From NCBI GenBank assembly GCA_037951105.1, contig JBAMJV010005500.1, forward strand, positions 1 through 64,000: a DNA stretch of 64,000 nucleotides. The letters are read 5' to 3'. This document shows positions 1 to 64,000 of this stretch, in pieces. How positions within the stretch are numbered: the first letter of the stretch is position 1; every line of letters begins with the position of its first letter. The DNA comes from Echinarachnius parma (taxonomy: Eukaryota; Echinodermata; Echinoidea; Clypeasteroida; Echinarachniidae). The position numbers and the translations under genes were made by a program. The notes under the pieces were generated by a model. It was not told the DNA's origin and ran no database searches. It was given only the letters and a program-made list of their open reading frames with translations.

Positions 1-1908
1 TTTGTAGTGTGCTGCCAGCTGAAACGATTCGAGTCTACGTCCGCGTTCATCGAATACAGCGAAACTGCTTGTAAACAATAGTTGTTTTAGCGCGGCGGAC
101 GTACAAATAAATAATTCCTACATCGCTGTTTCGTCAATTGGATAAATCACTTGTTAGTGTCACACATAGACGTACCCAGGGGGGGGGGGGTCAAACCCCA
201 CCCCCCCCCCCCCCCCCCATTGACCCAAAAATTGCTGTTTTGGGGGTTTGAACGCCTCCCTTTTCAAATATTAGCCGGTCTCGACTACTTTGAAGCGGTC
301 TCGACCGTCTAAAAACTGGTCTCTACCAACTAAAACCTGGTCTCGACCGACTAAAACCTGGTGTCGACCGACTAAAACACGGTCTCGGCCCAAAGGTTAT
401 TGAAGATCTCTGGTCTCGGTCTCAAAAATTGTGAAAGTACTTGATCTCGGCTTGGAAAATTTGTTACGGACACCCCCCCCCCCCCCCCCCCCCCCCACCC
501 CCAATGAGAGGGGTTCTCAAGGTATATGGTCTCGGTCTCGAACATTTTGAAGGTACTTGGTCTCGACTTGAATTTTTTTACAAAATAACCCCCTTTAAAA
601 AATCCTGGTGTCACAGCTCAAGGTAATAAAGAGTTTTCGCAAACGCAACGGACGCATTAAAATACACTGGTGCGTAGTGGTGTATTTCCATGGACGGAAC
701 ATAATGAGTCTGTCCACTCAAGCGAGGAAACTCGATCTGCGCCTGCGTGTACCTCCAGCTAACGTCTTGTGGGGCAACTAAACTTCCGTTCCCTTCGCAC
801 GGCGGTAGCGACTGAATCGTCAATTGTGCGTGCACATGTGACCCCACATCCACTCGTCACTGCACTCTAGCTGTGGATGTGCCCGACCGATCATGGACCC
901 TACTCACTGGTGTTCTGGTAGAGTTGTTACCCCCCCCCCCCCCCCCCCTCCCCTCCCCTCCCCGAAATTAACTTAAATCATGTCTTATTTTCTATTTGAA
1001 ACCAGTGATTTAAAAAACGTATTTCTTGGGACATGATAACTCAAATTCTACTTAATGTCAAGTCAAATTGCCTTGTTATGTATGCACCAGTATTAGGATT
1101 TTGTGGTTTTGTAATTCAAACAAATTAAGACAAATAACGAATAGTATATGAATGTATACAATCACGCAATTTTTTACTCTAATTTGTTTAAATTAAGAAA
1201 GTAAAATTTAGACGGGTCAGGAACCAGGAAGAGATAAAATATGAAAACGTTCATACAAATATTTCACACCAAAGATTTTTTTTTTAAATGACATACAATG
1301 CATCAGAATAAAAACCCAGAAATCAGTAGTGCAATTTCTCAACCATTTCAGCTTGAACGATGCATGATGTAGGTACCTAGCTGGGTCTAGTTTTAAGTTT
1401 TATAAAAGCCTCGCGAAATCTCGTCGCATTCCGATGACTCAAGTTCGACTGAACAAGCAAACGAACTGGTGTGATTCACACAGATCCGAGGTCGCTATTA
1501 ATTCGCAGGCGCAAATAGCACTGTACATCAGCGAGTTCCAAAACGGGACATAGAACGGGACATATGTACAGGGAGCCAATTCAACATAATGTTGCCTAGT
1601 GTTACCCCTCCTCACTCACTCCATACTATGCCCCTTCTCCTCCCTTCTCTCAGTTCACATTGGTTACACAGCTGAATGGACACTAACAATGGCGCACGAA
1701 TTGAGAATTGCTTACTGACTCGGTTAATATTTTGAACCTGACATGGTCTCACTTATAACCTCCTAAATAAAAAACTACTCGATCAAAATTACTGTTCCTA
1801 GTATCATTTTCTTTATAAAGATGTCCTATCCCGTGGACATAGTCATCATGTGTCTGTATTATGGCAAGTACACCATTTTGTTTTTTGGGGGGCCACCCTG
1901 TATTACAG
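1..1908. other. Intron before exon 1; no coding signal seen
   Basis: No reading frame here resembles a complement exon. The block 165-620 belongs to the poly-C/GGTCTCG repeat family. The remainder is plain AT-rich sequence. A TATAAAAG at about 1401 has no supporting context. Confidence 0.6.
165..620. repeat. Poly-C / GGTCTCG repeat family, copy 1
   Basis: Starts with agacgtacccagggggg, as does the copy at 19014. It then shows C homopolymers (201-218, 473-496) and many copies of CTGGTCTCG(A/G)CC separated by short A-rich spacers with GAAAATTT-type words. Related blocks are at about 8325-8730, 19010-19660 and 63070-63310. Confidence 0.75.
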
Positions 1909-2071
1909 GCCGATCTCGGTCGAGTGATATCAACCGTCGTCTTCAGCGCTCTGTCGGGTTGCGAAAGTTCGGTAATGTGCTGGTGGAAATGGAGCCCGAG
2001 CTGGAATTGGAAGATGCGCATGAGAGATTTGACTTCAGGGAAACTTGGTTCGTTGATGAAATGTTCATACC
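1909..2071 (+). CDS. Exon 1 (of visible part): anaphylatoxin C-terminus and alpha' N-terminal region
   Basis: Acceptor tattacag, donor CC|GTAAGA; enters in phase 1, leaves in phase 2. It encodes an arginine-rich helix ending in RSVGLR-K, the place where vertebrate C3 has LGLAR and is cut by its convertase. An acidic stretch (EMEPELELED) follows, as in the N-terminus of C3b alpha', and then FRETWF, matching FPESWLW of C3. The anaphylatoxin cysteines are not here and must be in an earlier exon. Confidence 0.85.
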
Positions 2072-2486
2072 GTAAGACTTTATTCTTCTTTATCATTATT
2101 ATTGTGAATAATATATTAGTAGTACAATTGGTATTATTATTCATTCCGCCACTATCACAAAACAAGTACATCTGTAACAAAATAACGCAATTCAAATCAT
2201 ATAATAAAGTGGAGGAAGAAAACAGACAGTTACTTGTGGGCCAGGGCTCAGAAAAGTAAAATTCTTCACTGTTAAAAACAGTGTAATGATATTTTAACCC
2301 TCTCAGTGTCCTCTGAAAGGGTGTGTGGGTATATTTACAATTATTATAAACATAAGTATTATTTGTATTATCATTATTAGTATTAGTGTTATTATAAATA
2401 TTAATATTATTTGTAGTGTTGTTATTATTATAATTATCTTTATTATTATTATTATAAATATTATGATCATTTGTATTATTATTATA

Positions 2487-2546
<60 letters not shown>

Positions 2547-5500
2547 ATTATTAGTATTATTCAGTGAAGGAATGTGGTCTCATAAATTTGGGGAAGCACA
2601 CCTTTTGTATTTTTATTTGTTGTTATCCCTCAATATTGTTTTTGTAAAATTATTGGGGGATGCAATTAAGTGCAACCCCCGTAGATTAGGCACTGCTATT
2701 ATCGATATTATTATACACATTATCATTATTGATGTTGTTATTGTTATAATGATAATATTATTATTGTCTAAAAGGGAGAATGAGAACGGACAGGTTGAGG
2801 GTACGAGCACAGTACAGTATGTGGCTCCCAGTAGCATGACCGAATGGAAGTTGGCCGCAGTGAGCGTGTCTCCGAGCATGGGAATGTGTATCGATGACTC
2901 TGCATCCCTGAATGTCTTCCAGTCCTTCTTCATCCAGCTGCATATGCCGTATTCCGTCATGAGATTGGAGCAAGCTGAAATCATCGCCACCATCTTTAAC
3001 TACCGCGACTATGAAATGAATGTAAGCTTTGGAGTGAATCATTACATTTGCCAAATTCAACCAAAATCAATAGTCTTCACATTTCTCTTTTACCTAGTTG
3101 CTTGCCTTATAGTAACAGAAGCATGAAATTTATAAAGATTTAACAACGTGTCGCCCTAGTTATATAGACTTGTTAAAGGGACTTAGTAACATTGTCCAAA
3201 TCCTCAAAATAAAATTGTAATTCTAGCGGTTCCTTTATACCTTGTTGTATTCGTATTAACAATAAAATCATGGGACAGCTTTCGGTTTTTCAAATTTCCC
3301 TTTCATTACAAAGATATGTATGATTGAAGTATTTAGATAAGAAAATCTCCGGTCGAGATTTTCATCCCTGTACAAAGTGAATGCAGTGAGTTGGTGAATA
3401 TCACCCAATATCACTTTGCATTTTCGCTCATTACTTGGCCATACATTGTCCATTTGACCTGAAATTTTCACACAATACCCTGAGGACATATGAGATAACA
3501 ACAGTATACATTGCATCAACCATTCATCAGTTTTTGCACATCTCAACAAAGTTACTAGATCCCTTTAAGGTTGAATTAAAAATGTTCCAGAAGGTTTTGA
3601 TCGCAGTCAAAATCGATGGGCAGTAGGTGAGAAAATCTGGCATAAATGTTCACTTCTTTCACTTCTCTCTCTATGAGAATATCACACATCATTAAGAAGG
3701 ATCAAACAATTACGTTGGTATATGAATAAAGTCTCAAATATCACTGTATTCAATCAAATACAAACATGTTCACTCCCAAGAGAGTTTCTAGCCTTTCTAG
3801 TCTTTCTCAATGCAATGAGACTGTTCGAAGTTTTTAGAAGGTGATGGTATCTTTTACTAGTATAGGCAGCATTTTGATCATGTTATTATTATTTGGTTTT
3901 AATCATTATTATTATTATTGTTATCATTATCATTATTATGATAATTTCTCTTTATGAAGAACGTGGTGGTAAACTTCACTGTTCCTGAGGAAGGCCTGTG
4001 CACCGAGGGCCGTCCTGGCGTCCCAATCACTCGTGTTATTAATGTCCCTGCCAACAACGCAGCATCTGTATCGTTAGTTGTTCGGCCGGTAGACGTCGGG
4101 GACGGGGAATATCCCATCCGAATATCAGCTGGACCAGGATCTACCATCCAAGACAGAATCATGAAGAAGCTGCGAGTAGTTGTAAGTTTCATTGTCTATT
4201 TGTTGGTCTTTCTGTCTCTTTTTGTGCATGTATTATGTTTTTGAAACATTTGCTATATGCAAAATGTGATTATGTATTTAACAAACAATATTGTCTTACT
4301 TTAAACGTATGTCAAATCTGTGTCGAGCTGCATTTTTAATTCCATTTGTATCAATAAAAGTATTTATGTGTTGAATACTTTTGTAGACAGTGGACTGTTC
4401 ATAAAAAATTAATGATTCATAATTATTATTATTGGTATTTTGTATAATTATTACTTTTTTATTTAAATTATTATCATTATTATCTTTATTATTATTATAT
4501 TAATCAGTGTTATTATTATTAGTATTATTATTAGTAGTAGTAGTATTATTATCATTAGTATTAGTATTAGTATAATTATCTTAATTTAGTATTATCAATA
4601 TCAATATTACATTGTCATTATTAGCATTAGTGATGTTATTGGTATATGTATACATATTATTGCAGGCTCAGGGTAAAACCAAGGAGGTAGTAAGCACAGT
4701 GGTGTTGAACCCCGGTCAAGTGATGATTATCGATGAACAGCAAGACATGGCAACACAGACTCCAGCAGATCATGTTCTTGATACATGTAAGATCGTGATA
4801 AATTGAATATTGATGGTGTGATTCTAGATTGAACTTATTTATTTACACACTTTCTCAAAACAATAGCATGTGTAGAGTATTGACTATGAGGAGCACTGAT
4901 GGTGGCTATACTAAATGATAGCTATAATAATCAACATCATACTAATGATGAATTAATATTGCAGTAGCGGAGCAAGGAGAGTGAGGAGGGGAGCCTCCTG
5001 GGCCCGATCTCCTCTCGCTTAGGCTCGTCTCTTTTCTTTTCTGTTTTTGCTTGTTGCTTGCTTGTTTATAGTAGTTCTGATTTTGGGGCTTTGAATAGCT
5101 AAAATCCAAGAGCTTCCAGGGGCGGATCCAACATCCTAACGTTTCCGGGCGGATCCAACATCCAAATGCTTCTAGGAGCGGAAGCATCTTTCACTCATTC
5201 GCTGTGGCCCATTAGCCCCCCTTTATTGAACATGCCACTGTCCATTGGTGAACTTCCATATGAAAGGGATCTTGCAATATTGTTTGAATCAGGCAAACCC
5301 ACTTACAACTGTAGTGGTTCTTTCTTACCTTGCTGTTTTAATTATGAAACCAGTTTATGAAAATCACCCATTGGAGTTATCTGACTACATCATATAAACC
5401 CTTTGTAAGTTTTTGCATGTGCATGGCAGCATAAAGTTAGTGACAAGATATCTTTAATGCAGTTTTTTGACACCTGTAATGTACCCTCCTTGACACCAGA

Positions 5501-8500
5501 TGTGCGGCGAGATGGTGATGCGCAGATCCAGAAGTTTAACCTCTCCCTGCCTCAGGATTTTATCCCTGGTACTGAGTACTGCAAGGTCAGCTTAATCGGT
5601 GAGTCCCTCAATGATCGATCTTACCATGCGTGTTGATCTGAGTTTTCAATTCTGATTTTATGTTTACATGAAGCAATGAATAGTAGCAATAAAATACAGT
5701 GAGATGTAGTACATTATAGTAGTACAAACCATTAATAGACCTTTTTGTCAAACAATGGGAAAAAATTGGTCCTGTACTATAACTTATAGGCTGTGGGCCG
5801 AGGATGTTTCTTCTTTCATTCCGTGGCTGAAGAAGCAGGATGCAAGTTTGATGCATCTACAGGAAGAGCGAATAATACAGGGAAGGCTATAGCCTATAAG
5901 AAGTGAGGTTTAGGATTGAATAAGTCAGTTAAATGAAGGAAAACTTTCTAAATAACCCTAGTCGAAATAACATAGTAATAAAATATTTTTAAAATATATT
6001 AAAAATATAGTAATTTAAACAAGAAAATATAATTTCTATATATTTTTTATATATTTTTAATATATGTTTTGCTTCGTAAAAAAATAAGAAAATAGAGAAA
6101 AAATAGGTTTAAAATATTTAAAAAATATATGAAAAATATGTTTAAAATATATTTTATATATATGGTATTTGGAACGCTTAAAAATAGAGAAAAATTATAT
6201 TTTTTTTATATTTCCCACAAAATAGTAAAAAATTATAATTTTATGCTATTTTTTACGTTCCAAATACCATATATTAAAAATATATTTCTTTTATATTTCC
6301 GAAAAAATAGCTTTGAAATATAATTTTTATATATTTTGTACACATTTCAAACACAAACCTACAAATATATATTTTTAATATATTTTTTGTATAATTTTTA
6401 TATATTTTTACTATTTTTTTAATGAAATAGTGTAAAAATATAAGATTTCCTGGGAATAAAGATATTTTATTGACCCGGATCAACATACAACCTGTCTCTA
6501 CAGCAGCCAACCTGCCTATAATAATTAATAGTGGCCTCCAAAAGTGATCCTGAACTGCCTGCATTGGTAAAGAAAAACAATGTTGGTATATAGAGGTCAC
6601 TATATACTGGCCAATTCGGGAAAGTAAAATCATACAATGTATGTTGAAATTTTACTTGCCCCATTATAAAATCAACTTGCCCTCTTACTCCTAGATGAGA
6701 TTAACACATGTGAGATTACACTGTTCTCTTGTAGTACGCGTTGAACAATTATTTAGTTGCCCAATCGGGCAAGCAAACTCGACAATTCATGAAATTTTCC
6801 TTGCCTGACACCAATTTTTACTTGCCCCGGGCAAGCTGACAAGTACTAGTGTTGAGGCTGTATAGTATTAGTATATATGCTGAACATTTCTGTCATGAAT
6901 CTATTTAGTATTTCAATTTATTACAGCGCATATATATTAGATCGGCAAGTAAAAACATACATTTTGACATTCTACTTGCCCCAATGCAAAATTTACTTGC
7001 CCTCTTAGTCTTACTCTTATGTCTTACTTCTAGATGAGTTTTACATGTATGAAATTACGGTACATTGTTCTCTGATGTACCAATTATTGAGTTGCCCGAT
7101 CGGACAATGTATGATGCCCGACACGGGAGTTTTACTTGCCCCGGGCAAGCGGGCAAGTGCTAGTGTCGAGCCCTGCATATCAAGAGATATATGATATGGT
7201 CAAGCTGATTTACACATGACGTTTAGGTATAAATAGATCTGATCGAAAATGACTGACATATCATATATCAAGCCTCCACATGCACTAACTGTTTTCTCAA
7301 CTAGCCCTTTCGGGCAAGTAAAAACATACATTTTGACATTTTACTTGCCCCAATACAAAATTTACTTGCCCTCTTAGCAGTCTGAGTTTAACATGTATGA
7401 AATCACATTGTTAATTCTCTGGTACTTTTACAATTATTTAGTTGCCCGATCGGGCAAGCAAACTGAACAATTTATGATATTTTACTTGCCCGACACCGAG
7501 TTTGACTTGCCCTGGGCAAGCGGGCAAGTGGTAGTGTCGAGCCCTGCATATATATTCAAGAGTATATGATGGTTAAGCTGATTTTCACATGCCATTTAGG
7601 TAACTAAATTAATTATTATACTGACATGAAATGTAATAGGTGGGACAGTAGAATAATTTGAGGGAAAACACAAGATAATTAATCATATGAATTAGCTAGT
7701 CATGACATTATTCTAAGATGGAATGGGTGATATACTGTTCACAATGAGAGGTGCATGCATGTGAAAAGAAACAAGTAATATGAAAGTAAAATCTTACCCA
7801 GTAAAATAGGTGAATATATAGTGCAGCCATGCTGAATTCACCTTAGTAAAGCAGTATTTCGCTACGAAAATGTATTTTACACAATTTTGTCCCAAATATT
7901 CCATTAACTTCCTATTATATTTTACGCAATTAAAATTCGACTTTATAACAGCTTATTTTTAAATAAACCGGGCACTAACCAAAGGATAATTAAATAAACT
8001 TTTTTATATATCACATGCGGAATCACACAAAGTCATGCAGCTTTTTATTAATTGAATTCAAGAATAGAGGAAACTGACTAGAAATATTTTAAATGATTGA
8101 AAATGAGCAAAGAATAATAGGCTTTGCCGGGGAATCAAACCCGACACCTCCAGATTGCTAGACCGGTGCTCAACAACGTGGCCAGTTCTGGCATAATTAT
8201 GCTTTCTGGCATAATTTTGACCCTTTTGGCATCTGGCATTATGCCTGGCATAATTTTACGAATTTTACGAAAAATTTGACGAATTCTGGCATAATTTGAT
8301 CCTTTTTAGCATAATTCTGGCTCGAAGATCATGGTCTCGGCCTCGGAATTTGTGTAAAAATCCTGGTCTTGCCTCGAAAATTTGGGACTGGACCTGGTCT
8401 CGGTCTCAAAAACGTCGAAAATTCTCATTCTAGGCTTTGAAAAATTTCTACGACTACCCCCCCCCCCCCCCCCCCCCCCCCCCGCTTACAGGATTCCCAA

Positions 8501-11500
8501 CCAATGGGTCCTGGTCTAGACCTTGATAATTTGGAACTGGAGACCTGGTCTAGGCCTCGAACCTCGAAAATTTGGGACGGGACCAGGTCTTGGCTTCGAA
8601 AATTTTCTACGACTACTTACCCCCCCCCCCCCCCCCCCCCCCCGCTTACAGGATTTTTCTCAACCAATGGGTCCTGGTCTTGGCCTCAAAATTTCCTGGT
8701 CTCGGCTCCGAAATAGGGTTTGGAATAATTTTTGGCGATATAGCATAATTTTCGCTGCTCTCCTAGCATAATTGTATTTTTTTCACTGGCCACACTGGTG
8801 CTCAACCATTGAGCCACGAATGCTCTTGAATAGGGGACGTTCCCATGAAACCCTTTTCCTTGCTCGATAACTCAAAAGCTATATAAACCGGGCACTAGCC
8901 CAAAGATAATTAAATCAACTTTTCTAGAGAACGTTTTTTTTTATGGGACCATCCCCCATTCAAGAGTCTTCGTGGCTCAATGGTTGAGCACCGGTCGAGA
9001 AATCCGGAGGTCTCGGGTTTGATTCCCGGCGAAGCCTATTTTTCTTTGCGCTTATTTGTTTTCTTCTTTTTTCAATGAGCTTATTTTTATGTATGAACTG
9101 ATTGTTGTGAGACATGCAGGAATATAATATATAAAGAAAGAAAGAAAGAAATGTCGTTTTAAGTACACTTTCACCTTGTATCGTCTGCTCCCGCTCTCCT
9201 CTGTCTGTGGCTCAAACCAGCGTGTGGTATACTATACTGCGCTGCGATCTTCGCCTCGCACCCGGGTTTACAGGCAGTTCAATTAAGGAATATGTATAAC
9301 TTTGAATATCCAAGGTATCCCTTGTAAAAAAAAAGTACCTTGGAAGTACCATGGTACAACCATGGTAGTACCATGGCACTTCCATGGTACAACCATGGTA
9401 GTACCATGGTACTTCCATGGTACTTTCATGGTACATTGTACCATGGTACTTTTGATGGTACTACCATTGATTGTACTACCATGGTACTTCTGATGGTACT
9501 ACCGTGGTACTATTTATGGTACTACCATGGTACTTGTCATGTTACTATCATGCATAAACTTTTCAGGCAATATGACAGCAGCATGTAAATCTTTAACAGT
9601 ATGGAATTAAGGGCATATAGGATTGTGGGCATAAACAAACTGTTGCATTTTGTATACCAGATTTTTGGAAATGACCCCAAAACGCAAAAGATTTGTTTCT
9701 ATGTAAAAAGATTTTAAAATCTTCTTTGTTTTCTTTTAAGGTTTTCAAAGAAAATTTGATATATATTATCTCAACAAAGAATTCAAGAGTTAGCAGGTTT
9801 TACCTGTATGTTACATGCTACAAATGGCATATCAAAACCTTTTTTTTTACTGAGGTCTTATATACACTCTTCCTAAAGGCCTTCCACACATAACAGGATA
9901 GAATAGTATGATCAACATCACAGATACACAAACTACAAACAACACACTTCACCCATCACTCAAGTCTATAAGCTCTCTTTTAATTTTGGTTCCAAGAACA
10001 GCTGCATCAACTCTGCCTAAACGTATATTGAAAAGGGCTTTTGGCCATCCTGAAGCTAATAATTCCTCTCATTTATTTATTTCTAACTATTTTAAAATAA
10101 CCTAAATGAGTTGAATTTTGCTGAATGCTTTGTCTTTTTTCCCATTAGATCCAACTCCGAGTTGACAGTAGCTTCACTACATGTACCTAAATTCACATTA
10201 AGAATGTCAGAATTGCAGTTACACACACACACGTTATCACTTTGTCCCAAGTTCAGCCATTTAATACAGAGATATGTTAACAAATGAAACCTGTAAGCTG
10301 ATCATTTCCTGAACAGTTTATTATAATTCATTTCAAGCTACGATGTATTGTACATTGTTAAATTATTGACTAGATATTTTAAAATGAAGCAGCATGTCAT
10401 GTTTTGTGATTAACTCCATTAAGGTTTTGTGTGTGTGTGTAAAGCATGTTTAATAGCATCCACTTCCCATAAATGTTTTTGACTTAGATATTAATTAACC
10501 TTAATTTGAAGAAATTTAAAGGTTTTACAAAATAAATATTTTTGAACGAGGTAAAGTCTTTAATAAAGAAAACCAAAACCCAAGTATCTTTGTTCATTTA
10601 AAAAATGAATAATAAAAAAAAACATTTCAATGATAGTTTGAGGAAAGTTAGATAACCCACTGTATCTCTGTCGTGGAAGCACTTAAGCACTTAGGGCATT
10701 ACAAATATAAGACTATTCCGTTTTGTATCTCCTTTTCCAACAGCATATCAACATTTAAATCTAAAAATCGATGGAGTTTCACACCTAGCAACCTTTATCA
10801 TAAATGTTTGAATAATACTGCATGTGTACATTTTTACTGCCACAATTACAATTTGTATTTTCATATGGCAGATGCTAGAAAGAAAATATAATTTGGCAAA
10901 ATCAATGACCTTTTACATTTTACCAATGGTAGTTAAGTATAGTATCAGTATATACATACACCTCTTTTGAAAGGAAGTTGTCTTTGAATGCATCCTTGGA
11001 AGCCAATTCCAGTCGGTGATCTACCCAATGTATGCCTAAGAGACATGGCACCTCTGCAGCCAGTTTAGCAAAGACGCCTTCTCTACACCCAAAGTTCACG
11101 CTTGCACCATCAGCGCAGAAGTTAATCAAGTTGTTCTTCCAGTCTTGGATGCTGCGTTGCTGAAACGTTGTATTCAGCGCCATTATAATCCTGTTTGCAT
11201 TTGCACTCAGTGCGATAACATGAGAACAATTGCAAAGGAGGGCACTCGCATGAAGAACCATGTTCGTGAAACACCACCCTCAAGGTACTTCACGTACATC
11301 AACTCCTTTTCAGAAGTACTCCTATCTGTGCTGCCGTCAATAAGGATGCTCATGTACCGTGCGTTCCGGACGGCATCGTCTTCGCCACTCATGATGTCAT
11401 CTGCCAATAAGTCGGTGAAGGTGTGGGCCTGCACTGGGTTGCGGTATGCGGATCCAAGTTCCACACCATGGGGCTTCACCAGGCTGACCAGGGATGGAAA

Positions 11501-14500
11501 ATATGAGAATGGCAGCTAAAGACTTTACTGGATGGTATGATGTCGAACAGCTTGACAATCTTGCTATGTACCTTCTCGATTCTCGTCCATTGCTATCACT
11601 GCCTGGACGATGGGTTTTGTCGTTTTGTGTCCTTCTTCCATGAATCTAATAAAGAAAACAAAAAATACTTCATTGAAAAGCTGCACAATATTTTAGTTAT
11701 ATTGGAGCAGTTAATAAGTTATATATTGTGTTTCACTGTCTCACTTTTTAAACATAAAATACATAGTCGTAAATTTCATTTACAAGCAGCCTGAATCAGG
11801 CCTGACTACAAGTTTATAAAATGATGAATGCTGTCCTCGCACAGGTCAGGGGGAAAATACAGCAACAGAAATTAAAATAAATTACTTATGTTAGTGTTAG
11901 TACAGTTAAACATTTTTATTTCATTTATATTTTATTTGGTTATCATTCACTGACTTATGTTTTGAAATAATTAAAAACTGAAATAGATGCTCATACTCAG
12001 TGCATGTCCGACTCCGAGTCGCTGTGAAAAAAAGCGGATGGGGCTCACCAAGAGCCCGAAGAATTTAGCCTTTGCTTCCCTGCCCTTCAGTGACACAGTC
12101 TATCCAGATCTGTAGCTAGGGCCCCATGCCTAGGTGATGCATGATATGATGAAGGGCAAACATTACATAATTTACAACATTTAATTATTTATCAAATCAT
12201 TAATTCATAATCATGTGATTTATATCAAAGTCTACTTTATTGTCTTTAGTACTTACCAATATGCATGAATGTGTCTCTTAGCCTTGCTCTGGGCCTGGCT
12301 GAGCTGTGTCTGAGTCTGACGGCAGAGAATGTCTTTGTATTGTTGGTTCCATCATGTTTATAAACGGGTCGCTCGATACAGATCCTCAGTTGTTCCTCGA
12401 GGATGAGGTTTTCGGCATGTACCTAGCTAGGATTGAGCATTGAGCAGTGGATCCACGCAGTGGATCTAGCCGGAGCGAGAGCTCCGCCGCTCAGGACCTG
12501 TCCGCGAGCCCCTTCTCCAGCCACTCCAACCAGTGGCTTCATTCACAACAAGCTTTTTCCTTTTCTTTGTACGCTTCGATCAGCAGTGCTGGGCTGGCTC
12601 ATTTGAAACTCAATTAGAAACTTTTCCATATCGAAATCGTGGTCAAGGCAAATCATTGAGGGAACTATGTGTCGAACTGCGAAGAAATCTTGCGATGGCA
12701 ATGCACTAATAATCATAGTCACATATATTGCACATGACACAATTCGCAGTGATTGCAAATATTACATGCATGTATATGCGCTGCACTGCAATTGTAGCGC
12801 AGTTTAGCTACGTATATCACACGTAGTCTACTCACTCGGCTCTGTATATGTATGGGCCACTGCGTCCGTATACAGTACTAACAACATGCAACTAGGCAGA
12901 AACAGTGGCGTCAGTGGCGTAGCGTGGTCGGACTGATTTGGGGGCGGGGGGGGGGGGGGGGCGTCACCACTTTAATGTATTTCTTTGTTATTTTAAAAGA
13001 ATGGCCCCTTATGTTTCCTACTGTTTTTGTTTAAAATTATTTGGGGGGCACTTGCCCCACCCCCCCCCCCCCCCCTCCGCCGCATGTATTTGTTATTATT
13101 AATTTTTAATTATTAAAGTACCATAGTATTATTGTAGTTATATTATTTGTATAACTTACTGACTTACTTAGGTGCACAGGACCATGTGTCCCTTCGCTCC
13201 CCTACGAGAGATTCTGTTCCACTCAGGTCTGTTCTGGGCTATGAGCTCTGCCTCGCTCTGGTCTTGGTCTCTCCATCTCGAAGGAGGGCGTCCCAGGGGT
13301 CTATATACGTGCGTCAAAGTCATTTATGTATGCTTGGTATGGTAGGCGGTGATGCGGCATGCGGACAACATGCCCAAACCATTTCAAGCGTCGCTTGGTT
13401 ATCTCTTCACAGATAGTGTTTGTGATGTTTAGCCTTTGTCGAATTTCTTCATTCCTCACCCTGTCCATTAGGTGAACTCCCAGGATGGTCCGGAGACACC
13501 TCATTTCAAAAAACCTCAAGCTTCCTTCTGTCTGATTTCCGCAAAGTCCATGATTCCGTTCCATATGTAGCAATAGGGAGGATGAGGGCTCTGTAGATTC
13601 TAACCTTAAAGGGGTAGTTTAGTTTTGGTAAGGCTGAACTTTAGTAACCAAACATGGACAGTAACACTATAAACTAATGGTTATAACTCCACCATGCTCG
13701 AAATGTATACAAAATTACAAACGACTAAGTAAAAAGCCTGTTATCATTCAAAAAGAGCCATTAAAACTCAACCATTTTTCATACAAAATTATGTATGTGA
13801 TGTTTTATTGAAATAATGATTAAATAGAGAGATCATCAACAACTATTTAAAAAAAGCTTTTGAAAATGTTTGAAAAAGTGCAAGCATTTTTTTATTTTTT
13901 TTTAAAAATCATCTAATTATTTGGGCCCCAAATAATTATAAGATCAGATATATTTATTGATATTTCAGCCGTTTCTGGGTCGATTTTGACCAAATAAAGT
14001 TTATTCTGCCATTAAAATTGCATGTTCTCTCAAATTCGACACTCAGTTTTTCATTACCTCACAAAAACTACCCCTTTAAGAGTTCTTGATATGTCTTGGT
14101 TGGACCAGATGGTACTCTTCAGCTCTCCAAATGACCAGGCTGCCAGTCTTATTCTCCTCTTCACATATTCTTATATGGAAGGAACTATGCTACCAAGGAA
14201 GACAAACTTGTCCACTTTCTAAATGTTGGTGTTGTTTAGAGAGATCTGTTGATGGTCCTCAGTCATGATTTTACATTTTGCAGTATTAATTTTCATACCC
14301 CATTTACTGCATGCTTTCTCCAATTCACTTGTTGAGACTTGGAGTTTCTCAAAGACCAGTTCCATGAGAGTGGTGTCATCTGCATATCGGATGTTGTTAA
14401 CCCGCATGTCACCCATCTGTACTCCACCATCCAGCTTTTGAATGTCCTTCATTACAAATTCCAGGAATATGTTGAAGAGACTTGGAGAGAGGAGGCATCT

Positions 14501-14916
14501 TTGTCGGACACCAGTTGTAACATCAAACCATTCGGTTATCTTTCCATTCACCATAACAGAGCACTTGGTTTGTTTGTACATGTTTTCAATGAGGTCAGCA
14601 ATGGACTTGTCCACACCAATGGAACGCAGACATTTCCAGAGAGCTTCCCTCCATATGGTGTCAAAAGCTGCCTTAAAGTCAACAAATTTCCAGTGGATTG
14701 GTACCCGTCTTTCTCTGGCCTTTTCGAAGATCTGTCGAACGACAAACACAGCATCTGTGGTGCCTCTTGAACTTCTAAATCCACATTGTTCCTCTGTTAA
14801 GTAATTGTCTATGGTTCCTTGAATTCTCGTGAGGACCATTCTACAGAACACTTTCCCAGGTATGGAGAGTAGAGTGATGGCCCTGTAGTATTATTGTATA
14901 AGTATTATTATTATTC

Positions 14917-14987
<71 letters not shown>

Positions 14988-17900
14988 GTTTTTACTTTTA
15001 TTAGTATTATAATTATTGTTATTATTATCATTATTATAATCATAACTAATATTTGTTTCATAAGTAGTAGTAGAAATATTATTGATATATATTACTGTTT
15101 TTATTAGCATCATTATTGCTATTATTATGCAGGGAGCCTGCTCAGTACTCTGGATGTGGATCCTATCGGGGCCCTGGAAATATTGTTGCGGAAAACTCGC
15201 GGGAGTGGGGAGACAACAATGATCTTACTTGCTCCAACCCTCTATTTCTACAAGTACATGCAGGCCTCGGGGCAAGACACACTGGAGTTGGTGGAGAGGT
15301 TCATCCATGGATACCTGGCTTACGGTAATTTGTGTTGGCTCTTTTTGCAAAGATGCATGTACTTAAAATACCACCAAAAAAAGTGCAAATCACCATTGTC
15401 AGTGCGCTCGACTGTTCAGGAGCAGTGATATTTAACATAAATATATTGTGAAAAACTACAACGTTGTTTCGTGGGAGTATTCATGCTCTTTTGGTTTAAA
15501 TATGAAGTAATAAGAACATACACCGTGTCCCAGAAAAAAACGAAACCGGGTTTCATGGCAGAAATTTTATGTTATAATGAATAATTTCCTTGATGATATA
15601 TATATGTCTGAAAAGCTATGTGTCTCTTCTTTTATTTGATATACAACTTATGGCACATAATTCACGCATGACTGAATTAGAACGATAGAAAGTGGTGTTA
15701 CCAAAATTCAATTTGCGCGCAGAAATTGCAAGTTTGGGTGATGTTTTGGGGAGAGTTTTAAAAGTAGTAAACGTACTTATTTTGAAAAAGGACAGGCACC
15801 GCAAGAAAATTCATAATTTTATCATTTATATGACACCTCATGATTAAAAAATAAATTATATATGCCAGAGAACGAATACAATGAAAACATGCTTGATTCC
15901 AGCCCAAATGAGTAACTTTCCTGATATAGCCTGTTTCCTGATCCCCATGTTTGTGTAAATTCACTCATGCATCAAAGTCCATTGTCAGCTGCTAGTCAGG
16001 AAAGCTGAGCGACTTCTTACTCAACTTTCACTCATTCTGGCAGAAATCAGGCATGTTTTCATTGTACTCGTTCTCTGGCATAAATCATATATTTTTTTAG
16101 CATGAGGTGTCATGTAAAAGATAGAAATATGAACTTTTATGTGGTTTTTGTCCTTTTTTTAAATAAGTACGTTTACAACTCTTAAAACTCACCCAAACTT
16201 CAAATTTATGCGTGCAAATTGAATATTGGTAACACCACTTTCCATTGTTCTAATTCAGTCATGCTTGAAGTATGTGCCATAAGTTGCACATCAAATGAAA
16301 GAAGAGACACAGAGCTTTCCAGGCATATATATATCATCAATTAAATTATTCATTATGACAGAAAATTTCTGCCATGAAACCCGGTTTCGTTTTTTCTGGG
16401 ACACGGTGTATAATGATAATGATGTGGATAGTTGAGCACTTCATAAATCTGCAGTATACTATAACTATACTTTCTATAATGATAATGCTATAACTTAATT
16501 TATAAAGAGCTTTTTACAAACATTGAAACAAAACATTGACACGAAATAAAAACAAATGACACCATCAATAGCTTAAAGCCCAAGACCAGTTTCGGGAAAG
16601 TAGCCGAATACATCTATATTGATCAATATTGTTGAATATGTATTTAAATAGGGCTTGTGTGGTAAAATCCGAACCTAAGCATCGTTAAATACAGAAATAT
16701 CGGAAGAAATCCAATATCCGCCTGTGAAATTCATAAATCCACCGCCTGTTTAGACCTCTCAGCGCCGCTAGCGCTGGGGGAGATATCGACAAGCTAGGGA
16801 CAAGCCCATATAGCGCTATATACACCTCGTGTACACCTCGTGGTCGTAATACACGTAGCGTATGAGCGATTCCGCGTTGGCGATATCTATCCGGCCCTAG
16901 ATCAATTTATAATTTTGCAAATATATCAATTAGTAGGCGGTTTCTTGGCCAAATTTGGATAATCCTATATTAGTACAATTATATTCTTTCACATTATTGG
17001 TAATAAGAGCTTCCATTTCATTTTTTGAGAGGGGGGCGTTTCCAAAACTGGCCTTTACCTTTAAAGCTATGACAGTAATGGGAAACGCCCCACACACAAA
17101 CAAAAAATGAAATGTACGAACAATGTGAAAGAATATATTTTTTTCTAATATGGGATTGTACACATTTAGCCAGAAAACCGTCTACTAATTGATATGTTTT
17201 CAAAATTAGAAAACTATCAATGCATTGATAGATATCGGCGATGATTGTGTTTTGATAGGCACCTCGTGCGCTACCTGCAAAACCTATGGCAAATGCGCGA
17301 TGTGGTTTCGCATGCGAACAAGCGTATAGATGTGGCCAGGGTAGACGGGTTGAACTGGCGGTAAATGTAAGCCCAATGTCAGCGGCTTGCATGAACATTT
17401 TAACTGATATTTCTGCATTTAACGATACTAAGGTTCGGATTTGTCAACATTTTCTATACTATTTCAACAATACTGGTCAATTAGTTTGGCCAATAAATAT
17501 ACTTTCGGTAACTTTCCCAATACCGGCATTGGGCTTCAACAGCAATACACGGCAGTTATTAATGACATAGTAAATAATGTATGCTTCAAGAAAAAAATTG
17601 ACACAGCGCCATGTACTCTATTCAGAGTCATATCGTTAACATTATCGTTGGTCAAACAGTTCAAACTCACACAATTATCTTGGGCCACATCTCAACTCAC
17701 TTGGAAACAGCAATTAGCCTATGCTGATCTGCGACACTGGGCTCAAAACGAAACTTTACATTTTTCACATGGTCATATCTTTAAATCCTGTCTATCAAAG
17801 TGAACCGAAATGACACACCGGATTACTTCAATACTCTACTCTAAACGCATGTTAGCTAACTGCCTTAGCGTTGTTCGTATGCTGGTTTATCCCGCACCGC

Positions 17901-20900
17901 GCGTTCATTCTCGGCCCGCGCGCGCGTATAGTACGCACGTACGTAATCTTCGTGGAAGGTGGCAAACAATCCGGGTAGCGCGATCAGAGGGCATTGCGCG
18001 TTTAGTGGGCCTGTAGCGATAGTGGAATGGATGCATTATAGTGGGCTGCGCGCGGTATAAAACGTTCCCAGTCGGAACTAAACGCATGTCGGTAACCAGG
18101 CAGTTGCCCAACTGACACAACCTGACAACAGCGAAAATCACTGAAATGGAACAGCTTCCAGGAATCCGCCTGTTAATGCACACACTCGGAGCAGCTCTAC
18201 AGGAAGAGTGGAACAATCTCCCCCCAAGCCTAGCTGTATCAGAAACCTGGTGGACAGCATGGCGTAGCAAATGCACTGAATGCTTCCAAGCACACAGTTC
18301 CATATGCCAGCCGCTAGTGCATTGTTCAGTTCTGTCAGTAAGGTAACCGTTTGGATACTGACATGTCATTACAGTTGAGTATTGACGTAATCATGTGCGT
18401 CATTTTGATTATTGTTGATGGACAGATTTTCAAGATATGACCATGTAGTGTGAACATATTTGAAAAAGTGAACAAATTTTGTTTTAACCCAGTTTATAAA
18501 GGGTGTTACAGCTCAAAGGATACCCAACCGAGTATCCATTTATACTCCTAGAGAGTAGCATTGTTGATTGAGAGCATTTGTTGAAGGACACAAATGCCAG
18601 GGCAATGCTAATCACACCATATAGCAGCATAAAGATAAAGTATTAAGCAGCAAATCAAGATCTGATGTTTGCATTTCATTATATTACACATTATATTTGA
18701 AATATCATATAATTTTTACTCAAACAGGAATTGCAAGAGAACTTACTTATCGGCAGAATAATGGTGCTTACGCTGCATGGCTGCATAGACCAGGAAGCAC
18801 ATGGTAGGTAGACATCATGTTCTCAGTCAAATTAATGTGATCAATTAATAACTTCATAAGATTTTTCCAAATGTAATGTTTGAGATTACAGGCTTAAATA
18901 CCAAGATTCTTGTGAATAATGTGTGAAAGAAATTTAGAAAAAAAATGTTGTTCACTTAGTGAAACAAGGACATTAATGTCATATTCGTTAATGCATACTG
19001 CATATTAACTATAGACGTACCCAGGGGGTGTTGGGGGTTCAAACACCCCCTCCCCCCCCCCCCCCCTTGACGAAAGAAATGACTGTTTTGGGGTCAGAGG
19101 GGCCGAGGCCGAAACCACCCTCCTCCCGGGCCCCCTCCCCCCCCCCCCCCCCCCCGTTTATTCTTGTACCGTTCTCGAGGCAACTTTTTATCGGCCTAAC
19201 CCTCATAACCAATGGTTTCACCCCCCCCCCCCCCCCCCCACCCCCTCTCAACCTGAAACATAATTGGCGACGGACACACCACTCCCCCGCTTGCACGACT
19301 CTCAATCCGTGGTCTCGGTCTTAACCTCAAAATATTTGGGGAGACGGACAGGCCGCCACCACCCCTCGCCCCCCCCCCCTCCCCCGCCCGTTTATAATAC
19401 TCTAAACCAGTCGTCTCGGCCTCGAAATGTTTTTGCTAAGTACATGCCCCCCCCCCTCCCCTCTAACGCGACGGACCTCCCCCCCCCCCCCCCCCCCCCC
19501 CGCTAGACGACTCTCAATCAGGTCTCAGCCTTGGCCTCGAAGATTGTTGGCGACTTGGCGACGGACCCCCCCCCCCCCCCCCCCCCCGCTTGAAATAAAC
19601 AACTTCCAACCGGTGGTGTCGGCCTCGAACATTTTTTGCCGACGGAATAACACCCACCTTGAACAAATCCAGTGTACGCTCATGCCCTTGATTGTGCCCG
19701 ACTACAATTTTAATAAGCATTACAATACAATTTACAATTTTCACAGAAAATTGTGAAAGCTCCAGGTTCTGTTTTTCTGTAGGAAGGGGCCATACACTTA
19801 ATAAAAACCATTTTGCATGCACATTTATGAGCCAGCATCACATTCATTGAACCCATTGGATGGCTTTTACAGACAGGTTTAGCTGAAAGTAATACCTTTT
19901 TTTTTGTGCAGGCTAACAGCTTTTGTTGTGAAAGTGTTCAGCGAAGCATCCCAACTAACAGAAGTGGAGGCAGAGCATGTCAAACAGAGCATTGCTTGGA
20001 TCATAGACAACAACCAGAATGCAGCAACTGGCGTATTCAGTGAAAGCCAGCATGTCCTCCATCAGGAAATGATTGTTAGTACCAATACAAAGGGGAGGAG
20101 GGGGCTCTATATGCAAAGGGTTAACCTGTAGTGTTAAGCACTGGTCAAATGGACCCATGAAAGGTTCACTATAACAATTTTGGGGATTTTGTTGCATGTT
20201 TTGCGATGTCATACAACTGTCGTGCGACAGTCGTAACACTAAATGAGTGTCGTACAACAACAAATATGTTATGCCACCACAGGTCCACAACATTGTGGTC
20301 TTACTGTGTCGTGATAACGACAATCGTACAACATTTGTACGAAAAATGATATGTTGTGGATGCCAAAAGTTTGGTGTGTCATACGATAGAATTAAGTGCA
20401 ACGTAACGACACCGTTTTCTAACTTCTCTGTTCCTGTAGTGAAAGCATATACAATATAATTCTGACCAGTTCCATGACAATCATACAAGATTTTACCGCA
20501 ACAGAAGATGTGGGTTTCATTGTCACCATGGCTTTAGCAAGATTTGGCAATCCCCATAGACTTGTTAAACCACCCATCCTGCAGCCAAAGGGTAAGTAAT
20601 TTGCTTAATTTCTCTCTGTTTTTATATTAATGAAAGCTATATCTTGTACTTTCTGATCAGTTTCTTCTTTGTCTGTAATGTGCTTCTTTGATTTGTTTTA
20701 TGTTGCCTAGGGAGCAGTGAAAGGAGATGTTTCCATGACAGCGTTTGTGCTGATATCTCTTCTTGAGAGTAAGAAGAAGCTCGTTGGGGGATATGATGTA
20801 AGATTTCGTTAATAAAGAACATGTTGGGTCCCAGGGCGATTAAGTACCCAAATTGACCAAACAAGCACTCAATCGGAAATAGAGCGCCTGTAAAAAAAAT

Positions 20901-23900
20901 GCATTTACGGTTCAATGCAAGACAGCTAATTATAAATTGCTCTTTTCATGCAAGCTTGAAAAATAGCCCCCTGAAACAAGATATGATTTGTTTTTTCCTT
21001 CTGACTAAGGAAAATATGTATACCAAGCAACAAAATTAATAAACGGCAATCTCGGCAAAACACTTTCAATAAAGGCACTGTAATACAACCTGTGTATACA
21101 GACCACCCAATGGAAACAATTGAAAGATCTATTACCTAGTCTTCCTTTGAAATTTAAAATTTCCCTTCCTAGAAAAGACGTTTGTGTTTCGGAGTAATAG
21201 GTTTGAATTATCAGATTATGACTCGTACAGACTGGGTTTCCATGAAAATGTTTTTTTTTTTGTGAGAGATGCCCTGTAAAGAAACTGTACATCATTATTT
21301 AGTTGATTGCCCGCAATATACGATAGAAAGAGCCATGCTCATAATTGAAACAAGTACAAATGAAGTAAAAGAGATAATGGATTTGTTAAAGATCATTGAT
21401 GTTCATACTCAAAGAACACTTTTCGTTTTGTATATAGAACGGCTCGCTTCACATTTTTTTGAAGAAAATTATTTAGTATATTGAGTAGATGGTTGGTATA
21501 AAATACATTCAGTTATTATTTCTATTTCACTTTCATATGGGATTCATGAATGCCAGAAATATACCGAAATATAAATTGAGACCTAAACACATCAGTGGCA
21601 GGAGAACTTATGTGTGAGGGATTTCAATCATAATCATGGGTATAGGCATTTTTCTTCAGGTAAAAACAATGTCTAAGTCAGGGGCTCTGTCAACAAGTAG
21701 AAGGGGATCATACAATGCTGACTGCAGCCCATAATTTAAATCACTGTAATTCAATAGTTGTAGTCAACTTTAAAGAAATAATAATGTGTATGCAGTTTTA
21801 CGTACTAATGAGTAAAAATTACGGTACAGATTAGTATTGATCAATTTCGGTAAGCATAGTAGTGTACAGAGTGTCCCAGATAAAACGAAATCGGATTTCA
21901 TGGCATACATTTTCTGTCATAATGAATAAGTTCGTTGATGAGATAAACATGAATGAAAAGCTCTGTTTCTCTTCTTTCATTTTATGTACAACTTATGGCA
22001 CATAACTCACGCATGACTGAATTAGAACAATAGAAATTTGTGTTTATTACCAAAATTCCATGTGCACGCAGAAATTGCAGGTTTCGGGGAGTTTTTAGGG
22101 TAGTAAACGTACTTTCTATCTAATTAATTCTGTCATGTCTGTATAGAAACTGCTTGAAGTCAATGGTGCCATTCCTAAAGCGAAACAGTACCTGGAGGGA
22201 GAAGTGGAGGGCAGGAATATAGAGAGAGTATATGACAAGGCGATTGTTGCGTATGCTCTGGCACTTGCTGACAGCTCACATGCCATTGGTGCAAATGAAA
22301 TTCTCATAGAAGATGAAATCGTGGAGGCTGGTATGTATAAACATATTTGTCAATAAAAACGACCAGAAATAACAGAAACTGTTTAAGATATGTACTGTTA
22401 TCAGGTAAACATATGTACTACTTCACGAAGCAAAAGCTGCATTAACTCTGGAAGTGATACATATATATAACCTGTTCAGAACTAATTGACTATGCTATGA
22501 CATGTTCAGTATGAATATTTTCGGGACCAGTCCTGAAGGGGTTCAGACAGTCAAAGCTAGTGCAATCAATTTGGTCGAAAGTATTTGAAAAAGGCAGTGT
22601 ATGGATCGATTAAGTTATAATCGTGTCTGTGACAGGTACATATATATATATATATATATATATAAAGCGAAGAGTGCTTTAACCCACGTACACGTTTGGA
22701 TACCAGTAGTGAACATATTAAGTAGAAAGAAGGGCTGCTGGTGAGGCGTAGCTAGCTTTTTTCTTCACTTTATTGTGCCAATATTTCGTCCGTAAAGGAC
22801 TTCATCAGGGCTCGGGCGATTTGGATTGTGTGTGAGGCCAAGTTACTGGGGTGGGTGGGTGTGTGCGGGAGTCATGACGGCTCATAGAATGTGTTTGACA
22901 GTGTCCAAACAAAATTGTGGTCAAATCGAGGAGAAGAACTGGAATCGAGCAAATATGGATTTGCTCGATTGGATTTGCTCGATGAAGTCCTTTACGGACG
23001 AAATATTGGCACAATAAAGTGAAGAAAAAAGCTAGCTACGCCTCACCAGCGGCCCTTCTTTCTACTTTTTATATATATATATATGTGTGTGTGTGAAACA
23101 GGTTTAGGGGAGTGCCATGGAATATTGGATCAGGCTACTCAGGCCTTCATCTTTCAACCCATTGCTTTGGAAGACTTGGGTGACTGTGTACATGAGTATT
23201 TCTTTTTCATGATATCAGAGGAAACGGGTTCATTAATCCTATGAGCATGATGAGTGCAAAATTAGTATGTATTAAATGTGTTTTCTATTTTAGCCCTCAA
23301 CATGGTATGTGTTGTGTCTTTCCAATGTGAAACAGATACAGGTGCTGTGCACTTTGATCCTGATCCACAAAACTATGGTATCAGCGATAAGCCATTCTGG
23401 TTGCTAAGCAGACCCTCTGCAATCTCCGTGGAAACAACGGCATATGCCCTCCTTGCTCAGATGGAGTTGGGAAAGTATCGTTATGCTGGACGGATGGCGG
23501 CTTGGCTGAGTAATCAGCAGAACTATGATGGGGGCTTCGTGTCCACCCAGGCCAGTAGATTGCACTTTAATCTTGAGTGGCTAACAGGGAACCAATACTT
23601 TAAACGTTCAGTTTGAATCGCATATGCCTTTAAATAGTGTTTTCAGAGTCAAAAAGTGGGACTATATTCAAGACATCGAATACAATTAAAATATAAATGA
23701 TAATGACTATATAATTGATTAATAATAATGAATACTAAATGTAATTTGGCTTACAGGAAGTTTATGATTTATATAAACAACTGTATCAAAAAAGGTATTA
23801 TGTAACTGAACACTGATTTGAGTCAATTTACTATAATGTTTTTCCTAAGCCATCACTTTTAACAAAGGCTTATTTGAATCGGGAGTCTTGCATGGGGACT

Positions 23901-26900
23901 AGATTTTTCTGGCATGTTGAAAAGCAATTATGTTCCGCTTTACATTATTATAGGAATATATACTTTTTATTAGCTTTTTACATATTTGGACATCCCTTAT
24001 TTTGATAGTTTATATAGAAAGGTAACAAAAGTATGAAATTATTGAACTGAACTATCAATGATCGACAGTAACACATTGGACACAATGGTTCTCATCAACA
24101 AGAGTAATTTACAAATGAAATCAACAACTAAATGAAATTCGATGATTAGCTGTATGTTGTTAAAGGGATAGTTATGTTTTGGTAAAGAGAATACAGTTTT
24201 GGTCAAATTGAATTTTAGTGACCAAAACCTGCACCATTACATTACAAACTTATAGTTATAACTCCACCTTGCTTGAAAGGAATACACAATTATATATGAC
24301 TAATCAAAAAGCCTGTTATCATTCAAAAATAACTTTCAAACTCAAGAGGGCGCTCTCTAAAACCTCGATTTCGATTTCGACCATTTGAAATTAAATATTG
24401 TGCATGTGATGTTTTGGTGAAATAGTGAATAGATAGAAAACGTCAACCTCTTTGTAAATGTTTGAAAAGAGAAAGCATTTAAAGTACCTGAGCGAAGGTT
24501 TAAAAATGCTTGTAACCTAAATAATTTTGGCATCATCGCAAAGGAAATGTTACATTCTTCCTAATAATTCATATATATTTGTCAAAAATTGTCACAGAAT
24601 TGATTAATCTGCTATCTAAAGTGATGAAATTTCGACCCGTTATTCGCACTTGGTCAGCCCGCTGGGTGGGGGTACGATTAATGACGTCACACGTGTGAAG
24701 AGCGCATGAGAGCGTTCCCAAGCCCGTGGGCTTTGTGTACTGTAGGTGTATGTGTATATATACCACCCGAACGCTAAGTATTCTCATCACAATGCCTGAT
24801 CTTCAGGAGGAACTGCTACTAAATGTAGACATCAAAGTTGATGTAAACAGCTCCACAAAAAATAATGTCATTGGTATAGTGATAGTGATGATGATGATGA
24901 TAATTTTGATTATGATGATGATGATGGGAATGTAGGAGGGATAGAATGAAGAGGACGAGACGGAAAATACCATGAATTCATTCTTCAGTAAAGTCACTAA
25001 AAAGACTACTACTTCTACTACTAGTACTATTTACTTGCGAATATTAATTACATATATGCACGGTTATTTTAACTGCATGACATCAACAAATGCAAAGGTA
25101 TGCTCAAGATTCACCGTCATGTCTACATGTATATACATAACCTGAACTATAGTCACCAACAATCACTCTGCGCTAGCTGCCAGGCTAACATGTTTACGAA
25201 AACATCTCGGGAAATTACACGACATAGAAGGATAGACAAATCTATTTGCATGATTCAATATCATATAATAGAATATTCTTTGTAAGCAATAATAAAATGT
25301 AATTAGCTGTTTTCGAGAGATTTGTATTCCACTTACATCATCAGCTGGCGTAAATTCGTTTCATGTGAAGTCTGGATTATAAACCCTCACAAAAAGTTCC
25401 GCAATTCAAGTTTGAGCGTTCATATCTCCCTTATTACTTTATTACCGGTCATAAATGTGTTACCATTGGAAAACTTGTATTCGTCCCTTCACAATAATAT
25501 GACATTTTTTATCATGGAATGTGCATTACAAAGTCAAAAGTGAAATCTTGCAAAAAGCATTAATATGGTCAAACATAATGATAATTCCTCAATCAGTCAA
25601 CAGAACACACTACATCTTCCTAACAACATACACAATCGTTATTGCACCACCTCAAAATAATAAAGATATATTTCATCCTCAAAATAAAATTATAAAACGC
25701 CATTGACATTCACGCATGACCGACTGAACATCATTCATAACACCGTTCTCACAGCAAAAGGAGTGTACCCTGTTGTTTTATCAATGCATTTTGCAACATT
25801 TTACTTTTGACTTTGCCCCATATTCGGGTGTCATGCGCATTCCATGATAACATATTCATAGCAAATGTCATATCAGTTTAAAATGGGGAATACAAGCCTT
25901 CCAATCATATCAAACTCATGAACGGTAATAAAGTAACATGAGAGATATAAACACTCAAACTTGAATTGCGGAACTTCTTGTGAGGGTTTTAATACACAGT
26001 TGTACGTCTCGCTCTACGCTCTAGGCGGGGGACTCGCACGTGTGACGTCATTAATCCGTACTCGGTAATTCCCATTTCAAGCCATATAGAAGTTCTGAGA
26101 AGGGTCTTGGAAACACGCTTCTTATCGCGTTTCATTGATATTTCAAGACTTAAGAGCAGATGATTTGTGTTCTGGTTGGTATAAGCTTCCCGTACATGTA
26201 TAATTTGTCTATTTTGTGATATTTTGTGATATTTCTTCGCTCAGCTACTTTAAAAACATTTCTTAAAGGGGTAGTTTAGTTTTGGTAAGGCTGAACTTTA
26301 GTAACCAAACCTGGACAATAACCTTCAAAACTAATAGTAATAACTCCACTATGCTCGAAAAGTATACAAACTTGCAAAATGACTAAGTAAAAAGCATGTT
26401 ATCATTCAAAAAGAGCCATTTTGATCACGAGAGGGCGCTTTTTTAAAGGCGTCAGTTTCAACCATTTTCCATAGACAATAATGCATGTGATGTTTTATTA
26501 CCAGACTGATTTTATAGAGAGAACATCAACAACTACTTAAATAACACTTTCGAAATTTTTTGAGAAAGTGGAAGCATTTTTTGAATTTTTTGAAAAAACC
26601 GTTAATTATTTGGGCCCCAAATAATTATAAGATCAGATACATTTATTGATATTTCAGCCGTTTGTGGGCCGATTTCGACCAAATAAAGTTTATTCTGCCA
26701 TTAAAATTGCATGTTCTCTCAAATTTGACACTCAGTTTTTAATTACCTCACAAAAAAATTGCGATGTGCAGCGCCCTCTCTACCAAAACTAAACTACCCC
26801 TTTAATGGCTTGTTCAAAATTATCGAATGATTGTGGGTCCCCACAATTATTACAAATGGTTATGGGTCATTCCACAGGTTGAGACGATCATGTAAAGTGA

Positions 26901-29900
26901 GTAACCAAGACATTATAAGGATTTGCATGTAGAAGATCGAAATTTCTCAAGTTTTGATTTCACACAAAAAGCGTTCAGAATGTATACTTCGTTGTGACAA
27001 GAAGTTGTTTGGTTCATATCTATAATAAGAAAATTACAGCTCTAAGAATGAGTCAAGGTATCTCCAATGTAACGTGAGTAACCGTGAAAATGGCCCTAAT
27101 GTTTATGGATATTTCAGCCATTTCTGAACCGATTTGGGTAACAAAAAAGTTTATTCTGTCATTCAAATTGTATGCTCTTTCAAATTTGACACTCAGTTTT
27201 TCATTATCATTATTATTTTGTGAAGCGCCCTCTATACCATATCTCAAATATCCCTTTAAGTCTTTAAGGTCTATAGGAGATTTAGGCTTCTTGTAGACGA
27301 CAAAATATTTACACCTGATATTAATTAATTATATGCGAATTAAAACACTAACAAAAAGTACCGCAATTAAAGTTTGACCGCTCATATTTCTCCTACTCCT
27401 TCATTACCCTAAATGTGGTATCATTGGAAAATCCACCGCAATTGCAGTACTCCAAAAACGGAAGGCTGAGTCGGTTCGGTCGATCACACAGGTTACCGAC
27501 CGTTTCAATCGGGACCCGGTTTCGTTTTTACGGAAACGGTGCCCCGAATAAAAAAAATTATAAAAATGTTAAAAAAAGAAATTAAGATTATCACTTAATG
27601 TAGCGGAATTCAAATAAAAACGGGGCAATCGATATCATTTACTTTAAAGAGTGGTTATTTTCGAGAAATTCTTGGTTCGTTACTTCGTTTGACAGTCAGA
27701 AATTGAACAGGAAGCGCAAAATTGCTAGTCATTTGAACGCTATTGCCTACGGATGTTCACACAAAGTTAGGCCGACACTCCCGGGGAGTGTATGTATGAT
27801 CGAGCTGATGAGCCAGTGCATTCAAAAAGTGGCTCAAAGTACGTATTTGGGTAATTTATACCATTTTAAAATGTTTTGATATTCTACTTACATGATTCTA
27901 TGGCGTTTGAAAGCTGAACAGAACAAAAAATAAGCCCCGAAACAATGAAAAAAACTGTGCAAATTATCGGGAAATTTCGATCGCAGCGGTGCACCGCGAT
28001 GCTAGCTGGCCGACTGAAGTTAGCGTGCGTGCCGCGCCGGGAACTTAGCTAGCATATCATATAGCATGCACTCGCGATCTTCTCGCGATATCGGGACCCG
28101 AAAAACTTGCTGCTAACTTTAACCTTCGATTTTAGCGGCTTGTTTCAGCTTGGCGTGATGCTGAACAAACGATCGATTTCTAGGTCCAATTTACTTCGGA
28201 AAAAAATACTTTCCTTGCGAAACGTGAGTTAATTCTGGATAGTCTGTAACTATTTTCCCGTAAAGATTGATATGTAAATCCATAAAAGCGTCAATATTTG
28301 TAATGTTATTTGCATATAAAAAGAGCAATATAAAGCCCCAAACGATTGCGTGATTTTACCGGTCCGAGTTTCGACGGCAAAAATTTATCGGGATACCGGT
28401 TCCCGACCGGTTACAGTTTATATTCCGAATATATCCGACATGACTCAGGCTTACTTTTTTTATTGTATTAATGACCACTTCAAAATCATTCGATCCCCCA
28501 AGGTAAGGATAATACGCCATTGACATTCATGCTTGATCGCCTCAACTTCATTCAAATATAACTTTTTCTCCCAATGACTGCATGATAAATCATATTGACA
28601 ATATCATTGTATTTTGCAACATTTTACTTTTGACTTTGCCCCATATTCGGTTATAATAGAAAGATTAAACGAGAACTTACCTGTTTGAAGTTTAATCCTT
28701 ATTTTATAAGGAATGAAGTGGGGATATTACGTTAACAAGAGAGAGCCCGCTAGCGCGCACGTAGGTCACGTGATGTCAATCTTGGAAGCAGAAGAAGGGT
28801 TGTGACTGCTGAAACTAAGAGAGATTATCGAGAACTAAAAACCTGTTGATTTTATACCCTTGAAATATATCCAATGGGAGGGAGAGGAAGGACGTAATAT
28901 CCCCACTTCATTCCTTATAAAATAAGGATTAAACTTCAAACAGGTAAGTTCTCGTTTAATCTTTCTATTTTATTACGTAATTTCAGGGGCGTCGATCCGT
29001 TCTTGCGATTGGGGGGGCGAAATTTGAAAAAAAATTCCAGAGTGACCACTGAAAGAGCTAAAAGCCCCACATTGGCATGCCCGGAAGTTTTATTATGCGC
29101 TCATTGAAAGTGTCTTGATGGCTCGAAGACCTGACTTTGGGGGGCACCCATATTTGGGGACAATAATGGGGGTCCAAGGGGCGGAGCCCCCGGAAGCTTT
29201 TAGATTTCAGACATTTGCAACTCCTATCATGGGTGTTAAAATTGTATAAAATAGTGAACCTACTCGTAACGTATTTTAAAGGGCATAGCGAGGAAAAGAT
29301 TGAGCCTTGCATGAGATGGATCCACATGATCCTGTATACTATAGAGCCATCGATATAGTCTAGGGCATTTGGTTCCCATGAAACTAAGCAAGGGCGTCAC
29401 CAACTTCTCAAAAGTGGAGGAGAGACATTGCGAGGAAGCGAAGCGACCGAGCGTGGGAGGGGGTGTCCCCCTCCCACAGTAGGGAGCTTTTGTATTTTTG
29501 GGCGTGAAATTGTGCGATTTGGTGCACACCTGAGACAGAAATTTCACGTAATATGAAGTATATAAGTATGGAACCAAACATACATAATGACAAAGGGAGG
29601 GGGACAATCTCCTCCACTTTCAAATGTGGGGGGACATGATATTTCAATTTGATTTGCGTTCAGCGCATATGGACCGAATTGACTGAAAGATATATTTCAG
29701 ATTCTTTTATTTTTTGTGACGGTGTGCTATCTATAGATGAGGGTTTAATAAACTTCGTTTGAGGTGTGCGTTTGAGAAATTACACTGCCCAACACATTTC
29801 GAAAGGTGAGTTCCCGCAACCAAAATGAAACTTGCAATACGAGAAACTGTATGCGCGCGAAGCGCGCGGTAAAAAAGAGATTTACAGTCCTTTTCAAACT

Positions 29901-32900
29901 AAAAAACGGCTATTTTGAAGATTAATTATTGATAAATGTGTCTTTCCCCTCTTTGGCATTATATCACTTGATTTTTTTCTTCCTCATTTTCGGAATTATT
30001 GGGGGGGGGCGAAATGATATGTTCGCCCCCCCAATATTTTCATTGGGGGGGCGACCGCCCCCCCTGCCCCCCCCCCCCCCCCCCCCCCCAGGATCGACGC
30101 CCCTGCGTAATTTCGTGAGATATTACGTTAACAAGAGATTTCGAAGCCCAGCAGTCACAATCCTGCTAATAAACATAGCAGATAAGTTATTCTGAATAAC
30201 TCAATCCTCGAAGGACAAAATGAATAAGACTGCAGAGTAAATACCTGGACAATTGTTACTGTGACTGTCCGATGACTGCGGAAGCGAAGGATGTCGTGTT
30301 CTCCGTAGGCTTCCTGTAGTACCTTTGGAAGGTCTTTTCATTTGACCATCCTGCTTGGTCCAGTATCTGCTGCACTGTCAAGTTTGCACCACATGCGGCT
30401 GATGTAGATGCTGCCCTCGTAGAATGGGCCTTGTACACCCCCGTGTCAATTCCTGCTGCTGCCATAGTCAGCTTTATCCATCTGGCAATAGTAGCTGCTG
30501 TAACACGCTTGTGGGGTTTCTGGTAGCTAATAAACAAACCGCGTTCTTCGCCGCGGATCTTGTTGGTTTCAAGAATGTACCTTTTCAGATAACGCACAAT
30601 ACACAGTCTCCTGTCTGGAGCATAGGCATGCAGTTTTAGAACATAATCTGCTTTTCCTGGCCTCGATTGTTTTAGTAGTTCTTGAAACATAAAGACTACT
30701 TTATCTTCTTTCATCACCATGTAGTCCAAATTTAAGAGGTGGATAGACTGCACACGTTGTGCTGCTAACAGCGCAATCAACATACATAACTTCATAGTTA
30801 GCGTTTTCAGGTCCAATCCTGTCGCTGGTGAAAGCCTTCTTAGATGATTTAGTACAATGGCCACGTCCCATACTTCTTTGTATCTTGGCTGCGGTGGTCT
30901 TTTATGAAAAATTCCTCTCATGAATCGGCTGATAAGTGGATGGTTTCCAATTTCAAACATATTGTCACTAAATACAAGAAAGGATGATAGAGCGCTACGT
31001 GCTTGGTTCACGACGCTATATCCTGCGTTTTGATCATAGAATAGTTCACTTAGGAATTCCAGCACCATGTTAACATCGGCATGGAGATGATTTATGTTCT
31101 TTCTGGAGCAGAAATCCGTCCACTTTCGGATGTAAACTGCGTATTGTCTTCTTGTTGACGGTCTCCACGAAGCAGAGGTGATGCTGATAATTCTTTTGTG
31201 TAGTCCTAATTTTTCCAGGGGGTCGGACATAATCTGCAACATAAAAGATCCAAATATTGATTTAATGGGTGAGGAACATGAGTAACTGGTTGTACTAAGA
31301 GTGAGCTAGATCTTGGAATAAACATGGCCTCCCCCACTGTCATGTTCTGCAGCACTGGGAACCATGGTTGAGATGGCCAATTGGGTACGACCATAATGCC
31401 TGTTGCCTCATCATCCTGATTTTTTGAAGGCATAGAAATATAATCTACTCCAATCAATAGTGAAGGCATCAACATTCTCTGCATCTGGGTCTGGGTACCA
31501 GGACACATATCTATCTAGCTGTTTGTTAAAGAGGTGTTATAAATCATTCCAATTTGAGTTCATATTTTAACATCAAGAAGCTGACATATAAATGATAACA
31601 AATTAGTGTTTACGAATAACTGTACAAAAAAAAAAAAAAAAAAAAACATTTTGGGGGAATTCCCAAAATCGATGTTTTAGAAAAAGGAAAGGTCACGGTA
31701 ATTTGTGTGACGTCATAACAAGGAACACATTGGCTGGGCATGGACAGGGGCAAGATAACGCGCGTGTTACGTATGGGACATTTCAGAGACTTTCACTCCA
31801 AAAAAAAAATGTAGAGGGACTTTGATTTTATTCTTTTACCATCTCCATTACTGGTATCTATGAGAAGAATAACCTTGGTAAAGATGGTGACCTTTGACCT
31901 TTGCAATAACATGTTATTATATAAAATGTATGGCGTTACGTATGGGACCAGAATAAATGAGGTTTTTTATATATAATTTTTAAGTTGAAAACTCTGTGAA
32001 AGTAATTTAGAGGACAGGTTGTAATTTCAATTTCAATTTCAATTTCAATTTATTCTTGCTTCCAACAAAACATTACAAATGAATAATGATAATTTGCACA
32101 AAATAGTGATATACATATTGGAAACAAGAGGGGTCCACTAAAAAGCAATGCTTGTACAATTGTGGAACCCTCAAATAATAGTTAGGTATATTGTACATTT
32201 AAATTAAAACATTCTAGACTACAACAACATAAACAAATATAGAGAGGAAAAAGGGGGAAAAGGGGATGCCAACAGAGACCAACATGGGACAAGAGAGAAC
32301 TTTACACGACACAAATAGGAGAAGACGCACACAATACAAACAATGAGACACTGCCAAAAGGAAGTGAGAGATCGGAGGTACAAATGTATGTAAAAGATAA
32401 GCTGCAAGTGGGGTTCAAGTGAAAATAAGGAAAAAGACTTGCGCATAATAGAATTGAACAATGCATGAGAAGGCACAATATATAATATCAGATTACATTT
32501 TGAGTCCGCGAGTAAAGAATGACCTTGTTTAAGGATGACGTAAGCACGAAATAAGAGTAAATGGGAGATATAATTCAATGATGTTTATAAGATTGTAATA
32601 AAAACAATTTTAATTTTTTCTTAAAGATATTAATCGATGGAGCATTTTTTATTTCATTACTTAAAGAATTCCATAATTTAGGACCTTCATATATAAATGT
32701 ATTTTGAGCAAGTAGGGTAAATGAAATTCTTCAGAATGTCTAGTTGGATAATTATGAACTGAACTATTTTTTAAAAACATTTCTTGAAAAACAGATGGTA
32801 GCATGTTATTATTATAATTATACATAAATTGACCAAGCTGAAATAAAAATAGGTCTTTTACCTTCAGTATCTTATTTTCAAAAAATAAAGAGTCAGTATG

Positions 32901-35900
32901 GGAGCGAAAAGGGGAATTACAAATAATACGAATAACCTTCTTTTGTAATAACAACACTTTATCTAATAAAGTTTCATGTGTGTTTCCCCAAACTAAAAGA
33001 CCATAATTTAAGTATGGGAGTATCAAAGAACTATAAAGCATAATTAGTGAAGTAAAAGGAAGACATGTTTTTACTTTATAAATAATACCAATATTACGAG
33101 AAATAGTTTTACAAATATTATCAATATGATGTTTCCAAGAAAGGTTACTATCAACCGTTACACCCAGAAATTTAATGAATGAAACACGCTCCAATGGGGT
33201 GTTTTCAAAAACTATGTTAGCCGGTAACGAAGAATCTATAGATTTACTAAACAACATATATTTCGTTTTCTGGAGATTCAATGATAATTTGTTCGCTCTA
33301 ATCCATGATAAAATATGACTCAATTCAATATTAATAATTTCAACTAATCTATGAGAATCCGTATGAGAAAAAAACAAATTTGTATCATCAGCAAAAAGTA
33401 CGAATGACAAAATTTCGGACGATCGACAGAAGTCATTAATATATAAAATAAATAAAAGTGGGCCTAATATACTACCTTGTGGAACACCACAATTTATATT
33501 ACGGGGAGCTGAAGAGTTATCATTTAAAAATACATACTGCCTTCTGTCTGAAAGATAGCTCCTGAACCACTCCAAGGCCAACCCACGTATACCATAATGT
33601 GAAAGTTTATAAAGTAAAATATCGTGGTTAATCGTGTCGAAGGCCTTGGAGAAGTCCAGGAAAATGCCTATCGTATGAGACGATTTGTCGATTGCATGAG
33701 CTACCTTCTCAATAAGGGACAATAATGCGTGTACAGTATTGTGTTTTTCCCTAAAACCAAATTGGAGACTAGAAAAAATATTGTTATTTTTTAAAAAGGA
33801 TACTGTACGTGAATATATTACCTTTTCTAAAATTTTTGAAAAAGAGGATAATAAGGAAATCGGTCGATAATTATTTACATCTAATTTATCGCCCTTTTTA
33901 AACAAAGGAATTACTTTGGCAATTTTCATAGAGTTTGGTACCTGGCCATATAATAAAGACAAGTTAAAAATATGAACGAGAGGATCCACAACAGAAGGTA
34001 TAATGCCCTTTAAAATAAAATTATTAATTTCATCATGGCCAGAACTTTTCTTAGAATCAAATTTCGAAACAATATCTAAAATTTCATATCTATGAATAGG
34101 AAAAAAAATATAGAGTTAGAATTGGGCTGGCCCAAAAAATCAGCAAAATGCTTATTTGATGCGGGAATATTAATAGCAAGATTTTCACCAATCGAAGAAA
34201 AGTAATTATTTAAAATATTTACTATATCCCTAGGATCCTCAACAATCTCATCATTAAACTTAATTTTTGTTATGTCAGATTTATTATTAGTAACATTCAT
34301 TGCCTGTTTAATCATTTTCCAAGTATTTTTCATATCATGTTTATACAAAGCCAACATATTTTCAAAATACCCTTTCTTTTCCAAACGAATAATCTTAGTC
34401 AAAATATTTTTATAAGATGTATATTTAATTTTTAACCTTTCTGTGCCATCTAATTTATATTTATAAAAAAGATTATTTTTCCTATTTATCGAACGTAATA
34501 TCGATTTAGTGATCCAAGGAAGCCTTGGTGTTTTTTTATAATCAGTTTAACTCTTTGTTTAGGAATACAAGTATCTAATTGATCATTCAAAATATCACAA
34601 AAATTATCGTAAGAAGAATTTACTTCATCTACACCATAAACAGGAGACCAATCTACATGTTCAAGACTAGAAGCAAGACTAGCTAATTTTTCATTATTGA
34701 CTTTTCGTCTAAATAAACGTGGGTCATTATTATTAATTGATTGAGATAAAGTATAATGTGTCACAATAGGATAATGGTCAGTTATGTCTGAAAGAACAAT
34801 ATAAGAGTCAGGTTGGGGGATGACATTTGAAAATATGTTATCTATTAAGGAGGAAGAGGAGTTTGTCACACGAGTGGGCTTAGAAATAAGAGGTAAAAAA
34901 GATGCAGAGAGGAGGGTCTCGAGAAATTCTTGGGACACATTATTATGTTCATGATTTAATAAATTTATATTAAAGTCCCCCATTAAAAAAACATCCTTAT
35001 TTATAAACACTGGACTTCGCAAAAGTCGGATAATTGCGTCAAAAATTCTCTAGGGTTACAATTAGGGGGTCGATAAGTAACTCCGACTATAATATTTTTA
35101 CCTCCAGGATTCATAATTTCAATAAAAAGAGTCTCAAGAACATTATTAATTATTGATATATTATCATGCAAAACATAATTCAAAGATTTAAGCACATATA
35201 AGGCGACGCCACCGCCGACTCTCCCTTGCCTATTTTTAAAAACAAAATCATATTCATCAATTAGAAAGGGTAAGTTAGAATCATGGGATAACCAAGTTTC
35301 AGTTAGTCCAATTAAAGAAAGCTGTTTATTGGAAGGGTTATCTAAAAATGATAGCAATTCATCAAAATGTTTATTCAAACTTCGTATATTTAAGTGCAAT
35401 AACGAGAATGTATCATTATTAAAATCTTTAATAATATTATAAAACTGTGTATTTGTTATATACTTTGTAAAAGAATATTGTGCTGGATCATCGTGATCTA
35501 AATTCAAGTTCAACTCTTCAGAAGATGAGTTTATATTTTCAATAACAGTTTCATCAAAGGTTCCTGTATGATTAACAAAAAATTGATTGTTAGCTTGAAT
35601 GGGTCTTAATACATCAAAAAGGTCATCGTCGCTCACAGACTCAAAAGGTAAGTGGTGATCTAAATCAGCCATCATAACTGTACAAAAACAAAATCTGAGT
35701 AACCAAAACCAAATAGCATATCATAATCAATATACAGTTCGCAGCGCTTGAACAATGACTTAAAAGAAAAGAAGAAAACATCGGTGCAGACATAGAGCTC
35801 AAGAAAGGATAATGAAGACCACCATTTGCAGTTGGTAAGAAGTGAGACACAAAAACACGAATACAAAATAGACATGAACACACATTGAGACACTGTTGGC

Positions 35901-38900
35901 ATAACAAACGAGCGAGAGGAAACAATATAATGACGGTGCAGTATGCTTAATAGCGAGGCACCCATTGGAAGATATATAATTGTTGAACGAAAATCGTTGC
36001 TAAAAAGATGAAATATTGCGCGAAAATACAAAATCAAATTGTAAATAAGTTAAGTATAATGGCAAAATAACATAATACTAATAATTCAAAACCAAACGAA
36101 TATATCGTTACTATAATAAAGAGTATACTATAATAAAGAGTATAATATGCGATAACAATTTTCAAAAGCATCAATAATTTCAAATTAAGGACGACCCATA
36201 GAAAGAACTGACCTGATTTCAACAAAAGTTTAAAAAAAGAAAAGAAAAAAAAAGGAGACGTCGCTAATCGTTTCATGAAAGGAATTGCCTTTTCAAAACA
36301 ACTTAAATAGTAACACACATCAAAGCAACGGTATATACAATAGATTGTGGTAAGTGCGAAATCGGTCAATCTATTTCCCAAATAGAGTAAGCGTGGAGTA
36401 CACAGTTACATGCGAAACAATAAAGCAACGAAGTGTGGTGTCACAGCTCATCGTTGCCATAGGCAGCTTGATTCAAGGAAAACAAAAAAAAGAAAAACAA
36501 ATACGTGTGATTGATCGGTTGCCAAGTCAACAGCCAGCCTACCTCAAACCAAAAGTCGGTGTTTTTTTTAAATCATTACTGCCTAAGGTAAAACGAGTGT
36601 GACGACATCACCTGGCACTCTGCGCTCAAGTAAATGAGCGGGAAACAAAAAGAAGGCATTATTTAACCAGAATAATTCGCATGTGACTATTTAACTTATA
36701 ATATATTGAAATTCGAACAAAATATCCCAAGAATATTGCATGGAATAAAACAACAAGTATATACATTACAACTGCCTTGTATCAATAAAGTCATTGACAA
36801 AATTATTATTGAAAGTAATATGAAATTTCAATTAATCATAAACATTAGATAAATACAACAAGCATAAACAACATCAAACGAATCAGTCGTGTATTCAAGG
36901 TATGAGGTAAATGTAAGGCTTTCAAAAGTGTAAACATCTCACGATGAAAGAGAACCTGTCACGGGAACTGACCTGGTTTCTGTGATACTCCATGAATGGA
37001 GCTCTTTTGGATGCTTAAAAGAAATAAATCTAAACAATTTTGAATTCAAAATTAATCGAAATTTAGAATATCATAATCTATAAATATACACGTATCAAAA
37101 TGAGTGCGAAACCAGGTTGCTCCTTGTGAAAGGTCGTGAAACACTGCATAGAAAGAAGACTAAATACAAGTTAATAGGGCATTATGCAAAATAATAGAGC
37201 AACAGCATTGGCGACACACTCTTCGTAGCCATGGAAAGCTGGACCCAGACAATGTCAGGCAAGCAGGAATGTGTTATAAATCGCATGCCAAGGAGGCAAT
37301 CAGCCATTATATCATAACAAAAGGGCTCAATTCAAAACAAAAACAAGATATTCAGAATGTTATCAGGGCATACGGAGAAAGTGTGACGCCATTGCTTCGC
37401 TACTCGGCATGTAAAAATACATGGGAAAAAATAAAATACACATCAGCAAATAATAAAGTTTGTATTCAATGATTTAAGTATAGAATGAATAAATAGATAT
37501 GCCTGCAGTTCAAAGAATGATTGGAATAAGAAGACTAATGAGGTTACAAGATGCATTGCAGCTCCGTGTCAGGAAATGAAAGTGCTTGGACTAAAGATAC
37601 ATTATAGATCGATAAAGTGATTCAAACAAATAAATATGACATATACGCAAAAGGATCTGGCTAATTATGAATTAAAGCGAATATGTCACGACTTAATACC
37701 AAATGAATCGGAAAGAATGTATATTTGTATATATACTAATTAATTCCAAATAACTCGTTGAATGTTCGATTATTCACAGAGTTCAAATTTGACAAATATA
37801 AACAAAATAAGTTTTGGAAAAGGTGGATATCAATTAATTTGCATAAAATGTAAAATTGTCTTAGATAGTAGACAATGAAAGTTATAATCAAAGTAATGCA
37901 AAATAGCGATCCAGTTTATAAAGTCAAGAGTCAGTTTAAATGAATATAGATATTGTCTTTAATGATCGACAATTACAGTTTTGTTCAAGATTGAAGTATT
38001 GCTAAAAGGCGAACCAGTTTATACGAGGAGTCAAAAGTTGGATTAGATGAATATAGATGAAAGTATTACTTATCCCAGTTGGTGGTTGGTCCAGGGTGTT
38101 TTTGGTGCTCCGATTTCTGATGGTCGACGAGTTTGCAGGTACAACTTAGTCCCATTGATGCGAATTCTGGTGAGCAGCTTGTTTTCCTTGCGAATCTTGT
38201 AGGCGAGTGTGGCCAGCCGTCCGCGTTCGCGCTTCATCTCCGGCGGGAGATCTGACCGAAGTGTGACTCGAGCAAAGCGATCTGTAGGTTGACCGGCATG
38301 ATGCGCGGGATGAGCGGCTGGCTGCGAAGCTTGTAGAGGCTGGGTGTTGGGGCCAGGAACAGTCTGTTGACTGGAGGGCGGGGGGCGACGTCGACGTTCG
38401 AAGGCTTCGAGAAGGTGGTCGCGGTCCGACATCTTGACGTCCAACTCCTCCCTTACTTTGGGTATGCTTTCTTTTTCGATACATATGATTTTGTCTCCGT
38501 TGAAGCTGACACTTGTTTCCAAATCATGCACTGCACTCCTCATTTCTGCTAAGTCATGTTTGATTAGCCTGATGTCATTACTGACGGTGTCGAATCTTGC
38601 ATTCATGTTATGCGTTAATTGAGAAAACATTGACTGCATACTTTGCAGTAACTCACTGTTTGTGGTGTTGGCTGGCGTGGAAGTCCGAGCGGGGCCAGGG
38701 TTGGCGCCTTGCGTGGTCACGTGATCAACGTTACCGCCCAAACCGCCAGTTGATACAGGGTTCGAAGATATGCTGGGCGGTGCAAGCGACATCTTGCTGT
38801 TTTTTTTGCTAGAATTTCTCTTTCTCAGGTTGTACGACGACGTTGTAGTATTACTCATTTCTTAACATTCTCACTGTGCAGATATTTGGCTCATTATTGT

Positions 38901-41900
38901 AGAGATTTTCGGCTCATTTCTGTAGAGACGGGAGCTCGCGAAAAGCACGTCCGCTCGTTACGGTTGCATGTCGTAGAATTCAATGTGGTAGAGGGTACAT
39001 TGCTCAGGTTTATTGAGGCAAAGTTTCATTTCATTCTGAAGAACGCTTTTCTTGCAGGCTCTAATTAATTTTGGTAAAGACGTGTTACGTATGGGACAGT
39101 TACGTATGGGACATTTTGTCCCCATTCGTTTAATGTAGGGAAATCAATATTTAAGGCAAATTGAGGGTATTTGGTAAAAATAACGAGTTGCCATGGTGAT
39201 TGGTGTAAGTAAGTATCAGAAATGGTTATGTCACCCCTTAAAACCCTATATAAGAGGTATCACTCATTAATTTAGCGTTCCTAGATCAGAATCTATACAA
39301 TTTTACAGGAATCTGGGAATATGCAAATTAGGTAAATATCTTAATTATGCAAATCATATGCTTTGAATAATGTTTTTGGAGTCACAGTAAGTTAAGAAAT
39401 CTTAAATACATAATGGGACATGATTAAATCAAATTAGTACATTTTGTGGGTTTGTAAGCCACTGTTTAACAGTAATATTCATAAATATGCAAATTAGGGG
39501 CAGCCATCTTGGATTTCAGGGCTTTGCTCAAGTGATACATGCCAATGAGGAGCAGAAATGGCTGAATTTGCCCCAAATACCTTAAATGAAATGTTGGAAC
39601 ATTTTACACTACATTCCTGATTACAAGTAGACATCTTGCTCTAATTCATGAATATGCAAATTAGCTAATTATCTTTCAAAATGGCTGTCGAGCATAAATT
39701 ATTGTTTTACTTAAATGGCTTCACTTCTAAAACAAGTTTATGGACCTAATTACTTTCTCTATACTCATTAACATTGATATATCATGACAATATCACTCCA
39801 AAATAAATATTTGCCTATCTGCCACAAAGGCTCCCAGCAGCTACATTGACTTTGTATGTGAATTATGTCCCATACGTAACACATTGTCCCATACGTAACA
39901 CTTTCTATAAATTCTAATTTTCTTATAAAACAAAGGTCTAATGAAAATTTCCCAGCTTATTATAGTATTTTACTTTTAAAATGCATGAATTAGAACTTCC
40001 CAAAGTTGCACTAGAATAACTATTACATTATTTGAAAAAAATGAAAAAAAGTTCCTCATTTTGTTACGTATGGGACATTTCATTCTAAGACATGACCTAA
40101 TTTGCATAATTAATTAGGTCATGACTTAATGTTTATGTAAAATTTATACGGATGATTGAGTGGTCATGTCTATATATTAATAAAATATCATATCATTCCC
40201 TTTGATTTGTTATGAATTTTTATAATTGTCCCATACGTAACGCTCTATTTCACATTTATGCAAATGAGGCCCTTCAAATTTGCATAAATTTACATAAATT
40301 TTAATTTCTTTTTACGGAATTCAAAACTTCAACTCATGGGCTTCAATATGATGTGAAACATGTCATCAGTAAATCAAGATGAAATTTCAACAGCTAGGTT
40401 GACATTACCTTGGACTTGCCCAGTATCGATACTTTGCTGGGTTTATGAAACAATATTTACGGAAATATAGTTACACAATATTTAGTATTACCTCACTTTT
40501 TAGCAAAATATGGCAATTTGTTCGTTTGAATAATACTTTTACCTTATTTCTGATACATCCGCCAACAACACATGAAACTGGCATGGTGGTATCTTTCCAA
40601 AATTATAATGTTCTAAACCTACTGTAGAAATCGGCACAAATCATATCACACTAAAAAAACAATTGTCAAAAATTAAAAGAGTCCCAGTAACGTAAATAAA
40701 ATCCTTCCTGTGTGATTTCGCTGGTACGGTACGTACGCATACGGTATTTTAGGCTCAGTCGCGCGAATATTATTATGACCTCGCTTGCGCTTGTTGTGCT
40801 GACTCCTGGTTATGACGTCACGGGGTCATATGCATATCATTATCATGATTAGATCGTTTTACGTTTTTTGGTGACGAAGCGCTCTCAAACTGCTATGTTT
40901 GTCATGTTATTTCATCATAACTACAGATACATAATGGAATAGGAATGTTTTATACTAGAGAGTAAGAGTTTATCTTTCGAAAAATTGAAACAGTTTAACA
41001 TTTCATTAATGTTTATAACACCTCTTTAAGCCTTGATGCAAACATGTCAATGTCTGGCAGCCCAAATCTATGAACAACACTATCAAATACATTCCTGTCA
41101 AGCATCCATTCCGTTCTATCATTAAAACGTCTGGAGCGCAAGTCTGCTTCGGTCTTTAGTTTACCCGGTAGGTGGGCGGCTGTGATCCAGATATTACGCT
41201 GGATATACCAATCCCAAATTTCTTGTGCCATACGATTACAATCGTTGGATTTGATGCCTCCCATGTTATTAATATACGCCACAGCTGTGGTGTTGTCTAA
41301 ACGAAGCAAAATGTGAGTGTCATGCAAATTGGAACATAATGCTTGTAGTCCTATACCTGCTGCCAGAGTTTCAAGGTAATTTATCCCACTGTGTTGGGCC
41401 ATGCGAACTTCCTCCGCACTCCATCACCCCCTGTAGATGAGCTAAGATCAGTTGCCCCCCAACCTGCTCCACTAGCATCAGTTCTTACTTCAACACGTGG
41501 CTTGTCTCTTACCATGGGCGCAGTCATATATTTGATAAGTGCGATCCACCATTCTAGTTCTAGTCTTGATTCAAGTGAAAGATTCATCTTTCTATAAAAA
41601 TATGCCCTCTATTGCACTTAAGGGCCCTTATTTTATACTTCTCTAAAGCCCTATAATGGAGGGGACCGTACTGGACAGCCGGAAGAGAAGCTACTAGTTT
41701 TCCTATTACCATAGCAACCGTCCGAATGGAGGGGTTTTCATTGTTGAGAAGATCCACACACACCTGAGTGATATCTTGGACTTTATCTTCTGGTAATTTC
41801 ATGATCATATTCTCTGAATCTAGGATGAAGGCGAGGAACTGCAGCTCCTTTACAGGCCTCAAAACTGATTTCTCTGGGTGTACTATGAAACCTAGCTTCG

Positions 41901-44900
41901 AGAAAAGGCTAGTTGTAGCCGTGATGGCTTCTTTTGTTTTCTTTTCATCATCTCCTATGATAATAGTATCGTCCAGATATCCTACAACGGTGTGTCCTTT
42001 TCTTCTCAGTTCTGAAAACACAGGCTTCCGCAATTTTGTGAAAAGCCTTGGTGCCGTGCTAAGTCCATTAGGCAATACCTTAAACTGCCACAATTGATTA
42101 TTCCACATGAATTTTAGAGATTTCTGTGATTTGAGTGAACTGGCACCGAATAGTATGCATCTCGGAGGTCAACTGATGCCATATAACAGTTTGGGGTTAG
42201 GAGATGTATTGCTGTATGGATATTATCCATCTTGAAATGCTGGTAGTCCAGGCATTTGTTCAATTCAGAAAGATCTAGAATAATTTTAGTACCTCCATTC
42301 TTTTTGGGTCTGGAGAAAATATTTGATATGAATTCTCCTTCTTTATGTACACTAGATTCAATGACATTTTTCTCCAACAGATTTTGAACTTCCTTGTTTA
42401 TGCTACTAAACGTTTCAGATTTTCATTTATATTGCATAGGTGGTTCATTTTGTACCGGGAGTGTAGCAAATTCAATCTCATAACCCCGAACTGCATTTAG
42501 AATCACAGGATCTGATGTTATTTCACACCATTCATGATAATGAGCATTCAGTCGACCTCCGACTTTCACAACCAAAGGGTCTGATTTACTTGTAGGATTA
42601 CAATCAAATGAGGTACTCACCTCTTCTGGATTAGTAGACCTGTGGTCTTCTACTTCCTCCTCTGATTGGGACCCTGGTTTTGGCCCTGTCTGGCTTGAGG
42701 GTTCTGCATCTTTGGCTGCTCTTCAAAAAGGAGTCTAGAAACCGGTGTAGACGGTTTACACAGATGTGAGTACTTGGAATTTATGTCAGGTTTGATGAAA
42801 TCTTTCCTGAGGCAGTTCAGTTCATACTGAGCGTTGCACAGAAGAGCAAGAGCATCTTGCTGGGTTTCCGAAATCGATGACGATGACAGAGTTCGGAGAT
42901 AAGCATTCAGTCCTTTGGACAGTGACTTTTGGGCCCTCTGGATTTTGATATATCTGGCCTTGGTAGTCACAGGGATTTTTTCCCAAATGGGTGGGTTCAC
43001 TTTGGGAGTGTCAATAAGCTGACAATTGTCTGGCAAAGGATACTTTGATGACACTTCCTCAAAAGTCTTGGGTTCGAGCTGGTGACCAACTAGGTATGAA
43101 GTCGATTGGGCAATGTTTTCTTCAATAGGTTCGCCAACATGTTTAGGCGGAGCAAATTTAGCTGCCAGGCTGGGGATGCCGACGGGGCAGCCTTGCGCTT
43201 GGCCGTACAGAGAGCTATCATCTTGTCCCTCCGAATTGTCCACATCATACACAGAGCAAGATGCACGATCATCACTTTCATCAATGAGTTCGTCATACTC
43301 CATGTTGTAGTCCATTTCCATTTGTTCCCCCGCTAGGTTCGGGTCTACAGGCCCTGAGCGGTAATCAAAATCGGCATGAGTCCGTTTGCTTTGGGACCCC
43401 ACTGCCTCTGCAATCTGCGCCACTAAACTCTCGAGTTTATCAAGTCTTTTGTTGAATTTCGACGCCTCTTTAGAGGCAGCTGTCGAAGTCGATTTGTTCA
43501 TATTCGGAGTAGTGGCCACTCCCGTACTGTCTCCGATTGTATCGGTCTCAACAGTACGCTCCTTGCTGCCCTGCGCACACGGCGCGGGAGAAGGAATAGC
43601 AGCGGGCCCGCTGCGTGTAGATTTCGTTGTCGACTTCGTCTTTGTCGAGTCCGTCATTTCGGCGTTAGAATTATCCGTCAAGAGCAAAACAAAACTGGGT
43701 ATAAACTATCCAAGAAGATGCTTTGATGAATATATGATCCGAATATATCAAGAGTAAAATAGTTCAAACACGAAAAACAAGGAATTTTCCTCAAATTCTG
43801 CGACCTCGTGTGGGATTTTTCCACACGCAAATCATGGCGCTAACGAAAATTGACATCACGTGACCTACGTGCGCGCTAGCGGGCTCTCTCTTGTTAACGT
43901 AATATCTCACGAAATTACGTAATAAAATGCACATTACATGATAACATATTCATAACAAATGTCATACCAATGCAAAGGGGTGAAACTAAGTTTTTCAATG
44001 ATACCAAATTTATGAACAGTTATATCAATTTAGTAATAGGAGAGATATGAACGCTCAAAATTGAATTGCGGAACTTTTTGCAAAAATCTGTCTGCAAATC
44101 AAATATAATGATAATTTCTGAATTAGTCAATAAAACATATAACATCTTCCTAAAAACATACAAAAACGTTATTGCACCACCTCAAAATCAGAAAGGCAAA
44201 TTTCATCCTCCAAAGAAGATGATAATACGTGTTGACAATATCAATGCATTTTGCAACATTTCACTTTTGACTTCGCCCCATATTCGGGTGTCATGCACAT
44301 TCCATAATAAAATAGTCATATCAAATGTCCTATCAATGTAAATTGGAGGATACAAGTTTCCCAATGATACCAAATTCATGAAGGGTAATAAAGTAATGGG
44401 AGTAATATAAACGCTCAAACTTGAATTGCGGAACTTTTTGTGAGGGGTATGTATACAGTGCGAGTAAAAAAAAACGAAACCGGAATTTGATAGCTTATAA
44501 ATCCAAAATTTTAAACATATATATGTTGATATTGGTATCATGTTAAAGCTTGGGAAATTGCCTTTAAAATGATACATCATACATTTTGATCACTTGACGC
44601 TTCATCGAACGCGACCTTATTATCCAAAGTCATGCAACAACTACCCGTGTCCAAGTTTGCCGTTGTCTTGTTTCATCATGAATGAATGCGTCTGTCTACC
44701 TTTTTTTCAAAAGAACATTTCAATAATATCCTTTGGTGATTCAAAACAAAATACCAGCTGGCCTGGTTGCCAGTGTTTGTCATGTCTATCAGGGTGGAAG
44801 GGGATCCACCACTGTCCTCCCATCATCAACCCCACTGGTTGGAGGCAGGGGACCCTGAATAGGACGAAGTAGGATGAAGTTATCTTTGAAAATCAAACAA

Positions 44901-47900
44901 CCGATGCAACTATTTACAAAACAAGAACACTGCAAACTTGGACACGGGTAGTTTTTGCATGCCTTTGGATAATTAGGTCGCGTTCGGTGAAACGTGAAGT
45001 GATCAGAGTGTATGATATATCACATTAAAGGCAATTTCCCAAGCTTTAACATGATACCAATATCAACATATATATCTTTTGGATTTATAAGCTATCAAAG
45101 TCCGGCTTCGGCTTTGTTTTACTCGCACTGTATATATATGTGTAATGTATGTGCAAGCTATTATCATTAATATTTCTCTTCGTGTGAATGATTTTTCCTT
45201 TCAATTCAGGATACTGTTGTGGCTACACAAGCTCTGGCCACGTACGCTGGCCGGCCTAAATTTGAACATGTGGAACTGGATTTATTTGTACATTCAGACC
45301 GCTCTCCAGAATTAGATTTCGGCTACCGAATCGATGACGAAAATGTCAACATTTTGAAGGAATTTCCAGTGAGTAGTACAAATATCTATTTGGCGTTTAA
45401 CTAAAATTGACAATATCAACATGAAAGGAACATACCTAGGGAAGGGGAATTGACTAGGTCACAGAGAAGAACTTGGCCAACTATACATGCAAATTATTAG
45501 TAGCCAATATGTGGCGATGGATAGGAACTGCTAAATCTTTACATTCATAGAACTTGCGTTACAATGACGATGCATTTGCAAGAATGGGCACCAGCAGTCT
45601 GTGCTAGAATGTAGATGGACACAATTTATCAGTGTTGACCGAGTTCCCCCACCACTACCTGACTACGCAGTGATCGACGTAGCTATGGAAGGAAAGGGGG
45701 GGGGGGGGTAAGTAAACCAAAACAAAACATACAAGGACACTTTGTGGAGAAATAAAGAAAAACAAAAGGTGCGCTACCCTGGTAATACAGAAATCTTGAT
45801 TCTCTTTATTTTGTAGCTAGGTTTAACCTAAAATCTGACACTATGGGTTGCTTAGGCTTGTATGGGTAGGAGACATCCCAGAATAGTACTCAGGCCAGAT
45901 AATATTGGTTTGGATATAGCGACGAGATGCAGGACCATCGTCACGTATTTTTTCAGTCTGCAGAGAGCAAAAAAACAAAGGAAAAAATCCTTAGTCTAAA
46001 TTCTACATGCACTGTTTACATTGTGTAAATATGTAGCAACATTATTACAAGCAACCTGTTTTGACAATACACTGTGTGTTAATTGTTATTCTGCAATTTC
46101 TATAAGTCAATAATCATCATGTGACAGTTAAATAACAATGTTTGCTTGTGTCATTATTGTCATCTCAATCATTAAAGCAGCTTTTATAATCCCCACAGAA
46201 TTGCATTACTTTATGCATAAATTATCTTACTTTGATAATTCATAACCTATAGAATTTCTTCTCAGTATTTTCTAATTTAAATTAAATCCATAAAATTGTC
46301 AAATATCATTGACTGATTCAGCATGACTCAATTGTGCTTTATTCTGCACGCAAATGTATCATCTGCACTAAAATATTCCTTGTGCACCAAACACAGGCTA
46401 AAAGTATCAACTTGATACCTGGTGTTTATCTTACACCTTATTTTGTCTCTAAAATCATCTAATTTCTATTTACACTCTGGGGATTATAAATCTTGCTAAA
46501 AACCAGCAATATCAATGCGCTCAACTCTCCTGGCAACAACGTAAATTAATGAATTGATGAATGAAACCATCTTACTTACTAGAATCACTTTGGCAAGTTC
46601 ATCTAAATTGAATTAAATGTGTCTACAATGTTTCTGATTTATTTCTTATTTCTTCATATTAGAGGGTTTTTATTCCAAAGTTGCCAGAAACATTAGGTTG
46701 TATGGTAGTTGGTAATTGCAACAATAATACAACCAATAGATGGATCAATTTCAAAGTTGGTATGGGAGTACATATTAGGGTGCCAATAATCTGCCTTGGC
46801 ATGACAGTATCATTGAAGATCATTCCAGCAATGATAGTTTGTACTATCACCGTTCGTGTCGATGATTATTTGCTTAATCACATGTTGATTATTTCCTTCT
46901 GACTACAATAGGTTACTAGTGCCATAGGAGATTTATTGACTCTACGTGCGAGAGGATATGGAGTTGGCAAGGCTCAAGTAAGTAGTAATTAAACCATATT
47001 TATGTATGAAATGTAAAAGAAAAACAATGGAATATACAAGCCTGGAAAGGCATTTCTTAACATTTGGAAGATATGCAAGTATGAATGAAAGTAGAGACAA
47101 ATAATAGCTGAGTAAATACACTCTTAAAAGTATTGGGTAAAGCTTGGATACCTAAGTGCCCTCATTAATGGGTAAACCCAAACTGGGCATTTCTATGCCC
47201 AACTGCATACATTTTGTCCAATTACATTCTCATTCTTACCCAATTGCTGTTCATTTTGGGTAAGAATGAGCAATAATTGGACAAGATAATGTGCAGTTGG
47301 GCATAGATATTCCCTGTTTGGGTTAACCCATCAATGAGGGCACTTATGTATCCCAATAGGCTTTACCCAATATTTCTAAGAGTGCAGGTATCTATCTAAT
47401 GGATGTTAATCTGCTGTTTGCTGATTTAAATGTAGCAATTTAATTTATATTTCGTTGAAGAACTAAACCCTGCTAGATTAGTTCCTTGCTAAGTGTATTA
47501 TTGATGTGCAGTTTATTGAGCAACAAACAGGTGTTTTAAGTAAGTAAGTAACTAGGCTAGCGGGCTTTTATGAATATGGGCCCTGATGATTGAAATGTAG
47601 AATGTGGGATGTTTATTTTCAATGGAGATGGGCTCCTTTGGGTCTAAATCATTTGAAGAGCTTAAATGTGAAACTGATAAGACTTTTTGTTTAAATACAG
47701 GCACCATTTTATGAGACAGCATATTGTATGTTCAATTATATCTTACATATACTGAAGTATATATACTGAAGTATTTTCTTTAAGATATGATTATAATATT
47801 ACATATTTATTATTATTGCCATTGTTTTTCAGGAGATTATGACGGGATTGTATAAATGTAATGTTCTATTCAGACCCTTCATTTTCTCTCTGGCATGAAC

Positions 47901-50900
47901 ACCTTGTGCACGCAAATTTGATTGGACGATAGAGAGGGTTTACCTATACTCGATGCGTGTTTCACGGTTTTGTCTGGTTCTTAAAATTAAATGAAGAGTT
48001 TCCAGAAGCCGGATGTGAATTACTATAATATGGCAAGGTTGGCAGCCACTTGAAATTGTATCATATATCAATCATCAATAAATACTTAAATTTAGAACTC
48101 ACAAGTAGCAAACCAGGCAGAGTGAAGAAATATATTCAACATATCAAGATTTAGTCGATGGATGTTATTTTTCTCAATATTGTATATTTGTTTGTATTAT
48201 GATTTTGTGTTATTTTTTAATTATACTTTTTTTGCAATTATTTTCTGATTATCATTTCTTGTCTGCCACTAAATGCTATTTTGATTTTTGTTTTGGTGTA
48301 ATCTATGATTTTCTTTTAAAGTGGTAGTACAGTTTTGGTAAGGCTGAACTTTAGTTGCCAAAACCTGGTCAGTAACCATATAAACTAATATGTATAACTC
48401 CACCATGCTCGAAAGGTATACAAAATTACAAACGACTAAGTAAAAAGCCCGTTATCATTCAAAAGGAGCCATTAAAACATTAAATGGCGCTTTCTAAAAA
48501 GGCATCGGTTTCAACCATTTTTCATACAAAATTATGCATGTGATGTTTTATTGAAATAATGATTAAATAGAGAGATCATCAACAACTATTTAAAAAAACG
48601 CTCTCTACCAAAACTGAACTACCCCTTTAATATGATTTGTATCATTATTACTATTGTATTGTAATTTCTGAATATTTTTGTTTCTGCCACTGAATATTAT
48701 TATTTGTTATATTATACAAAATTTTAAGACCATTGAATGCGGGGTTTAATGAGGATTTGTTTCATGTTCTAACTAGGTTGTGCTGGGTTATAACCAAGAG
48801 GAATCTGACAGAGAAACATGTCCATTCAATGTGACCATAGTCACCATAGTCACTGAAGTGCGTAATATCAACCGACGTATGCCAGATTTGCTCAACATCA
48901 CTGTTTGTGTAAGGTAAGATAACATTTGGCTGTATGAACCCCTATATCTATAACATGTCAAACATATATTTCATAAGAAACTTGCCCTAGAATAAACTAT
49001 TATTACCTATTCTGTTTGAAATGGAGATGATATATTGAAGAAAATTAGTTTGGTCTGGGTCAAATCGCGTAATTTTACGTCATCCGTAGGCTAATCAGGA
49101 CAAGTTTTATCGGGGGCTGTATCTACTTTTTAATCTTGCAGGCATAACAATTAAGGACTGGCGCTGAAATTTCCAATCCTATCCCAACCTCCCAACAGTG
49201 CGGATAGGGTTTTTGTCTTCCAATGTTCACGGCTCGCGGGCTCGTGGTTTTATCCCTTTATCAGTTTTATTTTTTGCCACTTTCATATCGGGTATATAAT
49301 TGGTATGATGCGGGTGGAAGTGCTTTACATGTAGGTATAGTCCATCTAGAATGCTCCCCTAAGAGTGAACAGAGTGAGCATGTCAATAATGAAGTGACTT
49401 AAGGGTGTGTATATCGGATGACTGGCTCAAATTGAATAATTCAGTGTGTTGCGCATCGAGATATACAGTGGCGTAAACAAAGTGAGGGATGTGGGCTTAA
49501 GGCGGGTCGGGTGTTCAATTAGCCTGAAGCCATGGGCGTATATATCTGTCATTGATACGTATTCAACTAGGGAATGATCTATTCCTTCATCCCCAACCCC
49601 CGATGAATAGGTATTACGTAAGCCCATGCCTGAAACACTTTATATCCTGGGCTAGTATGCTCCACTAGGAGTTAAGATGGTGCACAGGTCATTGTGCAGA
49701 ATTTAATTGTACTTGATAAACAAGGGTAATAATGCACCTCTGAATAAGGCACCCTGGTGCATAGCGCTTGTGAAATGCTTTATATCATTATTACATTAGT
49801 TACCCAGGTGATTAGTCTATAGATTTTTGTTTGACAGGTATTTGAGGGAATCTTTTACTCACATGGGCATCATTGACGTCGGTCTGTATTCAGGTTTCAG
49901 GGCAGTTACGGCCGATCTTGAAAAGGTAGGTTTTATCATTTCCCACGACAGACCAATTCACTAATGCAAGACGGTGACGAATAGGCAACAAGGTGATAGG
50001 AATATTCTAAGGCTCAACATTTCTCATCGTGTATCATAATTATTTTGTTAATATTTTGTGTTCAGATAGAACTAATTATGTGCTTGTACACATTCTAATC
50101 TAAAATTACTGCAAAAATAACTTGCATTTAGCTCAATTTATTAAATGTACATTTTATTTGTGTATTCTGTGCGTTCACATTGTAGATTTATGTAACAGTT
50201 GATTCATATGGTATGGATTTGGTCTTGTATGTTAAATGTACATAACAATGGGTTCCCAAAATCCCTCCATACCCTCTTCTGTGAAACACATGATTTGGCT
50301 GGCTTCATTTGATATAATTCGACATTTCATTTATAAAATGTTGTCAGTTTACACCTTGTATTGTTATAATGTATTATTTCTCCATGTGTTTGAATTTTGC
50401 ACATTTGATATGTAAAATAAAGAAACTGAACTGGACCAATTATATTTCAGCTTACGAACAGCGGAGGCCTAATTGCCTCATACGAACATGGCCAACGCTC
50501 CATCATCTTTTACGTAGACCAGGTAATTTGTTTGTGTTTTTAACCAGTTTCTTTGTGTCAACATGTAATTTGCAATACCAAAATAAAAATACAATGATTT
50601 GATACTGTACAATTAATTAAAGACTATTTAATAATCTTAAAAAGTGGTTACATATTCCTAATTGTGTTTTCTATAAAGTGATGAATATATTTACACAATA
50701 TTGGAACATAGGATACTGCCACCATAAGCTATTGAATGAAGTCAATGGCAGCCTATAATATTGATGCACTTGCAAAGTTAAAAATTCAGTTCTTTTTCCC
50801 CGCAATTGAAGGTTTTTTTTTTTTTTCCGCATCAAAAAGAAAGCACAAAATAATCATAAAAAAGTACTTCAATTACATTTCCAAAATCTAGTCTGTAGAA

Positions 50901-53900
50901 AAGTCCTTAGAGTCTGGCGCAGTCATGCTAATTTGTTTTTTGTGTTGATATGATTTTGGTACACTAAAGCCCATTTTGGTAACCCTAGGCGAGTCGGCAC
51001 AGCAACATCAACTACATAACCCACTTATGTTAATAATGTACGCTCAGATGTGCTCAGATGAATACGGAACTGTTAGAAAACATGGCATCCTCAAAACAGT
51101 CAAAATCGTTGATAGTGGTGTAAAAAACATTGATTATTTCCATGATTAGTGATATCCAAGAGTAGTATACGAATATATGTGACAACAATTCTGCAAGTCT
51201 AGCGTTTCCAATAACTTACAAATGTTTTTTTCTGATGTTCATATGTGAGACTTCAATCAGTGTACGATTCGTCTAGATGATATGTGTTAGTAAATCAAAG
51301 ACATTTAAACACTGTTTGCCTTTTTAAAGAATGTCAACATTTATGTCAGATTTGATCAAATTACTGCCCAAATATAAAACAAGTGTTTGATTGTTTTTTA
51401 GTTTATTCATAAATATCTCCATGACTAGGGAAACATGTATAGACAACTCAAAATCTATATAATTATTATGTTACTAAAGACAAAAACAAGCTAGGTTCAC
51501 GTGAAATGTGGTATATCTATTTAATTAGGGTTACATATTTAAAAATTTGATGGATTACTTTGCTAACAGATGCCTTTTTTCAGATATTAATTATGCAAAT
51601 AATTGGCATAAAACAAAATCATCTCTTTTTCTGTATAGATACCCAATGAAGAGAGCTTGTGCTTCAGTTTCAAGGCTCAGTCTGACGCTGTAGTTGGCAA
51701 CATCCAGCCTGTGCCAGTCCATGTCTATGACCTCTACAACCCACGTATGTCTTAAAATGTCTTAAAATTACGGCCCTCCTCTGAAACCTAACAATTTTGG
51801 AAAATACCACGCTCAAAAACAAACTGCACGCTTTTAATCACCAACAATGTGAAAGAATATATCATCACTTTATCTTTTAATTTAATCAATTGGCAAAAAA
51901 CTGCCTTAAAATTGATTATTTTAGCAGTAAAATGTTTTATATTAACCCGTTCAAGACGTATTTCCGGGACTAGTCCTGAGCGGGTTAAAATGTTTGTAAC
52001 CCCTACTTCAGTTCACCTGCACATGAATAACATTTTCATAAAAAGAAGACAAAATATGTTTGTATATGATTTGCTCTGTTTACATGATGGGCCTACAAGT
52101 ATGTGTACAAATATGATTGAATTAACTTTTTTTTGCTAGCAGAAACTTAAAATATGCGTGCCGTTGTTATATGGGTTTTTGCAGCAAAACAAAAGTTGTG
52201 TTTTTATTGGCATTTGCATTAAAAACGTTTGTGTAATGATGAAAAGATTGCAATATAGGCAGGCCCTTGGCCAGGCGAGGGTGCCTTGGCTACGTACGCA
52301 CCCCACAAATTCAGAAAGGTCCACAGTTAACCAGTAGTCGTGGGCAACTATCGGTCTTGTTGACAGGCAGATATTAAGCATTACAATGAATATATTCCAA
52401 CCAGGTGCGCATTTACTACACTTGCGTTGAGATCAGCAATATGGCTTGCTGAAGGGTCTTTCCAAAGGGTGACCCCCTGATTTCTGACACCCCTGACACC
52501 CCTGACACCCCTATTCTGACACCCTTTTTCCCCATTCATTTTGTACACGGATTTTTTTCCCTTTCCCCCGCTTTTGTTCATGAGACAGTCTCTATGAATG
52601 GTTCTTTTGCTTGTTAATATTCATTAGCTATTTAATCGATCTTTAATAAAGAGAGACTTGGTCTAATTTCGTTTCTTTGATTGGCTTTTTAGGAGAGGCT
52701 TGGTCATTTTCGAATCTGAATTTTCATTAGCTATTTGTGTACGTATGTGTGGGATCATGATCTCGTCGTGCAAAAAATACGACGACCCGTTTTAAAAAGT
52801 TCCTGAAAATGAATATTTTACCGAAAAAATCATAAAATGAGTCACGTTTGAGATCTCTTAAATGTGCAGTTTGATGTATACCATTGAAGTGTTAAGAAAC
52901 GGACGCATTTTGTTCTCACGAACATTTTTCAAGGGGAATGACAGAGTTGTTCGTTCTTTTGTTTTCAAGTTTATACCAGAGGTGCCGGTGCGTGTTAGGC
53001 ACAGCTGCTGCCAGGCGGCCGGCCCCAGCCGCGTTCCCTAGTGCCTAATGCGAGGGTTGCAATGCTGAGGACATGAACTTTGACTTATGATGAAAGCGAG
53101 AAATACCTTGAAACAGGCGAGGCTGGGCCGAGGCTTTTACCTGCTCCAAGGTGACATCCTTTCCACGGGTCCGAGCACTCCTAGCTCGGGGCTTCCGTCG
53201 GCGGTGCCGTAGCCCGATGGTAGCGGCGTGCGAGGAAGTCCGCGACGGGTAGCGAAGCCAGCTGGTCTGCTCTGGGGGTGCGACTCCTAACGGAGGCGCG
53301 GGTGGTGTTGATGTACACGGTACATACAAATATAGGGGTCTATCCGCACGATACACACGTGTGAATACATATAGTTCGTGGAGCCGATGGTGCACTGACA
53401 GCGGGTATTAGGCGTCCGTTCTCAGTGCAGGTAAAGTCAACCACCGAGCTGATTAACGGACGTCTATTACCCGCAAGTCAGCTCACCATCGGCTCCACGA
53501 ACTTATATTCGCACGCGTACAGCGTGTGGATAGCCCATTTATAACCGTATGTACCGTGTACACCAACCGCGCCTCCGCTAGGAGTCGCACCCCCGGAGCA
53601 GACCAGCTGGCTCCGATACCCCGTCGCTGAGCGCCCCGCACGCCTCTACCATCGGCCTACGACACCGGCGACGGAAGCCCCGAGCTAGAAGTGCTCGGAC
53701 CCATGGAAGGGATGTCACCTCGGAGCAGGTAAAAGCCTCGGCCCAGCCTCGCTTCAAGGTAATCTCAAGGAAACAAAAGCAAACAAACTCACCGGTTTTC
53801 CACGCGTGCCGTTGGTCTTGCACACCACCGACCTATATCTGCTCACCGGTTTTCCACATCCCCATTACATGTGGGTACCTATATCTGCTAAAATAGGGGC

Positions 53901-56900
53901 AAGCTAGCTGGAGCTAGCCGGATCGGAGCATGCAAACTAGCCGCGAGTGTTTGTGTACTTATCGAACAAGAACGAACAACTCTGTCATTCCCCTTGAAAA
54001 ATGGCTAATGAATATTAACAAGCAATAGAACCATTCACAGACTCTGACAGAGACTGTCTCATGAAAAAAAGCGGGGGAAAGGGAAAAAAAATCCGTGTAC
54101 AAAGTGAATGGGGGAAAAGGGTGTCAGAATAGGGGTGTCAGGGGTGTCAGAAATTGGTGGGTCACCTTTTGGAAAGACCCCTTGCTGAAGGACACAAATG
54201 CTGCAGATGGTAATCAAATCCACGACCCTCATATAAAAGAGTTAGGCACATACCAATATACCATGACATTTCCACGTTATTATGAACTCTTTTTACTTGT
54301 TTTTCAGATGACACCTGCACAGTGTTCTACAGACCGGGGGATGGCAGTCCACTGCTGAGCAATCTCTGCTCTCAATATGAATGTATCTGTGCCAGGAGTA
54401 AGTAGAACAAATATTCTTCGATTTATATTAGAGCCCGGGGGTATCACTTGAAATTGGCTGTGTGTACGCACGATCGTCTCATTCTGCGAAAAAGGGGTAA
54501 ATTTGTGCATGTATTTGCAAATAAAACAAATTTTCCCCTAATTGAAAAAAGGGTTCTATTTTCATGTGGAAGCGAGAATGAAAGGGTACATATCCCATGA
54601 AAAATAATATTTGTAAAAGAGCAAAGAAAATGGGATTCCTCCGAATTGGTAGACCGGCACTCTACCGCCTGAGCTACAGAAAACCCTCGTGCGGTGCTCG
54701 TCCCTGAAACCCTCAGTTTCAATGCTCGTGTGGTAAGAAGCTATTATAAACCCGAAGGATAGACATCAACTTTGGGGAATATGCGAGGAAATACCCAAGT
54801 GATGCAGCAGTTCATCAACATCATCATCGTCATCATTATAACCTATCAGCAGTGTTGGGTGTGAGTGAGTTATGCATACCATATTGTAGGTCAGAGCATA
54901 ACTGATATGTGATGCACAATTTTCAAATAATAATTTTGTCTAATTTGAGGATTAGTAGCCATTAAAAGATGAAAGGGATCTACATAATTGACTTTTGGTT
55001 TGGCTATAAAACTTTAATTATGATTAACTCTGAAGTACAAAAAGTGACTTAGTGCTCCTCTCTTTAAAGGGATAGTTGAGTTCTGGTAAGGAGAGTACAG
55101 TTTTAGTGAAACTGAATTTTAATAACCAAAACCTGCATCATTACATTACAAACTAATAGTTATAACTAGAAAGGAACACAAAATTACAAATGACGTAGTA
55201 AAGATCATGTTATCATTCAAAAAGAGCCGTTAAAACGTAAGAGGGCGCTCTCTAAACACTCATCGGTTTCAACCATTTTGAATAAAATATTGTGCATGTG
55301 ATGCTTTGTTGAAATAGTGATTAGATAGAGAAATAACCAACAACTATTTAAATACCTATTTTGTAACTTTTTTGAAAAGAGGAAGCATTTTTTTGAATTT
55401 GTAACGGCTGGTTCAAAATTCTCTAATAAACCCGGGGCCCCGGGTTTATTACAAATTGTTATATTTATGGATATTTCAGCCGTTTCTGAACCGATTTTGA
55501 TCAAACAAAGATGATTTTATTGTTTAAATATTATGCTCTTTCAAATTTTACACTCAGTTTTTCATTACCTCACAAACCAATTAAGTAGTCTAGCGCCCTC
55601 TCTACCAAAACTCAACTTTCCCTTTAACATACAATATGTCTATGTTTATCTTCAGCTAGCACGCATAATAAATTAACAAAAACTGAACCAACTGTTTAAA
55701 TTTCAGGGGGAGCCTGTATTCCTCCGAGGTCGGCTTCTACCCAAGCAGTGTTAGAGCTGGCTGCATGCACTGGACAGGATGCATATGGTGAGCCTTAAGT
55801 GCAAACAAAACCCACACTGTTGATTTTTGCTTGTATTATACAAAACAAAACCCAGAGAGTAAAGATGGTGAAAATTTGATTTTCTTTCTTAGCAATTTGA
55901 ATTAGTAATTTGACACAGTAAAAGATATTATTTGGTTTGTTGCTAAGGCCCACTTTAATGCATCTAGGAACTACTTCTTTATAGTAGCATTAATGCAAAC
56001 TATGTGATTGCTAGATAAATTTATCATTATACCTAAACCATTATTAAAATCTCAGCCATCAACTTTCTGCAAAAGGTCTTTCGAACAGTTTTTCCATAAA
56101 AGTTCTGCAAACATTGCTCACTTACTGGAACACGGAAATCGATTAAATGAAATCTTACTTGGTGGCATAGTTTGGTTGTATGCTTTCCTTATTTCTTCTA
56201 GACTGTTTTGCCCTCACTTAATTCAAGACCTCAACCAGTCACCTAATTTCATTATAATGTATATGATTAGAATTCTCAGTAATTTTGATTAAAAAGTAAA
56301 ATCATCCTGTTTGTACTTGATGAAGACTTATCATAAAAAAGAAGTAATGAGAATATAAAAGGTCCATCACATCTTAAAGTGTGTTTGTCTTTGTGCATTG
56401 TATTTCAGCTTTAAAAGTACGTGTTGACTCGATCATTGAGAACGGAGGATTCAAAATCGTCAATGTGACAGTGATGGCACCAATCAAGCCTGGTACGAAT
56501 GTATTAATGCAATCTGTTATCAATGTCTTGACAACGTTATTAGTAAAGATAAGAACAAAGTGTGATTTTTAAGAACCATTTTATAAATGCATCTATAATA
56601 AATATGGCACATGTAAACAATAATATCACACTTTATAATGCCATCTTAGGCTGAGGCATGTTTTGTCCGTGTTTGAGGTCAAATTGCTCTATTTTCAATT
56701 TATAAATATAACATATATATACATATGACAGCTAGTGTGTATTATACCAATGCTAGAAATGAATTGTTTAACAGTGGACATAATGTGGCAAGATCGGTAG
56801 AGCATGTGCTCTCAAATCAGTCGGATCCCGAGATTGAACCCTGTGTATGCCCATTGCGTTTGTCCTTCAGCAAGACAATCTAATATTTCAGAATGTTTTG

Positions 56901-59900
56901 TGTCCTACTTTGTTGTAGGTATTGACAGTGCAACATATACATAGCTGCTGATGAGTATTATTATGCCTTATGATTTGTTGCAGGCATCGGTTGTATGTCT
57001 CACACGTAATACTTAGCTGATGATTATAAATAGTGTATTCTATTTTGTTCCTACCTTTGTTGTTCTTGTTTATATCAATCTATGTTTACTGTATCTTTAC
57101 AAATATGTAAAACTTGTAAAATATTAGGTATGGCAACACTTCAAGCTTCCAGCTTACATTGCCAGATCTCTGTGTTTCTATTTCGATGTTTTGACAGTTT
57201 GTATTATGTACGAAATATATTGTTGTGAGACTTGCAGGAATATAATAAATAAATGAATAAATACATTAATGTTATGTCTTATACTTTGCTGCAAGTATTG
57301 ACAATGTGCCTCATACTTTGAGGTGCAGATGCTTATTTAAACAATATTGACTGGCTTAGAGGGCGATCCGACAGTATTGCCTGATGTAGATTCATATTTA
57401 AATATAGGTTTTCCCGCTCAATTTCGCGATTGTGTCAATAGAATTGATAATAGGAGCAAACGAATTCGCGCGATTTGCGATCGCCGTACCAAAGCATTAT
57501 TCGAATTCGTTAATAGGCATTCAAAATCACGCCCGGAGCAAACGAATTCGCACAAAGCGCATACCATTTCGTCAATGGTCGTTCAAATTGACACGTAGTA
57601 TACGTAGACGTCTCTTCGGTCAATCGAATTCGTGAAAGGGCAGCCAATTTTCAAATTACTGCTTTCGATTTAAGAAATGTAAAGATAGATCAGCAATAAA
57701 TTGGCTAAAAGCAGTGGCGTTTGTATTCAGGTAAACTTAATTCATATTCAGACAAAGCATGTTATATTTGGGGAAAATCAAGTCATAAATTATTCGTGAA
57801 ATTTATAAAAGGAATATAATTTTGATAAAGGTAAATTTTGCTTGTAAGGTGAGAATGAGAAAATGGAATTCGGGGAAAAGGACCCTGGCCATCTGGAAAT
57901 ATATAAAATAAAATGCTTATAAGCTTCATGTATATCTTTGTTTTCTATAAAGATTCCCCTTTGGCTTATGATGTATTGTTTGTCAACTTATTAGGGGTGG
58001 GGAGGGGTGATTGTGCCTCCTATATAGCTCCGTGCTAAAGCGTATATCAATGTTCATTAAAGCTAAATGGGGATGTAGATGACATTACAATTGGAAAATC
58101 TTGATGATAACAAAATACATGTAAATATATACATCATTTTGTAAAAATGTTCAAACGTAACAAACCGCACAATGTCCTTTCCAGGGCAAAAGTAAAACAT
58201 TATTGTTCCCAGTTTCGTGTGTCATATCATAATTATATATATATTCAGACAATTAAAACAGGACGAAGACTTGTATGTATATTTACGGACGACTGAGAAA
58301 TGCATACATATGTCTCCCATGAAAGTCCAAGGCCCCGAAAGTACCCCCCCCCCCCCCCCTCCCCTACATATACACAAATGTACATACATGTACATAGCAT
58401 CCGCGTTATCTAAAACGAATGACGAAATGTTACAATTGTTTGCCCAGAAATGAAATCGAATGCTCCAAACGTGCTCATCAGGCATGACCGGCCATGCCGC
58501 GTTAAATTGTATGAACCAAGTTTACATTTGGCTGCACATTCGCGAAATCGATTGCCCATAAATGAACTTCTGTGTCTATTCGCGAAATCGTATGCGTATG
58601 CATGAATTCGCTTGCACTTATTCGGAATTAGAAAAACCGATACCAACGATACTGCGGCAACGCGCGAATTCGAATGCCCCTAAATGAATTCGATTGAGAA
58701 AAGTGCAAAATTGAGCGGGAAAACCTATACTAGGATCTTACTCGTGTTCGCTCGAGATGTCTGATTTTCATAATAACAATACTGACTGGAATTTTGGGCT
58801 ACACGAAAAATATTGAAATCACTAGTGATTTCAATATTTGTCGTATAGCCCAAAAGTCCAGTCAGTATTGTAATTATGAAAATCAGACATCTCGAGTGAA
58901 CAGGAACATATTGTTATATGCACCCATAGTTTGCTGTAATTAATAATCAAAATATTTAATAGAATATAGTATTTAAAATTATCTGCTTGATCAAATGTCA
59001 CGGTCGGCCAATCGTACGGCTAGCTGTGATGAGGCTGGTTTTATATACAAACCAATGGCAAATCACTATCGCGAGTTTTTTTCCGCGGGAGGTTCATTTT
59101 GTAAAATGTTGATAAAAATACAAATTGCGAAGTACCCGGATGTTCCCATCGAATATTTTAGATCGGGAAATTACAGTCAAAATCCCATTGACTTTTCTGA
59201 TCAGTAAATAACATTTTTCCGCCTGATGTTGGCGTATTATTATTGACCGGCAAATAACACACATAATCCCATCGACTTTTCTGATCGGTCAAAAACATTT
59301 TGTTTGGCCCGTAGCGTTGTTGGCTTATTAAACTTCGAGGACAAAAACATTTGAAAATTGCTTTGCTCAGATGTCTGATATGGTTAATTAGATGTATTAT
59401 ACTCATTATACTTAACCGGTTCCTTTGAGAATCTGAAATCTCCATCTATCTGTTTACACAACCCACCCGGTTCTCATCGTCAAGGGGTTGATAGGTGCAG
59501 ACGATTTGTCTTATTTATTATGCTTTCGTGCAGGTATTGACAGTGTGTCTAATACTAATAGTTGTAGACGAATATTATATGGTTTATACTTTGTATATCT
59601 TATCCTTAGCTGTAGATGAATAAAAGTTCATATGTCTACTGCTTTGTTGCAGGTATTGACGCTGTGTCAGCAGATGAGAAACGGCAGATTTACCTGGATT
59701 CTTCCTGCAAATATCCCAGATTTGGAGAGGATAAAAACTACCTGGTGGTTGGAAGAAAGGGACTGAAATTCACCCTGCCAGGCGGACAACCAGGGTATGT
59801 CCAGCCATGATTAAGACAATGCCCATACAATAAAAACAATTCCTTCTAGCCCATTAACATTAACATTGTGGAAGTGGTTTGGTAAGATCGGTAGAGCGCG

Positions 59901-62258
59901 TGCTTAATGATCGTTAGACCCCGAGTTCGAACCCTGCCCACTCCGTTTGCCCTTCAGCAAGGCATTTTATCCATATTGCTGCTCTCTACCCAGGTGTATA
60001 AATGGGTACCTAGTCGGGTGAAAATTAACTTGGTGCACCTATAGGGTTGCCCGCCGCTAGTATGCTCCCCGGGGAGTTGATAAGGGGTACAAGATAATTG
60101 TGCGGGTCTAAACTGTACCATATGACCAGGGTTAATAATAAGCGCGTCATAATAAACAACTATTTAAAAACCGCTTTTGAAATTTTTTTGAAAAAGTGTA
60201 AGCATTTTTTTAATTTTTTCAAAAAATCATCGTATACATTTTAGGCCCAAATAAATACGATGGGATATATTTATTGATATTTCAGCCATTTCTGAACCGA
60301 TTTTGACCAAATTAAGTTTATTCTGCCAATAACATTGCATGTTCTTTAACATTCGACACTCAGGTTTTCATTAACTCACAAAAAAGTTGTGTTGTGCAGC
60401 GCACTCTCTACCAAAACTGAACGACCCCTTTAACAAAACTTAACATGCATAATTTTATATGAAAAATGGTCGAAACCAATGTTTTTTTAGAGAGCGCCCT
60501 TTTGTGTTTTAATGGCTCTTTTTGAATGATAACATTTTATTTTACTTAGTCGTTTGTAATTTTGTATACCTTTCGAGCATGGTGAAGTTATAACTATTAT
60601 TTTGCACCGTAATGGTGCAGGTGTTGGTTACTAAAGTTAAGTTTGACCAATACTCAACTATCCCTTTAATCTGTATTTCTTCACTACAAGCAGTCAACCA
60701 ATGTGTTACAAATAGATCTGAAAGAAGTAGAACCTTGCTTACTGTGGTGAAAAGTCACGTTAACTCGTTCAGGACGAAATGATTTTGCTATAACATGTAT
60801 TCTCCATAGACCCTAGCCCAAGTATTATCAGAACTAAGTCCGGGATGGGTTAAAGACATGGAATTTTACTTAAAAGTAAGGCTAAGAACCCTATAAATTT
60901 AAGATTTCTCAAATGTTAGTGGCCCAAAACTTGAATTTGATGAGCCCTAAACATACAAATTCATTATAATTTAAGTTATGTTTAATTGCCCTAGTTAGCC
61001 TTTCTATTGTTGTTAAGTTGTTGTTTGTATAATGTGTAGTTCTGTGTAATTATTGCGTTAATTAAAGGGGGAGTTCAGTTTTGGAGTTCAGTTTTGCACA
61101 TCACAATGAAAAACTGAGTGTCAAATTTGAGAGAACATGCAATTTTAATGGCAGAATAAACTTTATTTGGTCAAAATCGACCCAGAAACAGCTAAAATAT
61201 CAATAAATATATCTGATCTTATAATTATTTGGGGCCCAAATAATTAGATGATTTTTCAAAAAATAAAAAAAATGCTTGCACTTTTTCAAAAAATTTCAAA
61301 AGCGTTTTTTAAATAGTTGTTGATGATCTCTCTATTTAATAATTATTTCAAAAAAAAATAACATGCATAATTTTATATGAAAAATGGTTGAAATCAATGC
61401 CTTTTTAGAAAGCGCCCTCTTGTGTTTTAATGGCTCTTTTTGAATGATAACGCGCTTTTTACTTAGTCGTTTGTAATTTTGTATACCTTTCGAGCATGGT
61501 GGAGTTATAAATATTGCAGGTTTTGCTTACTAAAGTTCAGCCTTACCAAAACTGTACTACCCCTTTAAAGCGTTATTTAAATGAAGTTATTATTATAAGT
61601 ATTATTAAGGGCAAGTACACGTGGCATTAATTAATTTGTGAGGGCCCAGAGCGTATTCTTCAATGGCCCAGGTCTAGCGGGCATGTCCCCATAGACTTTG
61701 TACATAGCCTGGCCGGTTCCCGTAATCAATGGATTAAAAGGTTTGTTGTGTTTGTATGTGTGTGTGTGGGGGGGGGGGGGGGGGGGGGTCATATTCCTCC
61801 TCTCATCCTGCACTTATATGATGAAAAAGTACATTTTAAAATATTATTTGTCAAGGTATTTCGCATGTATATCCCAAATTATAATGAATTGTAAATTATT
61901 CTTGTTTTTCTTCAAAGTACAATATATTATTGTGCAGCGGAAGAGTGAACATGAAACCAATACCACTTATCAAAGTATATGATCGAATGTGAGGCATTCA
62001 AGATAGATATATTATTGTGTAGGGGAAGAGTAGCAAATAAAACCAAATATACCACTTATTTAAATATATAATTGAATGTGAGGAATCAAAGTTATTAATC
62101 CTGACTGCTTTTTTTTCAGCTACAAATATGTGATTGACAGTGAGACGAAAGTGGAGTTCTGGCCATCTGGAAGAGAGCGTAATCGGCGAACAGGACCGTT
62201 GATCGACAAACTGAATAGCTTTCTCGAAATATTGACCACGAGGGGCTGTGCTACTTAA
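1909..62258 (+). CDS. Complement C3/C4/C5-like component lacking the thioester (3' part of gene, 22 exons)
   Basis: Spliced from 1909-2071, 2775-3021, 3960-4181, 4666-4786, 5500-5598, 15133-15324, 18728-18803, 19912-20074, 20711-20797, 22147-22330, 23294-23550, 45210-45368, 46912-46977, 48777-48913, 49838-49925, 50451-50522, 51639-51744, 54308-54397, 55707-55787, 56409-56492, 59653-59794 and 62120-62258. All phases agree; the result is about 990 codons ending in TAA. Order of domains (visible-residue numbering): anaphylatoxin C-terminus (about 1-15), MG/CUB-side segments, thioester domain (about 300-570), MG8 region, C345C/netrin domain (about 830-990, Cys-rich). This is the domain order of complement C3/C4/C5, normally secreted and cleaved at the anaphylatoxin. 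Residues that form the thioester (Cys and Gln of GCGEQ) are Ser 308 and Thr 311; the acyl-transfer His is kept at 423. So covalent target binding is not expected; C5-like signalling or scaffold use is inference. The signal peptide, MG1-MG6 and most of the anaphylatoxin are upstream of the window. Confidence 0.93.
2330..2545. repeat. ATT/TTA microsatellite
   Basis: Imperfect then perfect (ATT)n, the purest part at about 2483-2543; it belongs to the intron that ends at exon 2. Confidence 0.9.
2775..3021 (+). CDS. Exon 2: macroglobulin-like segment (MG7 side)
   Basis: Reads TEWKLAAVSVSPSMGMC, then FFIQLHMPYSVMRLEQAEI, then IFNYRDYEM, matching the C3 segments TTWEILAVSMS, FFIDLRLPYSVVRNEQVEI and LYNYRQNQEL. 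Acceptor aaaag|G is the only nearby AG that gives the needed phase 2; donor AAT|GTAAGC, phase 0. The acceptor follows 440 bases of ATT-rich DNA. Confidence 0.9.
3960..4181 (+). CDS. Exon 3: macroglobulin-like segment
   Basis: 74 complete codons, phase 0 at both ends (acceptor tatgaag|AAC, donor GTT|GTAAGT). Encodes VVVNFTVPEEGLC and ends IMKKLRVV, equivalent to the C3 stretch that ends RKSLKVV. A Cys (EEGLC) sits where C3 has NPAFC. Confidence 0.9.
4420..4660. repeat. Degenerate ATT/TTAG microsatellite next to exon 4
   Basis: Runs of attattatt, tagtagtag and tattag up to the splice acceptor at 4665. Confidence 0.8.
4666..4786 (+). CDS. Exon 4: link into the thioester-domain side
   Basis: Acceptor tattattgcag, donor ACA T|GTAAGA (phase 1). 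Encodes AQGKTKEVVSTVVLNPG, equivalent to PEGIRMNKTVAVRTLDPE of C3, followed by an acidic linker (IIDEQQDM). Preceded by an ATT-type microsatellite from about 4420. Confidence 0.88.
5500..5598 (+). CDS. Exon 5: segment before the thioester site
   Basis: Acceptor gacaccag, donor ATC G|GTGAGT; phase 1 in and out. Encodes KFNLSLPQDFIPGTEYCKVSLI, which aligns with the beta-strand (LSLKLPPNVV in alpha-2-macroglobulin) just before the thioester domain. The next exon is 9.5 kb away. Confidence 0.87.
6160..6280. repeat. AT-rich hairpin
   Basis: atatggtatttggaacg near 6159 is matched by cgttccaaataccatat near 6257; it lies in a wider block (5980-6430) of tatattttt-type repeats. Confidence 0.75.
6605..7552. 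repeat. Three-unit tandem repeat with GGGCAAG palindromes
   Basis: Three diverged units (about 6605-6865, 6943-7190, 7308-7552) share acttgccccaat, ttgccctcttag, agttgcccgatcgggcaagc and a tail cgggcaagtgctagtgtcga. Spacing between units 2 and 3 is about 365 bases. No ORF. Confidence 0.85.
8085..9065. mobile_element. Inverted pair of tRNA-like sequences (SINE-derived foldback)
   Basis: A minus-strand tRNA-like sequence at about 8115-8180 and a plus-strand one at 8968-9038 mirror each other, including flanks (agcaaagaataataggc against gcctatttttctttgcgc). Both have a box A-like GGCTCAATGGTTGAGC or close and a box B-like GGTTTGATTCC. A third, partial minus copy is at about 8795-8835. The first copy is interrupted at about 8185 by a ctggcataatt-rich and poly-C repeat. 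The anticodon loop is not a usable tRNA loop, so this is a retroposed or transposon-borne relic. Confidence 0.65.
8325..8730. repeat. Poly-C / GGTCTCG repeat family, copy 2
   Basis: Two near-duplicate units, each CTGGTCT...GGCCTCGAA(A)ATTT, then a 20-25 base C run (8457-8483, 8620-8643), then gcttacagga. Related to 165-620. Confidence 0.75.
9343..9545. repeat. CCATGGTA minisatellite
   Basis: About 17 tandem units of 11-13 bases of type ACCATGGTA(C/G)T, each with a CCATGG palindrome; units decay toward 9545. Open frames across it are only the repeat read in frame. Confidence 0.9.
10920..11500 (-). pseudogene. hAT-type transposase relic
   Basis: Minus-strand frames read KPHGVELGSAYRNPVQAHTF and YMSILIDGSTDRSTSEKEL, then after a frameshift (11207-11261) NFCADGASVNFGCREGVFAKL and HWVDHRLELASKDAF. 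These are the LxxxNGVxLG..YRN, IDGSTD and CTDGAxxMxG...CxAHRLxLA blocks of the ZNF862-like branch of hAT transposases. Both termini are missing and the frame is broken, so it is a dead fragment. Confidence 0.75.
13165..14888 (-). pseudogene. RTE-type LINE, 5'-truncated, split by a TTAA element
   Basis: Minus-strand reverse transcriptase: 14851-14219 carries EEQCGFRSSRGTTDAVFVVR, FVDFKAAFDTI, GVRQ, LSPSLFNIFLE and RYADDT (catalytic YADD box), and 13573-13301 carries the C-terminal FEMRCLRTILGVHLMDRVRN and KRRLKWFGHVVRMP block typical of RTE elements. The coding frame is interrupted at 13606-14079 by a DNA element. It has lost its N-terminal endonuclease and starts at an ATT microsatellite near 14888. 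Confidence 0.85.
13610..14075. mobile_element. TTAA-flanked non-autonomous DNA element, copy A
   Basis: Ends AGGGGTAGTTTAGTTTTGGTA and the inverse CTACCCCT, each flanked by TTAA (13606-13609 and 14076-14079). No ORF. Removing it with one TTAA rejoins the RTE reading frame without shift. Confidence 0.88.
14889..15010. repeat. ATT/TTA microsatellite before exon 6
   Basis: Pure (TTA)n at about 14904-14987, with degenerate continuation to the exon 6 acceptor at 15132. Confidence 0.92.
15133..15324 (+). CDS. Exon 6: thioester site exon, GCGEQ replaced by GSGET
   Basis: Acceptor attattatgcag, donor TAC G|GTAATT; 192 bases, phase 1 in and out. Reads LDVDPIGALEILLRKTR, then GSGETTM (15201-15221), then ILLAPTLYFYKYMQASGQ and a helix ending HGYLAY. 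In thioester proteins this is a ...GCGEQNM block followed by APNxYVLxYL. Cys is AGT (Ser, 15204-15206) and Gln is ACA (Thr, 15213-15215). The exon is otherwise well kept and open, so this looks like a functional loss of the thioester, not decay of the gene. Confidence 0.93.
15521..16408. mobile_element. Mariner-type foldback element (888 bp)
   Basis: Begins CACCGTGTCCCAGAAAAAAA and ends with its inverse, flanked by TA on both sides. The two halves are inverted copies of each other for about 350 bases (tgtctcttctttt near 15620 against aaagaagagacac near 16298). No transposase. A truncated relative is at 21867. Confidence 0.85.
16575..17536. mobile_element. Foldback element
   Basis: aagcccaagacc...cgggaaagtagcc at the left is mirrored by taactttcccaataccgg...gggctt at the right; inner arms include aatccgaacctaagcatcgttaaa against the inverse near 17415 and caattagtaggcggttt (16927) against aaaccgtctactaattg (17175). 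No ORF of note. Confidence 0.75.
18127..18346 (+). pseudogene. Possible Tc1-type transposase C-terminal relic
   Basis: Plus-strand frame reads ALQEEWNNLPPSL and SKCTECFQAH, resembling the C-terminal (L)xxEWNxIPxxxI...SMRRRCxECIxAxGGHTxY of Tc1-like transposases. The rest of the protein was not found upstream, where DNA is unusually GC-rich (17880-18070). Confidence 0.45.
18728..18803 (+). CDS. Exon 7: thioester domain helix
   Basis: Acceptor actcaaacag, donor ACA TG|GTAGGT. Encodes GIARELTYRQNNGAYAAW then LHRPGSTW, matching C3 GYTQQLAFRQPSSAFAAF and RAPSTW. Phase 1 in, phase 2 out. Confidence 0.9.
19010..19660. repeat. Poly-C / GGTCTCG repeat family, copy 3
   Basis: Begins tagacgtacccagggggtg, then four or five units each with a C run of 15-25, gcgacggac, and ggtctcgg(c/t)ctcgaa. 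The clearest copy of the unit: C-run, cgcttg/gctaga, actctcaa(t/c)c, gtggtctcgg, cctcgaa. Confidence 0.75.
19912..20074 (+). CDS. Exon 8: thioester domain with retained catalytic His
   Basis: Acceptor tttttgtgcag, donor ATT|GTTAGT. Begins LTAFVVKVFSEA and ends QHVLHQEMI. The His (CAT, 20060-20062) corresponds to human C3 His1126, which forms the acyl-imidazole in thioester transfer, and the following QEM is also kept. It is 115 residues after the mutated Cys position, against 116 in human C3. Confidence 0.93.
20155..20455. repeat. Imperfect foldback with TCGTACAAC words
   Basis: ttcactataac near 20165 and gtagtgaaagc near 20436 are inverted; the interior repeats forms of gtcgtacaac/gtcgtgcgac in both orientations. 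Boundaries uncertain. Confidence 0.4.
20711..20797 (+). CDS. Exon 9: thioester domain helix
   Basis: 29 codons, phase 0 both ends (acceptor ttgcctag, donor GAT|GTAAGA). Encodes GDVSMTAFVLISLLESKKK, nearly the same as C3 DMALTAFVLISLQEAK. Confidence 0.92.
20950..21484 (+). pseudogene. Decayed LINE ORF2 C-terminal tail
   Basis: Plus-strand frames with stops read SLPLKFKISLPRKDVCV and then CKETVHHYLVDCPQY, the CxxCxxxxETxxHxLxxCPxY end of many non-LTR retrotransposon polymerases, and finish at a stop near 21484. The only retroelement coding remnant sense to the host gene. Confidence 0.55.
21867..22116. mobile_element. Truncated mariner-type element, relative of 15521-16408
   Basis: Starts TA|CAGAGTGTCCCAGATAAAACG and matches the left half of the 888-base element up to gtagtaaacgtactt, then stops. 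It ends about 30 bases before the exon 10 acceptor. Confidence 0.75.
22147..22330 (+). CDS. Exon 10: thioester domain helices
   Basis: Acceptor gtctgtatag, donor GCT G|GTATGT. Encodes AIPKAKQYLEGEVEG and DKAIVAYALALADSS, matching C3 AGDFLEANYMN and TVAIAGYALAQMG. A truncated mariner-like repeat ends only about 30 bases before the acceptor. Confidence 0.92.
22721..23066. repeat. Inverted repeat with hammerhead-like cores
   Basis: Arms 22721-22806 and 22981-23066 (86 bases) are inverted copies with about one mismatch, bracketed by TA repeats (22638-22664, 23071-23083). Read on the minus strand, 22808-22784 gives CTGATGA-A-GTCC-TTTAC-GGAC-GAAA, the conserved core of hammerhead ribozymes; the plus-strand arm has the same with CTCGATGA. 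It could be a relic of a Penelope-type or other ribozyme-bearing retroelement. Confidence 0.6.
23294..23550 (+). CDS. Exon 11: end of thioester domain; followed by a GC donor
   Basis: Acceptor ttctattttag. Encodes ISVETTAYALLAQMEL, AAWLSNQQNYDGG and FVSTQ, matching C3 YNVEATSYALLALLQL and WLNEQRYYGGGYGSTQ. The conserved STQ|DTVVA junction requires the exon to end at 23550 in phase 0, where the next bases are GCCAGT and not GT. An extra Cys pair region (CVVSFQC) is near the start. Confidence 0.88.
24164..24480. mobile_element. TTAA element, left part of a split copy
   Basis: TTAA (24160-24163) followed by AGGGATAGTTATGTTTTGGTA and internal sequence of the family. The matching right end, ending tatccct+TTAA at 27256-27259, is at about 27085-27255, so later insertions seem to have separated the halves. 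Confidence 0.65.
24480..26252. mobile_element. Inverted-repeat element carrying another small element
   Basis: aaagtacctgagcgaagg at the left and cttcgctcagctacttt at the right are inverted; inside, cgattaatgacgtcacacgtg (24675) faces cacgtgtgacgtcattaatc (26038). The 25381-25989 element sits within it. Confidence 0.6.
25381..25989. mobile_element. Small inverted-repeat element (AAACCCTCAC... family)
   Basis: Left end AAACCCTCACAAAAAGTTCC with gcaattcaagtttgagcg; right end is the inverse (cgctcaaacttgaattgcggaac...gagggttt). Interior includes ttgactttgccccatattcg. More pieces at 27349-27432, 28505-28650, 43927-44085 and 44090-44447. Confidence 0.8.
26267..26801. mobile_element. TTAA-flanked non-autonomous element, copy B
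   Basis: TTAA|AGGGGTAGTTTAG...AACTACCCCT|TTAA (outer TTAA at 26263-26266 and 26802-26805). Full length, 535 bases, no ORF. Confidence 0.88.
27433..28500. other. Unidentified insert, GC-richer
   Basis: Separates two parts of a copy of the AAACCCTCAC element. Its ends are weakly inverted (ggctgagtcggttcgg against ccgacatgactcaggc), and it carries ccgaccgtttcaatcgggac and gggataccggttcccgacc blocks. No ORF above about 60 codons. Probably another DNA element; not recognised. Confidence 0.4.
28984..30105. mobile_element. hAT-type non-autonomous element inside the DIRS element
   Basis: Terminal inverted repeat CAGGGGCGTCGATCC, inverse at 30091-30105, flanked by an 8-base target repeat CGTAATTT (28976-28983 and 30106-30113). 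CAGGG ends and 8-base duplication are hAT hallmarks. Subterminal runs of G and C, no transposase. Confidence 0.88.
30256..31242 (-). CDS. DIRS tyrosine recombinase (integrase)
   Basis: 328 codons, uninterrupted. A SAM-like N-terminal region (STRRQYAVYIRKWTDFCS) is followed by a catalytic domain with the tyrosine-recombinase residues: Arg in LLAAQRVQSIHLL, the HxxR box as HSTRAAS, Trp in AGWSNEKTF and the nucleophile in QRYYR. It would join the circular DNA intermediate of the element to the genome. Upstream (31508-31242) the minus strand carries the linker MVVPNWPSQPWFPVL typical of DIRS between RNase H and recombinase. This is the only DIRS domain here with no visible break. Confidence 0.88.
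   Translation of the reverse strand: MLQIMSDPLEKLGLHKRIISITSASWRPSTRRQYAVYIRKWTDFCSRKNINHLHADVNMVLEFLSELFYDQNAGYSVVNQARSALSSFLVFSDNMFEIGNHPLISRFMRGIFHKRPPQPRYKEVWDVAIVLNHLRRLSPATGLDLKTLTMKLCMLIALLAAQRVQSIHLLNLDYMVMKEDKVVFMFQELLKQSRPGKADYVLKLHAYAPDRRLCIVRYLKRYILETNKIRGEERGLFISYQKPHKRVTAATIARWIKLTMAAAGIDTGVYKAHSTRAASTSAACGANLTVQQILDQAGWSNEKTFQRYYRKPTENTTSFASAVIGQSQ
32661..35675 (-). pseudogene. LINE ORF2: APE endonuclease and reverse transcriptase, frameshifted
   Basis: Endonuclease motifs LHLNIRSLNKHFDELLSF, LTETWLS, GGGVALYVL, GVTYRPPN, LMGDFNINLL, SLIDNIFSNV and DITDHYPI; then RT motifs VIPLFKKGDKLDVNNYRPIS, FGFREKHNTVHAL, FLDFSKAFDTINHDIL, GVPQGSILGPLLFILYIND and catalytic FADDT. Three frame changes (near 35010, 34450, 34050) split it into four frames. 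The RT part (33989-32661) is open for 442 codons. Confidence 0.88.
35676..38069. other. LINE inter-ORF spacer
   Basis: No long ORF. Contains loosely repeated blocks, for example gatccagtttata...gagtca...gaatatagat at about 37910-37955 and 38010-38055. Longer than normal for a LINE; an insertion is possible, but I could not see its ends. Confidence 0.45.
38070..38858 (-). CDS. LINE ORF1 (nucleic-acid-binding type)
   Basis: 262 codons. Basic Ser-rich start (YNLRKRNSSKKNSKM), a long heptad region predicted as coiled coil (about residues 66-150, SELLQSMQSMFSQLTHNMNA onward), a Pro/Gln linker and a basic C-terminal part (DLPPEMKRERGRLATLAYKI). This is the layout of LINE ORF1 proteins that coat their RNA. 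A 2.4 kb non-coding spacer separates it from ORF2. Confidence 0.75.
   Translation of the reverse strand: MSNTTTSSYNLRKRNSSKKNSKMSLAPPSISSNPVSTGGLGGNVDHVTTQGANPGPARTSTPANTTNSELLQSMQSMFSQLTHNMNARFDTVSNDIRLIKHDLAEMRSAVHDLETSVSFNGDKIICIEKESIPKVREELDVKMSDRDHLLEAFERRRRPPPSSQQTVPGPNTQPLQASQPAAHPAHHAGQPTDRFARVTLRSDLPPEMKRERGRLATLAYKIRKENKLLTRIRINGTKLYLQTRRPSEIGAPKTPWTNHQLG
41013..42620 (-). pseudogene. DIRS reverse transcriptase-RNase H, broken
   Basis: Starts with VVKVGGRLNAHYHEWCEITS (42560 region), an in-frame TGA at 42420-42422, then RT motifs FSRPKKNGGTKIILDLSELN, MASVDLRDAYYSVPV, WQFKVLPNGLSTAP and the catalytic YLDD (VVGYLDDTIII), then RNase H (VRTDASGAGWGA, LDNTTAVAYI, INYLETLAA, LPGKLKTEAD) ending DIDMFASRL. 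Frameshifts near 42112, 41586 and 41400. The final domain is cut exactly by the TTAA insertion at 41026-41029 and continues at 31525 with DRYVSWYPDPDAENVDAF. Confidence 0.88.
42650..43687 (-). CDS. DIRS gag-like ORF1
   Basis: 345 codons, open. Low-complexity Ser/Thr/Pro N-terminus, a short coiled-coil-like stretch (FNKRLDKLESLVAQIAEAV), an acidic middle (EQMEMDYNMEYDELIDESDD) and a basic, Gln/Asn-rich C-terminus. No zinc knuckle. Its place between the terminal repeat and the RT fits the putative Gag of DIRS elements; function by position only. Confidence 0.7.
   Translation of the reverse strand: MLLTDNSNAEMTDSTKTKSTTKSTRSGPAAIPSPAPCAQGSKERTVETDTIGDSTGVATTPNMNKSTSTAASKEASKFNKRLDKLESLVAQIAEAVGSQSKRTHADFDYRSGPVDPNLAGEQMEMDYNMEYDELIDESDDRASCSVYDVDNSEGQDDSSLYGQAQGCPVGIPSLAAKFAPPKHVGEPIEENIAQSTSYLVGHQLEPKTFEEVSSKYPLPDNCQLIDTPKVNPPIWEKIPVTTKARYIKIQRAQKSLSKGLNAYLRTLSSSSISETQQDALALLCNAQYELNCLRKDFIKPDINSKYSHLCKPSTPVSRLLFEEQPKMQNPQARQGQNQGPNQRRK
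43927..44447. mobile_element. Right part of the DIRS-split element and an adjoining copy
   Basis: 43927-44085 continues the copy broken at 28650 and ends ttgaattgcggaactttttg. 44090-44447 repeats the interior (cattttgcaacattt...gccccatattcgggtg) and the same right end with gagggg. Confidence 0.75.
44456..45130. mobile_element. Mariner-type element (675 bp) just before exon 12
   Basis: TA|CAGTGCGAGTAAAA with the inverse tttactcgcactg|TA. The arms are long inverted copies (tgaagcgtcatcg-type sequence near 44600 against 44985; cacgggtag in both). It ends 79 bases before exon 12. No ORF. Confidence 0.82.
45210..45368 (+). CDS. Exon 12: thioester domain/MG8 junction
   Basis: 53 codons, phase 0 both ends; acceptor tttcaattcag, donor CCA|GTGAGT. 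Begins DTVVATQALATYAG, the direct continuation of STQ from exon 11 (alpha-2-macroglobulin has STQDTVVAL). Confidence 0.92.
45369..46911. other. Intron 12; nothing recognised
   Basis: AT-rich, with a G run at 45698-45708. No repeat family seen elsewhere in the window and no coding similarity. Confidence 0.55.
46912..46977 (+). CDS. Exon 13: MG8 strand pair
   Basis: 22 codons, phase 0; acceptor ctacaatag, donor CAA|GTAAGT. Encodes SAIGDLLTLRARGYGVGKAQ, the strand pair equivalent to EVKVKAEGTGCALVQ in alpha-2-macroglobulin. Confidence 0.86.
47127..47387. mobile_element. Foldback element of about 260 bp
   Basis: actcttaaaagtattgggtaaagc...agtgccctcattaatgggt...gggcat...cccaactgca is mirrored by tgcagttgggcat...acccatcaatgagggcact...gctttacccaatatttctaagagt. 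Near-perfect hairpin within intron 13. Confidence 0.85.
48320..48626. mobile_element. TTAA-flanked element, copy D (internally deleted)
   Basis: TTAA|AGTGGTAGTACAGTTTTGGTA...GAACTACCCCT|TTAA; 307 bases, shorter than the 466-556 bases of other copies. Confidence 0.85.
48777..48913 (+). CDS. Exon 14: MG8 region
   Basis: Acceptor ctaactag, donor GTA AG|GTAAGA. Encodes VVLGYNQEESDRETCPFNVT and ends LLNITVCVR; compare C3 VVTMYHAK...CNKFDLKV and MILEICTRY. Confidence 0.88.
49640..49800 (+). repeat. SINE 3' part
   Basis: ctagtatgctccactaggagtt...acaggtcattgtgcag...ttaattgtac...ccctggtgcatagcgc matches the 3' half of the SINE at 59871-60157. Confidence 0.55.
49838..49925 (+). CDS. Exon 15: MG8 region
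   Basis: Acceptor gtttgacag, donor AAG|GTAGGT. Encodes GIIDVGLYSGFRAVTADLEK, matching C3 [21 protein letters not shown]. Confidence 0.92.
50451..50522 (+). CDS. Exon 16: MG8 region
   Basis: 24 codons, phase 0; acceptor tatatttcag, donor CAG|GTAATT. Encodes SYEHGQRSIIFYVDQ, matching C3 [21 protein letters not shown]. Confidence 0.9.
51639..51744 (+). CDS. Exon 17: MG8 end
   Basis: Acceptor tctgtatag, donor CCA C|GTATGT. Encodes ESLCFSFKA and NIQPVPVHVYDLYNP, matching C3 DDCLAFKV and LIQPGAVKVYAYYN. Confidence 0.92.
51942..51988. repeat. 47-base hairpin ending in TTAA
   Basis: TTAACCCGTTCAAGAC...GTCCTGAGCGGGTTAA. Looser forms are at about 22515-22550 and 60764-60853. Confidence 0.6.
52454..54180. 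mobile_element. Mutator-like foldback element (1.7 kb) with 9-base target repeat
   Basis: Outer ends GGGTCTTTCCAAAGGGTGAC and its inverse; target repeat CTTGCTGAA at 52445-52453 and 54181-54189. Long inverted arms (52454-52640 against about 53990-54180) and inner inverted arms (about 52985-53420 against 53430-53830), including cggggcttccgtcggcg against the inverse. No transposase frame. A 9-base duplication with long inverted repeats is the pattern of Mutator-like elements. Confidence 0.85.
54308..54397 (+). CDS. Exon 18: link to C345C domain
   Basis: Acceptor ttgtttttcag, donor AGG A|GTAAGT. Encodes TCTVFYRPGDGSPLLSNLC and QYECICAR with four Cys, matching C3 SCTRFYHPEKEDGKLNKLC and DELCRCA. 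Confidence 0.93.
54630..54700 (-). repeat. tRNA-like fragment
   Basis: Minus strand reads GTAGCTCAGGCGGTAGAG then TGCCGGTCTACCAATTCGG, a good D-arm/box A and anticodon-arm pattern, but the box B side is not a T-arm. Likely tRNA pseudogene or SINE head. Confidence 0.45.
55068..55623. mobile_element. TTAA-flanked element, copy E
   Basis: TTAA|AGGGATAGTTGAGTTCTGGTA...CTCAACTTTCCCT|TTAA, 556 bases, no ORF. It lies in intron 18, ending about 80 bases before exon 19. Confidence 0.85.
55707..55787 (+). CDS. Exon 19: start of C345C/netrin domain
   Basis: Acceptor tttaaatttcag, donor TAT G|GTGAGC. Encodes GACIPP and ELAACTGQDAY, matching C3 ENCFIQ and DKACEPGVDYVY. Confidence 0.9.
56409..56492 (+). 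CDS. Exon 20: C345C/netrin domain
   Basis: Acceptor gtatttcag, donor CCT G|GTACGA. Encodes ALKVRVDSIIENGGFKIVN, matching C3 KTRLVKVQLSNDFDEYIM. An NVT sequon follows. Confidence 0.9.
56784..56885 (+). repeat. tRNA-derived SINE fragment
   Basis: GGCAAGATCGGTAGAGCATG (box A) and CGAGATTGAACCC (box B-like), then cccattgcgtttgtccttcagcaaga, as in the SINE at 59871. Confidence 0.7.
57405..58727. mobile_element. Inverted-repeat element rich in GAATTCG words
   Basis: Ends TATAGGTTTTCCCGCTCAATTT and inverse ATTGAGCGGGAAAACCTATA with TA at the borders. Both end regions (57400-57640, 58440-58700) carry many GAATTCG/CGAATTC words; the middle is AT-rich with a C run at 58345-58359. No transposase. Confidence 0.78.
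58746..58904. repeat. Near-perfect 159-base palindrome
   Basis: ttcgctcgagatgtctgattttcat at the left is mirrored by atgaaaatcagacatctcgagtgaa; centre gaaatcactagtgatttc. Arms about 78 bases with few mismatches. Confidence 0.9.
59653..59794 (+). CDS. Exon 21: C345C/netrin domain
   Basis: Acceptor tttgttgcag, donor CCA GG|GTATGT. Encodes GIDAVSADEKRQIYLDSSCK and KNYLVVGRKGL, matching the C3 SPIKC...KKHYLMWG stretch. The acceptor and first bases of this exon are echoed several times upstream (see findings). Confidence 0.91.
59871..60157 (+). repeat. tRNA-derived SINE
   Basis: GGTAAGATCGGTAGAGCGCG (box A), CCCGAGTTCGAACCC (box B), then cttcagcaaggcattttatc, gctctctacccaggtgtata, aatgggtacc and a tail ctagtatgctccccggggag...gggttaataataagcgcgtc. 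Typical tRNA head plus conserved body. Confidence 0.8.
60158..60665. mobile_element. Two half copies of the TTAA element, tail to tail
   Basis: 60158-60429 is the right half (aacaactatttaaa...ctgaacgacccct, then TTAA at 60430-60433). 60434-60665 is the left half inverted (ends caactatccct, TTAA at 60666-60669). Both halves therefore end in ...CCCTTTAA on the plus strand. Confidence 0.75.
61066..61565. mobile_element. TTAA-flanked element, copy H
   Basis: TTAA|AGGGGGAGTTCAGTTTT...CTGTACTACCCCT|TTAA, 500 bases, in inverse internal orientation to copies A and B. Confidence 0.85.
62120..62258 (+). CDS. Exon 22: C-terminus and stop
   Basis: Acceptor cttttttttcag. Encodes YKYVIDSETKVEFWPSG and ends LEILTTRGCAT then TAA; compare C3 LSYIIGKDTWVEHWPEE and the final ESMVVFGCPN. 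The last Cys has the position of the C-terminal Cys of C3. Confidence 0.93.
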
Positions 62259-63060
62259 AGGGTCTGCGTTGTCGGGTCAGAGGATGTTTTTAAAGATGGC
62301 TTACACAGTTACAGGGGGAGAAATAACCATGATCAAGTTTCCTGCAGGGGATCTCAAATGCTAATGACGGAAGAAAAAGTCCCCATAGAATAATTTCTCT
62401 CTGACATAGAATTTCAAATCCTAGACCCAAGGGAACATAATGTGATACCCCTGGTAACAAAATGAATATGATGTATTACATGGCTTAGCCAAGGCACAAA
62501 AGTACAATTATAAAGCTATAATTTTTGTCTAAGCCTAATATGAAACTGCAAATTTGTATGTTCAAAGTGATATCACATTGTCATGGTGATGTCATAATAT
62601 TATAAATGTTATCTCTAATGATACGTTTTAATTGTGAGCATTGCATTCATACATTCTTCCCGATGTTAGAACATCTCTAATAACAATTCCTCTGGCGTTA
62701 ATATAATCCTTGCAATCAGTACATTTGCGAGGAAATTTGCAGAAGGTTTACATAAGTTATCATATATAAATCAGTAATTGTTGGTCTGAGTGTAGAATGT
62801 ATGATTATATAAGTTCCAATCACATGACTCGTATTTAACTGCGCCAATACATTATTGAGTAGTAATTTTGACCCCACCTAAATATAACATTTATCATATC
62901 ATGAAGTACATTTAAACTGTTTTATACGCTCGAATTCTTAGGTCAAGAGTTTTAATAGAAGGTTCGATTTGAAACATACCTAATATGACACATTACATAA
63001 TTTCTTAGAGCTTTACACGGACAGGATCCATTGCCTAAAGTAGTTATCACGCATTAAATT
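62259..63060 (+). other. Probable 3' untranslated region
   Basis: Follows the stop of exon 22. No AATAAA is seen; the first plausible poly(A) signal is ATTAAA at 63053-63058. No coding similarity. Confidence 0.5.
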
Positions 63061-63069
63061 CCAATGTCA

Positions 63070-63310
63070 ACATACACGCCCCCCCCCCCCCCCCCCAAAA
63101 AAAAAAAAGGGGGGGTCTACCTTTTGTCAGTCTTGTGTCCACTGTTCGACTGTATCGAACATCCAAACCAGTGGTTTTGGGCAACGTTAGGTCTTGTTGA
63201 CGAACCTCCTCCGCTTACACGACTCTCAACCAGCAGTCTCGGTCATGGTTTTATGAATTACGCACGCACCCCCCCCCCCCCCCCCCCCCACCCCCTCCTT
63301 GAAAATGTTA
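63070..63310. repeat. Poly-C / GGTCTCG repeat family, copy 4
   Basis: C runs at 63079-63096 and 63270-63288 flank cttacacgactctcaaccag and cagtctcggtcatgg, the same words as in copies 2 and 3. 63311-64000 shows nothing recognisable. Confidence 0.65.
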
Positions 63311-64000
63311 GCTATGGGCCTGATATATCCGTTATTAAAGGGATAGCCTCTCTTTTACAAGCCAAATTTCAAAAGTTGCGAGATTATTGTCGTATATGAA
63401 AGAAAATGTCATTTAATAGCATGCCTGAACAAATTAGGGCTTGAAATCTCTTTTTCGTGGAGTTATAGGCCTAGAGCTAAAACTAATAAACCATCGCGCA
63501 ACGGTTAATTGTGCACTATACGTATATTCACCCAGTGAGGAAGTTCGTACACGGACTCCACGGAGTACCACAACGCTATGCGTGACCCGCGCTAGCTACG
63601 TGACCCACGCACATACTGACCGAATACTATACAAAATAACCAAACCTCGCTTAAACTGACTACATGTTATTATATATTCTTAATTGTTGAGATTTTTTTT
63701 CCGTGACATACCTTTACAAATGTCGGCTTCACAATACCTTCACAAGAATAAGTACAATATTATTGCAATATTATGCTAAATCAGTTAAACTCTTTTATTG
63801 ACCGATATATAGTTTGATGGAGGGACGCGTTCGTTTTTCATTCGTAGAATCCAAATTACAGGGCCTTTCGATCTGATTTTTTGTGTGTGTGTTACATTCA
63901 TCCTCATCCGTCAACTGGAAACTGTTCAGACGTTTTGTAAAAGAGGGACTGTCCCTTTACATTACTGAAGATCAATTTCGCACTTTGTATGGTTTTTGTT

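What the first reader, a model, noticed from the sequence alone, without database searches (positions are those of the whole stretch)
15201..15221. Thioester motif lost (GSGET for GCGEQ) in an otherwise intact complement gene
Seen: the Cys codon position is AGT (Ser) and the Gln position ACA (Thr), while the flanking helix and all 22 exons stay open and well conserved. Known: Cys and Gln form the internal thioester of C3, C4 and alpha-2-macroglobulin; vertebrate C5 lost it and works without covalent attachment. Inference: this is a C5-like or otherwise non-covalent complement protein in an invertebrate, perhaps an independent loss.
Basis: partly seen in the sequence, partly recalled or inferred. 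Interest (0 to 1): 0.85.

Follow-up and report, generated by a model that had tools for sequence, protein, structure and literature searches.

The report
Sea-urchin C3 copy without its thioester
In a genome that appears to be a sea urchin's, one of several duplicated copies of the immune protein C3 has lost the chemical hook that glues C3 to microbes, and the short stretch around the lost hook now changes freely while the rest of the protein stays conserved.

Summary
In detail: window 15201-15221 reads G-S-G-E-T-T-M where complement C3 has GCGEQ, inside a 22-exon, phase-consistent, stop-free frame (963 aa, MG7 to C345C). The contig starts mid-gene, so MG1-6 are not in the window. The gene is an SpC3-type complement C3 in what the tree places among sea urchins (organism inferred). 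It is not a C5 orthologue: its nearest relatives in the same genome and in other urchins keep GCGEQ. Three own-genome genes carry the same AGT serine codon and form one clade, which points to one Cys-to-Ser loss; the Gln position then went three ways (Thr, Glu, Asn). In those three copies the thioester exon evolves without constraint (omega 1.37 against 0.32, LRT 13.4, best of 35 triples), while the next five TED exons keep theirs (0.44 against 0.40). That argues for living genes, not decay. The anaphylatoxin also looks absent: none was found in the closest paralogue, and window exon 1 lacks its C-terminal Cys pair. Likeliest: a non-covalent, C3b-like protein. Against full intactness: one splice donor is GC where 6 of 6 paralogues have GT. 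Thioester loss in duplicated invertebrate C3s is already published.

The parts
1909..2071 (+). exon 1: start of the alpha' chain / MG7 (RRLQRSVGLR...DFRETW); no Cys pair at the place where SpC3 and C2351 end the anaphylatoxin with CC
2808..3021 (+). exon 2: A2M/MG7 (MPYSVMRLEQ)
3960..4181 (+). exon 3: MG7
   Evidence: 96% protein identity to C1070
4666..4786 (+). exon 4: MG7-CUB linker
5500..5598 (+). exon 5: first CUB part (FNLSLPQDFIPGTEYCKVSLIG)
15133..15324 (+). exon 6: thioester exon of the TED, 192 bp, phase 1 on both sides
15201..15221 (+). former thioester motif, GSGETTM (GGG AGT GGG GAG ACA ACA ATG) in place of GCGEQTM
18728..18803 (+). exon 7: TED
19912..20074 (+). exon 8: TED, with the thioester-acting His codon kept at 20060-20062 (HVLHQEMI)
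20711..20797 (+). exon 9: TED
22147..22330 (+). exon 10: TED; lies in the stretch 95% identical to C1070
23342..23550 (+). exon 11: TED end; donor GC instead of GT
45210..45368 (+). exon 12: second CUB part
46912..46977 (+). exon 13: CUB end
48777..48913 (+). exon 14: MG8 (A2M_recep)
49838..49925 (+). exon 15: MG8
50451..50522 (+). exon 16: MG8
51639..51744 (+). exon 17: MG8
54308..54397 (+). exon 18: anchor region (CSQYECICAR)
55707..55787 (+). exon 19: start of C345C (acceptor chosen among five frame-compatible ones)
56409..56492 (+). exon 20: C345C/NTR
59653..59794 (+). exon 21: C345C/NTR
62120..62258 (+). exon 22: C345C end and stop codon

Best explanation
This is the C-terminal part (22 exons) of a functioning complement C3 paralogue in a sea-urchin lineage. 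It belongs to a lineage-specific expansion of the SpC3-type gene. Shown by comparison: three of these copies, one clade, have AGT in place of the thioester Cys codon TGT; the partner Gln is replaced in three different ways; the exon around the motif lost its constraint in these copies, while the next five TED exons kept theirs. Inferred: without Cys and Gln no internal thioester can form, so the protein cannot attach covalently to targets. Found for the closest paralogue only: no anaphylatoxin exon could be detected between the two exons that flank its place, and these join in frame. For the window, exon 1 lacks the C-terminal Cys pair. Inferred: the protein is probably not activated by release of C3a but made in a C3b-like, non-covalent form. 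It would act in the fluid phase or bound by its other domains (alpha' N-terminus, MG7, CUB, C345C), for example as a non-attaching partner, competitor or regulator for factor B and convertase of the thioester-bearing copies.
For: 22 exons with fitting phases, one stop. Pfam A2M, TED (272 bits), A2M_recep, NTR. For the first 602-aa model the best solved relative is complement C3 (214 bits) ahead of A2ML1 194, C4 181, A2M 179, CD109 174, C5 170, TEP1 118. Tree: window + C1070 100/97, plus C4254/5875 99/91; these with two GCGEQ copies 100/100; with S. purpuratus C3 + Lytechinus 98/92. The Ser clade stands at 83/83 without the thioester exon. Codon ML on the thioester exon: Ser tips omega 1.37, rest 0.32, LRT 13.44; exons 7-11: 0.44 against 0.40, LRT 0.10. 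The Ser triple ranks first of 35. Window against C1070: omega 0.31 over 14 of the 21 other exons, against 0.83 for the thioester exon (Fisher p 0.021). Anaphylatoxin profile: in C1070 nothing above shuffled level between positions 27 and 116; control C2351 found at 91-138.
Against: No transcript or protein evidence. The GC donor after exon 11 could lower splicing. MG1-6 of this very gene are off the contig. Missing the anaphylatoxin is a negative search in a fast-evolving stretch; its positive control covered the C-terminal part only, and it was not read in any GCGEQ paralogue of this clade. Omega in the Ser copies is not significantly above 1 (LRT 0.94), so relaxed and diversifying selection are not told apart. 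A protein tree of the thioester exon alone does not resolve the Ser clade. Whether the copies are separate loci or partly divergent haplotypes was not settled by flanking synteny.
Confidence: 0.68

Rival explanations
1. C5-like effector: a thioester-less C3 copy that is still cleaved to release an anaphylatoxin and then starts a terminal, lytic step without covalent binding.
For: Cys to Ser as in C5 (C5's motif GSAEA is recalled, not from a call). C345C domain and acidic alpha' start kept. Exon 1 holds SVGLR, which could serve as a convertase-like Arg site (my reading).
Against: No anaphylatoxin found in C1070; no CC pair in window exon 1, although 39 of the 39 relatives in which that region could be cut out have CC. 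The gene sits in an echinoid clade, not with vertebrate complement.
Confidence: 0.1
2. The former thioester exon has been turned into a diversifying contact surface: the three Ser copies keep the TED fold but vary its exposed face under positive selection, helped by gene conversion elsewhere in the gene.
For: Omega of single Ser tips 1.12, 1.22 and 2.62. 33 of 65 columns vary among 3 Ser copies against 22 of 65 among 4 Cys copies. 19 of 21 hydrophobic columns stay hydrophobic; the two exceptions are the Cys itself and one L to P. Patches of 94-98% identity between window and C1070 beside stretches mostly of 80-87%.
Against: Omega above 1 is not significant (LRT 0.94). Only 65 codons and three copies. 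Surface mapping was not done.
Confidence: 0.2
3. Pseudogene or dying copy: the window copy is no longer functional and the thioester went first.
For: GC donor in the window only, among 7 copies read. Intron 11 is 21.7 kb long and holds retroelement ORFs. N-terminus not on the contig.
Against: No stop or frameshift in 22 exons. Constraint in exons 7-11 of the Ser copies matches that of GCGEQ copies. The same Ser stands in two further genes.
Confidence: 0.12
4. The exon is skipped or swapped: exon 6 is 192 bp with phase 1 on both sides, so leaving it out keeps the frame.
For: Phases.
Against: No other thioester-like exon found in the window. Exon 6 is itself open, and its hydrophobic columns are kept.
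Confidence: 0.05
5. Base-calling or assembly error.
For: None found.
Against: AGT codon in four contigs with differing neighbouring bases in three of them, C4254 and C5875 agreeing.
Confidence: 0.01

Closest known systems
Strongylocentrotus purpuratus C3 (SpC3) and its echinoid relatives (P0121, P0122, Diadema antillarum P0001-P0003)
   Same: 45-49% protein identity over 777-927 residues of the window protein; the full-length ones share MG7-TED-MG8-C345C by their Pfam lists; same clade
   Different: They keep GCGEQ (5 of 5), and the four read there (P0121, P0122, P0001, P0002) carry a Cys-rich anaphylatoxin segment with CC; the window has GSGET and no CC pair in exon 1
Thioester-less duplicated C3-like genes of other invertebrates, e.g. 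razor clam ScoC3-like-3 (GCVSQ) (PMC8960428, passages read)
   Same: Loss of the thioester after lineage-specific duplication, which that paper says happened many times independently in cnidarians, protostomes and invertebrate deuterostomes
   Different: Cys itself is kept in ScoC3-like-3; here Cys is Ser in three related copies; exon-wise loss of constraint is shown here
Gastropod C3-like type I (PMC8960428, passages read)
   Same: Said there to lack both the anaphylatoxin domain and the conserved thioester, as seems the case here
   Different: [quoted passage not shown] it is a mollusc, so the loss is independent
Vertebrate complement C5
   Same: No thioester; Ser at the Cys position (C5 motif recalled); C345C kept
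   Different: C5 carries C5a (recalled); the window gene belongs to an echinoid SpC3 clade and scores lower against C5 (170 bits) than against C3 (214 bits)

Membership tests
Complement C3 family (C3-like) | MG7 (A2M), TED, A2M_recep/MG8 and C-terminal C345C (NTR) in this order | tested here: met
   72, 272, 86 and 59 bits
Complement C3 family (C3-like) | N-terminal MG1-MG6 | not testable with these tools
   contig begins at window base 1; pieces matching parts of residues 246-646 of Diadema C3 (P0001) found upstream in the paralogue C1070
Complement C3 family (C3-like) | anaphylatoxin domain (six Cys, CC) | tested here: inconclusive
   C1070: nothing above shuffled level between profile positions 27 and 116, flanking exons join in frame; window exon 1 lacks CC; the window's own upstream exons are missing
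Complement C3 family (C3-like) | thioester GCGEQ | tested here: not met
   GSGET. Not required of the wider family: C5 (recalled) and several invertebrate C3-like proteins (PMC8960428, passages) lack it
Complement C3 family (C3-like) | His near the thioester (VIHQEM) | tested here: met
   HVLHQEMI, His codon 20060-20062
Echinoid SpC3 clade | placement with S. purpuratus C3 | tested here: met
   98/92 with SpC3 + Lytechinus, 100/99 with the Diadema antillarum copies; 96/94 and 100/99 without the thioester exon
Vertebrate-type C5 | placement with vertebrate C3/C4/C5 | tested here: not met
   vertebrate C3 and C4 form their own clade (100/99) apart from the window; no C5 sequence was in hand for the tree
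Vertebrate-type C5 | anaphylatoxin C5a present | tested here: inconclusive
   none found in C1070; not fully readable for the window
Arthropod MCR (thioester-less TEP) | no C345C, LDL-receptor A domain (features recalled) | tested here: not met
   NTR/C345C present, no LDLRA reported by Pfam in the 963 aa
Pseudogene | stops, frameshifts or relaxed constraint across the gene | tested here: not met
   no stops or frameshifts in 22 exons; omega 0.44 in Ser copies over exons 7-11; one non-GT donor

The most novel reading that the evidence does not exclude
An echinoid clade of C3 genes that lost the anaphylatoxin and the thioester together, making constitutive, non-covalent C3b-like proteins. Their former thioester exon has become a diversifying contact surface, while gene conversion keeps other parts of the copies alike.
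Probability: 0.2. Interest if true: 0.75.

Novelty: new member of a known kind. Interest (0 to 1): 0.45.

Why it matters
It gives an echinoid counterpart to the loss of the thioester in C5. One genome holds both thioester-bearing and thioester-less copies of one C3 clade, so what the thioester constrains can be measured directly: one exon of the TED is freed, its neighbours are not. If the anaphylatoxin was lost as well, a C3 that needs no convertase activation would be testable against its own covalent paralogues in one animal.

Tried and rejected
Rejected: sequencing error (same AGT in further contigs); a second, intact thioester exon in the window (none found); A2M, CD109 or TEP identity (C345C present, C3 best); MCR (C345C present); orthology to C5; an exon at about 47600-47678 suggested by similarity to L021 (not needed, as exons 13 and 14 join in frame).

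Led nowhere: L034, L036, L037 and L038 held no match to exon 1 of the window gene, and L035 held no thioester exon for the second C5875 gene. So the anaphylatoxin state of the GCGEQ sister copies is unknown. Intron divergence beside the thioester exon was too noisy to use. Contig C1181, near-twin of C878, showed no thioester exon in the stretches held.

Errors of mine, corrected: the exon 5 rows with 'win' are out of frame, and exon 15 is out of frame, so its pooled figures are wrong (they gave omega 0.47 and Fisher p 0.29); one search replaces them. The script labels ex0, ex1 ... are one below the exon numbers of this report. My first 12-exon model began exon 2 at 2794; one search moved it to 2808.

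Papers: PMC8960428, passages read; all others only seen in search listings with the start of their abstracts.

Full report
Observation. The window is contig C5494:1-64000 of a 1.2-Gb genome with 14,790 contigs. Bases 15201-15221 read GGG AGT GGG GAG ACA ACA ATG, GSGETTM. I rebuilt the gene independently and also got 22 exons on the + strand (1909-62258). All phases agree, the frame is 963 aa, and the only stop is the last codon. A few edges rest on phase fit or on paralogues (exon 19 had five frame-compatible acceptors; exons 4 and 5 were set by comparison with C4254 and C1070). Pfam finds A2M (72 bits), TED_complement (272), A2M_recep (86) and NTR/C345C (59). The contig begins inside the gene, so MG1-6 are not in the window. 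The modelled donors are GT except one: after exon 11 (23550) the donor is GC, while 6 of 6 paralogues read at that place have GT. GC donors can work, so this is a caution, not a proof of damage.

What the gene is. In a protein search 723 of 7,989 scored candidates passed, 120 were listed, and the first three are Diadema antillarum sea-urchin C3-like proteins at 46-49%. A second search, from one of them, brought S. purpuratus C3 and Lytechinus pictus, 48% and 45% to the window. In a 37-row TED tree the window copies group with S. purpuratus C3 + Lytechinus (98/92), with the three D. antillarum copies outside (100/99). A second C3 type holds own-genome contig C2351 together with Diadema setosum C3-like (100/100). 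The host is therefore very probably a euechinoid sea urchin; this is inferred from the gene tree and recalled urchin phylogeny, no name was available.

The family in this genome. I read the thioester exon at 15 places of the own genome. Of the window's clade: C5085, C10372 and C6936 have GCGEQ, C5372 GCVEQ, the window GSGET, C1070 GSGEE, C4254 and C5875 GSGEN (99.1-99.8% identical over the stretches compared, so counted as one gene). The second type C2351 and six A2M/TEP-like places (C8076, C6208, C878, two in C1977, C6773) all have GCGEQ. Thus Ser stands at 4 of 15 places (3 genes) and Cys at 11 of 15. The first Pfam search scores only the best candidates, so there may be more genes; the second C5875 gene's thioester exon was not found in 8500-26900, nor was one seen for C1181 in the stretches held. 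The His that acts with the thioester is kept in the window (HVLHQEMI). In an automatic alignment of the window with 230 fetched relatives, 217 of 231 rows have GCGEQ; apart from the window the only Ser is in a ray C3-like protein (GSGEG), two rows have a gap there, and the other ten keep Cys with other changes.

One loss. The three Ser copies form one clade in the TED tree (99/91) and more weakly without the thioester exon (83/83). A DNA tree of the exon alone splits Cys from Ser copies at 90, and one of exons 7-8 at 85; in a protein tree of the exon alone with outgroups the split is unresolved. All use AGT. With GCGEQ in the seven echinoid outgroup rows (SpC3, Lytechinus, D. antillarum 1-3, D. 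setosum, C2351), one TGT-to-AGT change is the shortest history. The Gln codon then went to ACA, GAA and AAT.

Constraint is lost in one exon. On exon 6 a codon model gives omega 0.57 overall. With the Ser tips set apart it gives 1.37 for them and 0.32 for the rest, LRT 13.44 on one degree of freedom (p about 2.5e-4, my arithmetic); fixing the Ser omega at 1 costs only 0.94. As a control, all 35 ways to choose three of the seven tips were fitted: the Ser triple ranks first; the next, LRT 10.08, is three of the Cys copies with a low omega. Single Ser tips give 1.12, 1.22 and 2.62, single Cys tips 0.11-0.38. Over exons 7-11 the same contrast gives 0.44 against 0.40, LRT 0.10; over exons 7-8 alone, outside most of the high-identity patch, 0.36 against 0.75, LRT 1.29. 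Window against C1070 alone, over 14 of the 21 other exons, gives omega 0.31 (63.0 nonsynonymous and 57.0 synonymous differences), against 0.83 in exon 6 (31.5 and 11.5), Fisher p 0.021; without the high-identity patches 0.28, p 0.019. 19 of 21 hydrophobic columns stay hydrophobic in the Ser copies, so the fold is probably kept. This does not tell relaxation from diversifying selection. The grouping was chosen by the motif, the exon has 65 codons, and the program is my own script.

Mosaic with C1070. Window and C1070 share patches of 94-98% DNA identity, introns included (19729-22661, 23070-24447, 50356-54004), between stretches of mostly 80-87%. Recent gene conversion or recombination between copies explains this best; divergent haplotypes are not excluded.

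Anaphylatoxin. In C2351 the exon homologous to window exon 1 starts with VFRDCC, the C-terminal Cys pair of the anaphylatoxin, and all 39 relatives in which the region could be cut out by motif have CC. Exon 1 of the window and of C1070 has no Cys. In C1070 the exon before the anaphylatoxin (DSGLTVLTNTGLDVASRE) ends in phase 1 and joins exon 1 in frame. Two anaphylatoxin profiles find those two flanking pieces but nothing above shuffled level between positions 27 and 116, while the positive control C2351 is found at 91-138; the control tests the C-terminal part only. In window 1-2071 only the exon 1 piece is found, besides a 3.7-bit match at 589 to the stretch before the anaphylatoxin, little above the shuffled best of 2.6. 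C1070 thus seems to have lost the anaphylatoxin; for the window this is likely by its exon 1 and by kinship, but its upstream part is missing. Whether the GCGEQ sister copies share this was not reached.

How it works. Shown: no Cys and no Gln, His kept, other domains present, neighbouring TED exons constrained. Established (recalled): the thioester needs both residues. Inferred: no covalent opsonisation; a C3b-like, non-covalent protein, perhaps present without convertase activation, that engages partners through the alpha' start, MG7, CUB and C345C. Partner, regulator and diversified recognition surface remain open; I rate the plain non-covalent C3b-like reading first (0.68) and the diversified surface, which overlaps with it, second (0.2).

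Against what is known. PMC8960428 (passages read) states that the thioester of C3-like proteins was lost independently many times in cnidarians, protostomes and invertebrate deuterostomes after duplication, and that gastropod type I C3-like proteins lack both anaphylatoxin and conserved thioester. The case here is therefore a new member of a known kind. In the listings of seven searches of the held open-access library I saw no title or abstract start that describes exon-limited loss of constraint or this echinoid clade; those papers were not opened.

Noticed in passing
window 23551-23552: Splice donor of intron 11 is GC in the window where 6 of 6 paralogues read have GT.
   Followed up: partly
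window 30259-34115 (- strand), inside intron 11: ORFs matching tyrosine recombinase (phage integrase, 30259-31305) and reverse transcriptase (32664-34115), looking like a DIRS-type retroelement (my reading); intron 11 is 21.7 kb long.
   Followed up: partly
window 14222-14890 and 41587-42168 (- strand): Further reverse-transcriptase fragments in introns 5 and 11.
   Followed up: no
L024 (C6773), L026 (C1977), L027/L028: A2M/TEP-like genes of the same genome hold several copies of the exon with DTVVALQALSEFA or a variant (4 hits in L024, 3 in L026, 2 each in L027 and L028), perhaps alternative exons.
   Followed up: no
L009:1905-2027 and 6066-6170 (C2351): Partial second copies of the LPYSV-type exon and of the His-bearing TED exon in the second C3-like gene.
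   Followed up: no
L011:986-1063 (C10372): A second, stop-containing partial copy of TED exon 11 beside the intact one.
   Followed up: no
L015/L017/L018 (C5875, C4254): Two contigs 99.1-99.8% alike over the compared stretches, probably haplotigs kept apart in the assembly.
   Followed up: partly
P0039 (Narcine bancroftii C3-like): A ray C3-like protein aligned with GSGEG and Gln at the His position, perhaps another thioester loss.
   Followed up: no
L030, about bases 4954-5480 of the reverse strand (C1070 intron): Three near-identical open segments (IRSKRQDLFKDFSSNKYFNLATFSEANREM) spaced about 177-180 bp apart, a tandem repeat.
   Followed up: no
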